DNA from: Lepisosteus oculatus
Lineage: Eukaryota > Chordata > Actinopteri > Semionotiformes > Lepisosteidae
Reading direction: 5' to 3'
NCBI RefSeq assembly: GCF_040954835.1
Contig: NC_090700.1
Location: forward strand, 20,007,501 to 20,071,500
Length of the DNA: 64,000 bases
The notes under the pieces were generated by a model. That model was given only the letters and a program-made list of their open reading frames with translations, searched no databases and was not told where the DNA came from. Positions 1 through 64,000 of this stretch are shown piece after piece. A program made the translations under genes and the position numbers. Position 1 is the first letter of the stretch, and the number at the start of each line of letters is the position of its first letter.

Positions 1-190
1 AAATACACTCCCTCAGAAACAAACCACATGGCACACAAAACCTGAACATATCATCCAGTTAGTTTTACAGCTATCCTTAGCCTGTGTAAGTCAATGCTGA
101 AAAGTGCTGACTCTTCATGCAGTTCTTCAGTATACTGTGTTATTGAATTGAGCCTTAACCACTGACTCGCTGTTCTTTTCTCTTCCCTCA

Positions 191-270
191 GCTTTGTGGT
201 GTACATGGGTGTTGAAGATGGCAGTGAAATCAAGCCACTTTTAGCTGAAAAAGAAGCCGGCAGTGACTAA
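191..270 (+). CDS. Possible terminal coding exon of an unidentified upstream gene
   Basis: A pyrimidine-rich tract ending in TTCCCTCAG is followed by an open frame of about 26 codons that ends in TAA at 268-270. The peptide runs FVVYMGVEDGSEIKPLL and then an acidic tail, AEKEAGSD. The exon would begin in phase 2, with its first base completing a codon from the previous exon. The tail contains EIKPLL, which fits the [DE]xxxL[LI] adaptor-binding consensus seen in the cytoplasmic tails of lysosomal and endosomal membrane proteins, so a membrane protein is possible. In human the gene upstream of TRAT1 on this strand is DZIP3, whose C-terminus is a RING finger; this peptide does not resemble that. 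I do not recognise the family. The splice acceptor is good, but an 80-base frame is weak evidence alone. Confidence 0.38.
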
Positions 271-3200
271 GCAATTTTCACCTTACATCAGAAAAACAAA
301 GAGAATTAGGAAGCCTGGCAGCATCGGATACTGCGGGACTCTGAACATGGATAATCTTGGAACATGGATAATTTGGTTCACTAAACCTTTTCTTTTAGAA
401 AACTAAACCAACTAAGCACTTTAACAGAGCACTGCTCTTTTAACCAGTGTTGCTAAGCCAAATGTGTCAAAACACCATTACTCCCAGCATCATACAATTT
501 AATTCCAAAAAAGGTTTCTTACTCTTGAATTAAACTGTGGGGGTGGTGTACATTTTTGTGACATTACATTTTGTGCATAATGAGCATGGAGAGAAAGCGA
601 GGATGATTTTTTAGACCGACTCTTTGAGCCAATGATACAGGAAAAGCTTAGTAATATTTAAGATATTAGATGACATTTGTCTACCTTCTCACATAACTAT
701 TGTAATGCTTAGAAGCATTGCCAGAGAGAGCAACATTCACTGTACAGTATATTGCAGCAGGTTTTATTGACCTTAAGGCCTTCGCATTGAATTACGCAGC
801 CCTTTCTATTGGCTAAAAAATGTAATGGTACCTATAAAATAGGGACCAGTGACTCAGCCCATAATATTTATTTTCTGTGTCTTTCTTCACTCAAAGGGTT
901 ATTATAAAGATTAACATATTACCCAAAAATGTGTTTGTAAAACACATGGACTGTGAAAAGCACAGAATTAAAGTAAATTCTTTGATCTTAAAAGGTAATT
1001 AACTAGAACATTTTGGATTACAAATCTATCTTGTGCAAAGTTGCCCTTTGCATTCATAATATTTTATTGTTGCTAAAGAATTTTAGCTTGAACTTGAATA
1101 TTAGCAATATAAGATATTATAGTTGGGGGAAAAAAAGCTCTGCAGGTTTTCCAATTTGCACAACTCACACGGCAGTGGGGGCAGTATCAGCATTATTTAG
1201 GTCGCAGTGACCCCTGCAACTGTCTCAGCTGTCCTGCAGACTTGTTGTGGCAGAAATGAGGGGTGCAATGCTCCTTCAATCAACACTGACCTTCCTGCAG
1301 GTTACCACGACGATCACAATGTCAGAAAGTTAAATGACTCAATGGATGAGGGAGTCAGTGTGGCAGGTTGGCACTTCCTCATTTCTCCACGTGTGAGCAT
1401 AGGAGTCATTGCTCTGAATGCAGACATACTGTAAAGACAAGCGCTGATTCCTAATTGTTCTGGTAAATAACTGTCGAGAAACATTTTCTAAAAGAAAAAT
1501 GGCAAAAGATAATTAAAATGAGCCACTGTACTCATTTAAGAGAAGCTACTGAGTGATGTCAGAATTCTGTACCTCAAAATGCTCCAGCTTTAAAATTCTT
1601 CCCCCTGCTGGTGGACTTTCAAAGAGCCGTACATGTATTTATTAAGGCTTAGGATTGTGAGCTGTGGTAAAGCTCAAGGTCTTGGTGATGAGAGAGGTCT
1701 GGAGTACAGCTGTCATTTTCAAGCTGTAGGATCATCCTGTACTGTGGCTCATGTCTTTAACAGAAAGACAGACTGTTTTTCTGTGTTTTCTGGTACAGAC
1801 CTAAACATCTGAAAGTGGCCACTTAAAATTTTTATTAAAGCTCTTTTTTATGATGTCTCCAAAGGTGCACTTTAGACAGGAATCATTTGATAACAGCCCA
1901 GGTACAGTGGTGTTTTCTATCCATGCAAAATGAAAGTCACCTGCTAGCTTGGACTGTTGGTGCAGAAATCACTAAAGGAAACATTGGTCAATCTCAAAAT
2001 CTCAATCTTGATTTCAACTTGATATCTTTTTTTATACCACAAATGAGATCCTTATGGTGTAAAAATAACAAGGAAAGAAAAAATAGTAAATTCACCCCTA
2101 TAAGTCTGTCTCTCAGCTATGACTTGGTCTATGAGGTCCCACAGAAGGGAACTTATCTTGTCTATAGAATTATGATTCGAAAACCGTGGTGTTGGTGGAT
2201 ATATAGTAGTTGTATAAGTGAAAGAGTAGTTTACTGTGTCATATAAAAGGTGTGGCTTTGTCTTGGTTTTGATTTTAAAAAAAATCATATAATTGAGTAT
2301 ATCAGGTGACAAAAGAGTAAAATTAATGGTGGCTAAGTGTGTACTGTGATGAGCCTGAAACACTTATGTTCTAACGTTCTTAGAGGAACTTTTTCTCATG
2401 GGGGCAACCTTGTCACAAAATAAAAGTATCAAGTACAGTACATGAGATACAAAAAGCATTTCAGTGGAATGTGTGTTGCATATTAGATGTCCAGTGTTAT
2501 GTTACTACATAATAGGTGTGTTAAAGTTGATTCTCCAATCAATATGAGAGTACCTATGAATGTAATTTAGGTACAGTATTTTTATATCCTTGCTTTCTCA
2601 ATAGTATCTTGCGCAACAGCACTTTCAATGCTTTTTGCTGCTTTTTTAATGCCTTTCTAAATGGCAAAGAACTGAGGATCAGAATCCAAGTTTCCTTTAT
2701 ACACTAAACAAATCTCACACTCAAATTTCTTTTAAGCCTCTGTCAAATACTTAAAGAAAACAATTGTGTTCCTATTCAAACTGCAAGCTCTTGTTCGTCG
2801 TCAATCCATTGTGTGCATGTTTGAGCGGTAGAAACCACAAAGTAAGAAATGTGATAGCCAATATACAATGGATGGTAGTACCCATATAGACAGTTTGAAT
2901 TACAAACCCTGCACTTTGGTGTATAGTTTAGTCGAGGCCTGAAGACGCCAGAGTATCAGTTCAGGTGAGTTTAAAGATCATAAAATTCTTCGAAATGTGT
3001 TTTTAATGACATATCTATATAAAAATTAAAATCCTGTGTTTAGGCATTGAAGCACTATGTGGTAAATAATTTCTCAGTTCTCTTCAATTCAATTAAAAGC
3101 AGGATGCTGTACAAATTCATATTTTAGGGAGATGACTATACACCTGATTTTGTTCATTCAAATAGTTTTTTGCCATGTGGACAGCAATAAACATCTTTGA

Positions 3201-3430
3201 AAATCAGTGTTTGTTTCAATCTGTTTGCCTTTCCTTCCAGTGACATTATTAGGATCTCTGTTGAATTAAGGTTGACTTTATTGCAAAATGTTGTCGACAA
3301 GTATAAATGCCAATTATTTTACTAAAGTTTTGTTTTCTCCTCCACAGATGGCAAAGGATTGTAAGGTAACTGTTAGAAATTTTTATGCTTTCGTTTTGTT
3401 TCGTAACCTTTTTTATCACAGTAACCCATG
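271..3430. other. Gene-free stretch, possibly beginning as 3' UTR
   Basis: No exon-like frame is visible. If the exon at 191-270 is real, the first part would be its 3' untranslated region; an AATAAA-type signal occurs near 2418 but nothing fixes the end. The sequence is AT-rich and unstructured apart from repeated TACAGTA-type words. Confidence 0.4.
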
Positions 3431-3439
3431 TAATTTGTA

Positions 3440-4024
3440 ATAAACTGTTCCCGTAGGATTTTCTTGAAACTTTCGGGTTGCATCCTACTGGGATAGCCAT
3501 GGTCCGCAAGGAGCTGACAAAACATCTACGGGATCTTGTTGTTGAAAGGTACAGATCAGGAGAGGGGTATAAAAGAATATCAGAGGGATTGGATGTACCA
3601 TGGAGCACTGTGAAGACTATCATCAATAAGTGGAGACATTGCCAAGATCAACATTGCCGAAAGTTTCAAGGAAATCCTACAGGAACAGATGATTTTTATT
3701 TGGGGTTAATCAGAATCACTTACAGTACATTGATGGCAGGTGTATGCTACTTACCTTTAGACATGATTTTGAATGTGATTGGTTAACTCTGAAAACAGCT
3801 ATAGCCCCCATTTTAAAAGGGTGTGCACACTTATGCAACGATGGTGTTGTAAGTTTTTTTAATTTCAATTATTTTTCCTAATAATTATCTATTTGTTTTT
3901 CTCTTGAATTTTGTTGGTTGCAAGGTCACATTAAAATGTCTGACATGATTTATCTTGATTTTTAGCTTTACATCACAAAAACATGCAATTTCAATAAGGG
4001 TGTGTAGACTTTTTATATCCACTG
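3440..4024 (+). mobile_element. Internally deleted Tc1-like transposon
   Basis: From 3499 a frame reads MVRKELTKHLRDLVVERYRS and continues through an ISEGLDVPWSTVKTIINKWR segment. This is the N-terminal helix-turn-helix DNA-binding region of a Tc1-type transposase, which binds the element's own ends. Homology stops after about 50 residues; the catalytic DDE domain is missing and the rest of the frame is unrelated. The right end is preserved: GGGTGTGTAGACTTTTTATATCCACTG at 3998-4024 is a typical Tc1 terminus, followed by TA. I could not find the left terminus, so the 5' boundary is approximate. This is a dead, non-autonomous relic. Confidence 0.72.
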
Positions 4025-6410
4025 TATACTCTGCTATTGCTGCAATGAGAGGATGTATATGTAGAGCAAGGTGACTATTAATGTGTTTGAATAGCTCAGA
4101 GGTATTTTATCAGATCTACAGCCCTTGCTGAGCAGAGACCCCAGATTTGACTATTTGTTGACAGTGAACAGAGCAGCCAAGCTTACGTGACCAAATCTGT
4201 GGATCAAAATTAGACCAGGGAAGAGAATGACAGCAGGGACTAGAGTGGTCAGGTGTTGGAAAGAGTGGATTTTAGTGCTGCAGACAATCTTACTGCTTGG
4301 ATTCCACATTGATGAAGCAAAACTAAGTAGCAAACAGAATGGGCTCACATTTAAGACAAGGGGTTGTATTTTTCATACAGTATTTGTTGAAGTACATACA
4401 TTTCATTTTGATGTACAAGGGGACATCAGTTCATCATCTTTTTAGAATCAATTTTACAAAGAGATCAAAGGATGTCCTCTTAAAGAATCATGTCTAGAAT
4501 GCAAATTTACCTTTGGAGGATTATTTATGAAAACATTTCTGGATAAAGATGTACTGTAGGTCTTCTTTTCAGTCTTATTATGACTTTATGAGTGTTTAGC
4601 AATTGAGCATGAATGTTTTTTTTGGTATGGTGTTTTGGTCTAAAACACACTCCAATTATATACATATAATAGCCTGCAAATATTAGCTTGTGAATTTGTG
4701 TAAGTTTTATTAAATCCGCGACTTTTGAGCTATTGCCCGTTTATTCTTCAATTACTAAATTGTCCGTGGAAAAATAAAGTAGTCGTGTGAATTTGTATGG
4801 TATTCTCTGACATGTGGTGGTATCATTTTTTAGTTTACCATCAATCAATCTTTCATTTGCTACAGCATCCTTCGCAACACTTGGCTACAGGGCTCTTTAC
4901 AGAGTGACAGTAGAGAGCAGCTGACTATGTGGGCATGGAGGAAAACAAAAACTCACAGTGGGAGAAAATAATCCTCAGGGTGTCGCTGTTTTACCTTTAT
5001 AAATAGCTTGTGCTGAAGCTGACGTCAGGATAACATTCATTTGACCTCTGCAAACACCTCCCTATAGAGGACTCCATATCTGTATTCTGTTTCCTTAGAG
5101 AATTACAGTACATAGAAAATGTTCATTTTCTCAAGAAGGCATACAGTAAATCTCTCTACACATATTTCTATTAGTAAAAATATTTAGCTTATTCTAGGAG
5201 AAACACATTTTCAAGACAAGAAGAAAAGCCATTTTTTATTCTGGAAAGAAAAGGTCATATCCTGCACAGACATCTTGATGATGACATTGTCACCTGAAAT
5301 GATGACTGCCGCAGTTTTTTGTTGAAGAACTACGTGAGTTAATGTGTGGGTTCATGGTGTCGTGGGGCACACAGGTTTCAGTATCACTGTTCTGACAGGG
5401 TGCTCTGGAGGCCACGTACAACATGGCTTTACAGACTGGGTGTAGGAGGTTTAAATAGCATTCAGTAATGCTGCTCATAATGTAACAAAATGGGGGAAGG
5501 ACAGCTTATGCTGGTGCTAGTCTTGTACAGATGCCAGGTGTAAAAGAGAGGAAGGTGCATGTAAATTAATAAAGGTTAAAAAAGTAAAGCTAAGGCCCTG
5601 ACATCAGTGTGTCTAGCAAGCAAAATAATTCAAATTAAAATAAAACATCCCACAGGTCAGAGAATGTCAAGCAGTTATGTGGTTTCTTTGTTCCTTACAT
5701 AATAGAACTAAAGAAAAGGCAACAAAGTGAAACAAACTACTTACAAAGACAGCTGGACAGGAAAACATACTGTACAAATATTTACAGTAAAAGTTCATAC
5801 CTGGTCCCGGTTTTTCATGGAATCTTAGCTACCCAGGTATCTTTGTGAGAAACAGATACCAATGGCATCCAAAAGAGTTACAAGTTAAGCAAAAGACAGT
5901 TCTATCATTCTTTAGGTCCCACCCAAAACAAAACTAGTTTCTAAGCTGATGCTATACCAGAGGAAAAAAATACCCCTCTATCAAATACATGCATCAAAAT
6001 AAAGTATGTCAAAGGGAGGTTTGTTTGCTTAGTGGGTACCTTGCTACCTCAAAACACAGGAAATTATTTTCTAAATGCAGTCCATTGAGATCGTGTTTGC
6101 CTTATACAGTTTTTGTCTTTAAATGAGAAGACTTGAAGCAAACAAAGCCTGTTAGAAGATGAGGAAAATTATTATAGCTGAATCTCTGCTATTCTGAGCT
6201 CATCTTCTATACTGGTCATTCACCACTTACCTGTAATGTGATTTTACCTTAGTGTCTGCCTATTCTCTCCTCCCACTCAAAGAAGGGCTTGTTTACAGTC
6301 TGTGTCCTACTGTACACTCCACTTCTTAGCTCTGTTTTGTCAGGATTGAAATGAATGGTGACCAGATTGCTAACAGGCCATACAATGATCCCAATAGTTG
6401 GCCTGTAACA
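4025..6410. other. Gene-free stretch
   Basis: AT-rich sequence with no supported gene. It has scattered TACAGTA words and short open frames that look like chance. Confidence 0.4.
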
Positions 6411-6414
6411 TGTA

Positions 6415-6810
6415 CAGTAACAACAAGAACGTAAGAATATTTCCAAATGAGATGAGGCCATTTGGACTATGACTAATTTGTTTTTTAGTACATATTTCAT
6501 ATGAACTAATCCATTTCTTAACAACAGAAGTCAGGTTATCAGCTTCAACAACATGGTGGCATATTTGGTTCTAGACTCCCAACAACCATTTGTGTGAAGA
6601 AGTGCCGCCTTTTCAAAGTTTTAAATGCATTTCTTCCGTAGTTTTCCTGTGCCCACTGGTTTCTTTTTAAGTGTTGATTCTGAAAGAAGGCCACTGGGTT
6701 GAATTATGATTCAAGTCTTCAAAAGTTTCGAAGGCTTTGACAGAATAATCTATAGTTATCACTCTTCGGCAGCTAAAAAAGTTTTCACCTTTTGGTATTG
6801 GACATTCATT
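6415..6810 (-). mobile_element. LINE 3'-end relic (CR1/L2-like)
   Basis: Read on the minus strand this resembles the C-terminal end of a LINE ORF2 followed by its 3' tail. The plus-strand text runs from AAGAACGTAAGAATATTTCC through GAGGCCATTTGG and CTTCAACAACATGG to GTGTGAAGAAGTGCCGCC. I have seen this order in abundant fish LINE 3' ends. The copy is broken by stops and frameshifts. A second copy with the same layout lies at 53870-54135. Confidence 0.5.
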
Positions 6811-6974
6811 TGAGCCCAACAGTATGTGTGGCTGCCCTTCTGTGGACTGATTCTAGAGCAATATTTTTTGTGTCATGGGGAAAATGTACCCAATATTTTG
6901 AATGAGGAATTATTAGTACTCTAGAAAATGTCAACATTAAACCGATGATTTAAAATCTACCATATTAAATATAA

Positions 6975-7220
6975 TGTAATGCTCCGGGGTTCACTTGCCT
7001 ATGCGCCCTCGCCGCTGCCGCCTCAGGTCAGTCCCCCACCATCAGGGACCCGAACCCGGGCCTCCAGCGTCACTCAACAGGGACCCAGCCACTTGAGCTA
7101 AAGGGAAATCTCCCGTCAGCCCGACAGCTGTGGTCCCTGCTATTCAAAGGGAAGGGGGGTGACATCACCGCGCTGGTAAGCCGGCTCAAACAACCTGCAA
7201 TGGTGGCCGTATGCGTTACA
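6975..7220. mobile_element. GC-rich insert with TG...CA ends and a tRNA-like core
   Basis: A 246-bp block far richer in G+C than its surroundings begins TGTAATGC and ends GCGTTACA, an imperfect inverted pair (TGTAAYGC). ATAA lies just before the left end and just after the right end, a possible 4-bp target duplication. On the minus strand the core has a tRNA-like box A (TAGCTCAAGTGG, 7100-7089) and box B (GGGTTCGGGTCC, 7057-7046). The T and anticodon arms do not fold as a real tRNA gene. It may be a solo LTR-like element or a SINE-containing short repeat. Confidence 0.5.
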
Positions 7221-10095
7221 ATAACGTCAAAATGTACTTTGTTATTGCTTCCTCACAGAAAATAAAAATTGTGTGTACAACACAGTCTTTTCATAAGTAA
7301 CTTTGAGTTTTACATTTTATTTGTGTAGTTTGTGTTTCTGTGACACGTATGCATCAACAGATGTTTGTCTACATCATCTTCCAAGTGAATTTGAATTTCT
7401 TTTGCAACTTTTCCAGTGTTTGCTAATTCTGCTGATCTGTGAACATCCAAGCACTCACCTTTACGGAGGTGAAAGTGTTTTACACTTGGGACCCCTATCA
7501 GGATGAGGAAGGCACCCCCAACTCCTACAGAGAACGGCTTTAGTTATATACAGTATATTCATCATGCCACCACAGAAGGAAAACAAAACTGTGTTCAGGT
7601 TTTCTGTACGACAACAATCTAACCCAACACTCTTAATGTATATTTTTGTCCTCACAGGAAAACAACACAATTAAGAAGCCATAGAATAAATGTAAACATG
7701 GCTTTTTTACATTTTAATTATTGTGTGTTAGATTGTAAGAAAAGGGCGATAAGTATTGTGTGGATGAGAACGTTCCATTAGTCTGACGTAGCGGGTCACA
7801 TTACTGATTTACAAAGTGGAATGCATAGTTGTCTAATTTTGTTGCATAATCCTACAATACTCAATTTTATGTTTAAAAAATTGAGCTTTTTTGACATTTA
7901 AATGCAAACCGGTTTCAACATGCTACAAAAAGCCTCCTGGCCTGTGATGTCAGAGCTGCACCTTGGAGCTGAGCAGGAGTGTGAGAGAATAGATTGTGGT
8001 GGTGGTGAGTGTCTGAAGACAAGAAACCTGAATAACTGCAAGAATTAAAACGAATAAATCTCTTTTGACCGGAACAGAATTACTGCAGAGATTTAATTGC
8101 AATATTCAAAATCCTGAAAGGCCAGATGTTTCAAATTCCAATATAAAGTTAAATTCTGTTTCAAATTCCAATATAAGACCAACATCAGAAGACATGGATT
8201 TATTCCAAACTGTAGCTGAGTAAACAAGCTGCTAAATCAATGTATGGATTACGTCTGGAATTCTTCTAGAAATAGCTGATGGATTTAGAACAAACTGTAG
8301 CTATTGTTTGGACATGATGGACCTTAATCATTTGATGCTTTCCTAATTTGTTTTGTGATAAAACCGTATGGGGAGAACAAATGAAATAAAAAAGGAACAA
8401 AACATCAGTGTGCCAACCTGAGAGTTCTATTTCATTTAAAAAATAAATGCATAATTTATAAGTTTATGCTAAGAAATGTTGAACAGAAGACAGTGGGAAG
8501 ATGATCAATTTTCAACTCCCTTCTACAAGGTAAGAGAACTTGCTTCAGGACAAGTGGATAAAATTAAGCTTTTTATACACAGAAGGCAGGAGAGAGAAAA
8601 CAGGCTAGGATATAAAGTACAGGCAGGAAAGTACATTTTGTGGAGACACAGTCATAAAAAAAATCACAATAAGAAGCAATTAGTTTACAGAAAAGTAGAA
8701 GACAAGGCACTAGCATTTCAACATAAAAAAGTCAACTACAGTACAGCTGAATCAGTGACAAAATTAGAAACCACAGACCACAGCAGACCAAATGACCACT
8801 TGATAAAACCAGCTTTGGTCTCCTTGATCTTTGGTCTTTACTTTAAAGAAGCTTTCAAATGAAAAACAATACAGTAGGTTACAAGAGGCAATGCTGACTG
8901 TTCCTTGTGTCTCTATGCATCATCTTACTCCGTCACAGAACGCAGTTGTAGTGTATACGGTATAACTTGAATTTATGGATTGTAAAATCAATCACTAAAC
9001 CTCAGAGATGTAATGAAATAGTACAATACAGATTTCTAAAGCGTCCTTAGCAAAGAACTGAACCCATGACAGAGAGAAGGCTTAAACTGGAATTTAAAAA
9101 CAAATAGTTCTTGACTCTTTTGGGGGTGAATTCCTGAAAAACAGTGCTCGATAAATAGTAGGCCTGAGAACTGAAACACAAAGTTCAAAAGAGACCGTAT
9201 GGTCACAGGATATGTGACAGTGGAACAGGAGCTGCGTACGTACTCATTTATAAATCAACATTGTAAAAGTAATATGATAGACGACCAGGAGTCATTGCAG
9301 TTCTTTAACAACTACAGAGTAAGGAGTTTTAATAATCAATGCAGTACACAGTACATATGCTCAAAACAAAGTTTTTGCTGAGCTGGCATTAAGAGGAGAT
9401 CTAATTTGGGCTGTATTTTGAAAATGAAAATATTATGTTTTTAAAAAAAACCATGTTGCTTTGGGTCACTCTTCGGGTCCTTGTTATAACTACCTATAAA
9501 CAAGGTTTTAAAATGGCAATTCTGTTGCTACAGATAGTTATACAGTATACCACTAAGGTCAGGATTAGGGGTGTAATTCAAGATATGGTCAGGATTAGGG
9601 TTATGTTAGTAATATCCAATTAATTTACAGAAGATACTGCTTATTAACATATTTGTCTTTTATAAATTCCTTTTCTTTTACATTTTATTCAAAACCTGAA
9701 TTGCCAAACAGAAGATGGGAAAATGAGTTACAGTAAAGCCAAAACTAAAGGGAACACAGCCTGATCTAGACACTGGTCGTGCAATACACCTTCTGTTTCT
9801 TAATGACTGAATTCACCATACTCGATCAATACTGAGCCTCTTTGAATTTCTTTTCATCTTTATCTCCAAGTTGTTCTGAAAGCTCTATTACTGCACACTG
9901 ACAGAGACCACTCCACTAACTGTGGGGTTTATTAAGGTAATTTAATGCTCTTCAATTTAGGTTTGCCACAGCAAAGGGTTTGAATACTTACAGTATACAA
10001 TCATTCCCATTTAACTTGTTTTCGAGTTACTTCTGATTTTTGCTCTGAATGTGTGGAGTAGGTTGTGTATATCATAAGTATTAATTGTTACTTCA
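7221..10095. other. Gene-free stretch
   Basis: No gene recognised. It contains an 18-bp direct repeat (TTTCAAATTCCAATATAA, near 8130 and 8160), a lysine-rich chance-length open frame at 8476-8862, and a short duplicated GGTCAGGATTAGGG at about 9557 and 9588. Confidence 0.35.
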
Positions 10096-10099
10096 AAGT

Positions 10100-10165
10100 G
10101 TCATGATAACAGCAACAAAATGTGAAAACTGTACAAGTGTCTGAATACTTTTACAAGACACTTGT
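10100..10165 (+). mobile_element. Terminal fragment of a Tc1-like element
   Basis: AACAAAATGTGAAAACTG followed by GTGTCTGAATACTTTTACAAG matches the usual 3' end of fish Tc1-like elements (a tract of the form TGTGGAAAAAG...TGAATACTTTCGCAAGGCACTG). Only the end survives. Confidence 0.45.
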
Positions 10166-12834
10166 TTTAAACTGTAAAAATTAATTTTATTCTTTGACTT
10201 TAATAACTAGAACACTGGAAATTCTGAAGCTGTCCGTTTGACTAAAGCTAGATGGTTTGTTCATTAATATCCATAGAACGTGCATCAGTAATAAAACGGA
10301 ACATTTGCCTGATACAGACATCTCATAGCTAACATCTCAAAACAGACCACAAACACTAACTAGACACTAGTGATCTCAAATCAAGGGAAATTTCAATTGC
10401 ATCTGGATCTGTAGTCCAATTAATGATAAATGATAAATGTTGCCTTCAAAATATTTTTCATATTCGTAGTAGCACAGACACAAACCCATTCACTGCATTT
10501 AGTTGGATTTCTAAAATATAAGGTCAAGGCAATGTAATCAAATAACATACCCTTTCATTTGTTCAGGATGGTCCAATGTGGACAGCGATTATTTAATTTT
10601 GCTAAGGCACCAAGACACCCATATTGCTTAAACAATAATTGGGTATTACCCCACCTTGAAACACACCCAGACCAAACATGACTAGCTATCTCTGAGCCTT
10701 TTGAAGTCTAAACAGAAATTTCTCAAATTAAAGCAAAAATAAAAAAGAGTAAAAAATGAAAATCTATTAAACAATTTCACCAAAAAGCCATTTTGTGCAT
10801 TCTGATAACTTTTGCTCCACAGCACAGTGTGAGGTAAACTGTACATTAAATGAACTGTGTTTGTGTTAGATGGAAGCAATTTCTCAAAGCAGTGTGGAGT
10901 GTTACCCCAAACCTAATTCTTTGACGTTACTTCCTTCTTTTGGTAAATGTGGTAGAAGAAAACGATACTGTTTTTGCCCAGTGGAAAAACAAGCGCGTGC
11001 TATCGTGAAATTATCAAAAGATAAAATAAAACCATGCAACTATTCTTAAGTACTATTATTAGGTCAAAAATAGCACAGATGACAATTAGGTTTTATCAGG
11101 AAGCTGGTTAACAATGTTTCTGCTGATAATTTCAGTGTCGCAAGGCTGTCCTAGAGCTTGACATCTTTTCAGATGTCTCGCATGAAAGGACACTTCCTGT
11201 TGTAGATTGGTCGGAAATGGAAAAAGACAGATACACATGAACCATGGGCCATCATTCTAGATGGCTCAGCAAGACCATAAGAAAACTTTTGCAACGAATA
11301 TTGTGCACCATAATTGCATGCTTTTTTCCCATTGAATTCTGGGTAATTGCTAAATTGACTTCACTCATGTTTCATAAGAATAGATCTTTGAAGCTTTGCA
11401 GTGCTTTGGGTCTACTGTTTTTTTAGCTACCAAGTTGAGCTTGTAATTTGCACACCTAGACCCCTTTTACCTATTTGTCAGGCCTGAAGCAACACCTACC
11501 GCCTATATCAGAATGTGTGGTCTGAGATACTCTATGTAGTTTCATCTTATTCTATTCATCCTGTTCAGCGGTGAGGTCTGTAGTTTGTCCTTCCAGTACC
11601 ATAGAAAAGGGACTCCACAATCACAGATTTAATCACCTCTCGAAGACACCTCCTCACAACATCTTGAAGTTCCATTCATGTATTTTTAATTGAGTTAGAT
11701 TCCGAAATGATTTTTAAGATTTCAATGGTTCAGGCAACGAGATTAAGTATTAGAATGGAACATTTAAATAAAAGAGTATTTTTACATTTTTACTGATTTG
11801 ACCAGAAAACCATTAGGACAATATTCAATGGAAAAACTGAATAAGTGGAGTCTTTAAAGACTTAAAAGCTACTCATTATTTCATTATTATCTGAGGCATT
11901 ATTGTTAAAAACTAAGGAGGATTTTAAAAGTGAAGGAAGTAATAGAGCCGTTATGCTATACAATGTCAAGTTGGGTACAGCAGTGAAGGGCCAAAGAAAC
12001 TGGTAAAAGAAAGATACGATTTTCCCCACATTTAATGTCCTAATTGCAACATTTCTTTTAAGTGAATGTATAAAAAAAAGGGGTAGAAAAATAAGTATTT
12101 TATTAGAATGCGAGGACTTAACGAGTTAAAAGGATAAAAACCAATCTGAGAGAACCTTAGATCAATGCATGTCTGGCGGATACACCTGCTGTACTGTTGA
12201 GGTTATGAGTTCTCGCCTGTTTATCTTTCAATCTTATTGTTCTTCTTCCCTTGCGCAACCTGAGCAGCTCATTCTCGGGGAGGTGGGAAATCTTGTGCTA
12301 TTGAGAGTTACTGGTAGATGTTTAAATTCACTATTATTTATGGTCCACTTGAATTCAAAGATTCAAGGGCAAGGTTTCTTTTTATTTTGAGCATAATAAA
12401 CAGGCTTATCACATCGGCGGATGACAACAGACTGACCATCACTGATGATGCTATTCAAGGGAAAAAGTGATAGACTCACCTGATTGAAACCTACATACAC
12501 TATGAGTATATTTTTACAGGTTCTGCATGAAAAAGGCAGAGATTTCTGTCATCTCTTTGTTGTGCAGTATGTACAGTAATGTACTGTAAGATATCCACCT
12601 ATCTGGTATGAGAAAGCTGTTTATTCGTGGCAGTCCTGAGCCTATTCTAGAGGCACAGGATACACAGGATGGGACATCAGTTAACCAAGCCTGTATAGTA
12701 CACTGCTAACAAGTAAACTCCACACAACAAGAGCTTAGAGGCAGTACATTACAATAAGAATTAAAATATAAAGCTGCAACAATTCTACAATGATTTACTG
12801 TAAGTAACTAAAAAATATTTTTGTGAGCATGGCT
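10166..12834. other. Gene-free stretch
   Basis: No supported gene. A short fragment near 12630-12730 (AGGATGGGACATCAGTTAACC) resembles the SINE body described at 43975-44338. Confidence 0.35.
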
Positions 12835-12960
12835 GTATTACAGCACTGGTGCCCTGGGTTCACTTCTGGAGTGAATGGAGTCCTCCAGGTGCTCTGGTTT
12901 TCTCCCACAGTCCAAAAACTCTGGCTCCCTGTGATGCTGAATTGGATGAAGTGGTAAGAA
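12835..12960 (+). repeat. tRNA-derived SINE fragment
   Basis: It contains GCCCTGGGTTCACTTCTGG, a degraded box B of a tRNA-derived SINE head, followed by GGTTTTCTCCCACAGTCCAA. Both are the plus-strand counterparts of segments found reversed in the copies at 43975-44338 and 47903-48172. Confidence 0.5.
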
Positions 12961-15790
12961 AATTGACAGATTAATGGAAAAAAACATTTTTGGGGGGAAT
13001 AACAGCATATTGACCGATAGTGAAAAATTGAATATTAGATAAGATGAAAATGATTTGTAGCAAATTCTCTTATAAACGTATAAGGTGTAAAATAAATATC
13101 AGAAATATACAATTGTGTGCTCAAAATGAAGCCAGGCACTTGCAATTATGTACTCTGTGTCTTTACAAAGTCACTGATACATCCACAGTCTGTAAGTCTG
13201 ATTTTTTTTTCAGCACTTTTAATTCAAACTTTTTAATACTATTTAAAAATGCACATTTTCTGAGTCAATAACAATGGCTATCCAAGATAAATGAGGTCTC
13301 ATAACTAAAAGTAGTTTTATTAACATTGTACGTTATAGAGGTAATCATCTAACAGCAAACAATAAAACAGGCCTGGAGTGCTCACTACAACATTATCGAA
13401 TGTTATGGTTTCCCAGGTACAGTAGATAATGTGTTTACTTGTATCGACAGGTAGAAATATACAAAACAACAAAAATAAAAATGTTTCAGAGACATAATAT
13501 CTTCAAATACTCTTAAGTATTGATTTGTCTAGAAATACAATTTTGTTGCTTTACAACAGGCAACAATAACTGCTATATTTCCTAACTAAACAGAACAAAG
13601 GTTCACAATATTCAAAATATTCAATATTCAATACTCATTTAACTACATACTGTATTAAACATAAAAAAAACATTATAAACCATACAAGGCCATTTTGCCC
13701 ATTTTGCTTATGTATTTATAAAAAGATTACATCGAATCCTTTAAATCTATATTGCTACAAAAATCACTGTAAATTAGATAAGAAAAAGATGGACAAAAAT
13801 ACAATGAGACATTAAAAATGCTGTAAATGAGTGTTGAAACCAAGATAATTTGTTAAGTTTTTAATAACTCTCTATATATACTGTATACCGTACGTTGCTA
13901 TTAGCTTGTTGCAATTTAAACACAATGTATTACTCAGTTTCATACCACAAAATGTTTCCCTACAGGTACATTTCAATAATGAAAATTCATAGTATTTTAA
14001 TTCAGAAATAATACAACTCACCTAATTTACATTTATGCCATATCGTGGCTATAAAGCTTTCTGGTTACAAGGTATTTTCAAGTCTAAAACACCTCACTTT
14101 TTCATTTGGTATATAATATATACATTTCTCCTGTTATATGGTACATGTTATCTGATACATGATTTACCAGTAATTAATCTGGTTTTTGATGCATGGTTAC
14201 TAGCTGTTTTGGAACGAGAGCTTAAATTATGTCGTACACCATAGTGTTTTTAATGTTATTTTAAAGTGTTATTCTTTACTTTTCCTTTCAGTGTACACAC
14301 TGTTCCAGTGTATTACATTGATTTGGGTAATTTTTAATTCAAGTTCTTATCGTACTTTGTATCGTATACTTTGTTAAATGTTATAATTATAACAACAATG
14401 TTGTGAAATTGAAAAAAGTGACAACAAGCTAAAATATAAATAAATACTTGAAACTCAAGGAAAATTGTAAAAAAAAAGAAAGAGATGATTGAGTATACGT
14501 TACTGCTTTCAGTCTTTCCTGATTAAGGGAAAAATCAAAAGCTCTTTCAGTAAATTTAAACAACTGAGCTTTCCTCAAAAATGAATCTGCAAATAAGTGT
14601 TGATCTTATCAGACTGAACAGAAAGGTAGATTCATGAAGAAATGCTGTGTATACACCACACTTACTCAAATAGTGTCAAGAAACATCAACAAAAATATAT
14701 AAAATGTAAATATAAAGGGTTTTTTTTTCTGCTCATACAATACTGCTAGGCAACCCAGTGCCCTTGATTCAAAGGAGTCCCAAAAATATGAGTCATATTG
14801 TAAAACAAGTGGGTAGAAACCAAAATAAGTTACCAGAATCTTCCTAGTGGTTTGCTCAGTGAACGTAAGTCTTGTTACATTGCCCAAATGAAGTTTCACT
14901 CTGTTTCCACCCCTTTACCATGCCATGTGTGTTTTAGGAGCTGGCCTTAGATTCAAATGTCTTTCAAATCTTCAGCCTTCTCAAATTTGTAATATTGTGA
15001 GGCATTCAAGCACACCAGTTATAATTAAACACAATTGAATGAGTTTTATCAAAGAAAAGGAAAAAGTAAAATTGAGATAGGCAGGGAAGTTAAGGTTACT
15101 TTCTGCGTCTGAAAATATTTTGTTCATCTATCTACATTGATAAAAATCACCTAATTTCCACACCACTGAAGATGACAAAATAAAAAAATAAGATACATAC
15201 AGTATCTGATAGATGCTGGTTTTCTTTCTCAAATGAACAGCCCAAAAGAGCACAGAAAACAGAAAAGTTCTCACACATAATTAAAACACACAAACGTAAT
15301 TTAAGTAAATTGCTAATCTTTGTATATTTTGAAAGTGAAACATCCTTCTTGACGTGTTTTTAATAGCCCTCAGCCCCCTACAGTTGTGTGTCGCTATCTG
15401 CCATCTTCGTTTTGCAAACAGAGGACTGGCCACAGGACTGGTTAAATTGCCATCACATACTGTATTTAAGTGCACAAGGACTCTGGTGTGAGATCGTCCT
15501 TTTGAAGCATCAATCAAGAAGTTTGGGAGAAGTACTATAGATGCTCCAAAGGTGTGTGTTACAGGTCTTCAACAAGTCTTTTTTTTTTACTTTTGTACTT
15601 AAATGTATTTGTAAAATACAAGTAAAACAAACTGGAGATAAAGAAAAAAATGGAATTCTACATCTTTGAAAAACACTATTGGAGTTGGATATCAAACCCC
15701 AAATGAATTGGAGTTCATAGTTTCTTCTGGACTGGTGGGATGGGGAGTCATTCAACAAATGAGGGAACATACAGTAGTAGACCCATCACC
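12961..15790. other. Gene-free stretch
   Basis: Very AT-rich, with homopolymer runs. No gene or clear repeat recognised. Confidence 0.35.
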
Positions 15791-16330
15791 CATAATTCAT
15801 AGTGAAGCACAGGGGAAACTCAAGAGTTCAAGAGTCCAACATCAGTGGAACAGATGTTGTTGCACAGAATAATAAAATCCAAGTGGAAGATAAACTCTCT
15901 CTCAGATGGACCAGTCTGATGTGTTGGTCCTGCTCTGGTGTGGTCACTCGAGGGCGACCGGATCTTGGACAGTCATCTGTCCTGCCAGTCTGCTGAAACC
16001 TTCTCTGCAGTCGGGACTCAGTGGAGTGGCTTACTCCATAGTGTGTGGCAACGCTGGCACATGACATGCCTGCCTGCAGCATGCCAATGGCCCTGTCCCT
16101 TCCTCTTGGTAACATTCGAGGCATTATGGAATGCGCAGAAAACTAAGTGTGGCCTTTTTCTTGCAGTGACCTAAGCTTTGACCTAAGGCCTTTTTAAAGG
16201 TGACCTGACCAGGCATTGTTCCACCTGGACCTCGTTGGATAAAAGTGCCCATAACGAGCTTTCGTGTGATTGGCAAGATGCAATGCCTCACTGCACAAGT
16301 TGCATTGCTGGTGAGAAGGCTTAAAACAAA
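15790..16330 (-). pseudogene. Tc1-like transposase N-terminus, truncated
   Basis: On the minus strand from 16124 the frame begins MPRMLPRGRDRAIGMLQAGM and continues with a SVATHYGVSHSTESRLQRRF helix-turn-helix and a GRPRVTTPEQDQHIRLVHLR linker. This is the N-terminal DNA-binding part of a Tc1-family transposase, about 90 residues of an expected 340 or so. Its layout (GRPR AT-hook-like motif, then TP.QD..IRL.HLR) is of a different subfamily from the elements at 3440 and 63529. No catalytic domain follows, so it cannot be active. Element boundaries are approximate; I did not locate terminal repeats. Confidence 0.7.
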
Positions 16331-16439
16331 TTGACAACTTTTTGTGAAAGTACATAAACTATAACTATAGTATTCTCATTCCAGAAAATGTAGTGTTTCT
16401 ATTTTCCATCAGTATATAATAAAGAAAAGAATGTCTAGA

Positions 16440-16562
16440 GGAATTCAGAACAGGAATAATATGAAGTTTAGACCGGGACTTGGGAAGGACCCAGGCTGCT
16501 GAGTTTTGAACATACTGCAGTTTGTTCAGGGTATTCTTGGAAATGACACTAGTAGGGTATTA
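16440..16562 (-). repeat. Older LINE-like repeat, left part (interrupted by the hAT element)
   Basis: The text TGAACATACTGCAGTTTGTT through AGGGTATTATAGTAATC resembles the reverse of a common fish LINE segment (of the form ...AAACTGCAGTTTGTC...CAGTAGTCCAGTC...). It resumes at 17982 beyond the hAT insertion. Confidence 0.45.
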
Positions 16563-16570
16563 TAGTAATC

Positions 16571-17973
16571 CAGTGGTTCTCAAACTGTGGTACGCGTACC
16601 GGCAGTGGTACGTGGCGTGCTGGCTGGTGGTACGCCAAATGACCCTGGAATTGTGTTGTGTGCGCTGAAAAAATCGGGACGGGTTTTCATATTTTGTACT
16701 TTTATACGTGTCGAATAAGCAGCCTACGTACTACGATACAGTGCGCGCTAATACTTCAGTGGACACAAGAGATACTCTGTAATTCTATACCACTCTATAG
16801 GAATGCGTGCTACGGACGCAAGTGACCAATTGTATTTAAAAAAGCTACTGTATCTCCAGCAAATAGGGAGAAAGGAGAATGTGCGTGATTTTGGAACAAT
16901 GCCAACGTTGTAAACACAGGAATGCACAGAAATGCGTGCTACGAACGCTGGTAATCTTGTGAGCACAGGAAAGCTGGAAAAATAACAGAAAAATATTTAA
17001 GAACTGTTCTAAGTTAATTTGAGAAAAATACACCGAGCGTCTCTGTGTTTCTCTCCCATGCGCATGAAATAAATACTTAAAATAAACACTGAAATAAAAA
17101 CGGAAACGTGGAAAAATGCACACTTGCGGATTGCTAAAGCAGGTAAGCCCCACACTATTATGTGTGGAGAAAAAGCTGCTGAACAGCTCGACCTGCTGCC
17201 CTCCCCCGAAAGACACAGTTATTCATAGAATTATTGAAATGAAGGATTATATCAAAAGTATGCTGACAGCGCGCGTCAAGATGAGCAGATGTTTTTCACT
17301 ACAATTAGATGAGTCTGTAGTTGATTTGGCCAATTTGCTCGTTTACGTTACATACGAGTTTGAGGGTACGTCCCGTGAGGACTTTCTGTTCTGTAAGCCG
17401 CTACCAACAGGAACTACAGGAGAGCACGTATTTCAGCTTCTGAATGAATTTATCGGAGAGAATGGCATCGACTGGATAAAATGTGTTGGAGTTTGTACAG
17501 ACGGTGCTAGAGCAATGACAAGCCGACACAGCGGTGTAGTTGCACGAATTAGAGAGGTTGCTCCAGAAATTAATGGTTTCATTGCAACATCCACCGCGAG
17601 ACCTTTGCCGTCCAGAAAATGCCTGACGATTTAAAATCTGTTAGACTGTTGTGAATTGTATCAAGGCTCGAAAAATTAATTCACATCTGCTTTGCTCAAC
17701 TAAACAGGCTCACCCCTCTCACTGAAATGGTGCTTTTTTATTTTTATGTGTTTTTTTTTTCTGTAAAATACTTTGAGAAGCCACATTTTAATATATCAAA
17801 AAGTTTATTATTATAATATTTATTATATGTATGTGTGAGTGTGTGTGCATATGCGCTCATGTTGGTCAATGATAATTTCTGGGGTTCCTATGAGATGATG
17901 ACTTGTAGGTGGTACTTGGAAGCTTTGGTTGGATTAGGGGTGGTACTTGGTCCAAAAAGTTTGAGAACCACTG
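16571..17973 (+). mobile_element. Non-autonomous hAT (Charlie-like) transposon with intact ends
   Basis: The 1403-bp element begins CAGTGGTTCTCAAACT and ends with its exact reverse complement, AGTTTGAGAACCACTG. It is flanked by a perfect 8-bp target duplication, TAGTAATC (16563-16570 and 17974-17981). Sixteen-base ends of this form and 8-bp duplications are diagnostic of hAT elements. Inside lies a partial transposase frame (17116-17634). The rest of the transposase and the catalytic glutamate region are missing, so it could move only with help from another copy. Confidence 0.9.
17116..17634 (+). pseudogene. hAT transposase fragment (ZBED5/SCAND3-like)
   Basis: The 172-codon frame holds FSLQLDES, then VYVTYEFEGTSREDFLFCKP, then GIDWIKCVGVCTDGARAMTS and HSGVVARIREVAPE. 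These are hallmark segments of the RNase-H-like catalytic domain of hAT transposases and their host-adopted relatives (ZBED5, SCAND3, GTF2IRD2 C-terminus). The aspartates in QLDES and CTDGAR correspond to the first two catalytic acids. Homology stops just past VAPEINGF, before the insertion domain and final catalytic glutamate, and the frame ends in unrelated sequence. The N-terminal BED zinc finger is also missing. It is a fragment inside the element, not a host gene. Confidence 0.8.
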
Positions 17974-17981
17974 TAGTAATC

Positions 17982-18200
17982 AGTTCTGGATGGCGCCAAA
18001 GGCATGAGCCAGTTCCTCCACATGGGCCATGAACAGGACAGAGCCCAGCCAGGTAATGTTTCAAAGGAGGAAGGAGGACGTTGGCTAATGGGTTCTGTAC
18101 AAACATACTGAGGGTGTGTACACTGTGCAAACAGGTTAAAAGGTCAAGCTAGGGTCAAAAGTGACTCCGATGTCAGTCCATTGGCTGATTCATTACTGGG
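17982..18200 (-). repeat. Older LINE-like repeat, right part
   Basis: The sequence AGTTCTGGATGGCGCCAAAG onwards continues the repeat broken at 16562. With one copy of the TAGTAATC duplication removed the two halves join smoothly. Confidence 0.45.
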
Positions 18201-19647
18201 ATGAAAGAGCACAAATATTTGGAAAGATCAGTTCCTTGCAAGCCCTGATTAGTGCTGGATGCTCTTGAAGTAACAAGTTTAAAGAACTCACCCTGCTGCC
18301 ATGTTTGAAGGCCTCATTAACCTGGCTTTATTAATCTCAAAATGCTTCAGAAACGCAACAAAAGACGGAAATAACATCACCCCCCCTCCACAAAACATTT
18401 TGTGCCGCAGAAATACTTAAACAACTTTCTTCACACCGTCACTCTTGCAATGGAATGAAAGGAACCACCAGATTTTACTGGAAAATAATCTTAATCATCT
18501 CCATCCATAAAAATGCCCTGTCATGACAGATGCCTGGAGCACACAGAAAGTCCATCACTTGTCACATGTGTAGATCTTATGTAAAACTTTTTTAGCAACA
18601 ATAGCAGTTATAAAGCAAAATAGACTTTAAAACAAACATGGACTGAAGACTTTATTCACTCCAGGTTCCTGATGAATGTACTGTGCATTTCACTATAACA
18701 ACACGACATCATTTTCAGTTTTAGCGTCAATTTAGTTTTTAGAGTACAATTTGCTTATCCCTGCTGGAGGCGAATGCAAACATCATTCAAAATGTATGCT
18801 TTTAATCGATAAACAATATTTCAATATACCGTAACCAATTTCAATGCCTTTACACAGTATTCACACCCTTCCAATGATGTCCCATTGTGTTAAATTACAA
18901 ACAATGTAAGCCACTGTTAAGCAGGTAATAACTAGTGGACATCTTATCAGTATCTCCATATTGGAATGTATGAATATATTAGAACATATTGGGATATATG
19001 AACTGTTATGATACTCAGAACTGAGTGTAAACATGTTTAGTCTGAAGTCATGGTCTTAATTAACCTTCATTGAATAAATATTAAGGCCAGTCAAATGGGC
19101 CTTTTCTAAAGTATCACAGATCTAGAAAATGTATAAGTCTTTGTTTTAAGGTATAAAAACAAATATGAGCTAAGGCAGACAAAAGCTAGAGCAAAACCAT
19201 AGGCGGAGATGATTCCTTTAAACAAAGGCTATCTAACTGTCCTACACCTCCACTTCCACTCTGAATGTTAAAAACAAACAAGTCAGGCAAAATAGTTAAT
19301 TTTGCTAAAAAACAGTTCTGAGGGTGATGAGCAATGAGACAACACTGAAATCAGACTGGAGGTGGGGAGCAATCCTGTCTCGCGCCTCAGGAGTCTGGAA
19401 ACTAAGGTCAGCTCAATGGAATGTCATTACACTAAACAAGAGGCACTGGGTGCTATGTTAAAAATATTAAATATAATCAGGTTAGTAATCAGAATTACTA
19501 ACAGGACTGATTTGTTGTTGTCTGGAATGGCTAGGTGAGATCACTTACTGGCAACTAAACAGGGTACAGCAAATGGGCTGAATAATCACCTCTCGTTTCT
19601 AACCTTTCTTCTGTTTTTATCTACTATACAGCACATTTTTTCTTTCA
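18201..19647. other. Gene-free stretch with a Tc1 end fragment
   Basis: No gene is supported. At 18840-18915 the words ACAGTATTCACACCCTTCC and CCCATTGTGTTAAATTACA resemble the terminal region of a Tc1-like element. Confidence 0.35.
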
Positions 19648-20224
19648 AAGCAAATACCAAGACTGTTTCTGAAAAACAGTCATTCAAATCCAAACATTCT
19701 AAATACAGAACATTATATTGCTATTTTTTTCACAAGTTTATTTACTCTTTCTGGATTTTACTCTTTTTGCAATTACTGTACTTCCAGAAAATCAGAAGCA
19801 GATATTTTCCGGAAGATAAATGGCATTCTTGAAAGAATTAATGTTGGCCACTTTATATGTATCTTACCTATATAGTTCACCTAAGGTTATGGCTACAATG
19901 CCCTCCAGATTTTATACCTCCAAGGAGACGGGAACAAAAAAATGTCTTAGAATGATTTATAGATTGGACTGTCATCCTGTATTCTGCACTACATATAATA
20001 AAATGTTATTTTTTCACAAAATAATGAAAAGTATTGAGTTGATTATATCATTTCTAAAGTATTTACTTAGCCTTACATAACAAAACGCAGTTGCAGCACT
20101 AAGTAAATAAATTATTGGTTTTGTAGTGATTCTAAACAGGAAACATGCAAAAAAAATGTTTTTATAAACAACTTCAATATTTTGTTTTTCATAACAAATG
20201 AAATAGAGACATTTGTGCTCCAAT
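19648..20224 (+). repeat. Tandem duplication, copy 1 (577 bp)
   Basis: This 577-bp unit is repeated immediately downstream with five substitutions and no indel that I can find. AAG occurs at 19648-19650, 20225-20227 and 20802-20804, a 3-bp microhomology at the breakpoints. Each copy carries an 86-codon open frame (19820-20080 and 20397-20657), probably by chance. Confidence 0.92.
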
Positions 20225-20801
20225 AAGCAAATACCAAGACTGTTTCTGAAAAACAGTCATTCAAATCCAAGCATTCTAAATACAGAACATTATACTGCTA
20301 TTTTTTTCACAAGTTTATTTACTCTTTCTGGATTTTACTCTTTTTGCAATTACTGTACTTCCAGAAAATCAGAAGCAGATATTTTCCGGAAGATAAATGG
20401 CATTCTTGAAAGAATTAATGTTGGCCACTTTATATGTATCTTACCTATATAGTTCACCTAAGGTTATGGCTACAATGCCCTCCAGATTGTATACCTCCAA
20501 GGAGACGGGAACAAAAAAATGTCTTAGAATGATTTATAGATTGGACTGTCATCCTGTATTCTGCACTACATATAATAAAATGTTATTTTTTCACAAAATA
20601 ATGAAAAGTATTGAGCTGATTATATCATTTCTAAAGTATTTACTTAGCCTTACATAACAAAACGCAGTTGCAGCACTAAGTAAATAAATTATTGGTTTTG
20701 TAGTGATTCTAAACAGGAAACATGCAAAAAAAATGTTTTTATAAACAACTTCAATATTTTGTTTTTCATTACAAATGAAATAGAGACATTTGTGCTCCAA
20801 T
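20225..20801 (+). repeat. Tandem duplication, copy 2 (577 bp)
   Basis: Head-to-tail copy of 19648-20224. Differences seen by eye: A/G in CAARCATTC, T/C in TATAYTG, T/G in GATTKTATA, T/C in GAGYTGAT and A/T in CATWAC. About 0.9% divergence suggests a recent duplication or an assembly artefact. Confidence 0.92.
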
Positions 20802-20879
20802 AAGGAAGCACAAAACTTAATTTCCACATTTAAAACACCAGTTCTGAATGGTAGGGAAGAAGGAAGCTTCACGTAAACA

Positions 20880-20945
20880 ATGTTACAAATGAGAGGATGC
20901 CATTTGAACTGGGACATCTAGGCCAAAATTCAGATACTCGGAGAA
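20880..20945 (-). mobile_element. LINE 3'-tail fragment
   Basis: GTTACAAATGAGAGGATGCC followed by ATTTGAACTGGGACATCTAG matches the tail that begins the LINE relics at 6415 and 53870, in the same minus orientation. Confidence 0.4.
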
Positions 20946-21910
20946 GGCAGCCTCATAATGGTAGAAAAGGCAAAGATATTAATGTGTTTCATTAAAAAAG
21001 TCATGGGATTGGTCCAAACAACACAAATTCAAGACCAGCATAAACACGTTAAAGGAAGAGATATACAGTAAGTCAGGCAAACCTTTGTCAGTTCAGAAAG
21101 CACGCAGCATGACCTTGAATATCCTTTCCAGCACTTACAGTAACTAAAAAAAGACCAGTTGCCACAAGGTTGTCATTGGAAGGCTAAAAAAAAACTTTTT
21201 GTCAACTACCGTAAATAAAAGCTAAGGTCGGAAAGTAAGTCAAAATGAACCTGAAATACCTGGGAAATTGTACTGTATGTTGGAACTACTGTACGAAACC
21301 TTCACGTATAATGGTCTGATGAGGCCAAATTTAACATGATGGGGAGTAGATGGTGGGAGTTTGTTCTGACACAAGACATTAATATTTTATTGCAGAAAGA
21401 CTCACAGCCAGCTGTGGTTCTGAGGTTGCAGATTAGGGGTGGTGTCATAGATATCAGAACAGAATAAATTGTGAGCCTTGCAGTACCATCTGAAAATCTC
21501 TAAATAGAACAGAATTCATTAAAAATAATTAATGGTTATACCCCTATATGACCCTTCATACAAACTTGTTTTCAGTACCCAACAGAGCTTAAAAGGTCTA
21601 TGTAAATTAGACTCTGAAATGGCATGTTTAAACACAATTTAAATCAACCCGAAATGTTATGGTATAATACTCAAGATCTTTTTTATAAAAATCTGAGCAG
21701 TCTAGCACCTAGTGAAAACATTATTATTGTCATAATATTTTTTAAAAGAAGAACACTTTAAACATCACATCTCAGGCTCATAACTAAGTAATGAAACATA
21801 AACAATATGTTCAAACACGTGAGAAAAAAAGGCAAGCACTGATTATCCTTTTCAGCAACCCGTTGCACTGTCTTGCAGAAGTACAGACTGCAGTGAATGA
21901 GGCTGTTCAC
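20946..21910. other. Gene-free stretch upstream of TRAT1
   Basis: No gene recognised. Near 21310 the phrase AATGGTCTGATGAGGCCAAA resembles a segment often present in Tc1-like transposase genes, so part of this may be a badly decayed element. Confidence 0.3.
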
Positions 21911-21911
21911 C

Positions 21912-21972
21912 ACGTTTCCTGTTTGTGACAGCAAAAATACAAGAGAGGGAGTAAAAATAGACCATATAAAGT
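21912..21972 (+). promoter_or_regulatory. Candidate TRAT1 core promoter (TATA and ETS-like site)
   Basis: TATAAA lies at 21965-21970, about 106 bases before the proposed start codon. TTTCCTGT (reverse of an ETS GGAA core) lies near 21917-21924. ETS factors drive many T-cell genes, so the pairing is sensible. Such short motifs occur often by chance, and no transcript evidence is available here. Confidence 0.3.
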
Positions 21973-22070
21973 ACAGGTAGCAAGGCTTTGCAGGAATGTA
22001 ACAACTCTGGACAGGATCACAGACATTACAGATTCTAACCTTTGTGCCATTTGTGGAATCCTCATCAAAG

Positions 22071-22077
22071 ATGGCAG
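22071..22077 (+). CDS. TRAT1: TRAT1 coding exon 1 (start codon, 7 coding bases)
   Basis: ATGGCAG is followed at 22078 by a strong donor, GTAAGC. It leaves one base (phase 1), which the next exon needs: G plus AA gives Glu3 and the N-terminus MAEPC. The start is inferred from phase fit, the donor, and a TATA box about 106 bases upstream. Confidence 0.6.
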
Positions 22078-25000
22078 GTAAGCTTTGAAACAATCATTTG
22101 TTTTAGACAATATTCATACATACTGTAGGTTGAACTTTACTCTCTCCAGTCTTTCTCTTTCAATATTCCACATATACTAAATAAAGATAATGGTGTTTTT
22201 AAGTAGATATATTTTGGAATCATATTTTTCTCCCTGAAAGAAGAAACCATCAATCATGCAATTTAAAAAGTGGAGCTATTTCATGCTATATTAAGGATAA
22301 TATCTTTTTGAGGACGAGACTCGTCTTTAGTGAAAGTGTATTGTGTTATTTTTACTTTTTGAATTTTTGTGACCTGTAATCAAAAGAGTGTACACTGTAT
22401 TAGTATATATACAATATATTACCTTATGTTTAACAATACTTTGTACATTTAAATAACAGAGAAAATTATAAGGCAAGTGCTCAATTTCTTTTACAACAGT
22501 TGCAGAATGTGGTCTTATGCCCTCAGAACCTGATAAGGCTTCTTTGTGAATGAGACTCTAGAATATTGCCATTGTAAAATAGCAGCTGTTCATTAAATAC
22601 TCTGAGCTAGATAAAACAAATTTGCAACACTTCAATTCGCAATATTCACAAGAAACTTTAAACAAATTTGAGCCTTTATGTAATTACTACTGAACATCTA
22701 TTTTTTTTAAAAAAGCACAACAATAGAATATGTGCTGTTAATACAGTGCTGGTCAAGAAACAGCAACATGATAAGTCAATTTTTTAATCATTGTTGGAAG
22801 ATCTTACATCGATAAATAAGTGGAATGTATTCTTTTTTTACTTGAACTGGCTTCGTTTCAAATGAAACTCGACATTCTAAACGTTTGTGGGATTTCAGTA
22901 CTGAATTTAAATTGACACTTTCTTTTGGATAATACAAAGAAAATTTCAAATGGAGTTGAACAGGTGTGCAAAAGTAATTTGTGTCTTAGAACTCTGCATT
23001 TGGGTGCAATGTTTGTTTTGAAATACTGTTACTCAAACATTCATTTTAATCAATATACTGCCAAACCTAATTATGGTTAAAATATTATTGGCTTTGAAAA
23101 ATATACAAAACATGTTAAGTTGTGCTTCGGTGCAGAATAATTCATGTTTTAACACAGCAGGGTTTATTAATTTGTCCGAGTTAACTAAAACTGAATTGTA
23201 CAAGACTTCACTTGCCAACGAACAGTGGTTGAAAAGATCGGTCTTAAGCTTGTTTATGGTGTACATTCTGAACAAAAAAGCTTGATCTATACCTGCATCT
23301 TCAAAGTTCATTATATGATATTGTGCGTTACATAATAAGAGTAACGACAAGAACCAAGAGACAGACTGGTATAGTGGTTAAGGGCCCTCCGGACTATAAG
23401 GGCCCAGGGGTTCAGCTTCTAGATGGGAAGACTGCTGCCGTTTAAGCAAGGTATGTTACTCAACACGCCAATATTAAAGGGCATCGAAATATGTGTGTTT
23501 ATCACTTATGGAGGTCTCAGACAATTTAGTAACAATAAAGAACCCACTTTGGGTATAAGAAACCAGCACTCTATAACCTCTTCAACAGTTGGCAAATAAC
23601 AGCAAAAACAACATTTAGCTCAACTGATATTTAATTTGAGGTTTCCTGTAGCTAACTACTGCTTGGATCAGTTTGGGGGGGAATACCTGCATATCAGTTC
23701 TGCTATGCCACTGAACACTTTCTTTGTTGTGTCACTCACAAGGCATTAAAAACTAATCTTCAGTTTGTTACCGCGCTGCTAATCAAAGGGTATAATTTTC
23801 CATTACAGTTTCATTTTGGAAAACCACGAACTTCTAATATGAATTTACAGTGCCAGCTGAAATCGTAGTTAGAAATTTAGGAGTTAAGTAAACTTTGACT
23901 ACATCTTTCATGTTTAATCAGTATATTATCTCGGCTTGTTTCTACCGTAGTGCATATACAATATAGTACATCGGTAATGGTCAAATACTAAAATCTTCAG
24001 ATTATATGTAGGAAACTGACATATTAATAGCTAACAATGAAAGAATCAAATGAAAAGGCTTTACTTATTTTCAAGAGATTGAAAAAATGATGTGCATAAT
24101 ATATGCAGGACTTTATATTCAATGACGTTTGTTTTGTTAGCACTTTTTCAGCTAAACTGAGCTGTCAGTTAGGAGACAATGTATAATATCCTTCCATCTA
24201 TCTTCTAACCACTTCGTCCAATTCAGGGTTGTGGGGGAACTGCAGCCTACAGTATCTTGACAAGCAAAGGGCACAAGGTGGGGTACACCCTGGACAAGAC
24301 ACCAGTCCATTGCAAGGCACACACAGGGACAAGTGTTACTGTATACATACAGTAAATACGAGCATGTACACTCTGAGGTAGTGTAACATTTTCATTAAAA
24401 AATGTAGTCAAGCAAAAATAAAACAACTAAACTTCTAAAACTGCCAAAACAAAATCTCTGAGATTATCCATTTCCATTTTTGGTTATTTCTCTCAGATTA
24501 CTCAATTAAGAAAAGTGAAATTAAGATGGCACATACTGTATAACAAGATCTGCCCTTTCCAGCTCAGTTTATTACTATTGCTTGACTTGAATGGAGAATT
24601 GTGACCTGACCACATACTTAAGTAATCCCACATGTTTATATAATGTTCAACTAATTATTTAATTAATGTTTTGACATCTCAGTCTTTGCTCTGTGTTTAT
24701 TGTTTGTCGCACTGGCTTTTTTACTCGTTGTCTCTATGTCACCAACAATCAACAATAAGCACATGAGAATTTATTTACCTTTCTGACTCCATATTTTGGA
24801 AGCATTTACTTAAAAACTACAGCAAAGGCTAAAATAAACTGCATTATTGTAACAACAGTAGAATCACCACTGGTACTGTATATATAGAAACAAATGGCAA
24901 GCCGTCTGATATTAATAAGGCCATAATCAAGAAAAGAAACTCACTAGACCCAATGTTTAATTGCATTTAACATTTATAATGATTTTAAATAAAGAGAAAC

Positions 25001-28000
25001 CCTGCTACTCTGGGTATGCTGATAAGAGTTTTGGTTTAGTCTTTAGGAAATTTGAATTTTCTAGTTCTTCAAGCTTTGAATACTGTACATCACTTGACTC
25101 AAAAACAAGTTACTTTGTTTTCAGGTTTAGCTAGTGTAATTATCACTTCAATTCATTTTGTAAATATGTTTTTAAATATTTTTGGAAAGTGTAGACACAT
25201 CCTTCTAGGACTATGCTTATTTCTTTAAAGTGTATCATACATTCTAAGTAGCTACAAAGTCTCTCATTGAGGAAAGAGATTGCAATTATTAACCATTGTC
25301 AATTCAGCATGGACAAGACCACCAACACAATGTTCTCAGAACAAAGACTCCAATTCATACATTTTTTTTAATAGTGTTTTATAGTAATTTAGTGAAACTC
25401 ACAACAGAACGTCTCACAGTAAGAGGTGATCCTATTTTAAAATGAAAATCACAAAATAAATGTAAATTTCCATCTCTCTGCCTCACGTGAAAGAGTGAAA
25501 ATCACCTTTTACACTCAAGACTGTTCACTATGGTGTGTCTTTAACATCCAAAATAAATTGTACAGCAATTTGTTAATGTCTTTTCAATAAAGATCAAACC
25601 CGAGATGAAACTCGAGAAAAAGACAAAGACCTCACTAACAAAACCACATAGGCATAATTATTTAGTATTAATAATAAATTTGGAATATTTTTTAAGAATT
25701 GTAGGTGCAATTATTTTTTAAAGACACATTTTGGTGCCCGGATATATAGCTGGGTTTGATGAAACAATGTGAACAAAACCCCTCAGTGTCCCTACCCGAG
25801 ATTTTAACGTCTCTACGAACCTTGCTACTTGCTACCACCCAAAAAAACAACAGGTGGAAGAACTTCCAGATCTGATGTCTTAAGCTCCATAGCACAGTAG
25901 CTCAGCTGCAGCTTTGGGATCCTTAGGGATGAAGAGTGCTTTGCAATGAATATTATTAATAACAAATTATTATCTAGAGCCTACAACAAATAGCTACAAA
26001 GAGTCACCCATGTTAACGCAACAGAAAAGCTGAGAACCGGTAAGCACACCTACTGTAAATAGGTTTTTAAGAAATATGAGCTACTCAAGGAAATACAATG
26101 ATGTGGAATAGTGGTCAAGACTCTGTAAACCAGATCATAACTTTAAATCTTAGGTGGACAATTGCTTCACTGTTTCCCACCCCCAAACAAGAAACCTCAA
26201 TCACATTGCTCTAGTAAATCTCCTGCTGTATAATATGGTCTCCAGGTCATCGCTGTAAACGAGATGAATGCCTCCTCACCTACAGACATGGCAGTACAGA
26301 CACTGTTAGACTAGTGTTTCTACTAGCATTCTGTTAGCTCTTTTACAAACTATTTTCTCACTTAAAAACAGTATTCATAGTTACATACTGCATGCTTGAT
26401 CCCCATGATGCATATTCTAGGAATAAACTATTATAAGTGTTAGAATTACAGTGGATTCAATTAGGCTGTATTTTGAGGAGGTGTGAAATAAATCCTTAAG
26501 AGGAGAATGGGTTATAAACCGCTCCTTAAAAGGCTGCTTACCTAGAGATTCTGGAATTAATAAAAAAGCAATAGCCAAAGTCAAGGATCTTCAGTGCTAA
26601 ACTTTGTTCCATAATATCGCTTATGGTCTACACATATTGAATTAAACCTTTCATATTTCTGTATGTTTTTTGTTTTCTTACTTAGAACCCTGCAGTTCTG
26701 CCTGGTTGGGTCTGGCAATGACGGCAATAGCACTGCTCATATCTGTTTGTTTAAACATAGTCTTTTGCTTGAGGCAAAGGAAATGTGAGCAAGGTGGGTG
26801 CAATTTTAATATACCTTTAAAAAGTAAATGTGGTAACTGCATTTTACACAGTAAAATCAATTTCTACAGTGACATTAGTGAATGACTTACCTAACGTTTT
26901 TCTTACAGTATTACTGATTTTTAAGCTTCACAAACTAGAAAAACTCACCCTTATGGTGACATTATGAAACAAAAAACAAGACAAACATTTTCTTCAAATA
27001 ACATGATGAGAAATTTACTCATTTCAGAATTTATTTTTGTACTTCATGTTAGGACACCTAAGATACAAAACCTCATACAAAATGTTTCTGGCATTTTTCA
27101 AGTCAATGTATGTACTTGCATGTCTTGTGAAACAGATATTTGATCTGAATACAGATAATCTTCTTTTTAACACATCTCAAGAGCTGTCTTTTTTGTTTAG
27201 TAAAACAAAGTAAAATTGTTTAGTCATGTAATATACTGGAACCACCATTTTTTTTATTTTCTAGGTTTCTCACACAAAGCTGCCATTGACACATATTTGT
27301 TAATGAGAGCAGAAGATGCTCAGTATTCCATCAGAATCTAATTTGTAATCCTATTCTTCTAAAACACAGTGATTACCCAAAACTTGGATTGTTTGTATTG
27401 TCCTCACACTTAATATGTAAATGAGGCCAGATCATAACTACAGTAATTCAAATGAACTATCATCTGAAGGTGATCATCGGTCAGAAACCTGTCCAAAAGT
27501 TTTATGTTTGGGCTTTTCAATCCACGTGGTGACATTTTGAACACTGTATAAAGAACACTTAAAACATTTAAACATTTATACATTAAAAAAATCTATTTTG
27601 CAATCTTCTTGTTGACTGAACACAGTAGTTTCAGTTTTATAACCACATCTTTAAATTCAGGATCGCAGGGTCCTAGACAGGACCAGTCCATCACAGGAAG
27701 ACAGACACAAACGCAGACACACAATGAATTAATCCTTAACAGTTTTATTAAAGGGTTCAAAGCCCTGCAGTGGCATGTAATGTAAACACTAAGGTCAACT
27801 ACTCCTGTGTTAAACTTAGACCTTATTGCAACATAATGTTTAACTGAGCAGTTTTACTATGAAAAGGAGTGGTAAAGAGTTATAATTGTATTACTGTCAG
27901 ATCCATGATTTTGTATAATAAACCTAACTTTTGTATTATTGTATTCATTTTGCAGTGCCTCAGCAAATAATATATCCAGACTATGCTCCAAGGTATGAGA

Positions 28001-31000
28001 TGTGTTATATTGTCTTATATTGTCTTTTAAAAACGTTTGAGGATCAGCCTTTTTATGTTGCTTTAAAGTATTGTAAAGGGTTTACAGGTCAAACAAAAAA
28101 TAATTGTTTTAAACTTAATAATGAAGATTAATGAAAACAAAACTATTCAGTATGTACATTATTATACCTACTGATGTTTTGTAATATAAACAAGATTTTT
28201 TTAAACTGAATTTTAATTTAAATCTAATGTCGCACATTATAATTTACACTATAATGCAGAGTGAAATTCCACTTAAACTTGTTGCAGGATTATATCATTG
28301 CATATTAAAATTATTATTTAAATGTTAATGGATGGTATGTTATAGAATTATGTCTGAAACTCATGTATACAAGGAACAACTGAAAGCTCAAGAAGAAACT
28401 GTTTTAATCTCAATAGGTTACATTACTTCAAATGCTTGCCTAAGATGGCCAGTCATCGTTTAAAATGAAAGTTACATAACATTTTGTTGTAAAGAGAATA
28501 ACCTGTGAAATATTTCTAAGCCTAATCAGATCTCAAATTTTCTTATCAGTACAGAAGCTGCTAAAGAGCAGTTAAACCACAGTTTTGTCCTAGAACAACT
28601 GAGACAATGAGACTTTAATAGAATTAAAGAAGTGCTGTAGACCAAGTACTCAACGACAAGGCACATGCAAACCAATTTATTATGTACTACAATTACACAA
28701 ATAATATATACAATAATCTAGACTACAATGCATTACACTGAACAAATCCTATTACTCCATCACTGCTTCAAAGTGAAAACAAAAGTTTACAAAGTGGCAG
28801 GCACCTTTTAGTGTTGCCACTGAGCAGGGTTGTACAAAATTACAAATGGGTTTAGCTTGAGAATTTGTTACATGTTCCAAAAAGTGCAAAATGGAGTGAC
28901 CTTTCTGTTTATCCGTTGGTTTCCTGTAGTTATAGGGAGGAAGAGCAAATTGATGAAAATCCAATATATGGGAATATAAATCAAGACTTTGAAGGTAAGT
29001 TCCTTTATTATCGTGTTGCCTTTGGTGCGTGCTGTCGATTACTTTATAAAGATAACACTTTTAACAATTTATTCTTGTGCATACCCTTTTTGGATGCTCT
29101 GCTCTGTAAAACTAAAATGTTGCTAGTGAGAAAAGCAAAGTCCCTTATGTCGGCATTGACATAGATTTAGATTTGTGGACTCCATTAATCTGCAGATTTT
29201 CCTAAAAAAATGTTAGCTCTCATAAGTATTTAAAAGTTACAAAGGGAAGGATTTGTCACTGACAAACTTACAATTGTAAAACACCAGGCTCAGGCACTCT
29301 AATAATAATGGGTAGAATGTCAATGTCAAAGTGAAGTAGATTAAGGTAGAAGAACTAAAAGCTTAAATAAACACTAAAAAGGCAATTCATTATTTCTTTT
29401 TGGGCACACAGCAAGTGTAGGAATGTCTCCAAAATGACCTGCCTACACAAAATTGTTTGCTCTTTTCAGTGAACTACATTTTTTCTGTTTCTAATAAAAC
29501 AAAAATAGATTGCTAGCCATTCTGTGACTTCAGTGCTTCCTCGGAGCTGTAGAAAACTGAAGAAAGCAGGTCTGCATCAGCGGCTTATCTAACATTTTAA
29601 AATGTCAAATAACTTTTTATGATCTGCAACAACAAATGACCACAGCTCAGTGGTACAAAGACCCATGACACAAATCATTTTAACAGAAACTGTACTTAAG
29701 TACTTGCATTTTGGACATTAAAAAAAATCAGATGACATCAACTTTCATATAAATCTGATTTGTACTGCATTGAATATATGGACTAAATGAGCTGAACCAC
29801 CTTTTTTCTTGTTTTCTTGATATCAACCCAATATTAATGGTTTCTTTGCTGTTCCTAAGCACATGAGGACTATGACTGTGAAGAGGAATGCTATGAACAG
29901 ATGAAAGCTCCTAGAAAACAACAAACTGGAAAAAAGGTATTTTGAAATATAAAAAATCTGCTACAAGTAGAACAAATGATTGGAAGTTATGCTCGAGACA
30001 GAAAAGGACTGCAGGTGCAGATGGTACACAGCAGAGACAGCAATCTCATTAAAAATGATTATTTTCACCTTTAAAGACAATTCACAAATCTGAAAGACAA
30101 ACTGGAAAATCAGAGAACAGCTTTTACGGTTGTTCTAGTTCAAACATTTTCAGAAGTAAACTGAATAAAGTGAGAACATTTTTTAAGAGCATGACACTTT
30201 AGAATAACTCTGAGGGTAATAAACGTGAATTATTTTTGTTGTTTTTTTTCTTTCAAAGCAGACAAGCATGTTCACATCAAAAATACAGTTCAGTAGCACA
30301 GTGTGTTTTCAATTCTTTTGACGTGTGCAGATGGTGGAATTCGTCATTTTCGCTGAAGCATAAATGAACAAATGAATTCAGTAAGAGTCTGTAAACTCAG
30401 AAAACAGAAAAGGCGACATTATTTTGCTAATCTGTTGCTACAACAATTAACATCTTAACGTTTACAAACATGGTCATTAAAAATATAGCTGAGAATAGAA
30501 AGGTTTGCAGTCACCAATATTTTTTAACATGCAGCATTGCCGAACAAAGACACAATATGTTACCTTCAGTATTTTACAGGACTGTATCTACTGTATAGTA
30601 TTGTCTTTCAATGGTGGGGCTTGCAATCGTCACTTCAATAAATAAAACTTACAATTTTTAAAGAGCAAGACGTTTATATGACTCTTTGGATATTCAAACA
30701 TTATTGTAAATAGGACTCTTTTGTAAGTTGCATGTTTGTTTGATATAGGAAACTGCATGTGAAGATATTGAAGCTTTCTTTAAAAAAAAGAACACAAAAA
30801 GGATTTTGTACTGTTTTATATTAAGGACTTCATTAGCTGATTCTCTTCTAGATTTTCAAGACAATGTTTGTTGTCTTTTAAAGGTTCAGTTGCCAGTTAA
30901 ACAATTAATTGTGTGTTGGCACAGAATCTGTCTTTAAATTTACACGTTCATTCCTGAGAAAGAGCCAATTGTTTGAAATGGCGGCACAGTCACCATTATG

Positions 31001-32661
31001 GTAAATTTACCATACATTTAATTACTCCAGCAGTTTTATTTCATTACAATATTTCTTCTAGTGACTTAAAAGCCTAAGCAAATATACAAAAAAAACAAAC
31101 TTTCAAATACTGCATACTGTATCTGCATGCTACAAATAGCACATACTGTATTTCCTACAGGCCTTAGACAGTAATGATTTCAAGATGTGCGGATTTCTTT
31201 CATTAATAACGTCCGCTGTGGCCTGTCATATAGAATTACAGTTTATAGAAGAGTTAGAATTTAGAGCACATTGAGACATACAGTGAATAGTTTTTAAATT
31301 TATATATATATATTTTGGATGTATTAAAATATACACCATTCCTCATTTAGTAGAACATCAATTAAATAACCTTAATATGTAATTAATTTATATATATTTA
31401 TAATAATATTGGTTTAAGGATTAGCAGGTTAATAAGCTTGGCACTCAGTATCAATGTGTTATACACAAAAACTATGCAAAAGCAATGCCATTTATGTACT
31501 ATGTACTAACCTCCACAAAAACGAAAACTGAACTGGGAAAAATTCCTGTGATGTGGGGGTACTCCATTTACTGCTGATACCCACATACATTTGAGTCAAA
31601 TCAATTCTAGCTTTAATAAAAGGTTCTGAGCAAATTAAAGAAGATTATATACAAACATTATGAGTGTCAATACTGCATCTGTTTTCCTTCTAGTCGGGGA
31701 ATGTGGCAGGAAATTTGGAATAAAATATTTACTCATGTGAAGTCAAGTCAAAAGAATGGGTTTTTTGCATAAAGGTGTAAATATTTAAGTAAACAGCATA
31801 ACAGTTCTACTGATCTACACAGAAACGTAAAGAAATTCGTGGTTTTTAAGAAAAAGCATAGTAAATTGCTTTCTTACAAGAACATAAGTAAACTATCTTC
31901 CTTATAGTAAATCTTACTTCTGGCAACAGGCAATCTTCATAATATACAGTCAGCCCCAGTCCTCGAAGTACTGTTGGTGCCTGTACTTCACTCCACATCT
32001 CATATTGAACTACTTGCCTGAATGAAAAGATCTCGCAGGCCATTCAGTCGGTAATTGCAGAGTACCTATGAACTCTGTAGGACTCTGGAGTTACCCATCG
32101 CTAGAAGACTTTTCAGCTGCGATAAAGCCCAGCAGTGTTTAAAAAAAACTCTCTCACACAATTAATCTGCACTGACTGCATGTGCTGTATGATGCACCTT
32201 TTAACCTGCTCTGTTTAACAAATATTCTGTTAACTTAAATATTTAAGTTAACAGAAGCATTATGTAGAATTAGACTGTCGTTTGAATTCATGTTTAAGCT
32301 GGGGGTGTGGAATGAGCGGAATACATTCCAAAGCTTCCAATCGCTGATCTAGATGCATCAATCCTGTTTCTCTAAACAGCCGGCCGCAGAGCCCAGCATG
32401 TGCTACGCCTCTTTGGATCTGACGGTGGATAAGAAAAAGAGGAAAAAACACAAGAACAGACAGGCCGCCCAGGATTTTCTGGAAGTAGAAACCGAACAAA
32501 CTCTACCATCGAGATCCAGCAGCACCATGGTCTCTAGAAACAGCATCTACCTGAACAGTCAGCAGCTGACAGAGGAAAGCGAGGAGGCCATTCACGAGGA
32601 CCCTGCCATGATCTTCAGCAAGTTCAACAAGAGCCAGTCGATACCTCAAGACAGTATGTAG
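22071..32661 (+). CDS. TRAT1: T-cell receptor-associated transmembrane adaptor 1 (TRIM)
   Basis: Six coding exons (22071-22077, 26686-26793, 27956-27992, 28930-28994, 29860-29936, 32380-32661) join into a 191-residue protein; human TRAT1 has 186. In known TRAT1 the product is a disulfide-linked transmembrane dimer that associates with the TCR-CD3 zeta complex and is phosphorylated by Src-family kinases. Visible here: a short extracellular end with Cys5 (the probable dimer cysteine), one membrane span at about residues 8-31, a basic stop-transfer RQRK, and tyrosine motifs Y64 (IYGNI), Y84 (YEQM, the PI3-kinase p85 type YxxM) and Y107 (CYASLD). A polybasic run KKKRKKHKNR follows at 116-125, and HEDPAMIF matches the human HDDPIRLF near the C-terminus. 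All splice junctions are GT-AG and all phases agree. GUCA1C lies downstream in convergent orientation, as in human. The tiny first exon is the least certain part. Confidence 0.88.
23363..23500 (+). repeat. tRNA-derived SINE
   Basis: GACTGGTATAGTGGTTAAGG (box A region) is followed about 30 bases later by GGGGTTCAGCTTCTAG (box B, 23407-23422) and then by a SINE-like body with TTTAAGCAAGGTATGTTACT. The inner promoter is recognisable, but the arms do not pair as a real tRNA. Confidence 0.55.
24192..24332 (-). repeat. SINE body fragment
   Basis: The plus-strand text (CCATCTATCTTCTAACCACT, then GGGTACACCCTGGACAAGAC, then ACCAGTCCATTGCAAGGCAC) is the tail half of the SINE seen more fully at 43975-44338 and 47903-48172. 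The tRNA head is missing. Confidence 0.6.
26686..26793 (+). CDS. TRAT1: TRAT1 coding exon 2 (transmembrane segment)
   Basis: The acceptor is TTTTCTTACTTAG and the donor is CAAG|GTGGGT. It encodes Cys5, the hydrophobic span (WLGLAMTAIALLISVCLNIV) and the RQRK basic stop. Exon 2 carries the membrane anchor of the adaptor. Confidence 0.85.
27660..27722 (-). repeat. SINE body fragment in TRAT1 intron 2
   Basis: GATCGCAGGGTCC and ACCAGTCCATCACAGGAAGA match the conserved body of the SINE family at 43975-44338, only about 60 bases long. Confidence 0.4.
27956..27992 (+). CDS. TRAT1: TRAT1 coding exon 3 (37 bases)
   Basis: The acceptor is CATTTTGCAG and the donor is CCAAG|GTATGA. It enters in phase 1 and leaves in phase 2, encoding VPQQIIYPDYAP with Tyr45 and Tyr48. 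Confidence 0.8.
28930..28994 (+). CDS. TRAT1: TRAT1 coding exon 4 (IYGNI motif)
   Basis: The acceptor is GTTTCCTGTAG and the donor is GAAG|GTAAGT (near consensus). It encodes YREEEQIDENPIYGNINQDF, which aligns with the human segment ending EDTPIYGNLDD. Tyr64 sits in YGN, a YxN motif of the GRB2 SH2-binding type. Confidence 0.88.
29860..29936 (+). CDS. TRAT1: TRAT1 coding exon 5 (YEQM motif)
   Basis: The acceptor is CTGTTCCTAAG and the donor is AAAAAG|GTATTT. It encodes HEDYDCEEECYEQMKAPRK, matching human ENCYEQMKARPEK. YEQM (Tyr84) is the YxxM site that recruits the p85 subunit of PI3-kinase in mammalian TRAT1. Confidence 0.9.
32225..32256. repeat. Perfect 32-bp palindrome in TRAT1 intron 5
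   Basis: TTCTGTTAACTTAAAT is followed directly by its exact reverse complement with no spacer. It lies 124 bases upstream of the last TRAT1 exon. Confidence 0.95.
32380..32661 (+). CDS. TRAT1: TRAT1 terminal coding exon 6
   Basis: The acceptor is TTTCTCTAAACAG, phase 0. The exon encodes 93 residues ending DSM, with TAG at 32659-32661. It includes CYASLDLTVDKKKRKK (human CYASLDHSVKGKRRK), a serine-rich middle, a YLNS motif at Tyr155, and HEDPAMIF, matching the human C-terminal HDDPIRLF. Composition is more GC-rich than the surrounding introns, as expected for coding sequence. Confidence 0.9.
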   Translation, partial: PAAEPSMCYASLDLTVDKKKRKKHKNRQAAQDFLEVETEQTLPSRSSSTMVSRNSIYLNSQQLTEESEEAIHEDPAMIFSKFNKSQSIPQDSM

Positions 32662-35308
32662 CTGGACCAGCCCAGGATTGTTTGTTTTTTTTAGTTCTGT
32701 GAACCAGGCATTCACTCTGCATTATTGTATGAATAGTGTTCCGTTTTTTCAGTGTTCTTTTTTTCACGGGACATCCCTTTGAGCCTAACTTAACGATTCT
32801 GATTTTCCAGTCAAGAACACTAATACCTGATCAAATATGAGAGAAGGAAGCTGCTACACACTTCCACATCTCAGCCACTGAGAATTTTGACAGACAGTCA
32901 CTGTGGCACAATGTACAGGCAACGCTGATTATTAATCCCAGTGCCTGGTAAATCAGCATTCAGTTTCCCAATTGATGTGTGTGTATGCATATGGTTGCGC
33001 ATGTACATGTATCTCCCAACAATATTTTTTCAGCACACTGGACCTGCAGGTAATTTACAATATTCACGACTATAATATTTAAATACTTCTGATTAATAAC
33101 CATTAAAAAACGTGCTACAGTGTACCCCAATTAAAACTTTTTGCTTAATTAGTTTAATTTTGGGTCTAGTGAAGACACAATGACTCCTAGTTGCCTTTTA
33201 AAGGCAGGTATGTCAATGTAAAATAAGCATTGAAAATGTGTAACACAAGATTTTGTGTGTATATAGTATATTTGCAAAAAAAATCAGTTTTCCTATTTTA
33301 AGGCACGTCAGAGGTAACATTTTGAAATGACAAAATTTTATCTTTATTAATAAGAACAATCTAAAACAGAAGCTTAGAATCCCAGAATGCACTGATTAGG
33401 CAAAAGAGTGCCCTAGTCCATTTGTATTAGAGGACAATTACCTAGAAGAAGTTTGATCGAAATCTTCAGAATTATGAAAGGAACAGCCAAAGTTGTTCTA
33501 ACAGCTAACAATATAAAAGCAGATGAATGTCCAAGTTAACAGAAGTAGATCCGGAATTAATACAGATTTCAGTTTTCAGCAGAGTGGTTGATGCTTGCAC
33601 TTGGTTGCCAAGCTATGACACTTACTCTAGAACAGTGCAATATGACAAGAATGTTTTAAGTCATGTTAGTGTTACTAAGCGAGTTCTGAGTGACAGTATT
33701 CAGGCTGCTCATGTGTAATAATAGGTAACCGACGCTCACTGGGATTGGTAACTGACACTCACAGTGGCAATTTCAAGGTGGAAAACAGATCAAATACCAG
33801 AAGAAGGAAGCCTGACCTCAAGGTTTTCAGAACATCAAAAAACATCACACATAGCATGCAACACGAGACTGGTGCAGCAACAGTAATCCTAAGTATTTGC
33901 AGCTGCTTGCTCAAAGAGAAAGGTTCCTGTCGGAGAACAAAAGAGAAGAGAAGTGCAGTACTAAGTATGCAAATACCGCAGTATTGACTTTTTTGTTATT
34001 TTTGCTACACATTCTCCTGTGATGAGACCATGGCCATCTGATATAGGCTTTTATCGGTAAAAGATGTATTTAAATGTATTCTTCTAGAAAACTTATCTTC
34101 CACTGCAGAAGTAGACGAGAAGATTTACAGATGAGTACTTTTTTGCCTGAATATAGAAATACATGCACTAAAAGGACAGAACATTATTCTACTTCAAACT
34201 TTTATGAAAGTCAAGATATTGAGAAAAGTAACTGAAGTCAAACACCAAAATAACACCATACCAAGCCTAAAATTAATTTGCAGTGATGAAATATTAGTAA
34301 CACACCCACCATTTCCATGTCTTACTTAATGTTCCCATTTCCAAACAAGGACCAGAGTTATCATAGTTAACTTCTAAATAATACAATAGTGGAGACAACT
34401 GCAAACATGAAGACAAAATGCACTGTTTAGTTCCTGGGCTTTAAAGGTTATAAGGTATAAAGGTTTTTCGCAGTATTAAATGTTCTTTTGAGTGGATTAT
34501 TTCCCAGTGTAAACTGCTGAAATCTACTCAAAAGACAGACTTATATACTTTCTTTTATACTTTGTTAACTGTCCCTCAAGTTAATCATTTCTCAAAAATT
34601 CCAAAATATTTCACTTTCAAATGAACATAACCCCCAAGCAAGACTTAACCGACTGAGAATATGCCACCCACTTGTGTTTCTGTGTATGAGTCATGGAGTC
34701 ATTAAAATTATCTTTTTCCCCCCAACTGGATTGAACAGCAACCCCCAAAAGTATGCACTAACCACTCTGTTTGGATAAAAACAGTTCAAAAACAGAATTG
34801 TGTAACTAATTTTCCAGAATAGAACTGAACTGACCACAACGCCTCAGGCTCATCTGACACACTAGTACAACCGCACTGCTTTTCAAACCATACAGTACAG
34901 CAGGAAAATATTAGTAAACATGCTTGTGTTATCTTCTAAAACTCAACAGATTATGCAGTCCTGGATTTGAAAAAAATGTACAGGCTCTTAAAACTCAATA
35001 TTATTGTGAGTCTGACTGTAAAATTAGCAAAAGATTAGCAAAAGATTTCCAAAAGATTTCCAAAACACTGCCAGGTGACTGGAGCACTATGCCTTTATGC
35101 TAATGTGTTAAGGAACACAGTGTTCACTGTTAGAAGTGGATTTGATATTTTTAATGCTGGAAATGTAACTTTGCAGGGCGGATAATACTGTATGACCAAC
35201 AGACAATGACTGAATAACTCCTGGTGTAAACAAAGTAAGAAGCTAAAAAAATACAATTATCTATCATCAGAAAGTTGCTAATTCCTAGTAAGGGATGCCT
35301 ACACCTAT

Positions 35309-35372
35309 CCTGGAAGCAAAGGGCACAAAGGGGGACTCCATCCTGGACTGGACATCAGTCCATCGCAGGAAA
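35309..35372 (-). repeat. SINE body fragment
   Basis: CTCCATCCTGGACTGGACAT followed by CAGTCCATCGCAGGAAAC matches the conserved body of the local SINE family. Confidence 0.45.
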
Positions 35373-37324
35373 CAGTTTGTGAAAGCTGAAAGCCCTAGAG
35401 AAAACTGTAGTTTTCATGAATACAGTACTAAACATTGCTTATTGTTAGGAACTTTCAGACAAGTAACTATTTTATTTCTGTGTCATTATTATTTGTGATG
35501 CCATCTGAAAAAGACAAACCAACATAAAAGCAGGCTTAGGGTTGCAAGAGACAAGAATCTATCCTGGAAAATATCATGTTCCAGATAAAGCCTCTTAAAA
35601 GTGAAACCCAAATGCTTACAATGAATCTGCACAAAAAGCCTTCCAAAAGCATGGAATGTTAAGAGCTAATAAAATCAGTTAAATGCTAATAAAATCAGGC
35701 AGTTTATACTGTGGCTTTACGCAAAGTATGTGAAATGTTGCCTATGTGGATATTATCAAAATGCCTTTAAAAGAATGTATTTAGCACAGCTTTCAGATTG
35801 TGAATTTCAGATCCTGCTGAAAGACAGAGTGAGTTTTGGGGAGATAAAGATCTCCACCACCATTCACTTTGAAGTTCACTGGAGTGTTGATCATGGTTAA
35901 TAAGCAACTACGTAAATATTGAATATTAATGCACATAACAGCTGCTGCTGACTTAATTGTAAATATATTATAATAAATTGTATTTTCTAAACAAGAGAGC
36001 TTATAATAAAGCATGTCTTTGCAAAGTGTGTATATATGTTTTAAGTATTTTAAAGGGAGAATCATGCTTTCTTTAACCGCAGTATGATACAGTATATAGC
36101 TGTACAATTAAAACATTATTAAATCTACTTTTATGGGTAATATGGCCCAGTTTTTTGTTGCGTATTTCAACCAAATAACACAAACCACTCTTCCTATTAT
36201 TTTACAAAACTATACATAGAATGCCGCTCTTGAGCAAAAAATGCTTTCTATTACAACAGGGTAGAGTATCATTAAAACAGGACAAGGTGTGTACAGTACA
36301 CAGTTTACATGCTTCACGCTAAATGATTACCAGATGATAAGAAATGTCATGCTGTGTGAATAGTATACCTGTCCTGATGCAGGTATACAGATGTTACATG
36401 TAGTCAAGAAACAAAATTATTAAATTTACTGCTGAGGTAATATTATCTGGGGATACATATCTTAGGTTCCCTGTCTAGTAAATCTGTACTGCTGATTACC
36501 TCAGTTAGCCTGAAGTCAGAGTAGTACATTTCAGTGTCAATGCCATTAGAGCACTATCATTATAACATTTGGTGCCATTTCACATGTGAAGCAAATTTAA
36601 TGGCTCACAATTTGGTTTTACACTTAATTAGTATGAATAGCCCACCTACTGTAAATTAATGGATAGATCATGTTGGACAAGCAATACTTGGAAGTGAGTG
36701 ATCTGTCTCTGGGGATTATGAGTAAAAAGGCAGGCGAAAAGGAAGGGTATGTGTCCCACAGCTAACAAATTAATGTCTAATTTAGAAAACAAAAAATTTT
36801 AAAAATCAAAAAAGGAAAATGGATTAGAAATGATTTTCAAGTGCATTAGTAAAGTACTTTGCCAACACCCTATCATCTGTGTCTGGTGGGCAAAATCCAG
36901 TCTGAGAGGTTACAGGTAGGATGTGGTCTGCGTTTTGCTGAACTGCACCACAGCACAGTCTGTATTTCTGGGTAAAAGATTAAAATCCATTCCTGTGTAC
37001 AGTACAAGCAAACCTTCACTACTCAAGTAGGAAATAGCTATGCATCACAGAGATTATGACACCACAACTCAACATATCCGAAAGGTTCGTTATTTCCATT
37101 TATATTGGTCAGAGTAGACTTCATAATTACAAATGAAAGCGACCCATCAGCACCGTGTAGCTCATTTTGGCTCTAAATAGAAGAGAAGACACAGTACCTG
37201 TTTCAAGAATTCAAAATTCTAAAAGTCTTAAACAAAGTCAATCCTATGAACATCTTCAGAATCTACAGTAAAGGATGAGCCAGAGGACACGGGGAAACTT
37301 TTATAAACCTACAAGAGTTTTGTT

Positions 37325-37450
37325 GTGGGAGTAAGGAGCAAGCTGCTCGGCCATTCACTTGAACTTGTTTAAAGTGGAAACGGTTTCTTTTGAGAAATAA
37401 CTGGATGATATTGATAGATCGACTAACTACTTCTTATGATCTTATGACTG
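37325..37450 (+). mobile_element. LINE 3'-tail fragment
   Basis: The piece ending AACTGGATGATATTGATAGA followed by TCGACTAACTACTTCTTATG is the plus-orientation counterpart of the tail in the relics at 6415 and 53870. Confidence 0.35.
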
Positions 37451-38828
37451 TGCAAACATTACTAAAGTTGGAAAATATTTTTAAATAAAAAAATACTTTC
37501 CATACAATCAGTTATTTACCTCCCTGGTCCAAACTAGTAGTACAAGTTTATTGAACTCCCTTCCCACTTTCACATGCAGAACTGCAAACTGGGTCCCTTT
37601 TAACTAGACAAGGAAACTAATGTTCAGTGAGACTTTGTTGTACATCTAGTGCATGAAAATGTGCAGAGATAATCTATTAATTACAGGGTAGGTAGACGAT
37701 CATCTCACTGAAGTGCGATAAATATTTTTTGGGAAACAATCCCTACCTTTTACTCTCATGATATTGTCACGGTATTAATTCAGTCTAAAGGAAGCATAAA
37801 GCACAAGGTTTGGAAAAAGGAATTCAACTTACCTCTCAGTCCCAGTTTGTGAGCGATCAAAAGAAATGTATTTTCTGTAGATAAGGGCGTGATGCGGGTC
37901 GGAAACAAATCTCACTTAAAATATTTATCCTTAGGTCCGTAAATGTTTAGAATAACTTTACAAGTAAAAGTAAAGTTAAATCTTCAATATTCGGCATTGT
38001 GGAAACGTGTGGATTTTCATACGTTTGCTTGCTTCGAGGAAAACGCATCCTCTAATTTTGGGAAAAGTTTTCTGATTAATCACCGGGTGGAAAAAGCTCC
38101 TTCCATGTTAATGAAAGGTGAGGGAGTGGTTAATAATTATGTTTTTTGCGCAATTGACCATTGTAACTGAATTGTAAATTCAAGGCATTTGAATACGGCT
38201 TGATATTAGGAACACGAATATAAAACAAATAATGGAAATTGTATCTTCCAAATTTGTAAATAATAAGTAATTTTTATTGGAATGCTTTTCCACATTTGGT
38301 TGTGATTGTGCAAAGAAATACCCATTAGGAAGTGTCACGTTTTTGATGTACTGACAATCTGTGTGCACGGAGATATTACGGTTTCCCTAATATAAGTGGC
38401 AGAGGTCAGTATCTCTTATCTTGTATCATCATACACTCTATGAATGCTGAAACGTGTGCGTGAAGGCTGTACACACTGACAAATGGTCTGTGACAGTGTG
38501 CCCAACCTAATCAAAATAAAACAAAGTAAACAATTTCTTCTGCGCATTATAGCCAAAATTGGAAGTGACTTGAACAAATCAAAAGATAACAGCTTTACGT
38601 CAAAAAGAAGATATTTGAATAAAAACATAAATACTTTAATCTGGCTAGATTTATATTTCATACATCATGGTCCCACAAATGCTGGATTAAGTATCTCAAT
38701 GACACAGACTGTTCAGACTTCAGTCAGCAAGTGTATATATAAATGCATGTTTTTATATTTGGAAATGTTAACTGACTATCAGAAAAACCCTCCACAACCC
38801 ATCCCCCTGGAACTCTGACAAGGTTGTA

Positions 38829-39245
38829 GTGAGTTTGGTGGAGTCTTTTAAGATTCTAGTAATAACCAACTTTAACACCCTTATATGGGTTGCAGATGTT
38901 ATAATGTTACTGTATAAGTATTACAAAGAAAGGGCACCAGACATTGTATTTCCTGCATCAGTTGGAAAAAGTCCAGTGCTTCCAGGCCATTCTCATTCAT
39001 GTCAGTTTTATGGAGCCATTATTGAGATCATTCTCACAGCTTCTAGAACCGTTTGGTTTGGCAACACGTCTGTCTATTCTAGAGGGAAATTACAACCCAT
39101 TGTCTGCTGTGCAGACTCATTGGCTATCGAGAATACCATCTGTTTAAAAAATTTGCCTTAGGGAGACACTACAATCAAAACCAGTCGGCATATGAATAGC
39201 TTCTTCCCCAGAGCCATCAGCCTGCTTAACCAAAACACGTGAATA
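38829..39245 (+). pseudogene. LINE ORF2 C-terminal relic
   Basis: In the frame from 38829 the segment FYGAIIEIILTASRTVWFGN followed by TSVYSRGKLQPIV matches the pattern after the fingers and palm of fish LINE reverse transcriptases (FYxxxIESILTxxITVWFGN...RxxLQRVV). A shifted frame further on gives SFFPRAISLLN-like text (AGCTTCTTCCCCAGAGCCAT). Frameshifts and an early stop show decay. It is in the gap between TRAT1 and GUCA1C and is not host coding sequence. Confidence 0.65.
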
Positions 39246-39404
39246 CAGGATGTAGTGTGTATATAATTGTGGACTTGTTTGTAAAGTGTACGTTATATAC
39301 AGTATATATATTTATTATTGATTGTTTCTGTCTATATTTTTGCACTAAGACACAAAATCATATTCCTTGGACATGTAACATATTTGTCAATAAAAGTTTT
39401 TATT

Positions 39405-39605
39405 CTGATTTAATCCTTTATTTAACCAGGTAAATCAATTGAGGGCAAACACATTTACAATGATAACCTGCAGAGTACCCATTTATATAGCAAGACATTT
39501 TTCTGGAGCAATTGGAATGAAGTAACACCCAAGATTCCAGTCTAGAGTCCAGGGCCCTGACCACCCTGCTGACGTGTACCAATGAATTTGATGTGGTCGA
39601 CACCT
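39405..39605. repeat. Dispersed repeat with TTTATTTAACCAGGTAAA
   Basis: CCTTTATTTAACCAGGTAAA is a familiar opening of a dispersed fish repeat, followed here by about 180 bases that include CCAGTCTAGAGTCCAGGGCC. It may be the tail of a SINE or LINE. Confidence 0.4.
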
Positions 39606-42600
39606 TAAACAGAAAACCTCAAATGACAAATTATCCTGTTTGGTTTCTAGCCTTTTTCAGAAAGCAATGTATGCAAGTGCCTATAAATGCTTTGGGATAT
39701 ATATAATTTGGTAGAAATTACTTCTTCTGTTGTATCACAAGTATACATATGTCTGAAATAGATTTGGCGAACTTCGGTAGTTATTGAACAATACAGGCCT
39801 CTTGAAATACATAGACATACAGTAGTCGTGTAAAATCCCTTTTTCTCCAATTTTCGCCATTACAATAATTAAAGGCTAGCAATACCAAGGTCACAGAAGT
39901 GCAATTTCAGATGCATCATGGGTAATAAAATGAAAATGAATAAAATGGTAATAAAAGAAGAAAGCTATAGGTGGAAATCAGAAAAGTGTAGTGGATACTG
40001 TATATGGGTACAGATAGAACTGTTTGCCCTTTAGGCCAGTTTAATCTTCAAGTATAAAACCTGTTTTTCATATTTTTATATCCCCATCACACTTAGTTTG
40101 TCTTTGCTTTCCACAATATCCCCAGTATTGCCATATTCCTAAAATTGTAACTCCCCCTTGCCTTTAAAAAATTCTAGCTAAGAAATTGATTGACATAAGG
40201 ACATGGATTGTCCTTGGTTTCTAGCTTTAAGGCATTTATAACTGTTTCTTTAACAACATATCAAAAGAGAAAACTGGCTTAATTGAAAGGTTACGGGAGG
40301 ACTAGGATCTATTTTCCAAGAATTCTCTGCTTAAAGAAGCGCCTCCTTTAATCCTGAATGTTCCTAAGCCTAATTTCCACTTGTGTGTCCAAGTCTTTCT
40401 ATTGTTGTTAAACGTGTCCCTTAGGTTGACTTGACTTTGTTGACTTGAGTATTTTGGAATGTTTGATTCAAGTCCGTTTATAATCTTCTCTGTTTAAAGC
40501 TAAAAAGGTGCAGTTTCCTTATTACAATAGGGAATATCTGTAAAGGTAATACAGATAAATACTGTATGTTGTCCGTGATTTTTTTTAATTTATAGATTAA
40601 TAGTAAGGCTTATAAATTAATTTGGAAACTAGTCTCAAAGAGCCTGGTTTTAGGAGAGGAAGTCAAATATCCAGCCTGGAGCGAACAGACGTTTGTCTTT
40701 TAGAATGATCTTTTCCTTATAAATGCCCCAGGGCCATATGTTGGTGTTCATACGCCCTAGGCACTTTCACTCTGAAATGTGCAAAAAGAGCGGTAAACGC
40801 CTTTTGAATTATGTCGATTGACATGATGCACTTTAAACTATTCTAATGCTAAACCACGTGATTGATGGAGCGAGTCGAGTGACCATCACTTCGATACTTC
40901 TAGTTTCTAGAACAGCCACTAGACAGCGCATGATTATTGATTTGGAGCACCTAGAGTCGATCGCAAGCAAGTTGTTTCAGTTCGTATTTCGTTAGTCACT
41001 AATGTTTCCCTCCTTCGTAGGCCCTAGGCACTGAAACTTCCAATTGGGTCAGGTGGGCCTGTCATTTGGAGCTGTCCTTATGTTCTTATCATTTACCTAT
41101 ACAGTATCATTTACTGTGTTAGAACAAATTTGGAAGTTTTAGAACAATTGCTAAAACCCAAATGAAGTTAAAGATCTACAATACTTTTCGCTTTTGTATT
41201 ATCATCTTTGTTTAATTTAAAAAAGTTAAAAAACGTGCTTTCCTTACTGTAATTAATAAAATGTTAATTACAAGCTGTACAAGGAAGGTTCTAATAATTA
41301 TTTTCATTTTTTTTTTCATTACAGAAATAAGTACTTCTTAAAGTTGTGTTTTATTTCTTCTCTTTTCAGCATGGAATGAACCTATTACTTGTTCCCTTGC
41401 AGCCTATGCATGCTGACGCAGCTACCTACCTGTACTATGAATACAAATTTTGTATAAGAGTGTGCATGGAAAAATATATGTGAAAGTATATATACAGTAC
41501 AGGTATAGTATATGTATATCCTAGATATACTGTATACAGTACACAGTACAGCATATACTAACAGCCCACATCTATTAGACTTCTTATAGGTACATGAAGG
41601 CTCTACTCTTTCTATGCCTTTTCAGTGAAAACTGTGTGAAAAATGTGTAATTCTGTAGTTGTGCAATGACACAGTGTTGTCATGACTAGAATGCCATCCA
41701 GGGTAAAAGAAAGAAGACCCAGATAAACAAAACATAAGGACTCCTGCCAGACCCAGTTTTTGGTGGGATATTCACGTGTGAGCAGCCTCAGGAAAACAGA
41801 GAGCACAGCTGGATTTGACGACCACTTAGGAACTTTGGGATAGACTGGGCATTTTGGTTTAACACGAGTCAAATGGGTGTGGATGCAGGAGTCTTCTAAC
41901 CAACAGTGCTGATTAAATACGACCCTTTACTATCTGAAATAATTAGGCATCCAACACCATAGCTGTCAGCACATCAAGGGGAAACATTGCCATCCAAACC
42001 TGTAAGGTTCAGGATACTCTTCCCCTTTACAGAACCAAATCCTTATCAAAGTTCAGGATTCCACTTTCATCAGCTGCTGCCAGTGATTGACAAAGCTGGA
42101 AGTTCAGTGCCACTGGAAGTGAGGCCAATTAAGCAGGCAATCAATTATTGTTCATGTTCATCTCTCTGTATATACCTGATTGCATAAGAACCAAGTTGCT
42201 TGGAGAACATTTGGTATTTCTAAATTAAAGCCACACTGAATTGTCTTTAGCAAATCCAGTGCTATTTTCGTGGCTTAAACATGCATTAGAGAGATGCTGC
42301 CAGAGACACAGCATGTGTATTAATCTGGACATGGGCCAAAGCACATGGAAAAACTGTGCCAGCTGTCCAGCTCAGCTGTGGTTCAGTGGGCAAAGATATC
42401 TTCACTTTTCTAGTTCTTTCTGTGTTCTCCTTCTCACACATACTCTCTCTCTGAAACAAACAGCTTAGAAACACGCAGTGCAGGTCATCAGGGTGAAACT
42501 CCAGAGAGTCTTGAGGACACTGTTTCTGCCTCAGTACAGACACCATGGGGTCCACTGCTGACTTTTGGGGCTCTGCTCTTCTTCTCAAGAAGGTGCGTCA

Positions 42601-42630
42601 CCTGAGATGCAGCACACTGGAGAGTATCCA
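39606..42630. other. Intergenic space and GUCA1C 3' region
   Basis: The part nearest 42630 should be GUCA1C 3' UTR (minus strand). A minus-strand AATAAA lies near 41351-41356. A somewhat CpG-richer segment at 40750-41040 is bounded by the direct repeat GCCCTAGGCACT. No other gene recognised. Confidence 0.4.
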
Positions 42631-42761
42631 TCAGACGCTGTTCCTCCGCCCCTTGATGATGACTTTTAGGACATGGGAGAGGTCCAGGGTTTTTGTAATT
42701 GTTTCCATGATAACCGGGTGCTCTTTCGCTCCAGCAATGAACTCCTCCAGTGTCAGCTCCC
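42631..42761 (-). CDS. GUCA1C: GUCA1C coding exon 4
   Basis: The acceptor is ATTCTCTAG, entering in phase 1. It encodes [20 protein letters not shown], the end of the fourth EF-hand, and the C-terminal helix to GRRNSV and the stop. The short C-terminus is typical of fish GCAP3; the human protein has a longer tail. Confidence 0.9.
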
Positions 42762-45700
42762 CTAGAGAATGAAAAAAGGACAAACTACAGACAACGCATT
42801 CCTATATTTTATTCTTAAGACTACTGAATCTCTAAATAATGGTACAGCAACTGTTGTGAAGACACAGTGACATAAAAGGTAACTATTGGCACCTGGGAGT
42901 AATAAAAAAAAACATACTCCTGCCATAGTTCATGCAGCTGTACCAGTCCAACATCATCTTTAAAACACTGGATAAAATACAGAGTTTCAGTTGAGCAAAT
43001 TTCCACCAGCTATATCAGGCTTCTGTGTTGTACTGTACTTTCTGTCTGGGCAGTGTCATTGACTTTTCCAGGGCAGAGTCTGGGACAGAAGTATGTGATT
43101 CACCAAGAAAAAAGCAGCATGAAAATAAGCCTCCTTCTGATAACAGTGACACGGTCACTTAAAGTTCTGATTTTACCAGTTAGCTAGCTGACCAGTTAAT
43201 GACAAGGTTTACCAGCGTAACTAATTCTAATTTTTATTTACTGTGGCCTCTTAAACCTTTACTTTTAAGTCACTTACCATCGCCGTTCACATCTATAGTG
43301 TCAAATATCAGGGTTGTGATTTCCTCTGGGGATATGTCATAGTGTCGATTGATGTCTTGTACGGCCTGAAATTGAACAATATGGTATGATGAACTGATCA
43401 AAATACATTTGAACATGTGAAAATACATTGAATACATACATTTAAATAGATTATTTTATTTTAGAAGAATGGGTGTCACAGTGGGTGGTAATTAGCATTA
43501 CTGACTCGCAGCTCTTGGGCTCTAGATCCTTATGGTTTAGTAAAGCTTCAGCAGAAAACAAAAGTGTCACCATGTGAAAACTGTGCCACTGCAGTAAAGG
43601 CCTGGATGAGCAGCAGAAGGATTAGGCATACCAAAATTAAAAATGAAAAAAACATATGTGTTATTATGATTATTACTTTTCTTTATTTCCTGCAAAATGT
43701 TTCTGGTTAAAAAACAAGCCAAAGCAGACAGTACAACCCATCTATTCACTTTAAATTAGTTTGTAAACAGTATGGATTATGAGACATGTTTGTTTTGGCA
43801 ATAATGATATTTGGCTTGTTCTGAGCAATAATTACAAGTATGCTCTTTATATTTGATTAGATCAAACTAGTCTCTTTGAATGAAAGGTACAGTATACAGG
43901 CCCACTGAGGGCAGTTCTCAGTATTTTTATTTTTAACAACACCTTCAACAATTTGGAGAATAGCTCCAAATTGACTCCATTTTCTAACTGCTTCATTCAA
44001 TTCAGGGTCACAGGGCAGCCAGAGCTTAGCTGTAGCTGGCAAGCAACTGGTACAAGGCAGGGTACACCCTGGGTGGGATGGCAGTCCATTGAAGTGTAAC
44101 CCCTCTTAACGTCAAAAGTTTTTTAGATACACATTCATACCAGGGCCAATTTTCCCAGAAGCCAATTAACCTACCAGTTAGTCGTTGGAGTGTGGGAAGG
44201 AACTGGAGCCCCCGAAGGTAAAGGAGACGCATGAATACAAGGCCAAATTTATGTAGATAGCACCAAGGTATGGAACTAAACCCAGGGCACAAGCACTGCG
44301 AGGCAGCAATCTTAACCTCTGTCTCACTGTGCCAACATATGTGATAGAAAAATTTGACCGGTTCTTCAATAACTAAAGCAAAAAAAAAAACATTTCTTGG
44401 TTTTTCAAGATCTCACCAACATGGAAGAAGACTAGAGTATAAACAAGTATCAATAAAACTACAGTCTTGGGCTGCAATACGAATATTTTCTTAACTTTCA
44501 TTGAATTCTAGTCAATAGGATGATAGGATCTTAAATGGTTCAGATGCTCAAACTATCATGCACTGGACATCCAGCAGCATCAGACTGCACTGTGCTGCAT
44601 TGCTACTGTATGCATGCAGGCGAGGTGGTGATCAATTTTCATCACACTGGAAAAATCAAATGATTAAAGTATTATCTAACCTATTACAGTGCATTCCAAA
44701 TCAGAATTGATTTAAAATATCTGCACATGAAGACACTGTGTGAGTGTTGAGGTTGTTAACTGTCCAGAAAAACAATGAAGAAGAGGTATTTTCCAATTGC
44801 TCACCTTAAATATCGTTTGAAGTTCCTCTCGGTCTATTTTGCCATTTCCATCAGCATCGTAGAGCTTGAAATACCACTTTAATTTCTGGTTGATTTCTCC
44901 TTTTAGCACTAAGCTGATCGCAGCAATGTATTCCACAAAGTCTATAAAGCCGTCCTGAAATGAAAGAAAAAGTTTCTAACATTTTCTGAAATATTAAAAT
45001 CAAATTGTAAAAAAAAGGAGTGTGACCTGACCAGCTTGAGAAAACAAGTAGTAGGCCTGCCAAAGTAAAACTTAGCAGCTTGGGAAAGATTGTATTAGAG
45101 GCCATTGAAACCTGACAGCTGTTTGCTCTTCAGGATCAAGAGAAGGAATTAATTAAAAAATGAAATCACATTAAAAATGCAGTTACAAATATTGTGATGT
45201 GGACACTCGTGACTCAACTTAGTTAATGTGGTATGAAAATGCTTGTAAAAATTGGCCCTTAATGAAAATGTTTCCTTTCTCAATACCCATTCTCTTCTGT
45301 TTACTTAGATTATTATACTTAAAGCACTTTGCTTAAACACTGTGTACGCATAGTCCCAACAAAATATTTGTGAGCCATTTAAATCAGTCCACATTTGCTT
45401 ATATTTTAAACAAAAAAAGGAAATTAGATGTTCATGGAAATGTAAAGATATCTTGATTAAATTTGGATTTTTTAATGCACAAACTGACCCAACAGTAAAT
45501 ATCCTTGTGTGAATATGTACTGTACTGTACAGTATGTCATCCTTCAGATTCAGTAACTGGTGGAACCTCCTTGAATAGCAATGACTTTAACTAGACATTT
45601 CCTATAATGGTCTTTCACATTTTTCCTTTTATGAATTTTAGCTCATTATTCCTTCCAACTTTAACTTGGACAATCCAAAATGCATTCTACTGTAGATCTG

Positions 45701-48638
45701 TGTGTATACTTAAGATCATTGTGTGGCTGAATGAATGAATGAATGGCCTGACATTCTCCTCCAGAATTTGCTGATACAAAGCAGAATTTGTAGTCATCCA
45801 GGTCTTGAAGCAGCAAAGCAGCCCCAAACCATTATACTACAATTATGACTACAACTGACAGATGGAACAAATTTAATCTGTTGGAAGGTAGTGTTTGGTT
45901 TTCACCACACAAAATATTTCTCCTTTTTATCCAGTAGTCTTGTAAATTGTCCAAGTGCTCGCTATCGAATTTGAGATAAGCAGCAATGTTCTTTTTTAAA
46001 GATCAATGGTTTTCTTCTTAGCTAGCCTCTAATGTTCTTGTTTGGGATATTTCCTGATGATGGAGGCCTGAACACAAACATTAGCAACAGTGAGAAAGGC
46101 TTGAAGATGCAGGCCTGACATTGCTTAAGATTAAGATGGGTTTATCTTCCATTATGTGTATAAACCTAACATTTGGAGAATTTAGCTTATATATAATAAG
46201 GCAATAATAGAAAATATAGAAGCAAAACATTTTAATGAAACAATTGCATTTATAGATTCTTTAGTGCTGTTTACACAAATTCCAACAGTTTTGACCTGCA
46301 ATCTCCTTTATCTCCTCAGAGATTACCATGTCCTCATTTCTCCTCTCCTGTCTGACACTTTCATTAGGCTTTTCTATTTAAAACTCCCTTGACCATTACC
46401 ATTGTGTCATTAAATACACAATGTTTTAACAAAACCGTGTACTTGAAACCTGAGGGTTTCTGTGGTTTGTAGCATGTGTGCTACATGTTTATGCTAATTA
46501 AAGCAGTTAGGCAGGTTGCTGTCTAAAGTAGATAAGATATTTCCAATAACAACTTGAAATATATAATTGTCATCAAGACTAGGTGGACAACCAGAGAACC
46601 CTGAAATATTGTAAGAACAGAAGAACAGGCACAAACCATTCAAACATTTCCTAATGTTTTCAGAAACAAATACAACAGAGGATCTATTTTTATTTATATT
46701 ATTGCTATCTCTGCATCAAAATAAATCATAAATAATCACAGCTACACATTCTCAAGTCTTCAGGTTTTCTGTTTTCTTTACCGTTTACTGATTTCACCCA
46801 AATCTCTAAAGCTCTCTAGTCACATTGTTGAAGCTGAAAGCATGAAATCCCTAATTGTAAAAAAACGTGGAAATGACAGGTGGCAACACTATTTTTAAAA
46901 TGCAGTGAAAAAAATACTTTGCAGGATGCACAGGCAGGAGACACTGTAAAAGCATAGTGTTTTCCTATTACCTTTCACCCTAAATTTAACAAACTACAAA
47001 CAAGGGGCACATATTTTGAAAGGACTGCATTGGTTTCACCACTATTCTGAATTTCATATCAAGGCATTCTTGATATTCAACCTTCAAAGCTTGAAGAAGA
47101 ATATTTTGTATTGCCCTGTCTTTACAACTGCTTACAGAGGAATTGTGATACTTGAACACTTACATAAACATAGTCAGAGGTATGAGTCATACCATGCAAA
47201 CTCTTACTTGTTCATAAGATGCAAGTGTAAAGATTTCCAACTCTTTTTCACCCCATCATTCCACAATTACCAAAGTTATTAAAAATCTGAGCTTCATGCT
47301 GTTACCAGTTTCATGCTGATGCTAGACAACACTAAATTGCTTTAGTCCCAGCAAACAGGTGCTGGAATTCTTACTTTATATCAACAGTATAATGACACCA
47401 CAGATTGTTTTGGCATATATTTTAATTTTCTACCTACAAAAGACAAAGCACTGTGAACTGCAATCTAAAATACTGTGAACTGCATATCTGATTTCCATCT
47501 TTCCCAGAGTGTTTTCAGTGCTCTTTGTGGGGCTCAGAATTTTATAACCATCTTTGTGCAACCAGGTCACCTAGTGTAGCCCTGCAAGGCATCTGCTGGT
47601 TTTTAATTTTTAATCCCTTGAAAATTCATCCCACTAAATCAAAATGACAAAATCTATAGTTGTGATGTATGTCAACAGCAGGCTAAAGCAGAGCTGCCAT
47701 GTCAGATCAACGGAATTTATCTAGGATGCTTTAAAATACTCAACCTGAGGGGTCACATGAGACAGGTGCCTTCTGACCTTGCATTTTGCTCCAGGTGGAA
47801 TGCCGTCATGTTAAATCAGATTTGTGTCAAAAAGCTCAGTTTCCCAGGCAATCCAATTAGTACCAAACTACTCATAGCTGCTTATGGTATGAGAGAAGCT
47901 AATCCATTCATCCATTTCAAACTGCTTCATCCAATTCAGTGGCACAGGGGAGCCAGAGCCTGGCAAGCAACGGGTGCAAGGCAAGATACACCCTGGATGG
48001 GATGCCAGTCCATTACAAGGCACACACAGACACACACACTCTCACAACAGGGCCATTTTTCCAAGAACACAGAGAGCATATACAAACTCCATACAGATAG
48101 TACCCCAGGTCTGGAATTAAACCCCGCACTGTGAAGCAGCAATGCTAACCATTGTGCCACCATGCCGTGCGAGAAGCTAACCACATTTCTTTTTTTTCCT
48201 CTGCTCTTTTTCCACAGTAGAACTGGCCAATTGCATTGTCCATGTTTATAGTTTAGCGCAATTAAAATTCATTCCACACTGATGCTTCAACAGCCTGTTT
48301 GGAAATTGAAGAATCTTTCCCATCTGTCCCTAATGTTGCTGTGCTTTTCTGGAAGTCTCCTTTGGCATGTACTTCCATCTGGTTTGTCCAGTGTCCAGTA
48401 AGAAGTGGCTTGAAAGTAATGTGTGGCCGGTGATGACTCTTACCCCGTTCATGTCGAAGGTGTGGAACACCTGGTCGATGTAACTGTTTGCCTCTTCGGT
48501 CACCCCTTGCAGCCCCAGGATGGCTTTCAGCTCGTACAAGGTGATGAGACCCGACGGAGACTCCCGCATGAATTTATTGTACCAGTGGTGCATATCCACA
48601 GCGAGGATGTCATCTAGCGAAGAGCCATAGGCGCCCAT
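42631..48638 (-). CDS. GUCA1C: Guanylate cyclase-activating protein 3 (GCAP3)
   Basis: Four minus-strand exons (48638-48444, 44954-44805, 43365-43278, 42761-42631) join into 187 residues, ending TGA at 42633-42631. GCAPs are neuronal calcium sensors of photoreceptors: calcium-free, they activate retinal membrane guanylate cyclase and restore cGMP after light. The protein begins MGAYGSS, an N-myristoylation signal. EF-hand 1 is degenerate ([13 protein letters not shown], the usual non-binding GCAP form). EF2 (62-73, [12 protein letters not shown]), EF3 (98-109, [12 protein letters not shown]) and EF4 (140-151, DVNGDGELTLEE) keep all the acidic ligands. The segment [18 protein letters not shown] nearly equals human GUCA1C. 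All introns are GT-AG with agreeing phases. The GUCA1C assignment over other GCAPs rests on this similarity and on its place next to convergent TRAT1, as in human. Confidence 0.9.
43278..43365 (-). CDS. GUCA1C: GUCA1C coding exon 3
   Basis: The acceptor is ATTTCAG and the donor is GATG|GTAAGT. It encodes [20 protein letters not shown] and most of EF-hand 4 (DTIDVNGDG), leaving one base for exon 4. Confidence 0.92.
43975..44338 (-). repeat. tRNA-derived SINE, near full length
   Basis: On the minus strand it starts at about 44338 with a tRNA-like head (GGCACAGTGAGACAGAGGTT, then GCCTCGCAGTGCTTGTGCCC and GGGTTTAGTTCC, a decayed box B). The body contains CCTTCCCACACTCCAACGAC and CAGGGTGTACCCTGCCTTGT, and ends GAATGAAGCAGTTAGAAAAT. 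It lies in GUCA1C intron 2, in the same orientation as the gene. Confidence 0.65.
44805..44954 (-). CDS. GUCA1C: GUCA1C coding exon 2
   Basis: The acceptor is TTTCATTTCAG and the donor is AAG|GTGAGC. Its fifty codons complete EF-hand 2 ([19 protein letters not shown]) and hold all of EF-hand 3. Phase 0 at both ends. Confidence 0.94.
45520..46160 (-). mobile_element. Decayed Tc1-like or related DNA-transposon copy
   Basis: The plus-strand text (CTGGTGGAACCTCCTTGAAT, AATGGTCTTTCACATTTTTC, CTGACATTCTCCTCCAGAAT, AGCAGCCCCAAACCATTATA) follows in order a long repeat I know from many fish genomes, read in the direction opposite to its transposase. Stops and gaps are frequent. It lies in GUCA1C intron 1. 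A (GAAT)n microsatellite sits at about 45729-45745. Confidence 0.5.
47903..48172 (-). repeat. tRNA-derived SINE
   Basis: Same family and orientation as 43975-44338. On the minus strand GGCACAATGGTTAGCATTGC (box A region) starts near 48163 and a box-B-like GCGGGGTTTAATTCCAG follows. The body has GTGCCTTGTAATGGACTGGC and CCAGGGTGTATCTTGCCTTG. It lies in GUCA1C intron 1, about 270 bases downstream of exon 1. Confidence 0.68.
48444..48638 (-). CDS. GUCA1C: GUCA1C coding exon 1
   Basis: The start ATG is at 48638-48636, giving [20 protein letters not shown], with Gly2 available for myristoylation. The donor is AACGGG|GTAAGA. Its sixty-five codons cover the degenerate EF-hand 1 and the first half of EF-hand 2 (FDMNG). 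The frame continues past the donor but loses similarity there, confirming the splice. Confidence 0.94.
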
Positions 48639-50090
48639 TCTGCTCAGTCAATTCCCCGATTCAATGTCTCACTGAAGAGCTGGCTCTGCTTCTTCCTGAG
48701 AGCTGCTCTGGACTGGCTAAAAGCAAAACTGAGCAACGGCTACTGATTTCTAAACCTCTTAAGCCTGCCTGCTAAAAAAGACCATGCCCAAAAATAGACA
48801 TTTAATGAGATAACCATCTCCTCTCGACAGGAATGGCAAGGCCTTAACATCAAGTTGGAATGGGACATTTATGTAATCTATGAAGTTCCCTCTCTGCTGT
48901 AGCTAGTGCAATGTGTGGTTCATTCTCCGTTATCTTAACCTGAGGCAGACACCAAGACAAAGAAGTCTTGACCAAGGCCGGTAACAAACACTGGAATGTG
49001 CACTATTACAGTATATATTTACAGAGCCAGCTGCAATTCAGTGATGACAGAATTGTATTGCAAGACGTGTTTGAGTCTTTACTCTGATTCATAAGGAGAG
49101 TTCATTACCTTGGGAGCTGAGGGGATTAATTGGCAGGTTTTAGTGCACTTAATATAAAGTTATCCAAGTTATCTGAGCATCCATCAGGAATAGGACTTTT
49201 ATGCTGCTATGCAATTTCTACATCCTGCTTAGCCACAGATTCTTTTGGTTTTGCACTCCACTTGAACTCAGAATTGAATCAATTACTGCCATACATAGTC
49301 TGATTTTTTGCCAGGTATTCAGTCATCAAAAAATGCTTCAAAACCAGTAACACTGTGGTTCTCCAAGACCGGAGTGAGTATCACTGCTCTTGACATCAAT
49401 ATACTTGAAGTTTTACTCTTTTAAGATAACTAAGTATGTAATTTTTGTATTGAACTTTTTGTATTGATTTTAAAAAACTATAACAACTTTGTGGAATGAA
49501 TTTTCTGAACTTTTTTAAATAAAAATTAAAAACATACGCAGCAAGGAACAATTCTCTCTAGTTGTGTATGTAACACCTGAAACTGTAATTGGTGAAGATA
49601 AATATTATAACTGTTTTTTCAAATATGCAAGACATGTTAGCCTGTCACTGCAGGATAGCATGTCCTGCAGTGACACACGACCAGGAGTTACAAAACCACA
49701 CTAGGAACAGTGCCAAACAGCCAAAGGTTGTTAACCTGCGGTCCCTTTTTAGTAAATCTGCAGTGGATTAACAGGACTTCTGAACAAGATTACCAATAAG
49801 CAGTGACAAGTGATGACAAAGGCCGAGGGAAGATTTTCTTAGACAATCAAATGTGTAATATAATGACAACTTATTAAGGGATTTTAGAAAAGTGTAGTTG
49901 TTAGTTCAGAAAGATTACAACAAGGACACATAAAGTACACATTTCTATGACTGAAAGGTTTCTGAATGCCTGTATCTGAAAGCTGTGCTGAGCACATAAT
50001 AATAATAAATACCAGGGTGCTTTTCGAAAAGAGTAGGGGTGTTACTCCAATTTCCCATTGGCCTTTACTAATCATGTCCTCCTAATGAAT
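48639..50090. other. GUCA1C 5' flank
   Basis: It should contain the GUCA1C promoter. A GGATTA word (a CRX-type homeodomain site) is present near 49133, but I see no clear TATA box or cluster of photoreceptor sites and do not call a promoter. Confidence 0.35.
49643..49675. repeat. Perfect 13-bp hairpin
   Basis: TGTCACTGCAGGA, a 7-base loop (TAGCATG), then its exact reverse complement TCCTGCAGTGACA. Confidence 0.9.
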
Positions 50091-50305
50091 CCCCATCTAT
50101 GAATTGGCTTCATTACTCTGTTCTCCTCCCCACTGATAGCTGATGTGTGGTGAGTGTACTGGAGCACTGTGGCTGCTGTCGCATGATCCAGGTGGATGCT
50201 GCACATTGGTGGTGGTGGAGGGGAGTCCCTATTACCTGTAAAGCGCTTTGAATGTAGTGTCTAGAAAAGTGTTATATAAGTGTAAGGAATTATTATTAGA
50301 TTATA
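50090..50305 (+). repeat. Dispersed repeat A, copy 1 (SINE-tail-like)
   Basis: About 210 bases beginning CTATGAATTGGCTTCATTAC and ending in a block with TGTAAAGCGCTTTGAATGTA and TTATATAAGTGTAA, followed by ATT repeats. It is about 90% identical to 54214-54422. The structure (conserved end plus an ATT tail) fits a SINE or LINE 3' end. Confidence 0.65.
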
Positions 50306-50326
50306 ATAATAATTTTACATGGCTTC

Positions 50327-50375
50327 ATTAATTATAAGCCATATAATTATGTGAATTATATGGCATATAATTAAT
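50327..50375. repeat. 22-bp-arm AT-rich hairpin
   Basis: ATTAATTATAAGCCATATAA continues TT, then a 5-base loop ATGTG, then the reverse complement with one mismatch (A/A). Confidence 0.88.
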
Positions 50376-50693
50376 ATTAGCCTTTTTCATCACACATTTG
50401 CATTTTTATTTGGAGGTTAAGGTGTGTTCTAGAATCTCTGAAATCGCTAACAGTATACTGTAGTAAGGTTCCAACTTTTTTAATAGCAGCTTATGCTGAT
50501 TTTCTGAATACATGAATATTGCTGAATACACAATGGGAATGCACAAGTATATTTTATGAGATAAAGCACAGTAAGCATTAGACTAGGAGAATAACATGCC
50601 AAAAACTGCAGTTTCACTGATCTCCTGGTCCATGACAACATCTGAAGAGGTTGAAGTGGGGAACTGCTTCAGTATGAACTGGCTGCAAAGAAA

Positions 50694-50853
50694 AAAGCAG
50701 AGGGTAATTCCACTCTGAAAAGTTGAAAAAAAAACATCAGCTGTTGAGCCTTCATCGGGTGTCATGGTGTCAGGTGGCACCTGAAGAATGCTCAACAACT
50801 GAAACACAGCAGTTTTTCTTTCTGCTTTTCAGAGTGGAATTGCCCTGTGCTTT
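50694..50853. repeat. 160-bp fold-back inverted repeat
   Basis: The left arm starts AAAGCAGAGGGTAATTCCAC and the right arm ends GTGGAATTGCCCTGTGCTTT, its near complement. Similarity continues inwards through CTGTTGAGC / GCTCAACAAC almost to the centre (about 50770), so arms are roughly 70-75 bases with a very short loop. The right arm includes CCTGAAGAATGCTCAACAAC, a phrase like the 3' tail of some fish retroelements. Confidence 0.8.
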
Positions 50854-51049
50854 TCCTCAGATGACATCTTGGTTTGGGTCAGCTGGAAATCCCCTTCAAT
50901 ATATTTTCAATTACATGTTTAAACCAGAGATCTGGTTGATGACCTTACAATGTTTCAAAGCTTTTAGTTGACTGTCAGTACCTACTGTACAGTAATTTTA
51001 AATATTATTATTAGTTTTTTTTAGTTCAAATTTTTGAAGGGGTATGAGC

Positions 51050-52520
51050 CTCATGTTGTCTAATTGAAGAAGCTTTAGATTACATCAGTTAGTCCAGAAT
51101 CTTTTCTGATCCAAACAAGAAGACTGTCTCCCTTCTAAATGCTCCCGTCATTACAAATTCACTGGATAGTCAGAGGAAACTCAACAGCTTTCCCTATAGC
51201 CTCCTGAAATTTCATGTGCTTTCAATTATTGTTAGTAACTCCACCTTTTATTTATTACTCAGGAAGTCTACAAAAATGTTACAACTTGTGATGACATCTT
51301 TGATGATGGTGATCTGTGCACATATTTCAGAGTCTGAAGATAACTTAAACATTTCCTGGGTTTTCCCATTGTTTTGCATCTGAGACCCCACTAATTTGAC
51401 CCTTTGTGTCTGCTGTGGACATGAAACACTTCTTTACTTCTTCACCCAGTGGATGATCCAATATTTTCATCACCATGACCTTTTTGTCTAGTGTAAAATT
51501 AGACCCCTTCCCCGTTATCTGTATATGGGATAGAGAACTTGACAAGTCACAAGGGAGTCCTGTCTAGGTTACTGCCTTTGACTCAAATACACTTTCTCTT
51601 CCTCCAAAATGTTAGCACACAAGGTAATTCATTTTAATACTGGCACAAAATTGTACACAACTTCAAACTAGAGGTACCATATGAAGATTTCTCCTGATCT
51701 TCTCTGAAGAAATACAGTCAGGGAGTTCCTGGTCCGTGCCTTTGTGTCGTGGTAGTATCCTGTAATGGTGTGTGTTCTGATGTGACTGTATTGCTGAGGC
51801 CCCAACTACTCCTTCTCAACAACAAATCCCGAGCAACTATTAGTATTCAGGCACAATGTCTGCTGCTGGTGGGAATCATTGTAGCTAAAAAAATCAATGG
51901 GCTGGAGATGGGCAAAGTTCCTTTTGTGTTACTGCCAGGTCTTTACTTTTCTCCTGTTTTGGCAGCAACCAATGACCATGAAATAGTCATCAGTATAGCA
52001 AAATTCAGGACAATTTAAGAGAAATGGATCCTCCATTAGACAGATACTGAGACCACTTCTCCTGACTCTCCATTTGATCTATTCTCATGCAGAGTTTAAT
52101 ATCAGAATGATATATAAATGTCAGCATTGTTCTAGAAATTGAAAAACACCTTCTCTGTAATTGCCACTGGTGTCGATGTTTGATATACTAAACCTTGGCC
52201 TCAAATGACCAGGGTTCCAATTCAGTTTAGGTCACAAATGATGTTGGCGTGGTTCAAACAGTGGTACCTCCTAATCCTCTGTTAGATGTCAATCTCCAGT
52301 GACAAGAGACCCCCAGACAGTGGATGCAGGGATGGTGAAGATTACTCTTGTAGGCAAGTCCATGGTCTTAAGTGTTCCTCCCAGGATAGTTAAGGTCAGC
52401 TTAGAGACATGTGGCTTGCCTGAACTGCCACTCAGCTGTTTGGTGACAAAAAAAAAACAACAGTTAAAAAAAGGCCAGAGGGATTTTGAAGTGATCTAGA
52501 ATTTCAGTGCAGAGAATTGG
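51050..52520 (-). other. Possible decayed coding relic, unidentified
   Basis: Two minus-strand stretches read like eroded protein: SHIQITGKGSNFTLDKKVMV followed by MKILDHPLGEEVKKCFM (51545-51345), and KLTLTILGGTLKTMDLPTRV followed by IFTIPASTVWGSL (about 52430-52310). Stops and shifts lie between them. I cannot name a family, and chance is possible. No functional gene is claimed. Confidence 0.22.
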
Positions 52521-52789
52521 CAAAAAATGTAATAGAATTCTGGATTGACAAAAGCATATGTCTATCACATTCTTCATTTTGTGCAGAACTTTATAATAAA
52601 TGACCTCCTAACTCACTTTTAGAAAATAAGGTTGAGCTAACTTTGTCATTTCAGTTGCATTTAAAAAATGGTTTCTTTGGTTTTGCAAGAATTTTGTTCA
52701 TAATAATCAAACATACACAATAGCATGATCATATGACCCACGCATTTTCTGTATCTGTTTTATTCTTAGTGGGTTGAACATAGCCCGGT

Positions 52790-52935
52790 AGTATAGAGGG
52801 TGTAAGTGGGATGCCAGTTCATTGCAGGGCACACACACACAACCATATGGGGTTCTGTTAACCCTAAAGGGCATGTCTCTGGAAACTGAAGTACCATGAA
52901 AACACCTACATGGACAGAGGGAGAACTCACCCCAC
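52790..52935 (-). repeat. SINE body fragment
   Basis: GATGCCAGTTCATTGCAGGG then CACACACACACAACC matches the conserved body of the family at 43975-44338, eroded. Confidence 0.45.
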
Positions 52936-53414
52936 CTCACCATCAAACCCATCAACCAAGAGCTGCCCAGATTTTTCTGTGCATCTTTTTCAACACTAAC
53001 AATTTTGCATAGGAGCACTGACTGATTTCGGCACTTCGCTTTCCCACTGAAAGAATGAGTTATGAATCCTGAAGTATTTTTTTTAATTATTCTCTGTATT
53101 TTATGGAGTTTTTAAAAACGGAAGGCAACACAGAAAAAAGCCAGAGTTGTGCTGATACAGCTCTGAGGCCAGTCTGAGGTGAAGTAAGAGCAAAAGTGCC
53201 TCACTCACATTGCATCACTCTCACCACTGAAGCAAGAACAGGTCATAAAATCTTTTTTAAAATGTTAGCAGGAAGTGGGTATGAAGTGGGTATGATTCCA
53301 GTATGTGAGCCAGCTTTGTGACTGTTTCCTGTTTCTAAGATTTTATCGATTACAAGCGTATTTCAACAAGCAAATGCAATTATAAAATTGACTGCTTCAC
53401 TTTACACTCTACGT

Positions 53415-53609
53415 CAGTGTTGTCCAGTCCTTGTCCTGAGGGGCCTGTGTCTCTGCAGTTGATCATATCAACTCAGCTCTTAAAATCAATCAACTCATTA
53501 CCGGCTTGAAGGGACCAATTTACCAGTTTCTCTCTGCTCTTCAGGTGCTGCTGCTTTGTAGATACAAGCAGCAACACTGGCCTCACAGGACCAGGACTGG
53601 ACACTCCTG
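53415..53609. mobile_element. Short hAT-like MITE with inverted ends
   Basis: The left end CAGTGTTGTCCAGTCCTTGT and the right end (reverse complement CAGGAGTGTCCAGTCCTGGT) agree over about 30 bases. The 195-bp element has no coding capacity. Flanking 8-mers CTCTACGT and CTCTGTAT agree at five positions and differ only by transitions, so an old 8-bp target duplication is plausible. Confidence 0.55.
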
Positions 53610-53869
53610 CTCTGTATTGTCCTCCTGTTTTGCAACACATGTATTCCAAAGACTCACAAGCCTCTTGATACTGTCTTGGGAGATGCTTTTTAATTGCCAT
53701 GTAAACTGTAGCTTAACCTCATGATGCTGGCACATCTTTGATTTAAGAACATCTTCCCGGGTTCCAAAGAGATTAAAATCAGATTGGACTGCAAGAAGGA
53801 TGTCGTAGAAGCTCAAACTGAGTTCTGCTCAGAAAGCCATTTCCAGCATAAGTTGTCCGTACTCTTGGG

Positions 53870-54135
53870 CCTCAGCAAACCAGTAAGAACATCCGAATGT
53901 ACAAACAATAGGAGGTCACTTGGCACATCTTATTTGCTAAAAGCTTAACTATGTAAGAATTTCTTAAAGTCTCCCACAGAGTCAGCTCTTTTGAAAACCC
54001 TGAACCGAACTTCTTCTGGTGTCCACAGGGTCTTGTGCTGCTGCTGATTTTACAGAAGTTCCCCATTTTGACTTGGTCAATGTCTTTTATCAGTTGAAAT
54101 ACCTGGATCAAGGAATCAAGGAATTTGTCTGGCTG
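53870..54135 (-). pseudogene. LINE ORF2 C-terminal relic (CR1/L2-like)
   Basis: On the minus strand MIQVFQLIKDIDQVKMGNF matches the (R)DLIQVFKILKGID.VD..F signature near the C-terminus of CR1/L2-type LINE ORF2, after which the frame decays into the 3' tail ending at AAGAACATCCGAATGTACAA. Same family as 6415-6810, and likewise dead. Confidence 0.6.
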
Positions 54136-54213
54136 CTTTGCTTTTTTACTCTACATCTGATGACCAAAAAAATACTCAAAAGTGATGTCTGGCTTATACA
54201 GTATGTCTGGCCA

Positions 54214-54422
54214 ATCTATGAATTGGCTCCATTACTCTGCTCTCCTCCCCACTGATAGCTGATGTGTGGTGAGCGTTCTGGCGCACTATGGCTGCCGTCA
54301 CATCATCCAGGTGGATGCTGCACATTGGTGGTGGTGGAGGGGAGTCCCCATTACCTGTAAAGCGCTTTGAGTGGAGTGTCCAGAAAAAGTGCTATATAAG
54401 TGTAATTATTATTATTATTATA
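54214..54422 (+). repeat. Dispersed repeat A, copy 2
   Basis: About 210 bases, about 90% identical to 50090-50305, ending with AAGCGCTTTGAGTGGAGTGT, TATATAAGTGTAA and an (ATT)n run. A shorter tail fragment of the same repeat is near 56785-56835. Confidence 0.65.
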
Positions 54423-54883
54423 TATTGTAGAGTTTTAACATTACATCCCTAGATTTAAATCCTACACTCCTAATGGTATATCCAAGCACTTTCCTACTTG
54501 TGCTGAAGAAAGGGGTGATTCAAGATTGCTCCTAGATCTAGACTCCTTAAACTTTCTCATGTTTTGCATCACGTGTTCCAGTTTGACACTACCAATTTCA
54601 ATTCAATTCAGAATACTTTACCTGTGGTGAGGAGGCATTTAAGAAAAGTGAACTGTCTCCTGCACTTGTCCAAATTAAAATGAATTTGTCAAGTGCCTGT
54701 CCCGATACAGTACCTTCTGTTGTATCATCTACAGATTTCAAGCGTTGAGCCACTATACCAGAGTATAGATCACAGAAGTGGATCAGGAAGAACTGCAGTC
54801 CTAAAACAGATCCTTTGAGCACACTTCTGAGTGTTGCCATAATGAATATAAAATAAATTTCACTGTTTTTATTTCTGTGGTGG

Positions 54884-54955
54884 ACAGGCATCCCGTCCAG
54901 GGTGTCCTCTACCTTGGCCCGATGCTTACTAGGATAGGCTCCAGATCACCCTGTA
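54884..54955 (+). repeat. SINE body fragment
   Basis: GTGGACAGGCATCCCGTCCA followed by GGGTGTCCTCTACCTTGGCC is the local SINE body in plus orientation. Confidence 0.45.
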
Positions 54956-56596
54956 CTGAAACACTGTACTATCAATTTACAGTACATGAAAAATTAGTTT
55001 AAGATGTATATTACAGATCATGTACTGTTGTTGGTGTAAAATGCAATTAAAATGTTACTGTCATGTTGTAATATTAAAAATAAAGTTTAACTTTAGCATT
55101 TTCAAATAATCCACTGTACAGATTCTTATTTTTTAAATGTATACCACAGATTTATTGTATATTAAAGAAGTAAATTACCCTTGTCAGGTAAAATTTAATA
55201 AATATATACGAAACAGTTTTGACTGTGTAAGAATAAGTAAAGTAAATAACTCCTTTTGAAGCATGATTAATTCAATTAGCTTTTTGGCCTTGAAGGTGAA
55301 CTGTCACAGAAGAGATTTAAATTGAGGACTTCAGGATTTAAATGTGCACTTCAACAATAGAACTCACCATAATCCCTCCCTGCTGTGACATAACAGAGGC
55401 CAAAGCCAGATTAAGGCAGGACCCTACAGACTTTGGGATGAAGAATTTAAAAGGTTAGACAAATTAAAGAGGCTTTGACTTAACACATCTGAATAAAAAA
55501 AATGCATGAATTAATTTTTATTTGAAAAGAATAACAGTTATGAACATGCAAAACAACAGATGATTCACATTCCCATGGATTGATGCATCAGCTTCATATG
55601 TCTTTGTTTGAACCCTTTAAACCTGACCTCAGAGCTCAGATGTGTTTCAAACCGTTTTGTACCCAGCAAACATGATCAATGTTCAAATGTATACTTTGAT
55701 CCAATATGGATTTTGTTAACTTGGGTGTTTAAGTACCTCCTCTCCAAGACAACAGGCATCATGAAGATATTTACTTACTGTACAAAACAAAGTCTGAAGG
55801 TACTGTATAAAGCTGCAAACCTCAAGCATTACTGCATTTTTGTTTAATGCTCACAGCAAAAATCTAAAATCTCGAAGATCTGGCTTGAACTACACCAACT
55901 GATCAAAGAGTTTCCCTTAAACTCTGAGGCTGAGAATGCACTGTTGTCCTCACAAATGGAAGATTCAGCTTTAAAAAAAAAATAACCCAGTTCTATAATA
56001 CACACTGAATGGTTTATACAAACAGCAGGAAAAGATAGCCCTCGTAAACAGAGAAAGCTCTTACTCCCTCTTGTGGCAGAAATGCATTTTCCTTCTTCAA
56101 GTTAAAATAAATCAACAAGTTAAAATAAACCTACACAGCCATCTTTAGTGTTATAATATGTTAACTGATCAATGATGACTATGACCTGGTCATTATAATG
56201 TGGATGCTGAAAATGGATTCTTTGTATAGAAACACATACAGTACAACATAATTTGCTGTTTGCTGTTAATGTAAACAAGTGTTTTCTGTTATTGGAAACA
56301 ACTCCCATGATCAAACAACAGCTACCCTACAGAATATGCAATGCTGAAATCAGAGCTGGTCCTACAGAAGATATCACAGTAGAAAAGTTTTATTTGAAAA
56401 CACTTAAACTCAATCAGTGTCAATCAGTTTATCAAATTCCAATACACTTTTCCAGCTTATCTTCAAATGCTCACAGATACTGTACAGTTGTGCGACAAAA
56501 CACATGCCAGTCCACAATCATGTACTTCTGGCGTTTTTCTGCCTTTTTTGATCAGGCCAAATCTCAGCCAACTACAGTATGATTCTAAAAATGTTA

Positions 56597-56770
56597 CATC
56601 CATCTATTTTCTAACCAGTTTCAGGGCATGGGGGGGCCAGAGCCTTAGCAAGAAATTGGTGCAAGAGAGGACACACCCGAGATAGAACACCAGTTCATTG
56701 CAGGGTGCACAGACACAGGCACGCACACACTCACACCAGGGCCAGTTTTCCCAGAAACCAGTTATCAAGT
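56597..56770 (-). repeat. SINE body fragment
   Basis: CCATCTATTTTCTAACCAGT, ACACCAGTTCATTGCAGGGT and CAGGGCCAGTTTTCCCAGAA follow the order of the SINE at 43975-44338; the tRNA head is absent. Confidence 0.55.
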
Positions 56771-59280
56771 ATCAAAGTTTGAGTAGAGTGCCCAGAAAAG
56801 CAGTATATAAATTTAAGGGATTATTATTATTATAATTATATAGCTTCCTTGTACTTGGATTTTAAATCAGAATGCCATATTCATAAATACAGTTGTTATC
56901 AACAATTATTAAAAGGGGTATTCACTTTTCCTTATCTTTGGCCTATAGTACAGGGGATCCTAATTCTGTCTGGCCCACACACCAGCTGTTTCTGTTTAGA
57001 AGCATTTCTAGCTTTAATTGAACAACTTGCTTGATTTAAACTGCTCATAAATGGGAATTTTACATAGTTTTTTAAATTCAATTGTTAAAAGACATCCTCC
57101 TACACATTTAAGAGTGGAAAACAATAAAATGGTGTCAAATAATCCTATTATTAAGACGGTTAAGGTCTCAGTTGTGTAACTGAGAGCTTGGCTGGTGTGT
57201 GTACCTCCACGATAAGGATGGGAACCAACTGACAGTATACCCCTTTTATTACCTTACATCTTATATTGTCACAATGGATAAAAAGCAGGAACAATTTCAA
57301 AACTTGTTTTGAAGGCACATTGACGTGGTTCCAAAGTAATTTCCCAGAATGCAGTTGACAGGATTTTGGGTGCCCACACATAAATACAGGTATATAAAGG
57401 AATAATCCGTTACAGTGGATGTGGAAGGAAAAGATGAAATGTTTCCATAATGCTCCCATTCAGAGCTAAAAAGGTAACACACTCAGGAAATGAAATCTTT
57501 CATGTTTATTTTGAAATTCTTGTAAATAGAATTTAATACAATTGTTTGAATCCCAAATATGCCACCTACTGAAGGCAGGGTTCGTTTTGGTTTAAGAGAT
57601 ACTTTCAGCAATCCGTTTTATGATTAACTTTGTACCCGCTATGCCTCATTATTTTTCATTAGCTTGTGCAATAAGTTTTCGTTGAACACAATGAGTAACG
57701 AAACATAAGTTTGTAACCTTGTGCTTCAAAACCACCATCTTATGACTCGTGGTCAGGCATACTAAATTGAACAGGAATAAAAACTTCAGCCAAAGCTTTG
57801 GAAGGCTTTTTTCAGCTTAGTAAGGACAAAAGTTGAGACAAAAGTAAAACCAGGCTAAAACACAGAGTCTTTTTTGCTACTATAGAAATATTTAAGTTAA
57901 ATAGGTAATGAACAAATGTCCTTGCATTCAGAGAAGAGGACATTATTTGTATCTTATTTTGCATACTGTAAATGGGAAATACTTTCATTTCCATATTCCC
58001 CTAAAGGCCATATCAATTCAAAGTTTCATTCTTAATACTGAATTGTACCTGATGCAGATATGTCCTACAGTTTCCAAGTTTAGAAACCTCAGAGCCCCGC
58101 CAAGCACTTGAAGATTTGAAGAGAACAGACTGGAATCAACTTTCCTGCAGTGATATAATCTGAATTCCTTTAACCATGGACATCCCTTTAACCAAGGAAC
58201 AGCTTGGCTTCAGAAAAAAAGATGGAAGGATTCGGATGTAAAAGATTTAAAGCCTCTTTGGAAATCAAAGCCTTTAGTTTTGGAAGGCAGATTAACGAGC
58301 AGCTGTTAATTACCAGGAAGAGGCAGTGGCACCATTGCAGATGGATTAGCTTTGGCAAAGGAGGGGAAAGTTTCTACTGGCTTTCCAAAAACTTTCCAAG
58401 GCCAGATCAAGACCATTCTACTAACTATACACCAATTCTTAGGGAATCTGCACACAGAACAGCCTCACAAAATGAATATTCATAATACTTCCCTGAATAC
58501 AGTACTAATTATACAGACTACTCAGTTACACAGTAAGACATCACAGGCACACTATAAATACACACAGGACACTAACACATGACAAGTCTCCTTGAGCATT
58601 TATTCCAGAACAATTTATTAACCTTTACGTAAATACAGCAAATTCCAAAGTGTAGTAAATACCTCAACTGCTCATGCAGTTTTTACGTTAAAACAAAAGC
58701 ACATCAACACATTCTAACAAAGCAGTAGCTACTTCGCAATATGCAGTGTTTAAACAAATTTTTACTTAAGCCAAGGTTTATATTTGATAAGCAGTGCACA
58801 TAGACTATACATTCAATAGGTGTGTCTCTATGGGCTCAATGTCAATCATCCATCCTATACTGGTAGCCTTTATACTTCCGATACACATTTATTTTGGTCT
58901 ACAGCTATTCTGGCTCTTACAAAAACACTATGTTTTATTAAAATGTTAAAGATTCCAAGATTCCAAACATGGCAATCCCTCTTCAAATCTGTGTAGCTAA
59001 TGTCAATTGCGGGTGACACTTCACAAAAGCTTCTGTACTGAATGTTTTCACCTACAGGTGACATTCAAATCTATTAACTACACTCCCTTAGAAATAAGAG
59101 GAATTTACAGTTGGGAGAGCATGAAATCTAAAACTTATAGGCATTAAATTGGAATCAATGTTTTTAATTCAATTTTAATGTAACTCAAAATTTAAGAAAT
59201 TGTCTTTGTTTTATTTATACATTTAATTTCAGTCCTGTACAGACAAGTTATTCTGGACATACACATATTAGTCATGTTCA

Positions 59281-59574
59281 CTAAGTGCTTTTTCCTAGGC
59301 AAACTGCATGACGAATAATATCAAACACACAGCACTGAGTTACCATATGTAGCTCCATCTTCCTTTTTCCTTTGGTGGAATTGTATTGCACAGTTTCTGC
59401 AAAGCCAAAGGACCCCAGGATCTTATCTCTCCTCACTCCCCTGATCTGGTTTGTTATTTGGATTCTGAAAAACATTTTTTTATAAACAGAGAATGGTAAG
59501 CTTAATTGAACAGACATATGAACCAGCACTCCAACACCATACAGTAATATGGCCAAAGCCATTTTTCTATGCAT
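59281..59574 (-). other. Unidentified 97-codon open frame with signal-peptide-like start
   Basis: The frame begins MHRKMALAILLYGVGVLVHM and goes on to GSFGFAETVQYNSTKGKRKM and TQCCVFDIIRHAVCL. The start is a basic pair followed by a hydrophobic stretch of 15 or so residues, like a signal peptide or membrane anchor. A good acceptor (TTTTCAG before AATCCAAATA) and a donor-like GTAACT lie inside, so part of it could be an exon. The family is unknown and such a length can occur by chance. Confidence 0.2.
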
Positions 59575-60070
59575 CGCCTTGAAGAGAAAAAATAAAGAGA
59601 TTACAATGGAATTATCTTAATGTAGCCAAGTGTGTATATTTCCCTTTCCTGCAGAAAATATATTGAGATTACTGTAAAACAGCATCTCATCTTGAAACAG
59701 TCTTACAATTTATACTGTCCAGCTTGTAATTTCTTGATCACAAAAACATTTAAGAATGTATTTTAAATGGTGCCAAATCACTTTTAACATTTTTGATCGT
59801 AAAGAGAAATATCACTGTATAAAAGGCTGGTAAGGATTGAGGGGACAGACAAGCAACCACATTCTCAATAATTCAGCAAGCTCTTGTAACCCAACATTCA
59901 GGACTATAGTAAGAAACGAACACTGAATACGTGACAACCTGCTGTTCTGCAACTGAGCTTTAACAAGTCTGCTCCCTGTGATTTTCAGAGGTTTCAGGCT
60001 TTTATCGTTATTAATATAAGAGTCATGACATTAGAAAGTCAGGACATTTATAAGATTTTCCAAGATAAAC

Positions 60071-60349
60071 TTAAATCTTTAAATTAATCTTAAATAGGCT
60101 GGTTCCAGGCGGCCAGACATTTACAAATCCTGCAAATTGTGCTCCTATCCATGAGCAAGTTAGCCAAGATATCTCATATTGCCTAGATTGCAAATCAAAA
60201 CTGGCTTTCCTTCCAGACCATTCATCAAATACAAGTGGAGAAGTCCTGGCCTTGAAAATGGCTACATAAAAAGTGGCAGAACAACTTTCAAAATCCTCCA
60301 CAAGACTTCTAATTTTTTTTCCTGTGGAGCTCCAACCATTGAAAATCAC
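60071..60349 (-). other. Unidentified 92-codon open frame
   Basis: It begins MIFNGWSSTGKKIRSLVEDF and contains WLTCSWIGAQFAGFVNVWPP. The composition is protein-like (many aromatic and few low-complexity residues), but no motif is recognised and no start or splice context supports it. Confidence 0.12.
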
Positions 60350-62269
60350 AGTTGAGAAACGCCTCAGTAGCTCATCCGTTTAAAACGTTCATCTTAAAGG
60401 TTCTCTGTTCCTTCAAATTGAAGATGTTGGGAAACTACAGCTTCCTGAATTGCCCTCAAAGCCTGAAAATGAAGTACACAATTTAACAACTAAAGAAATT
60501 AAATAAGACACTCCCACCACTTAACTACAGTAAAAGATGACAAATGAAATAAGGGATTCCTTGAAAGGAAAAATTAAAGAACATTCTAGTTTCCGATCAT
60601 GCACTGTATCCCCAGTGAATCACCTACCCGTGGTACTTAGTGGTGCACTTTCCTTTGGCTGTAAACGAGAAAATGTTATTTTTAAACTTGAAGTATGGAG
60701 GCTACATCAAAAGCACCCTCCCCCCAAACATTTCCTGAAGGCCACACAAATTAATATCACAAATTCAGTGTAAATATCTCTCAAATGACTAAACCTGTCA
60801 TGAGTATTTATTCCAAGGCAATGTACAAAATGGAAAATATCTATTAAAATATTATGCATTAGCAGTAATGTTCTAACAGTGTTGAAGGTAGCATAGGGAA
60901 TTCAATTTTTGCACATCTAAATGATTATTTTTACATTGTATCATCACATCTGATGTCAGTTTCCAGGACATCTAAGGACATTTGTTTTGCTACAAAAGCA
61001 AAAGGAATGGTCTTTGTGACCCAAAACAAATGCTCAGCTTTGCTAGTTTGTTATGCTATTTATCTTTATGATAAACCATTCCAGACTCAATAGCCAAGAG
61101 ACAGTGCAGAGACAGCAGGAGATATTCAGCACAGGGCTGGAATGTAGACCGTAGTGCATTAACAGACTGGTGAAAGAATAAAGATTAGAGGTTTCATGCA
61201 ATTTCCCAGCTGTACAAGGGGTGGCAGCACCGACTCTACTCTGTATATACAAACTTAAATTCAAAGATGTTTTTTCCCTTTTTTTCCTGATGTGTGCATT
61301 TTAACTTACTGTTCTAAACAAATTCTGCAGCTATCATAGTCTTTACTGATATCTAAGACTTAGATCTACATACCTAGAAACCTCATCAAGATCCTTAGCT
61401 TTTTTTACAGTTTGAATACGTCTGTTTACCATCTATTTCTATTCAGCATTTAGGTAGAAGCTCACTGAAGGGTAATGCTATGTTATGCTATTTTGTTCTG
61501 AACTTTATATGTTCAAATAATAATCAAAAACTGATCACAGCAAAGTGAGATACAGCATAAAAGGGATCCAGAAGGATCCTACTCGTGGGAGTGAAATTAT
61601 GTTATGTTATATTATATTAGGTTATGATCATGTTATTTGCATGGTCGGAACCTTTGCATATTTTGATGTTTTATTTTAGATAAACTTATTTGTCCCGATT
61701 AGCCCACTCTATAGAAAATGATTTGCACGATTTACTTAATGGGAAAATGGGCCAATTTTGCCTAAAAAGATTTAACAGCAAAGGTGAAGTAAAAGTTGCA
61801 AGAGAAAAAGCAGCCTTTTTTAGGAGGACTTTATTATCCTACATTTGATCTGGTGACCTTTTTTTCGGGTTCAATAGTTGTCTTCAATCAGTGGTTAAAG
61901 ACAAAGTTGACCTTCACTACTTAAGTCAGTTCAATGCAGTAATCGAGAACAAATTTCCTACAGCTCTTCAGGAGGAAGACTGGAGATGCTGGCATTACAT
62001 CGAAGCAGGGACCACATTGTGAAACTGACATCTTTCATGGAGATGTAAAGTGACCACTTGAAATAAACTGTTACATTTAAATGTAAAACCAGTTGTATCT
62101 TAAACTTACCCGTGCAGTCTGTTTAAATAAATCCAGTCCTTAAATTCATAATTAATTACAATACTGTTTTTAACAATAATGATAGAATACTGATGAACGC
62201 ACAGCTGGATACAGAAAGTTTTGAATAGCAAGTTGAAGTACAAAAGCTATAACTGTGATACTGTGATGA
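60350..62269. other. Gene-free stretch
   Basis: No gene supported. A short TTATG/TATTA-rich run lies near 61590-61640. Confidence 0.35.
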
Positions 62270-62780
62270 ATTCTCTACCACACCCTGCTTTCTCATTCTG
62301 ACACTTTTGGGTCTCAACGTTCTGGGACAACGTCCTTTCTAGACATACACTTAAATCTGGTTCAACCAAGAGCCATAATCTCCCAGGAGTAGCTTTCAAT
62401 ATTGTACTTCATCATGTTTGCTTTTGCAATCATCTTCGGTCCACCTCTACTCCAACTTCCATGGCTAAAGGAGAGAAATGGAGTCTTGATACTTAGATGC
62501 CAATACAAAACCAACAGAGATGATGGCAGACGATCTTAGATTCAATGCTCGATACTGATGTTGGAGAGTCTGTCCTTCTGTGTAAACAGTGTTGGAAACA
62601 CTTCTTCAATCCTCTTTAAATGTCTCTTCTATGTCGTCCACGATTCATCCCTGTACATTAATGAAGGAATGATGACTGCATGGTAGACAACGTGTTTGCT
62701 TTCAGTTCTTAAGTCATCCACTTCCTCATACTGATAATAGTAGCGCTGGCAGATTTCAGGCAAAGGTGGATTTTCACATC
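62270..62780 (-). pseudogene. LINE (RTE/nimbus-like) reverse-transcriptase relic
   Basis: On the minus strand, from about 62720, VYHAVIIPSLMYRDESWTT then KRHLKRIEEVF matches the fish LINE signature LYHAVVIPTLLYGAESWT...RHLRRLEQF that follows the reverse-transcriptase core. A shifted frame then gives SIEAL (the usual SIEAMLLR.QLRW position). Stops and frameshifts show decay. The assignment to an LINE clade is tentative. Confidence 0.45.
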
Positions 62781-62784
62781 AACA

Positions 62785-63222
62785 TCAATCATCAGTAAAA
62801 GATAACAACTCCCAAGGGAAGTGCTTTACATTCTTGAGACTCTCTTTATGAATTTGACTGAATAGCACCAGGTTGTGTGCACTCAGAACATGCCGTTGGA
62901 GGACTGCAGTTTTCTTATTGTTATATTCCTCATTGTTAAAGTCCCATCTTCTCATATACTTTAGAAAATAAGAGAGAGTTGAGAGTTGAGAGTTGTTTGG
63001 GTATCCATGTCCTATGTGCTTGTAAGTGCCTGGGAAGCCGTAGAGGTCACTGCATGACAGAGAGTCAAGAGAAGCCTGGCCGACTATTCCTACCCTACTC
63101 TCAGCGATGTTCAGCCAATTGAGCATTCGGCTTGAAGAATCCTGATTATAGCTGGCTAGGGACATGATTCTGACTTGATCCCCTGACCATAAAGATTCAG
63201 ACTTGATTTCACGAACATGCAT
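62785..63222 (-). other. Unidentified 145-codon open frame
   Basis: The longest intact frame outside the identified genes and transposons. It begins MHVREIKSESLWSGDQVRIM, includes AESRVGIVGQASLDSLSCSD and DLYGFPGTYKHIGHGYPNNS, and ends ELLSFTDD. No domain, signal peptide or membrane span is recognised. It abuts the LINE relic at 62270-62780 on the same strand and could be part of the same or another repeat. About one frame this long is not surprising by chance in 64 kb of AT-rich DNA. Confidence 0.18.
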
Positions 63223-63528
63223 TCAAGTGGGCATCTTAACTGTTTCAGCCATTCTGAAGGACAGGAATTTTACTCTTGAAATAATTAGCTCAAGTAAGTT
63301 CAGAGGAGGAAAGAAAACTAGAGGAATGTAGCTGTGCTAAAGCATTGGGTGACAGAGGACTGGTGAAGACAGTACTAAAAAAGACACCAGAAGAACAAAA
63401 GTAGAAAATACCAACAGTAACTTACATTTGATTTTTCCGATTCTGATTTTGTTTGCCCTTCTAAAAGGAAAGGTGAAAAAAGGAAATGAATGAGAATGAC
63501 CACAGTGATCTGTAAGATGATTAAAGTA

Positions 63529-64000
63529 CAGTTGCAAGAAAATGTTTGTGAACCCCTTGGAATTACCTGGATTTCTGCATTAATTACTCATAAAAATGTG
63601 GTCTGATCTTCAACTAGGTCACAATAATAGAAAAACACAATCTGCTAAACTCATAAACACACAAACAACTGTACTTCTTCTTGTCAGTACTGAACACATC
63701 ATTTAAACACTCACAGTCTAGGTTGGAAAAAGTATGTGAACCTCTAGGCTAATTACTTCTCCAAAAGCTAATTGGAGTCAGGTGTTCCAGTGAGATGAGA
63801 TTGGGGGTGCTGGATTCTGCTCTTCTCAAGAAAGAGCTGTTCATGTTAACCATGCCCTGATCAAAAGAAATATCAGTAGACCTTATAAGAATTGTAGAGA
63901 TGCATAAAGCTGGAAAAGGCTACAAAAGCATTTCTAAAGCCCTGGGTGTTCATCAATCCACAGTAAGACAAATTGTCTACAAATGAAGGAAATACAGTAC
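63529..64000 (+). mobile_element. Left end of a Tc1-like transposon, cut by the window edge
   Basis: The left end begins after TA at 63527 with CAGTTGCAAGAAAATGTTTG followed by TGAACCCC, a standard Tc1-like terminus. A second copy of the end motif (AAAAAGTATGTGAACCTCTA) lies near 63729, as in elements with two transposase-binding repeats. From about 63867 the frame reads EISVDLIRIVEMHKAGKGYK, then SISKALGVHQSTVRQIVYK and a TGA where other members have Trp (KW.KY). The rest lies beyond the window. Confidence 0.8.

Follow-up and report, generated by a model that had tools for sequence, protein, structure and literature searches.

The window, the whole stretch of 64,000 nucleotides analysed here, carries on its plus strand a gene of six exons (22071-32661) that is very probably TRAT1, also known as TRIM; some 10 kb from it, the minus strand carries a guanylate cyclase-activating protein (GCAP) gene best read as GUCA1C. 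The joined TRAT1 exons amount to 576 bases and encode 191 residues plus a stop, without any internal stop codon. Start, stop and 10 of 10 splice borders are valid, every intron being GT-AG, and among the 569 GT sites of the region three of the donors rank 1, 2 and 3 and the other two rank 7 and 26. An earlier note, made from the letters, had claimed a six-exon, one-frame gene of 191 residues with the dimer cysteine, a membrane span, IYGN, YEQM, CYASLD and an HEDP block; such a gene does exist and all of these elements are found in its peptide (the cysteine as Cys5, the block as IHEDP). The exons, each with the evidence for it, are:

22071..22077, plus strand: TRAT1 exon 1, of which ATG GCA G is coding (strong donor; purine in position -3)
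26686..26793, plus strand: TRAT1 exon 2, with Cys5, the membrane span and the start of the tail (similarity; match in the source-genome search)
27956..27992, plus strand: TRAT1 exon 3, VPQQIIYPDYAP (frame and splice signals only)
28930..28994, plus strand: TRAT1 exon 4, with the IYGN motif (similarity)
29860..29936, plus strand: TRAT1 exon 5, with the YEQM (YxxM) motif (similarity)
32380..32661, plus strand: TRAT1 exon 6, with CYASLD, a basic stretch, the IHEDP block and the stop TAG (similarity; match in the source-genome search)

The neighbouring gene (42631-48638) joins four exons into 187 residues, and the joined peptide matches GCAPs in PDB:

48444..48638, minus strand: candidate exon 1 of GUCA1C (GCAP3)
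44805..44954, minus strand: candidate exon 2 of GUCA1C
43278..43365, minus strand: candidate exon 3 of GUCA1C
42631..42761, minus strand: candidate exon 4 of GUCA1C, with the stop

Elsewhere in the window, a direct repeat of 300 bases upstream of TRAT1 (19648-19947 and 20225-20524, 99% identity, 577 bases apart) represents a local duplication. A transposase-like frame with a Sleeping Beauty type helix-turn-helix lies at 3457-3783 on the plus strand (E 5.4e-17) and a second helix-turn-helix frame of transposase-like character at 15831-16142 on the minus strand (best E 3.5e-06), while a 178-residue open frame at 17098-17631 (plus strand), without Pfam match, looks by eye like a piece of a hAT-type transposase. 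Beside GUCA1C, the minus strand of 50000-64000 holds open frames that may be exons of a gene, for instance 62788-63222 (145 residues with a Met start); 13 of the 32 minus-strand frames of at least 60 residues, in or into 50-64 kb, returned no Pfam family at cut-off, the sole weak row for the scanned frames being MRP-L47 (E 0.021). Searches of the window found no Rfam match at gathering scores and no tRNA.

Strength of the match and completeness of the gene model

For human TRAT1 and SIT1 the comparison used working versions of the sequences, and all scores against them given below refer to these versions. In local pairwise alignment the 191-residue peptide scores 179 against human TRAT1, the maximum of 1000 shuffles being 56, with 56 of 155 aligned residues identical and with indels around YEQM and CYASLD. 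The PDB sequences returned two rows for the same peptide, both at chance level (E 0.41 and 0.51). Taken exon by exon, the score against human TRAT1 is reached by 1 of 2000 shuffles for exon 2, by none for exons 4 and 5, by none for the first part of exon 6 and by 25 for its second part.

Since the exons could have been chosen to suit the expectation of a TRAT1 gene, human TRAT1 was also aligned in spliced form to 22001-33000 under shuffled controls. The alignment scores 147, against a mean of 38 (sd 4.8, maximum 57) for 100 dinucleotide-shuffled regions and a maximum of 59 for 100 shuffled queries. The aligner was custom-made; with a lower intron penalty and no controls it had scored TRAT1 at 181 and SIT1 at 73, each alignment containing spurious introns, and the penalty was raised for the controlled run. 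Exons 2, 4, 5 and 6 were found, the donors of exons 4 and 5 exactly; neither exon 1 nor exon 3 was recovered and several borders were shifted. When 22 stretches of 11 kb (11 positions, both strands) were slid across the window, three plus-strand stretches, and no others, exceeded 41: 71 for exons 1 to 5, 147 for exons 2 to 6 and 100 for exon 6 alone. The stretch holding only exons 1 and 2 scores 41, and exon 2 is not distinct in this test, because two minus-strand stretches reach the same value.

Exons 1 and 3 bear on the possibility that the gene is a decayed TRAT1 relic, or that the model is partly stitched together from chance pieces. Both exons are short. Exon 1 has 7 coding bases and was missed by the spliced alignment, although its donor is the one that ranks 2 of 569, and a pattern scan of 20001-26680 gave two short phase-1 start exons, this exon among them. 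Exon 3 shows no similarity to human TRAT1 (1948 of 2000 shuffles reach its score). Its support is that splice signals, scored with working splice frequencies, place it first among 95 frame-compatible candidates, and that the reading frame is broken when it is omitted. A relic or a stitched model is nonetheless very unlikely, given 191 codons free of stops, 10 of 10 borders with GT or AG, donors that rank so high in the region and a spliced score above all 200 shuffled controls. As exon 3 lacks similarity and the spliced alignment missed it along with exon 1, the completeness of the gene, stated in the earlier note, is likely rather than proven, with exons 1 and 3 provisional.

TRAT1 among related adaptors

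The joined peptide matches Pfam PF15330 at 4.5e-22 and 79.2 bits (cut-off 27.6). This model bears the name SIT, yet it gives 121.8 bits to human TRAT1 and 23.0 bits, less than the cut-off, to human SIT1, and thus fits TRAT1 better than SIT1. The name is one of several points that could be raised in favour of SIT1, which is the paralogue closest to TRAT1, as the identity of the fish gene. SIT1 shares the general plan of the window protein, including P(I/L)YGN and MCY(A/T)SL; its pairwise score of 68 (27 of 88 aligned residues identical) exceeds the maximum of 1000 shuffles (49), and similarity to it is seen in exon 4 and in the first part of exon 6, with 0 of 2000 shuffles reaching either score. 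In a three-sequence MAFFT alignment, where the paralogues are less sharply apart, identity is 33% to TRAT1 and 27% to SIT1. That both pairwise scores exceed their shuffles is, however, expected of paralogues, and those of SIT1 are far lower (68 against 179 pairwise, 46 against 147 spliced); neither the profile nor the pairwise, spliced and exon-wise scores place SIT1 ahead of TRAT1. Its similarity to exon 5, which holds YEQM, and to exon 2 is at chance level (929 and 302 of 2000 shuffles, respectively), human SIT1 has neither YEQM nor an IHEDP-like block, and the adjoining gene is a GCAP read as GUCA1C. We therefore consider SIT1 extremely unlikely.

Pfam includes models of LAX1, PAG1 and LAT. 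None of these was among the two families listed for the TRAT1 peptide up to E 10, namely SIT and, below cut-off, SCIMP (E 0.25), with the proviso that HMMER filters may drop weak matches. The identification as TRAT1 and not SIT1 is upheld by profile, pairwise and spliced scores, by motif order and by the GUCA1C neighbour, with no LAX1, PAG1 or LAT model listed.

Searching the source genome with TRAT1 returned five rows, four of them exons of the window gene and the fifth at chance level (E 7.46), and no second copy was found. An exon-wise PF15330 search of the same genome gave 0 matches, a blank that says nothing on absence, since the search was silent in all 14 control genomes and missed the window gene itself. 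We are confident that the gene is a TRAT1 orthologue, apparently without a second copy, and that it belongs to a ray-finned fish outside the teleosts, in all likelihood a gar.

Genomic neighbourhood and age

The expected GUCA1C neighbour is present, as GCAP1 or GCAP3 by sequence and as GCAP3 by genome layout. Among PDB sequences the window GCAP is closest to GCAP1 (222 bits) and then to GCAP3 (211 bits). TRAT1 is reported near GUCA1C in six vertebrate taxa (PMC6170504), and the mammalian gene shares this vicinity with ours; a figure legend also gives the symbols Retnl, Morc1, Guca1c, Trat1 and Dzip3 together (PMC4467842). Working sequences of human CIP2A and, in part, of MORC1 and DZIP3 were compared with the window and gave six rows, none significant (best E 1.5), so that a single syntenic neighbour is confirmed.

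A search of the source genome with the window GCAP returned 19 matches, four of which are the window gene itself. Two at C7:48543716-48549925 (58% and 71%) apparently form one gene; three at C5:36430277-36449740 (one plus-strand match at 53%, two minus-strand matches at 70% and 47%) apparently form two genes arranged tail to tail; and two at C21:6035224-6039811 (49% and 51%), which share a strand and align to the same query segment, apparently belong to two successive genes. Eight further matches, left unassigned, show 39-48% identity, and some of them outrank the C7 and C21 matches by E-value. In spotted gar, GCAP1 and GCAP2 are described as tail to tail, unlike in teleosts; their linkage group also carries GCAP3, which is unusual, a second one carries GCAP1-L, and a third has GCAP2-A and GCAP2-B arranged head to tail (PMC6170504). 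The layout in the source genome fits that of the published spotted gar and not that of teleosts, and from this match, within one gene family, GCAP3 (GUCA1C) is the best reading of the GCAP beside TRAT1. By the same token the genome is probably that of a gar or close relative, with bowfin a less likely source.

Spotted gar TRAT1 near GUCA1C has been in print since 2018 (PMC6170504), and the window gene resembles it in GUCA1C vicinity and GCAP gene layout, a likeness drawn by gene name and neighbourhood. Judged by titles, none of the papers retrieved for TRAT1 is devoted to the fish gene, and the word TRAT1 does not occur in the main text of the bowfin genome paper or of a fish immunity review. 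According to the earlier note, the gene, if real, would date the adaptor to before ray-finned and lobe-finned fishes parted. This conclusion on age is sound; the novelty that the note implied is not supported, as the published gar synteny already implied the same age (PMC6170504).

Protein features and a proposed mechanism

The fish protein has an outer cysteine followed by one span: Cys5 aligns in MAFFT with a cysteine of human TRAT1, and the best hydrophobic 19-mer covers residues 12-30 (mean hydropathy 2.48). Mammalian TRAT1 likewise has a short outer part, one cysteine and one span. The order IYGN, YEQM, CYASLD, with IH(E/D)DP near the C-terminus, is common to the fish protein and human TRAT1, the human order being taken from the working sequence; the fish protein differs in having one more tyrosine close to its end, in IYLNS. 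Its tail is expected to be disordered.

In mammals, TRIM is described as a component of the TCR complex that forms disulfide-linked homodimers, carries a YxxM motif, is phosphorylated by Src kinases and might bind p85 through that motif, and TRIM knock-out mice are reported to show no phenotype in the assays used (PMC2848047). Upon TCR stimulation of naive CD4 cells TRIM partners p110delta, and a restraining role in TCR-PI3K signalling, redundant with those of SIT and LAX, has been proposed for it (PMC7982423). By analogy, fish TRAT1 would be a membrane adaptor whose outer part is short, and its outer cysteine would link two copies of the protein. Engagement of the TCR would lead Src-family kinases to phosphorylate the tail tyrosines, phosphorylated YEQM would become a docking site for the p85 SH2 domains of PI3-kinase, and IYGN and CYASLD may dock other SH2 proteins. 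Going by its mammalian counterpart, the fish protein would dimerise, associate with the receptor, be phosphorylated, dock PI3K and mildly restrain TCR-PI3K signalling; the motifs themselves point to a protein that retains the parts needed for the TRIM mechanism and may work with TCR-CD3 and PI3K.

The known picture is unchanged, since TRAT1 of spotted gar was already on record. What is provided here is an exon-level gene model for a fast-evolving T-cell adaptor, with its YxxM site retained, in a fish that is probably a gar; the model can serve annotation and help to date the adaptor set. We would guess, with somewhat less than even confidence, that the TRAT1 module, YxxM included, has been constrained since the bony-vertebrate ancestor and that gars keep what many teleosts may have lost. 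If so, gars would be the fish in which to test the role of this adaptor.
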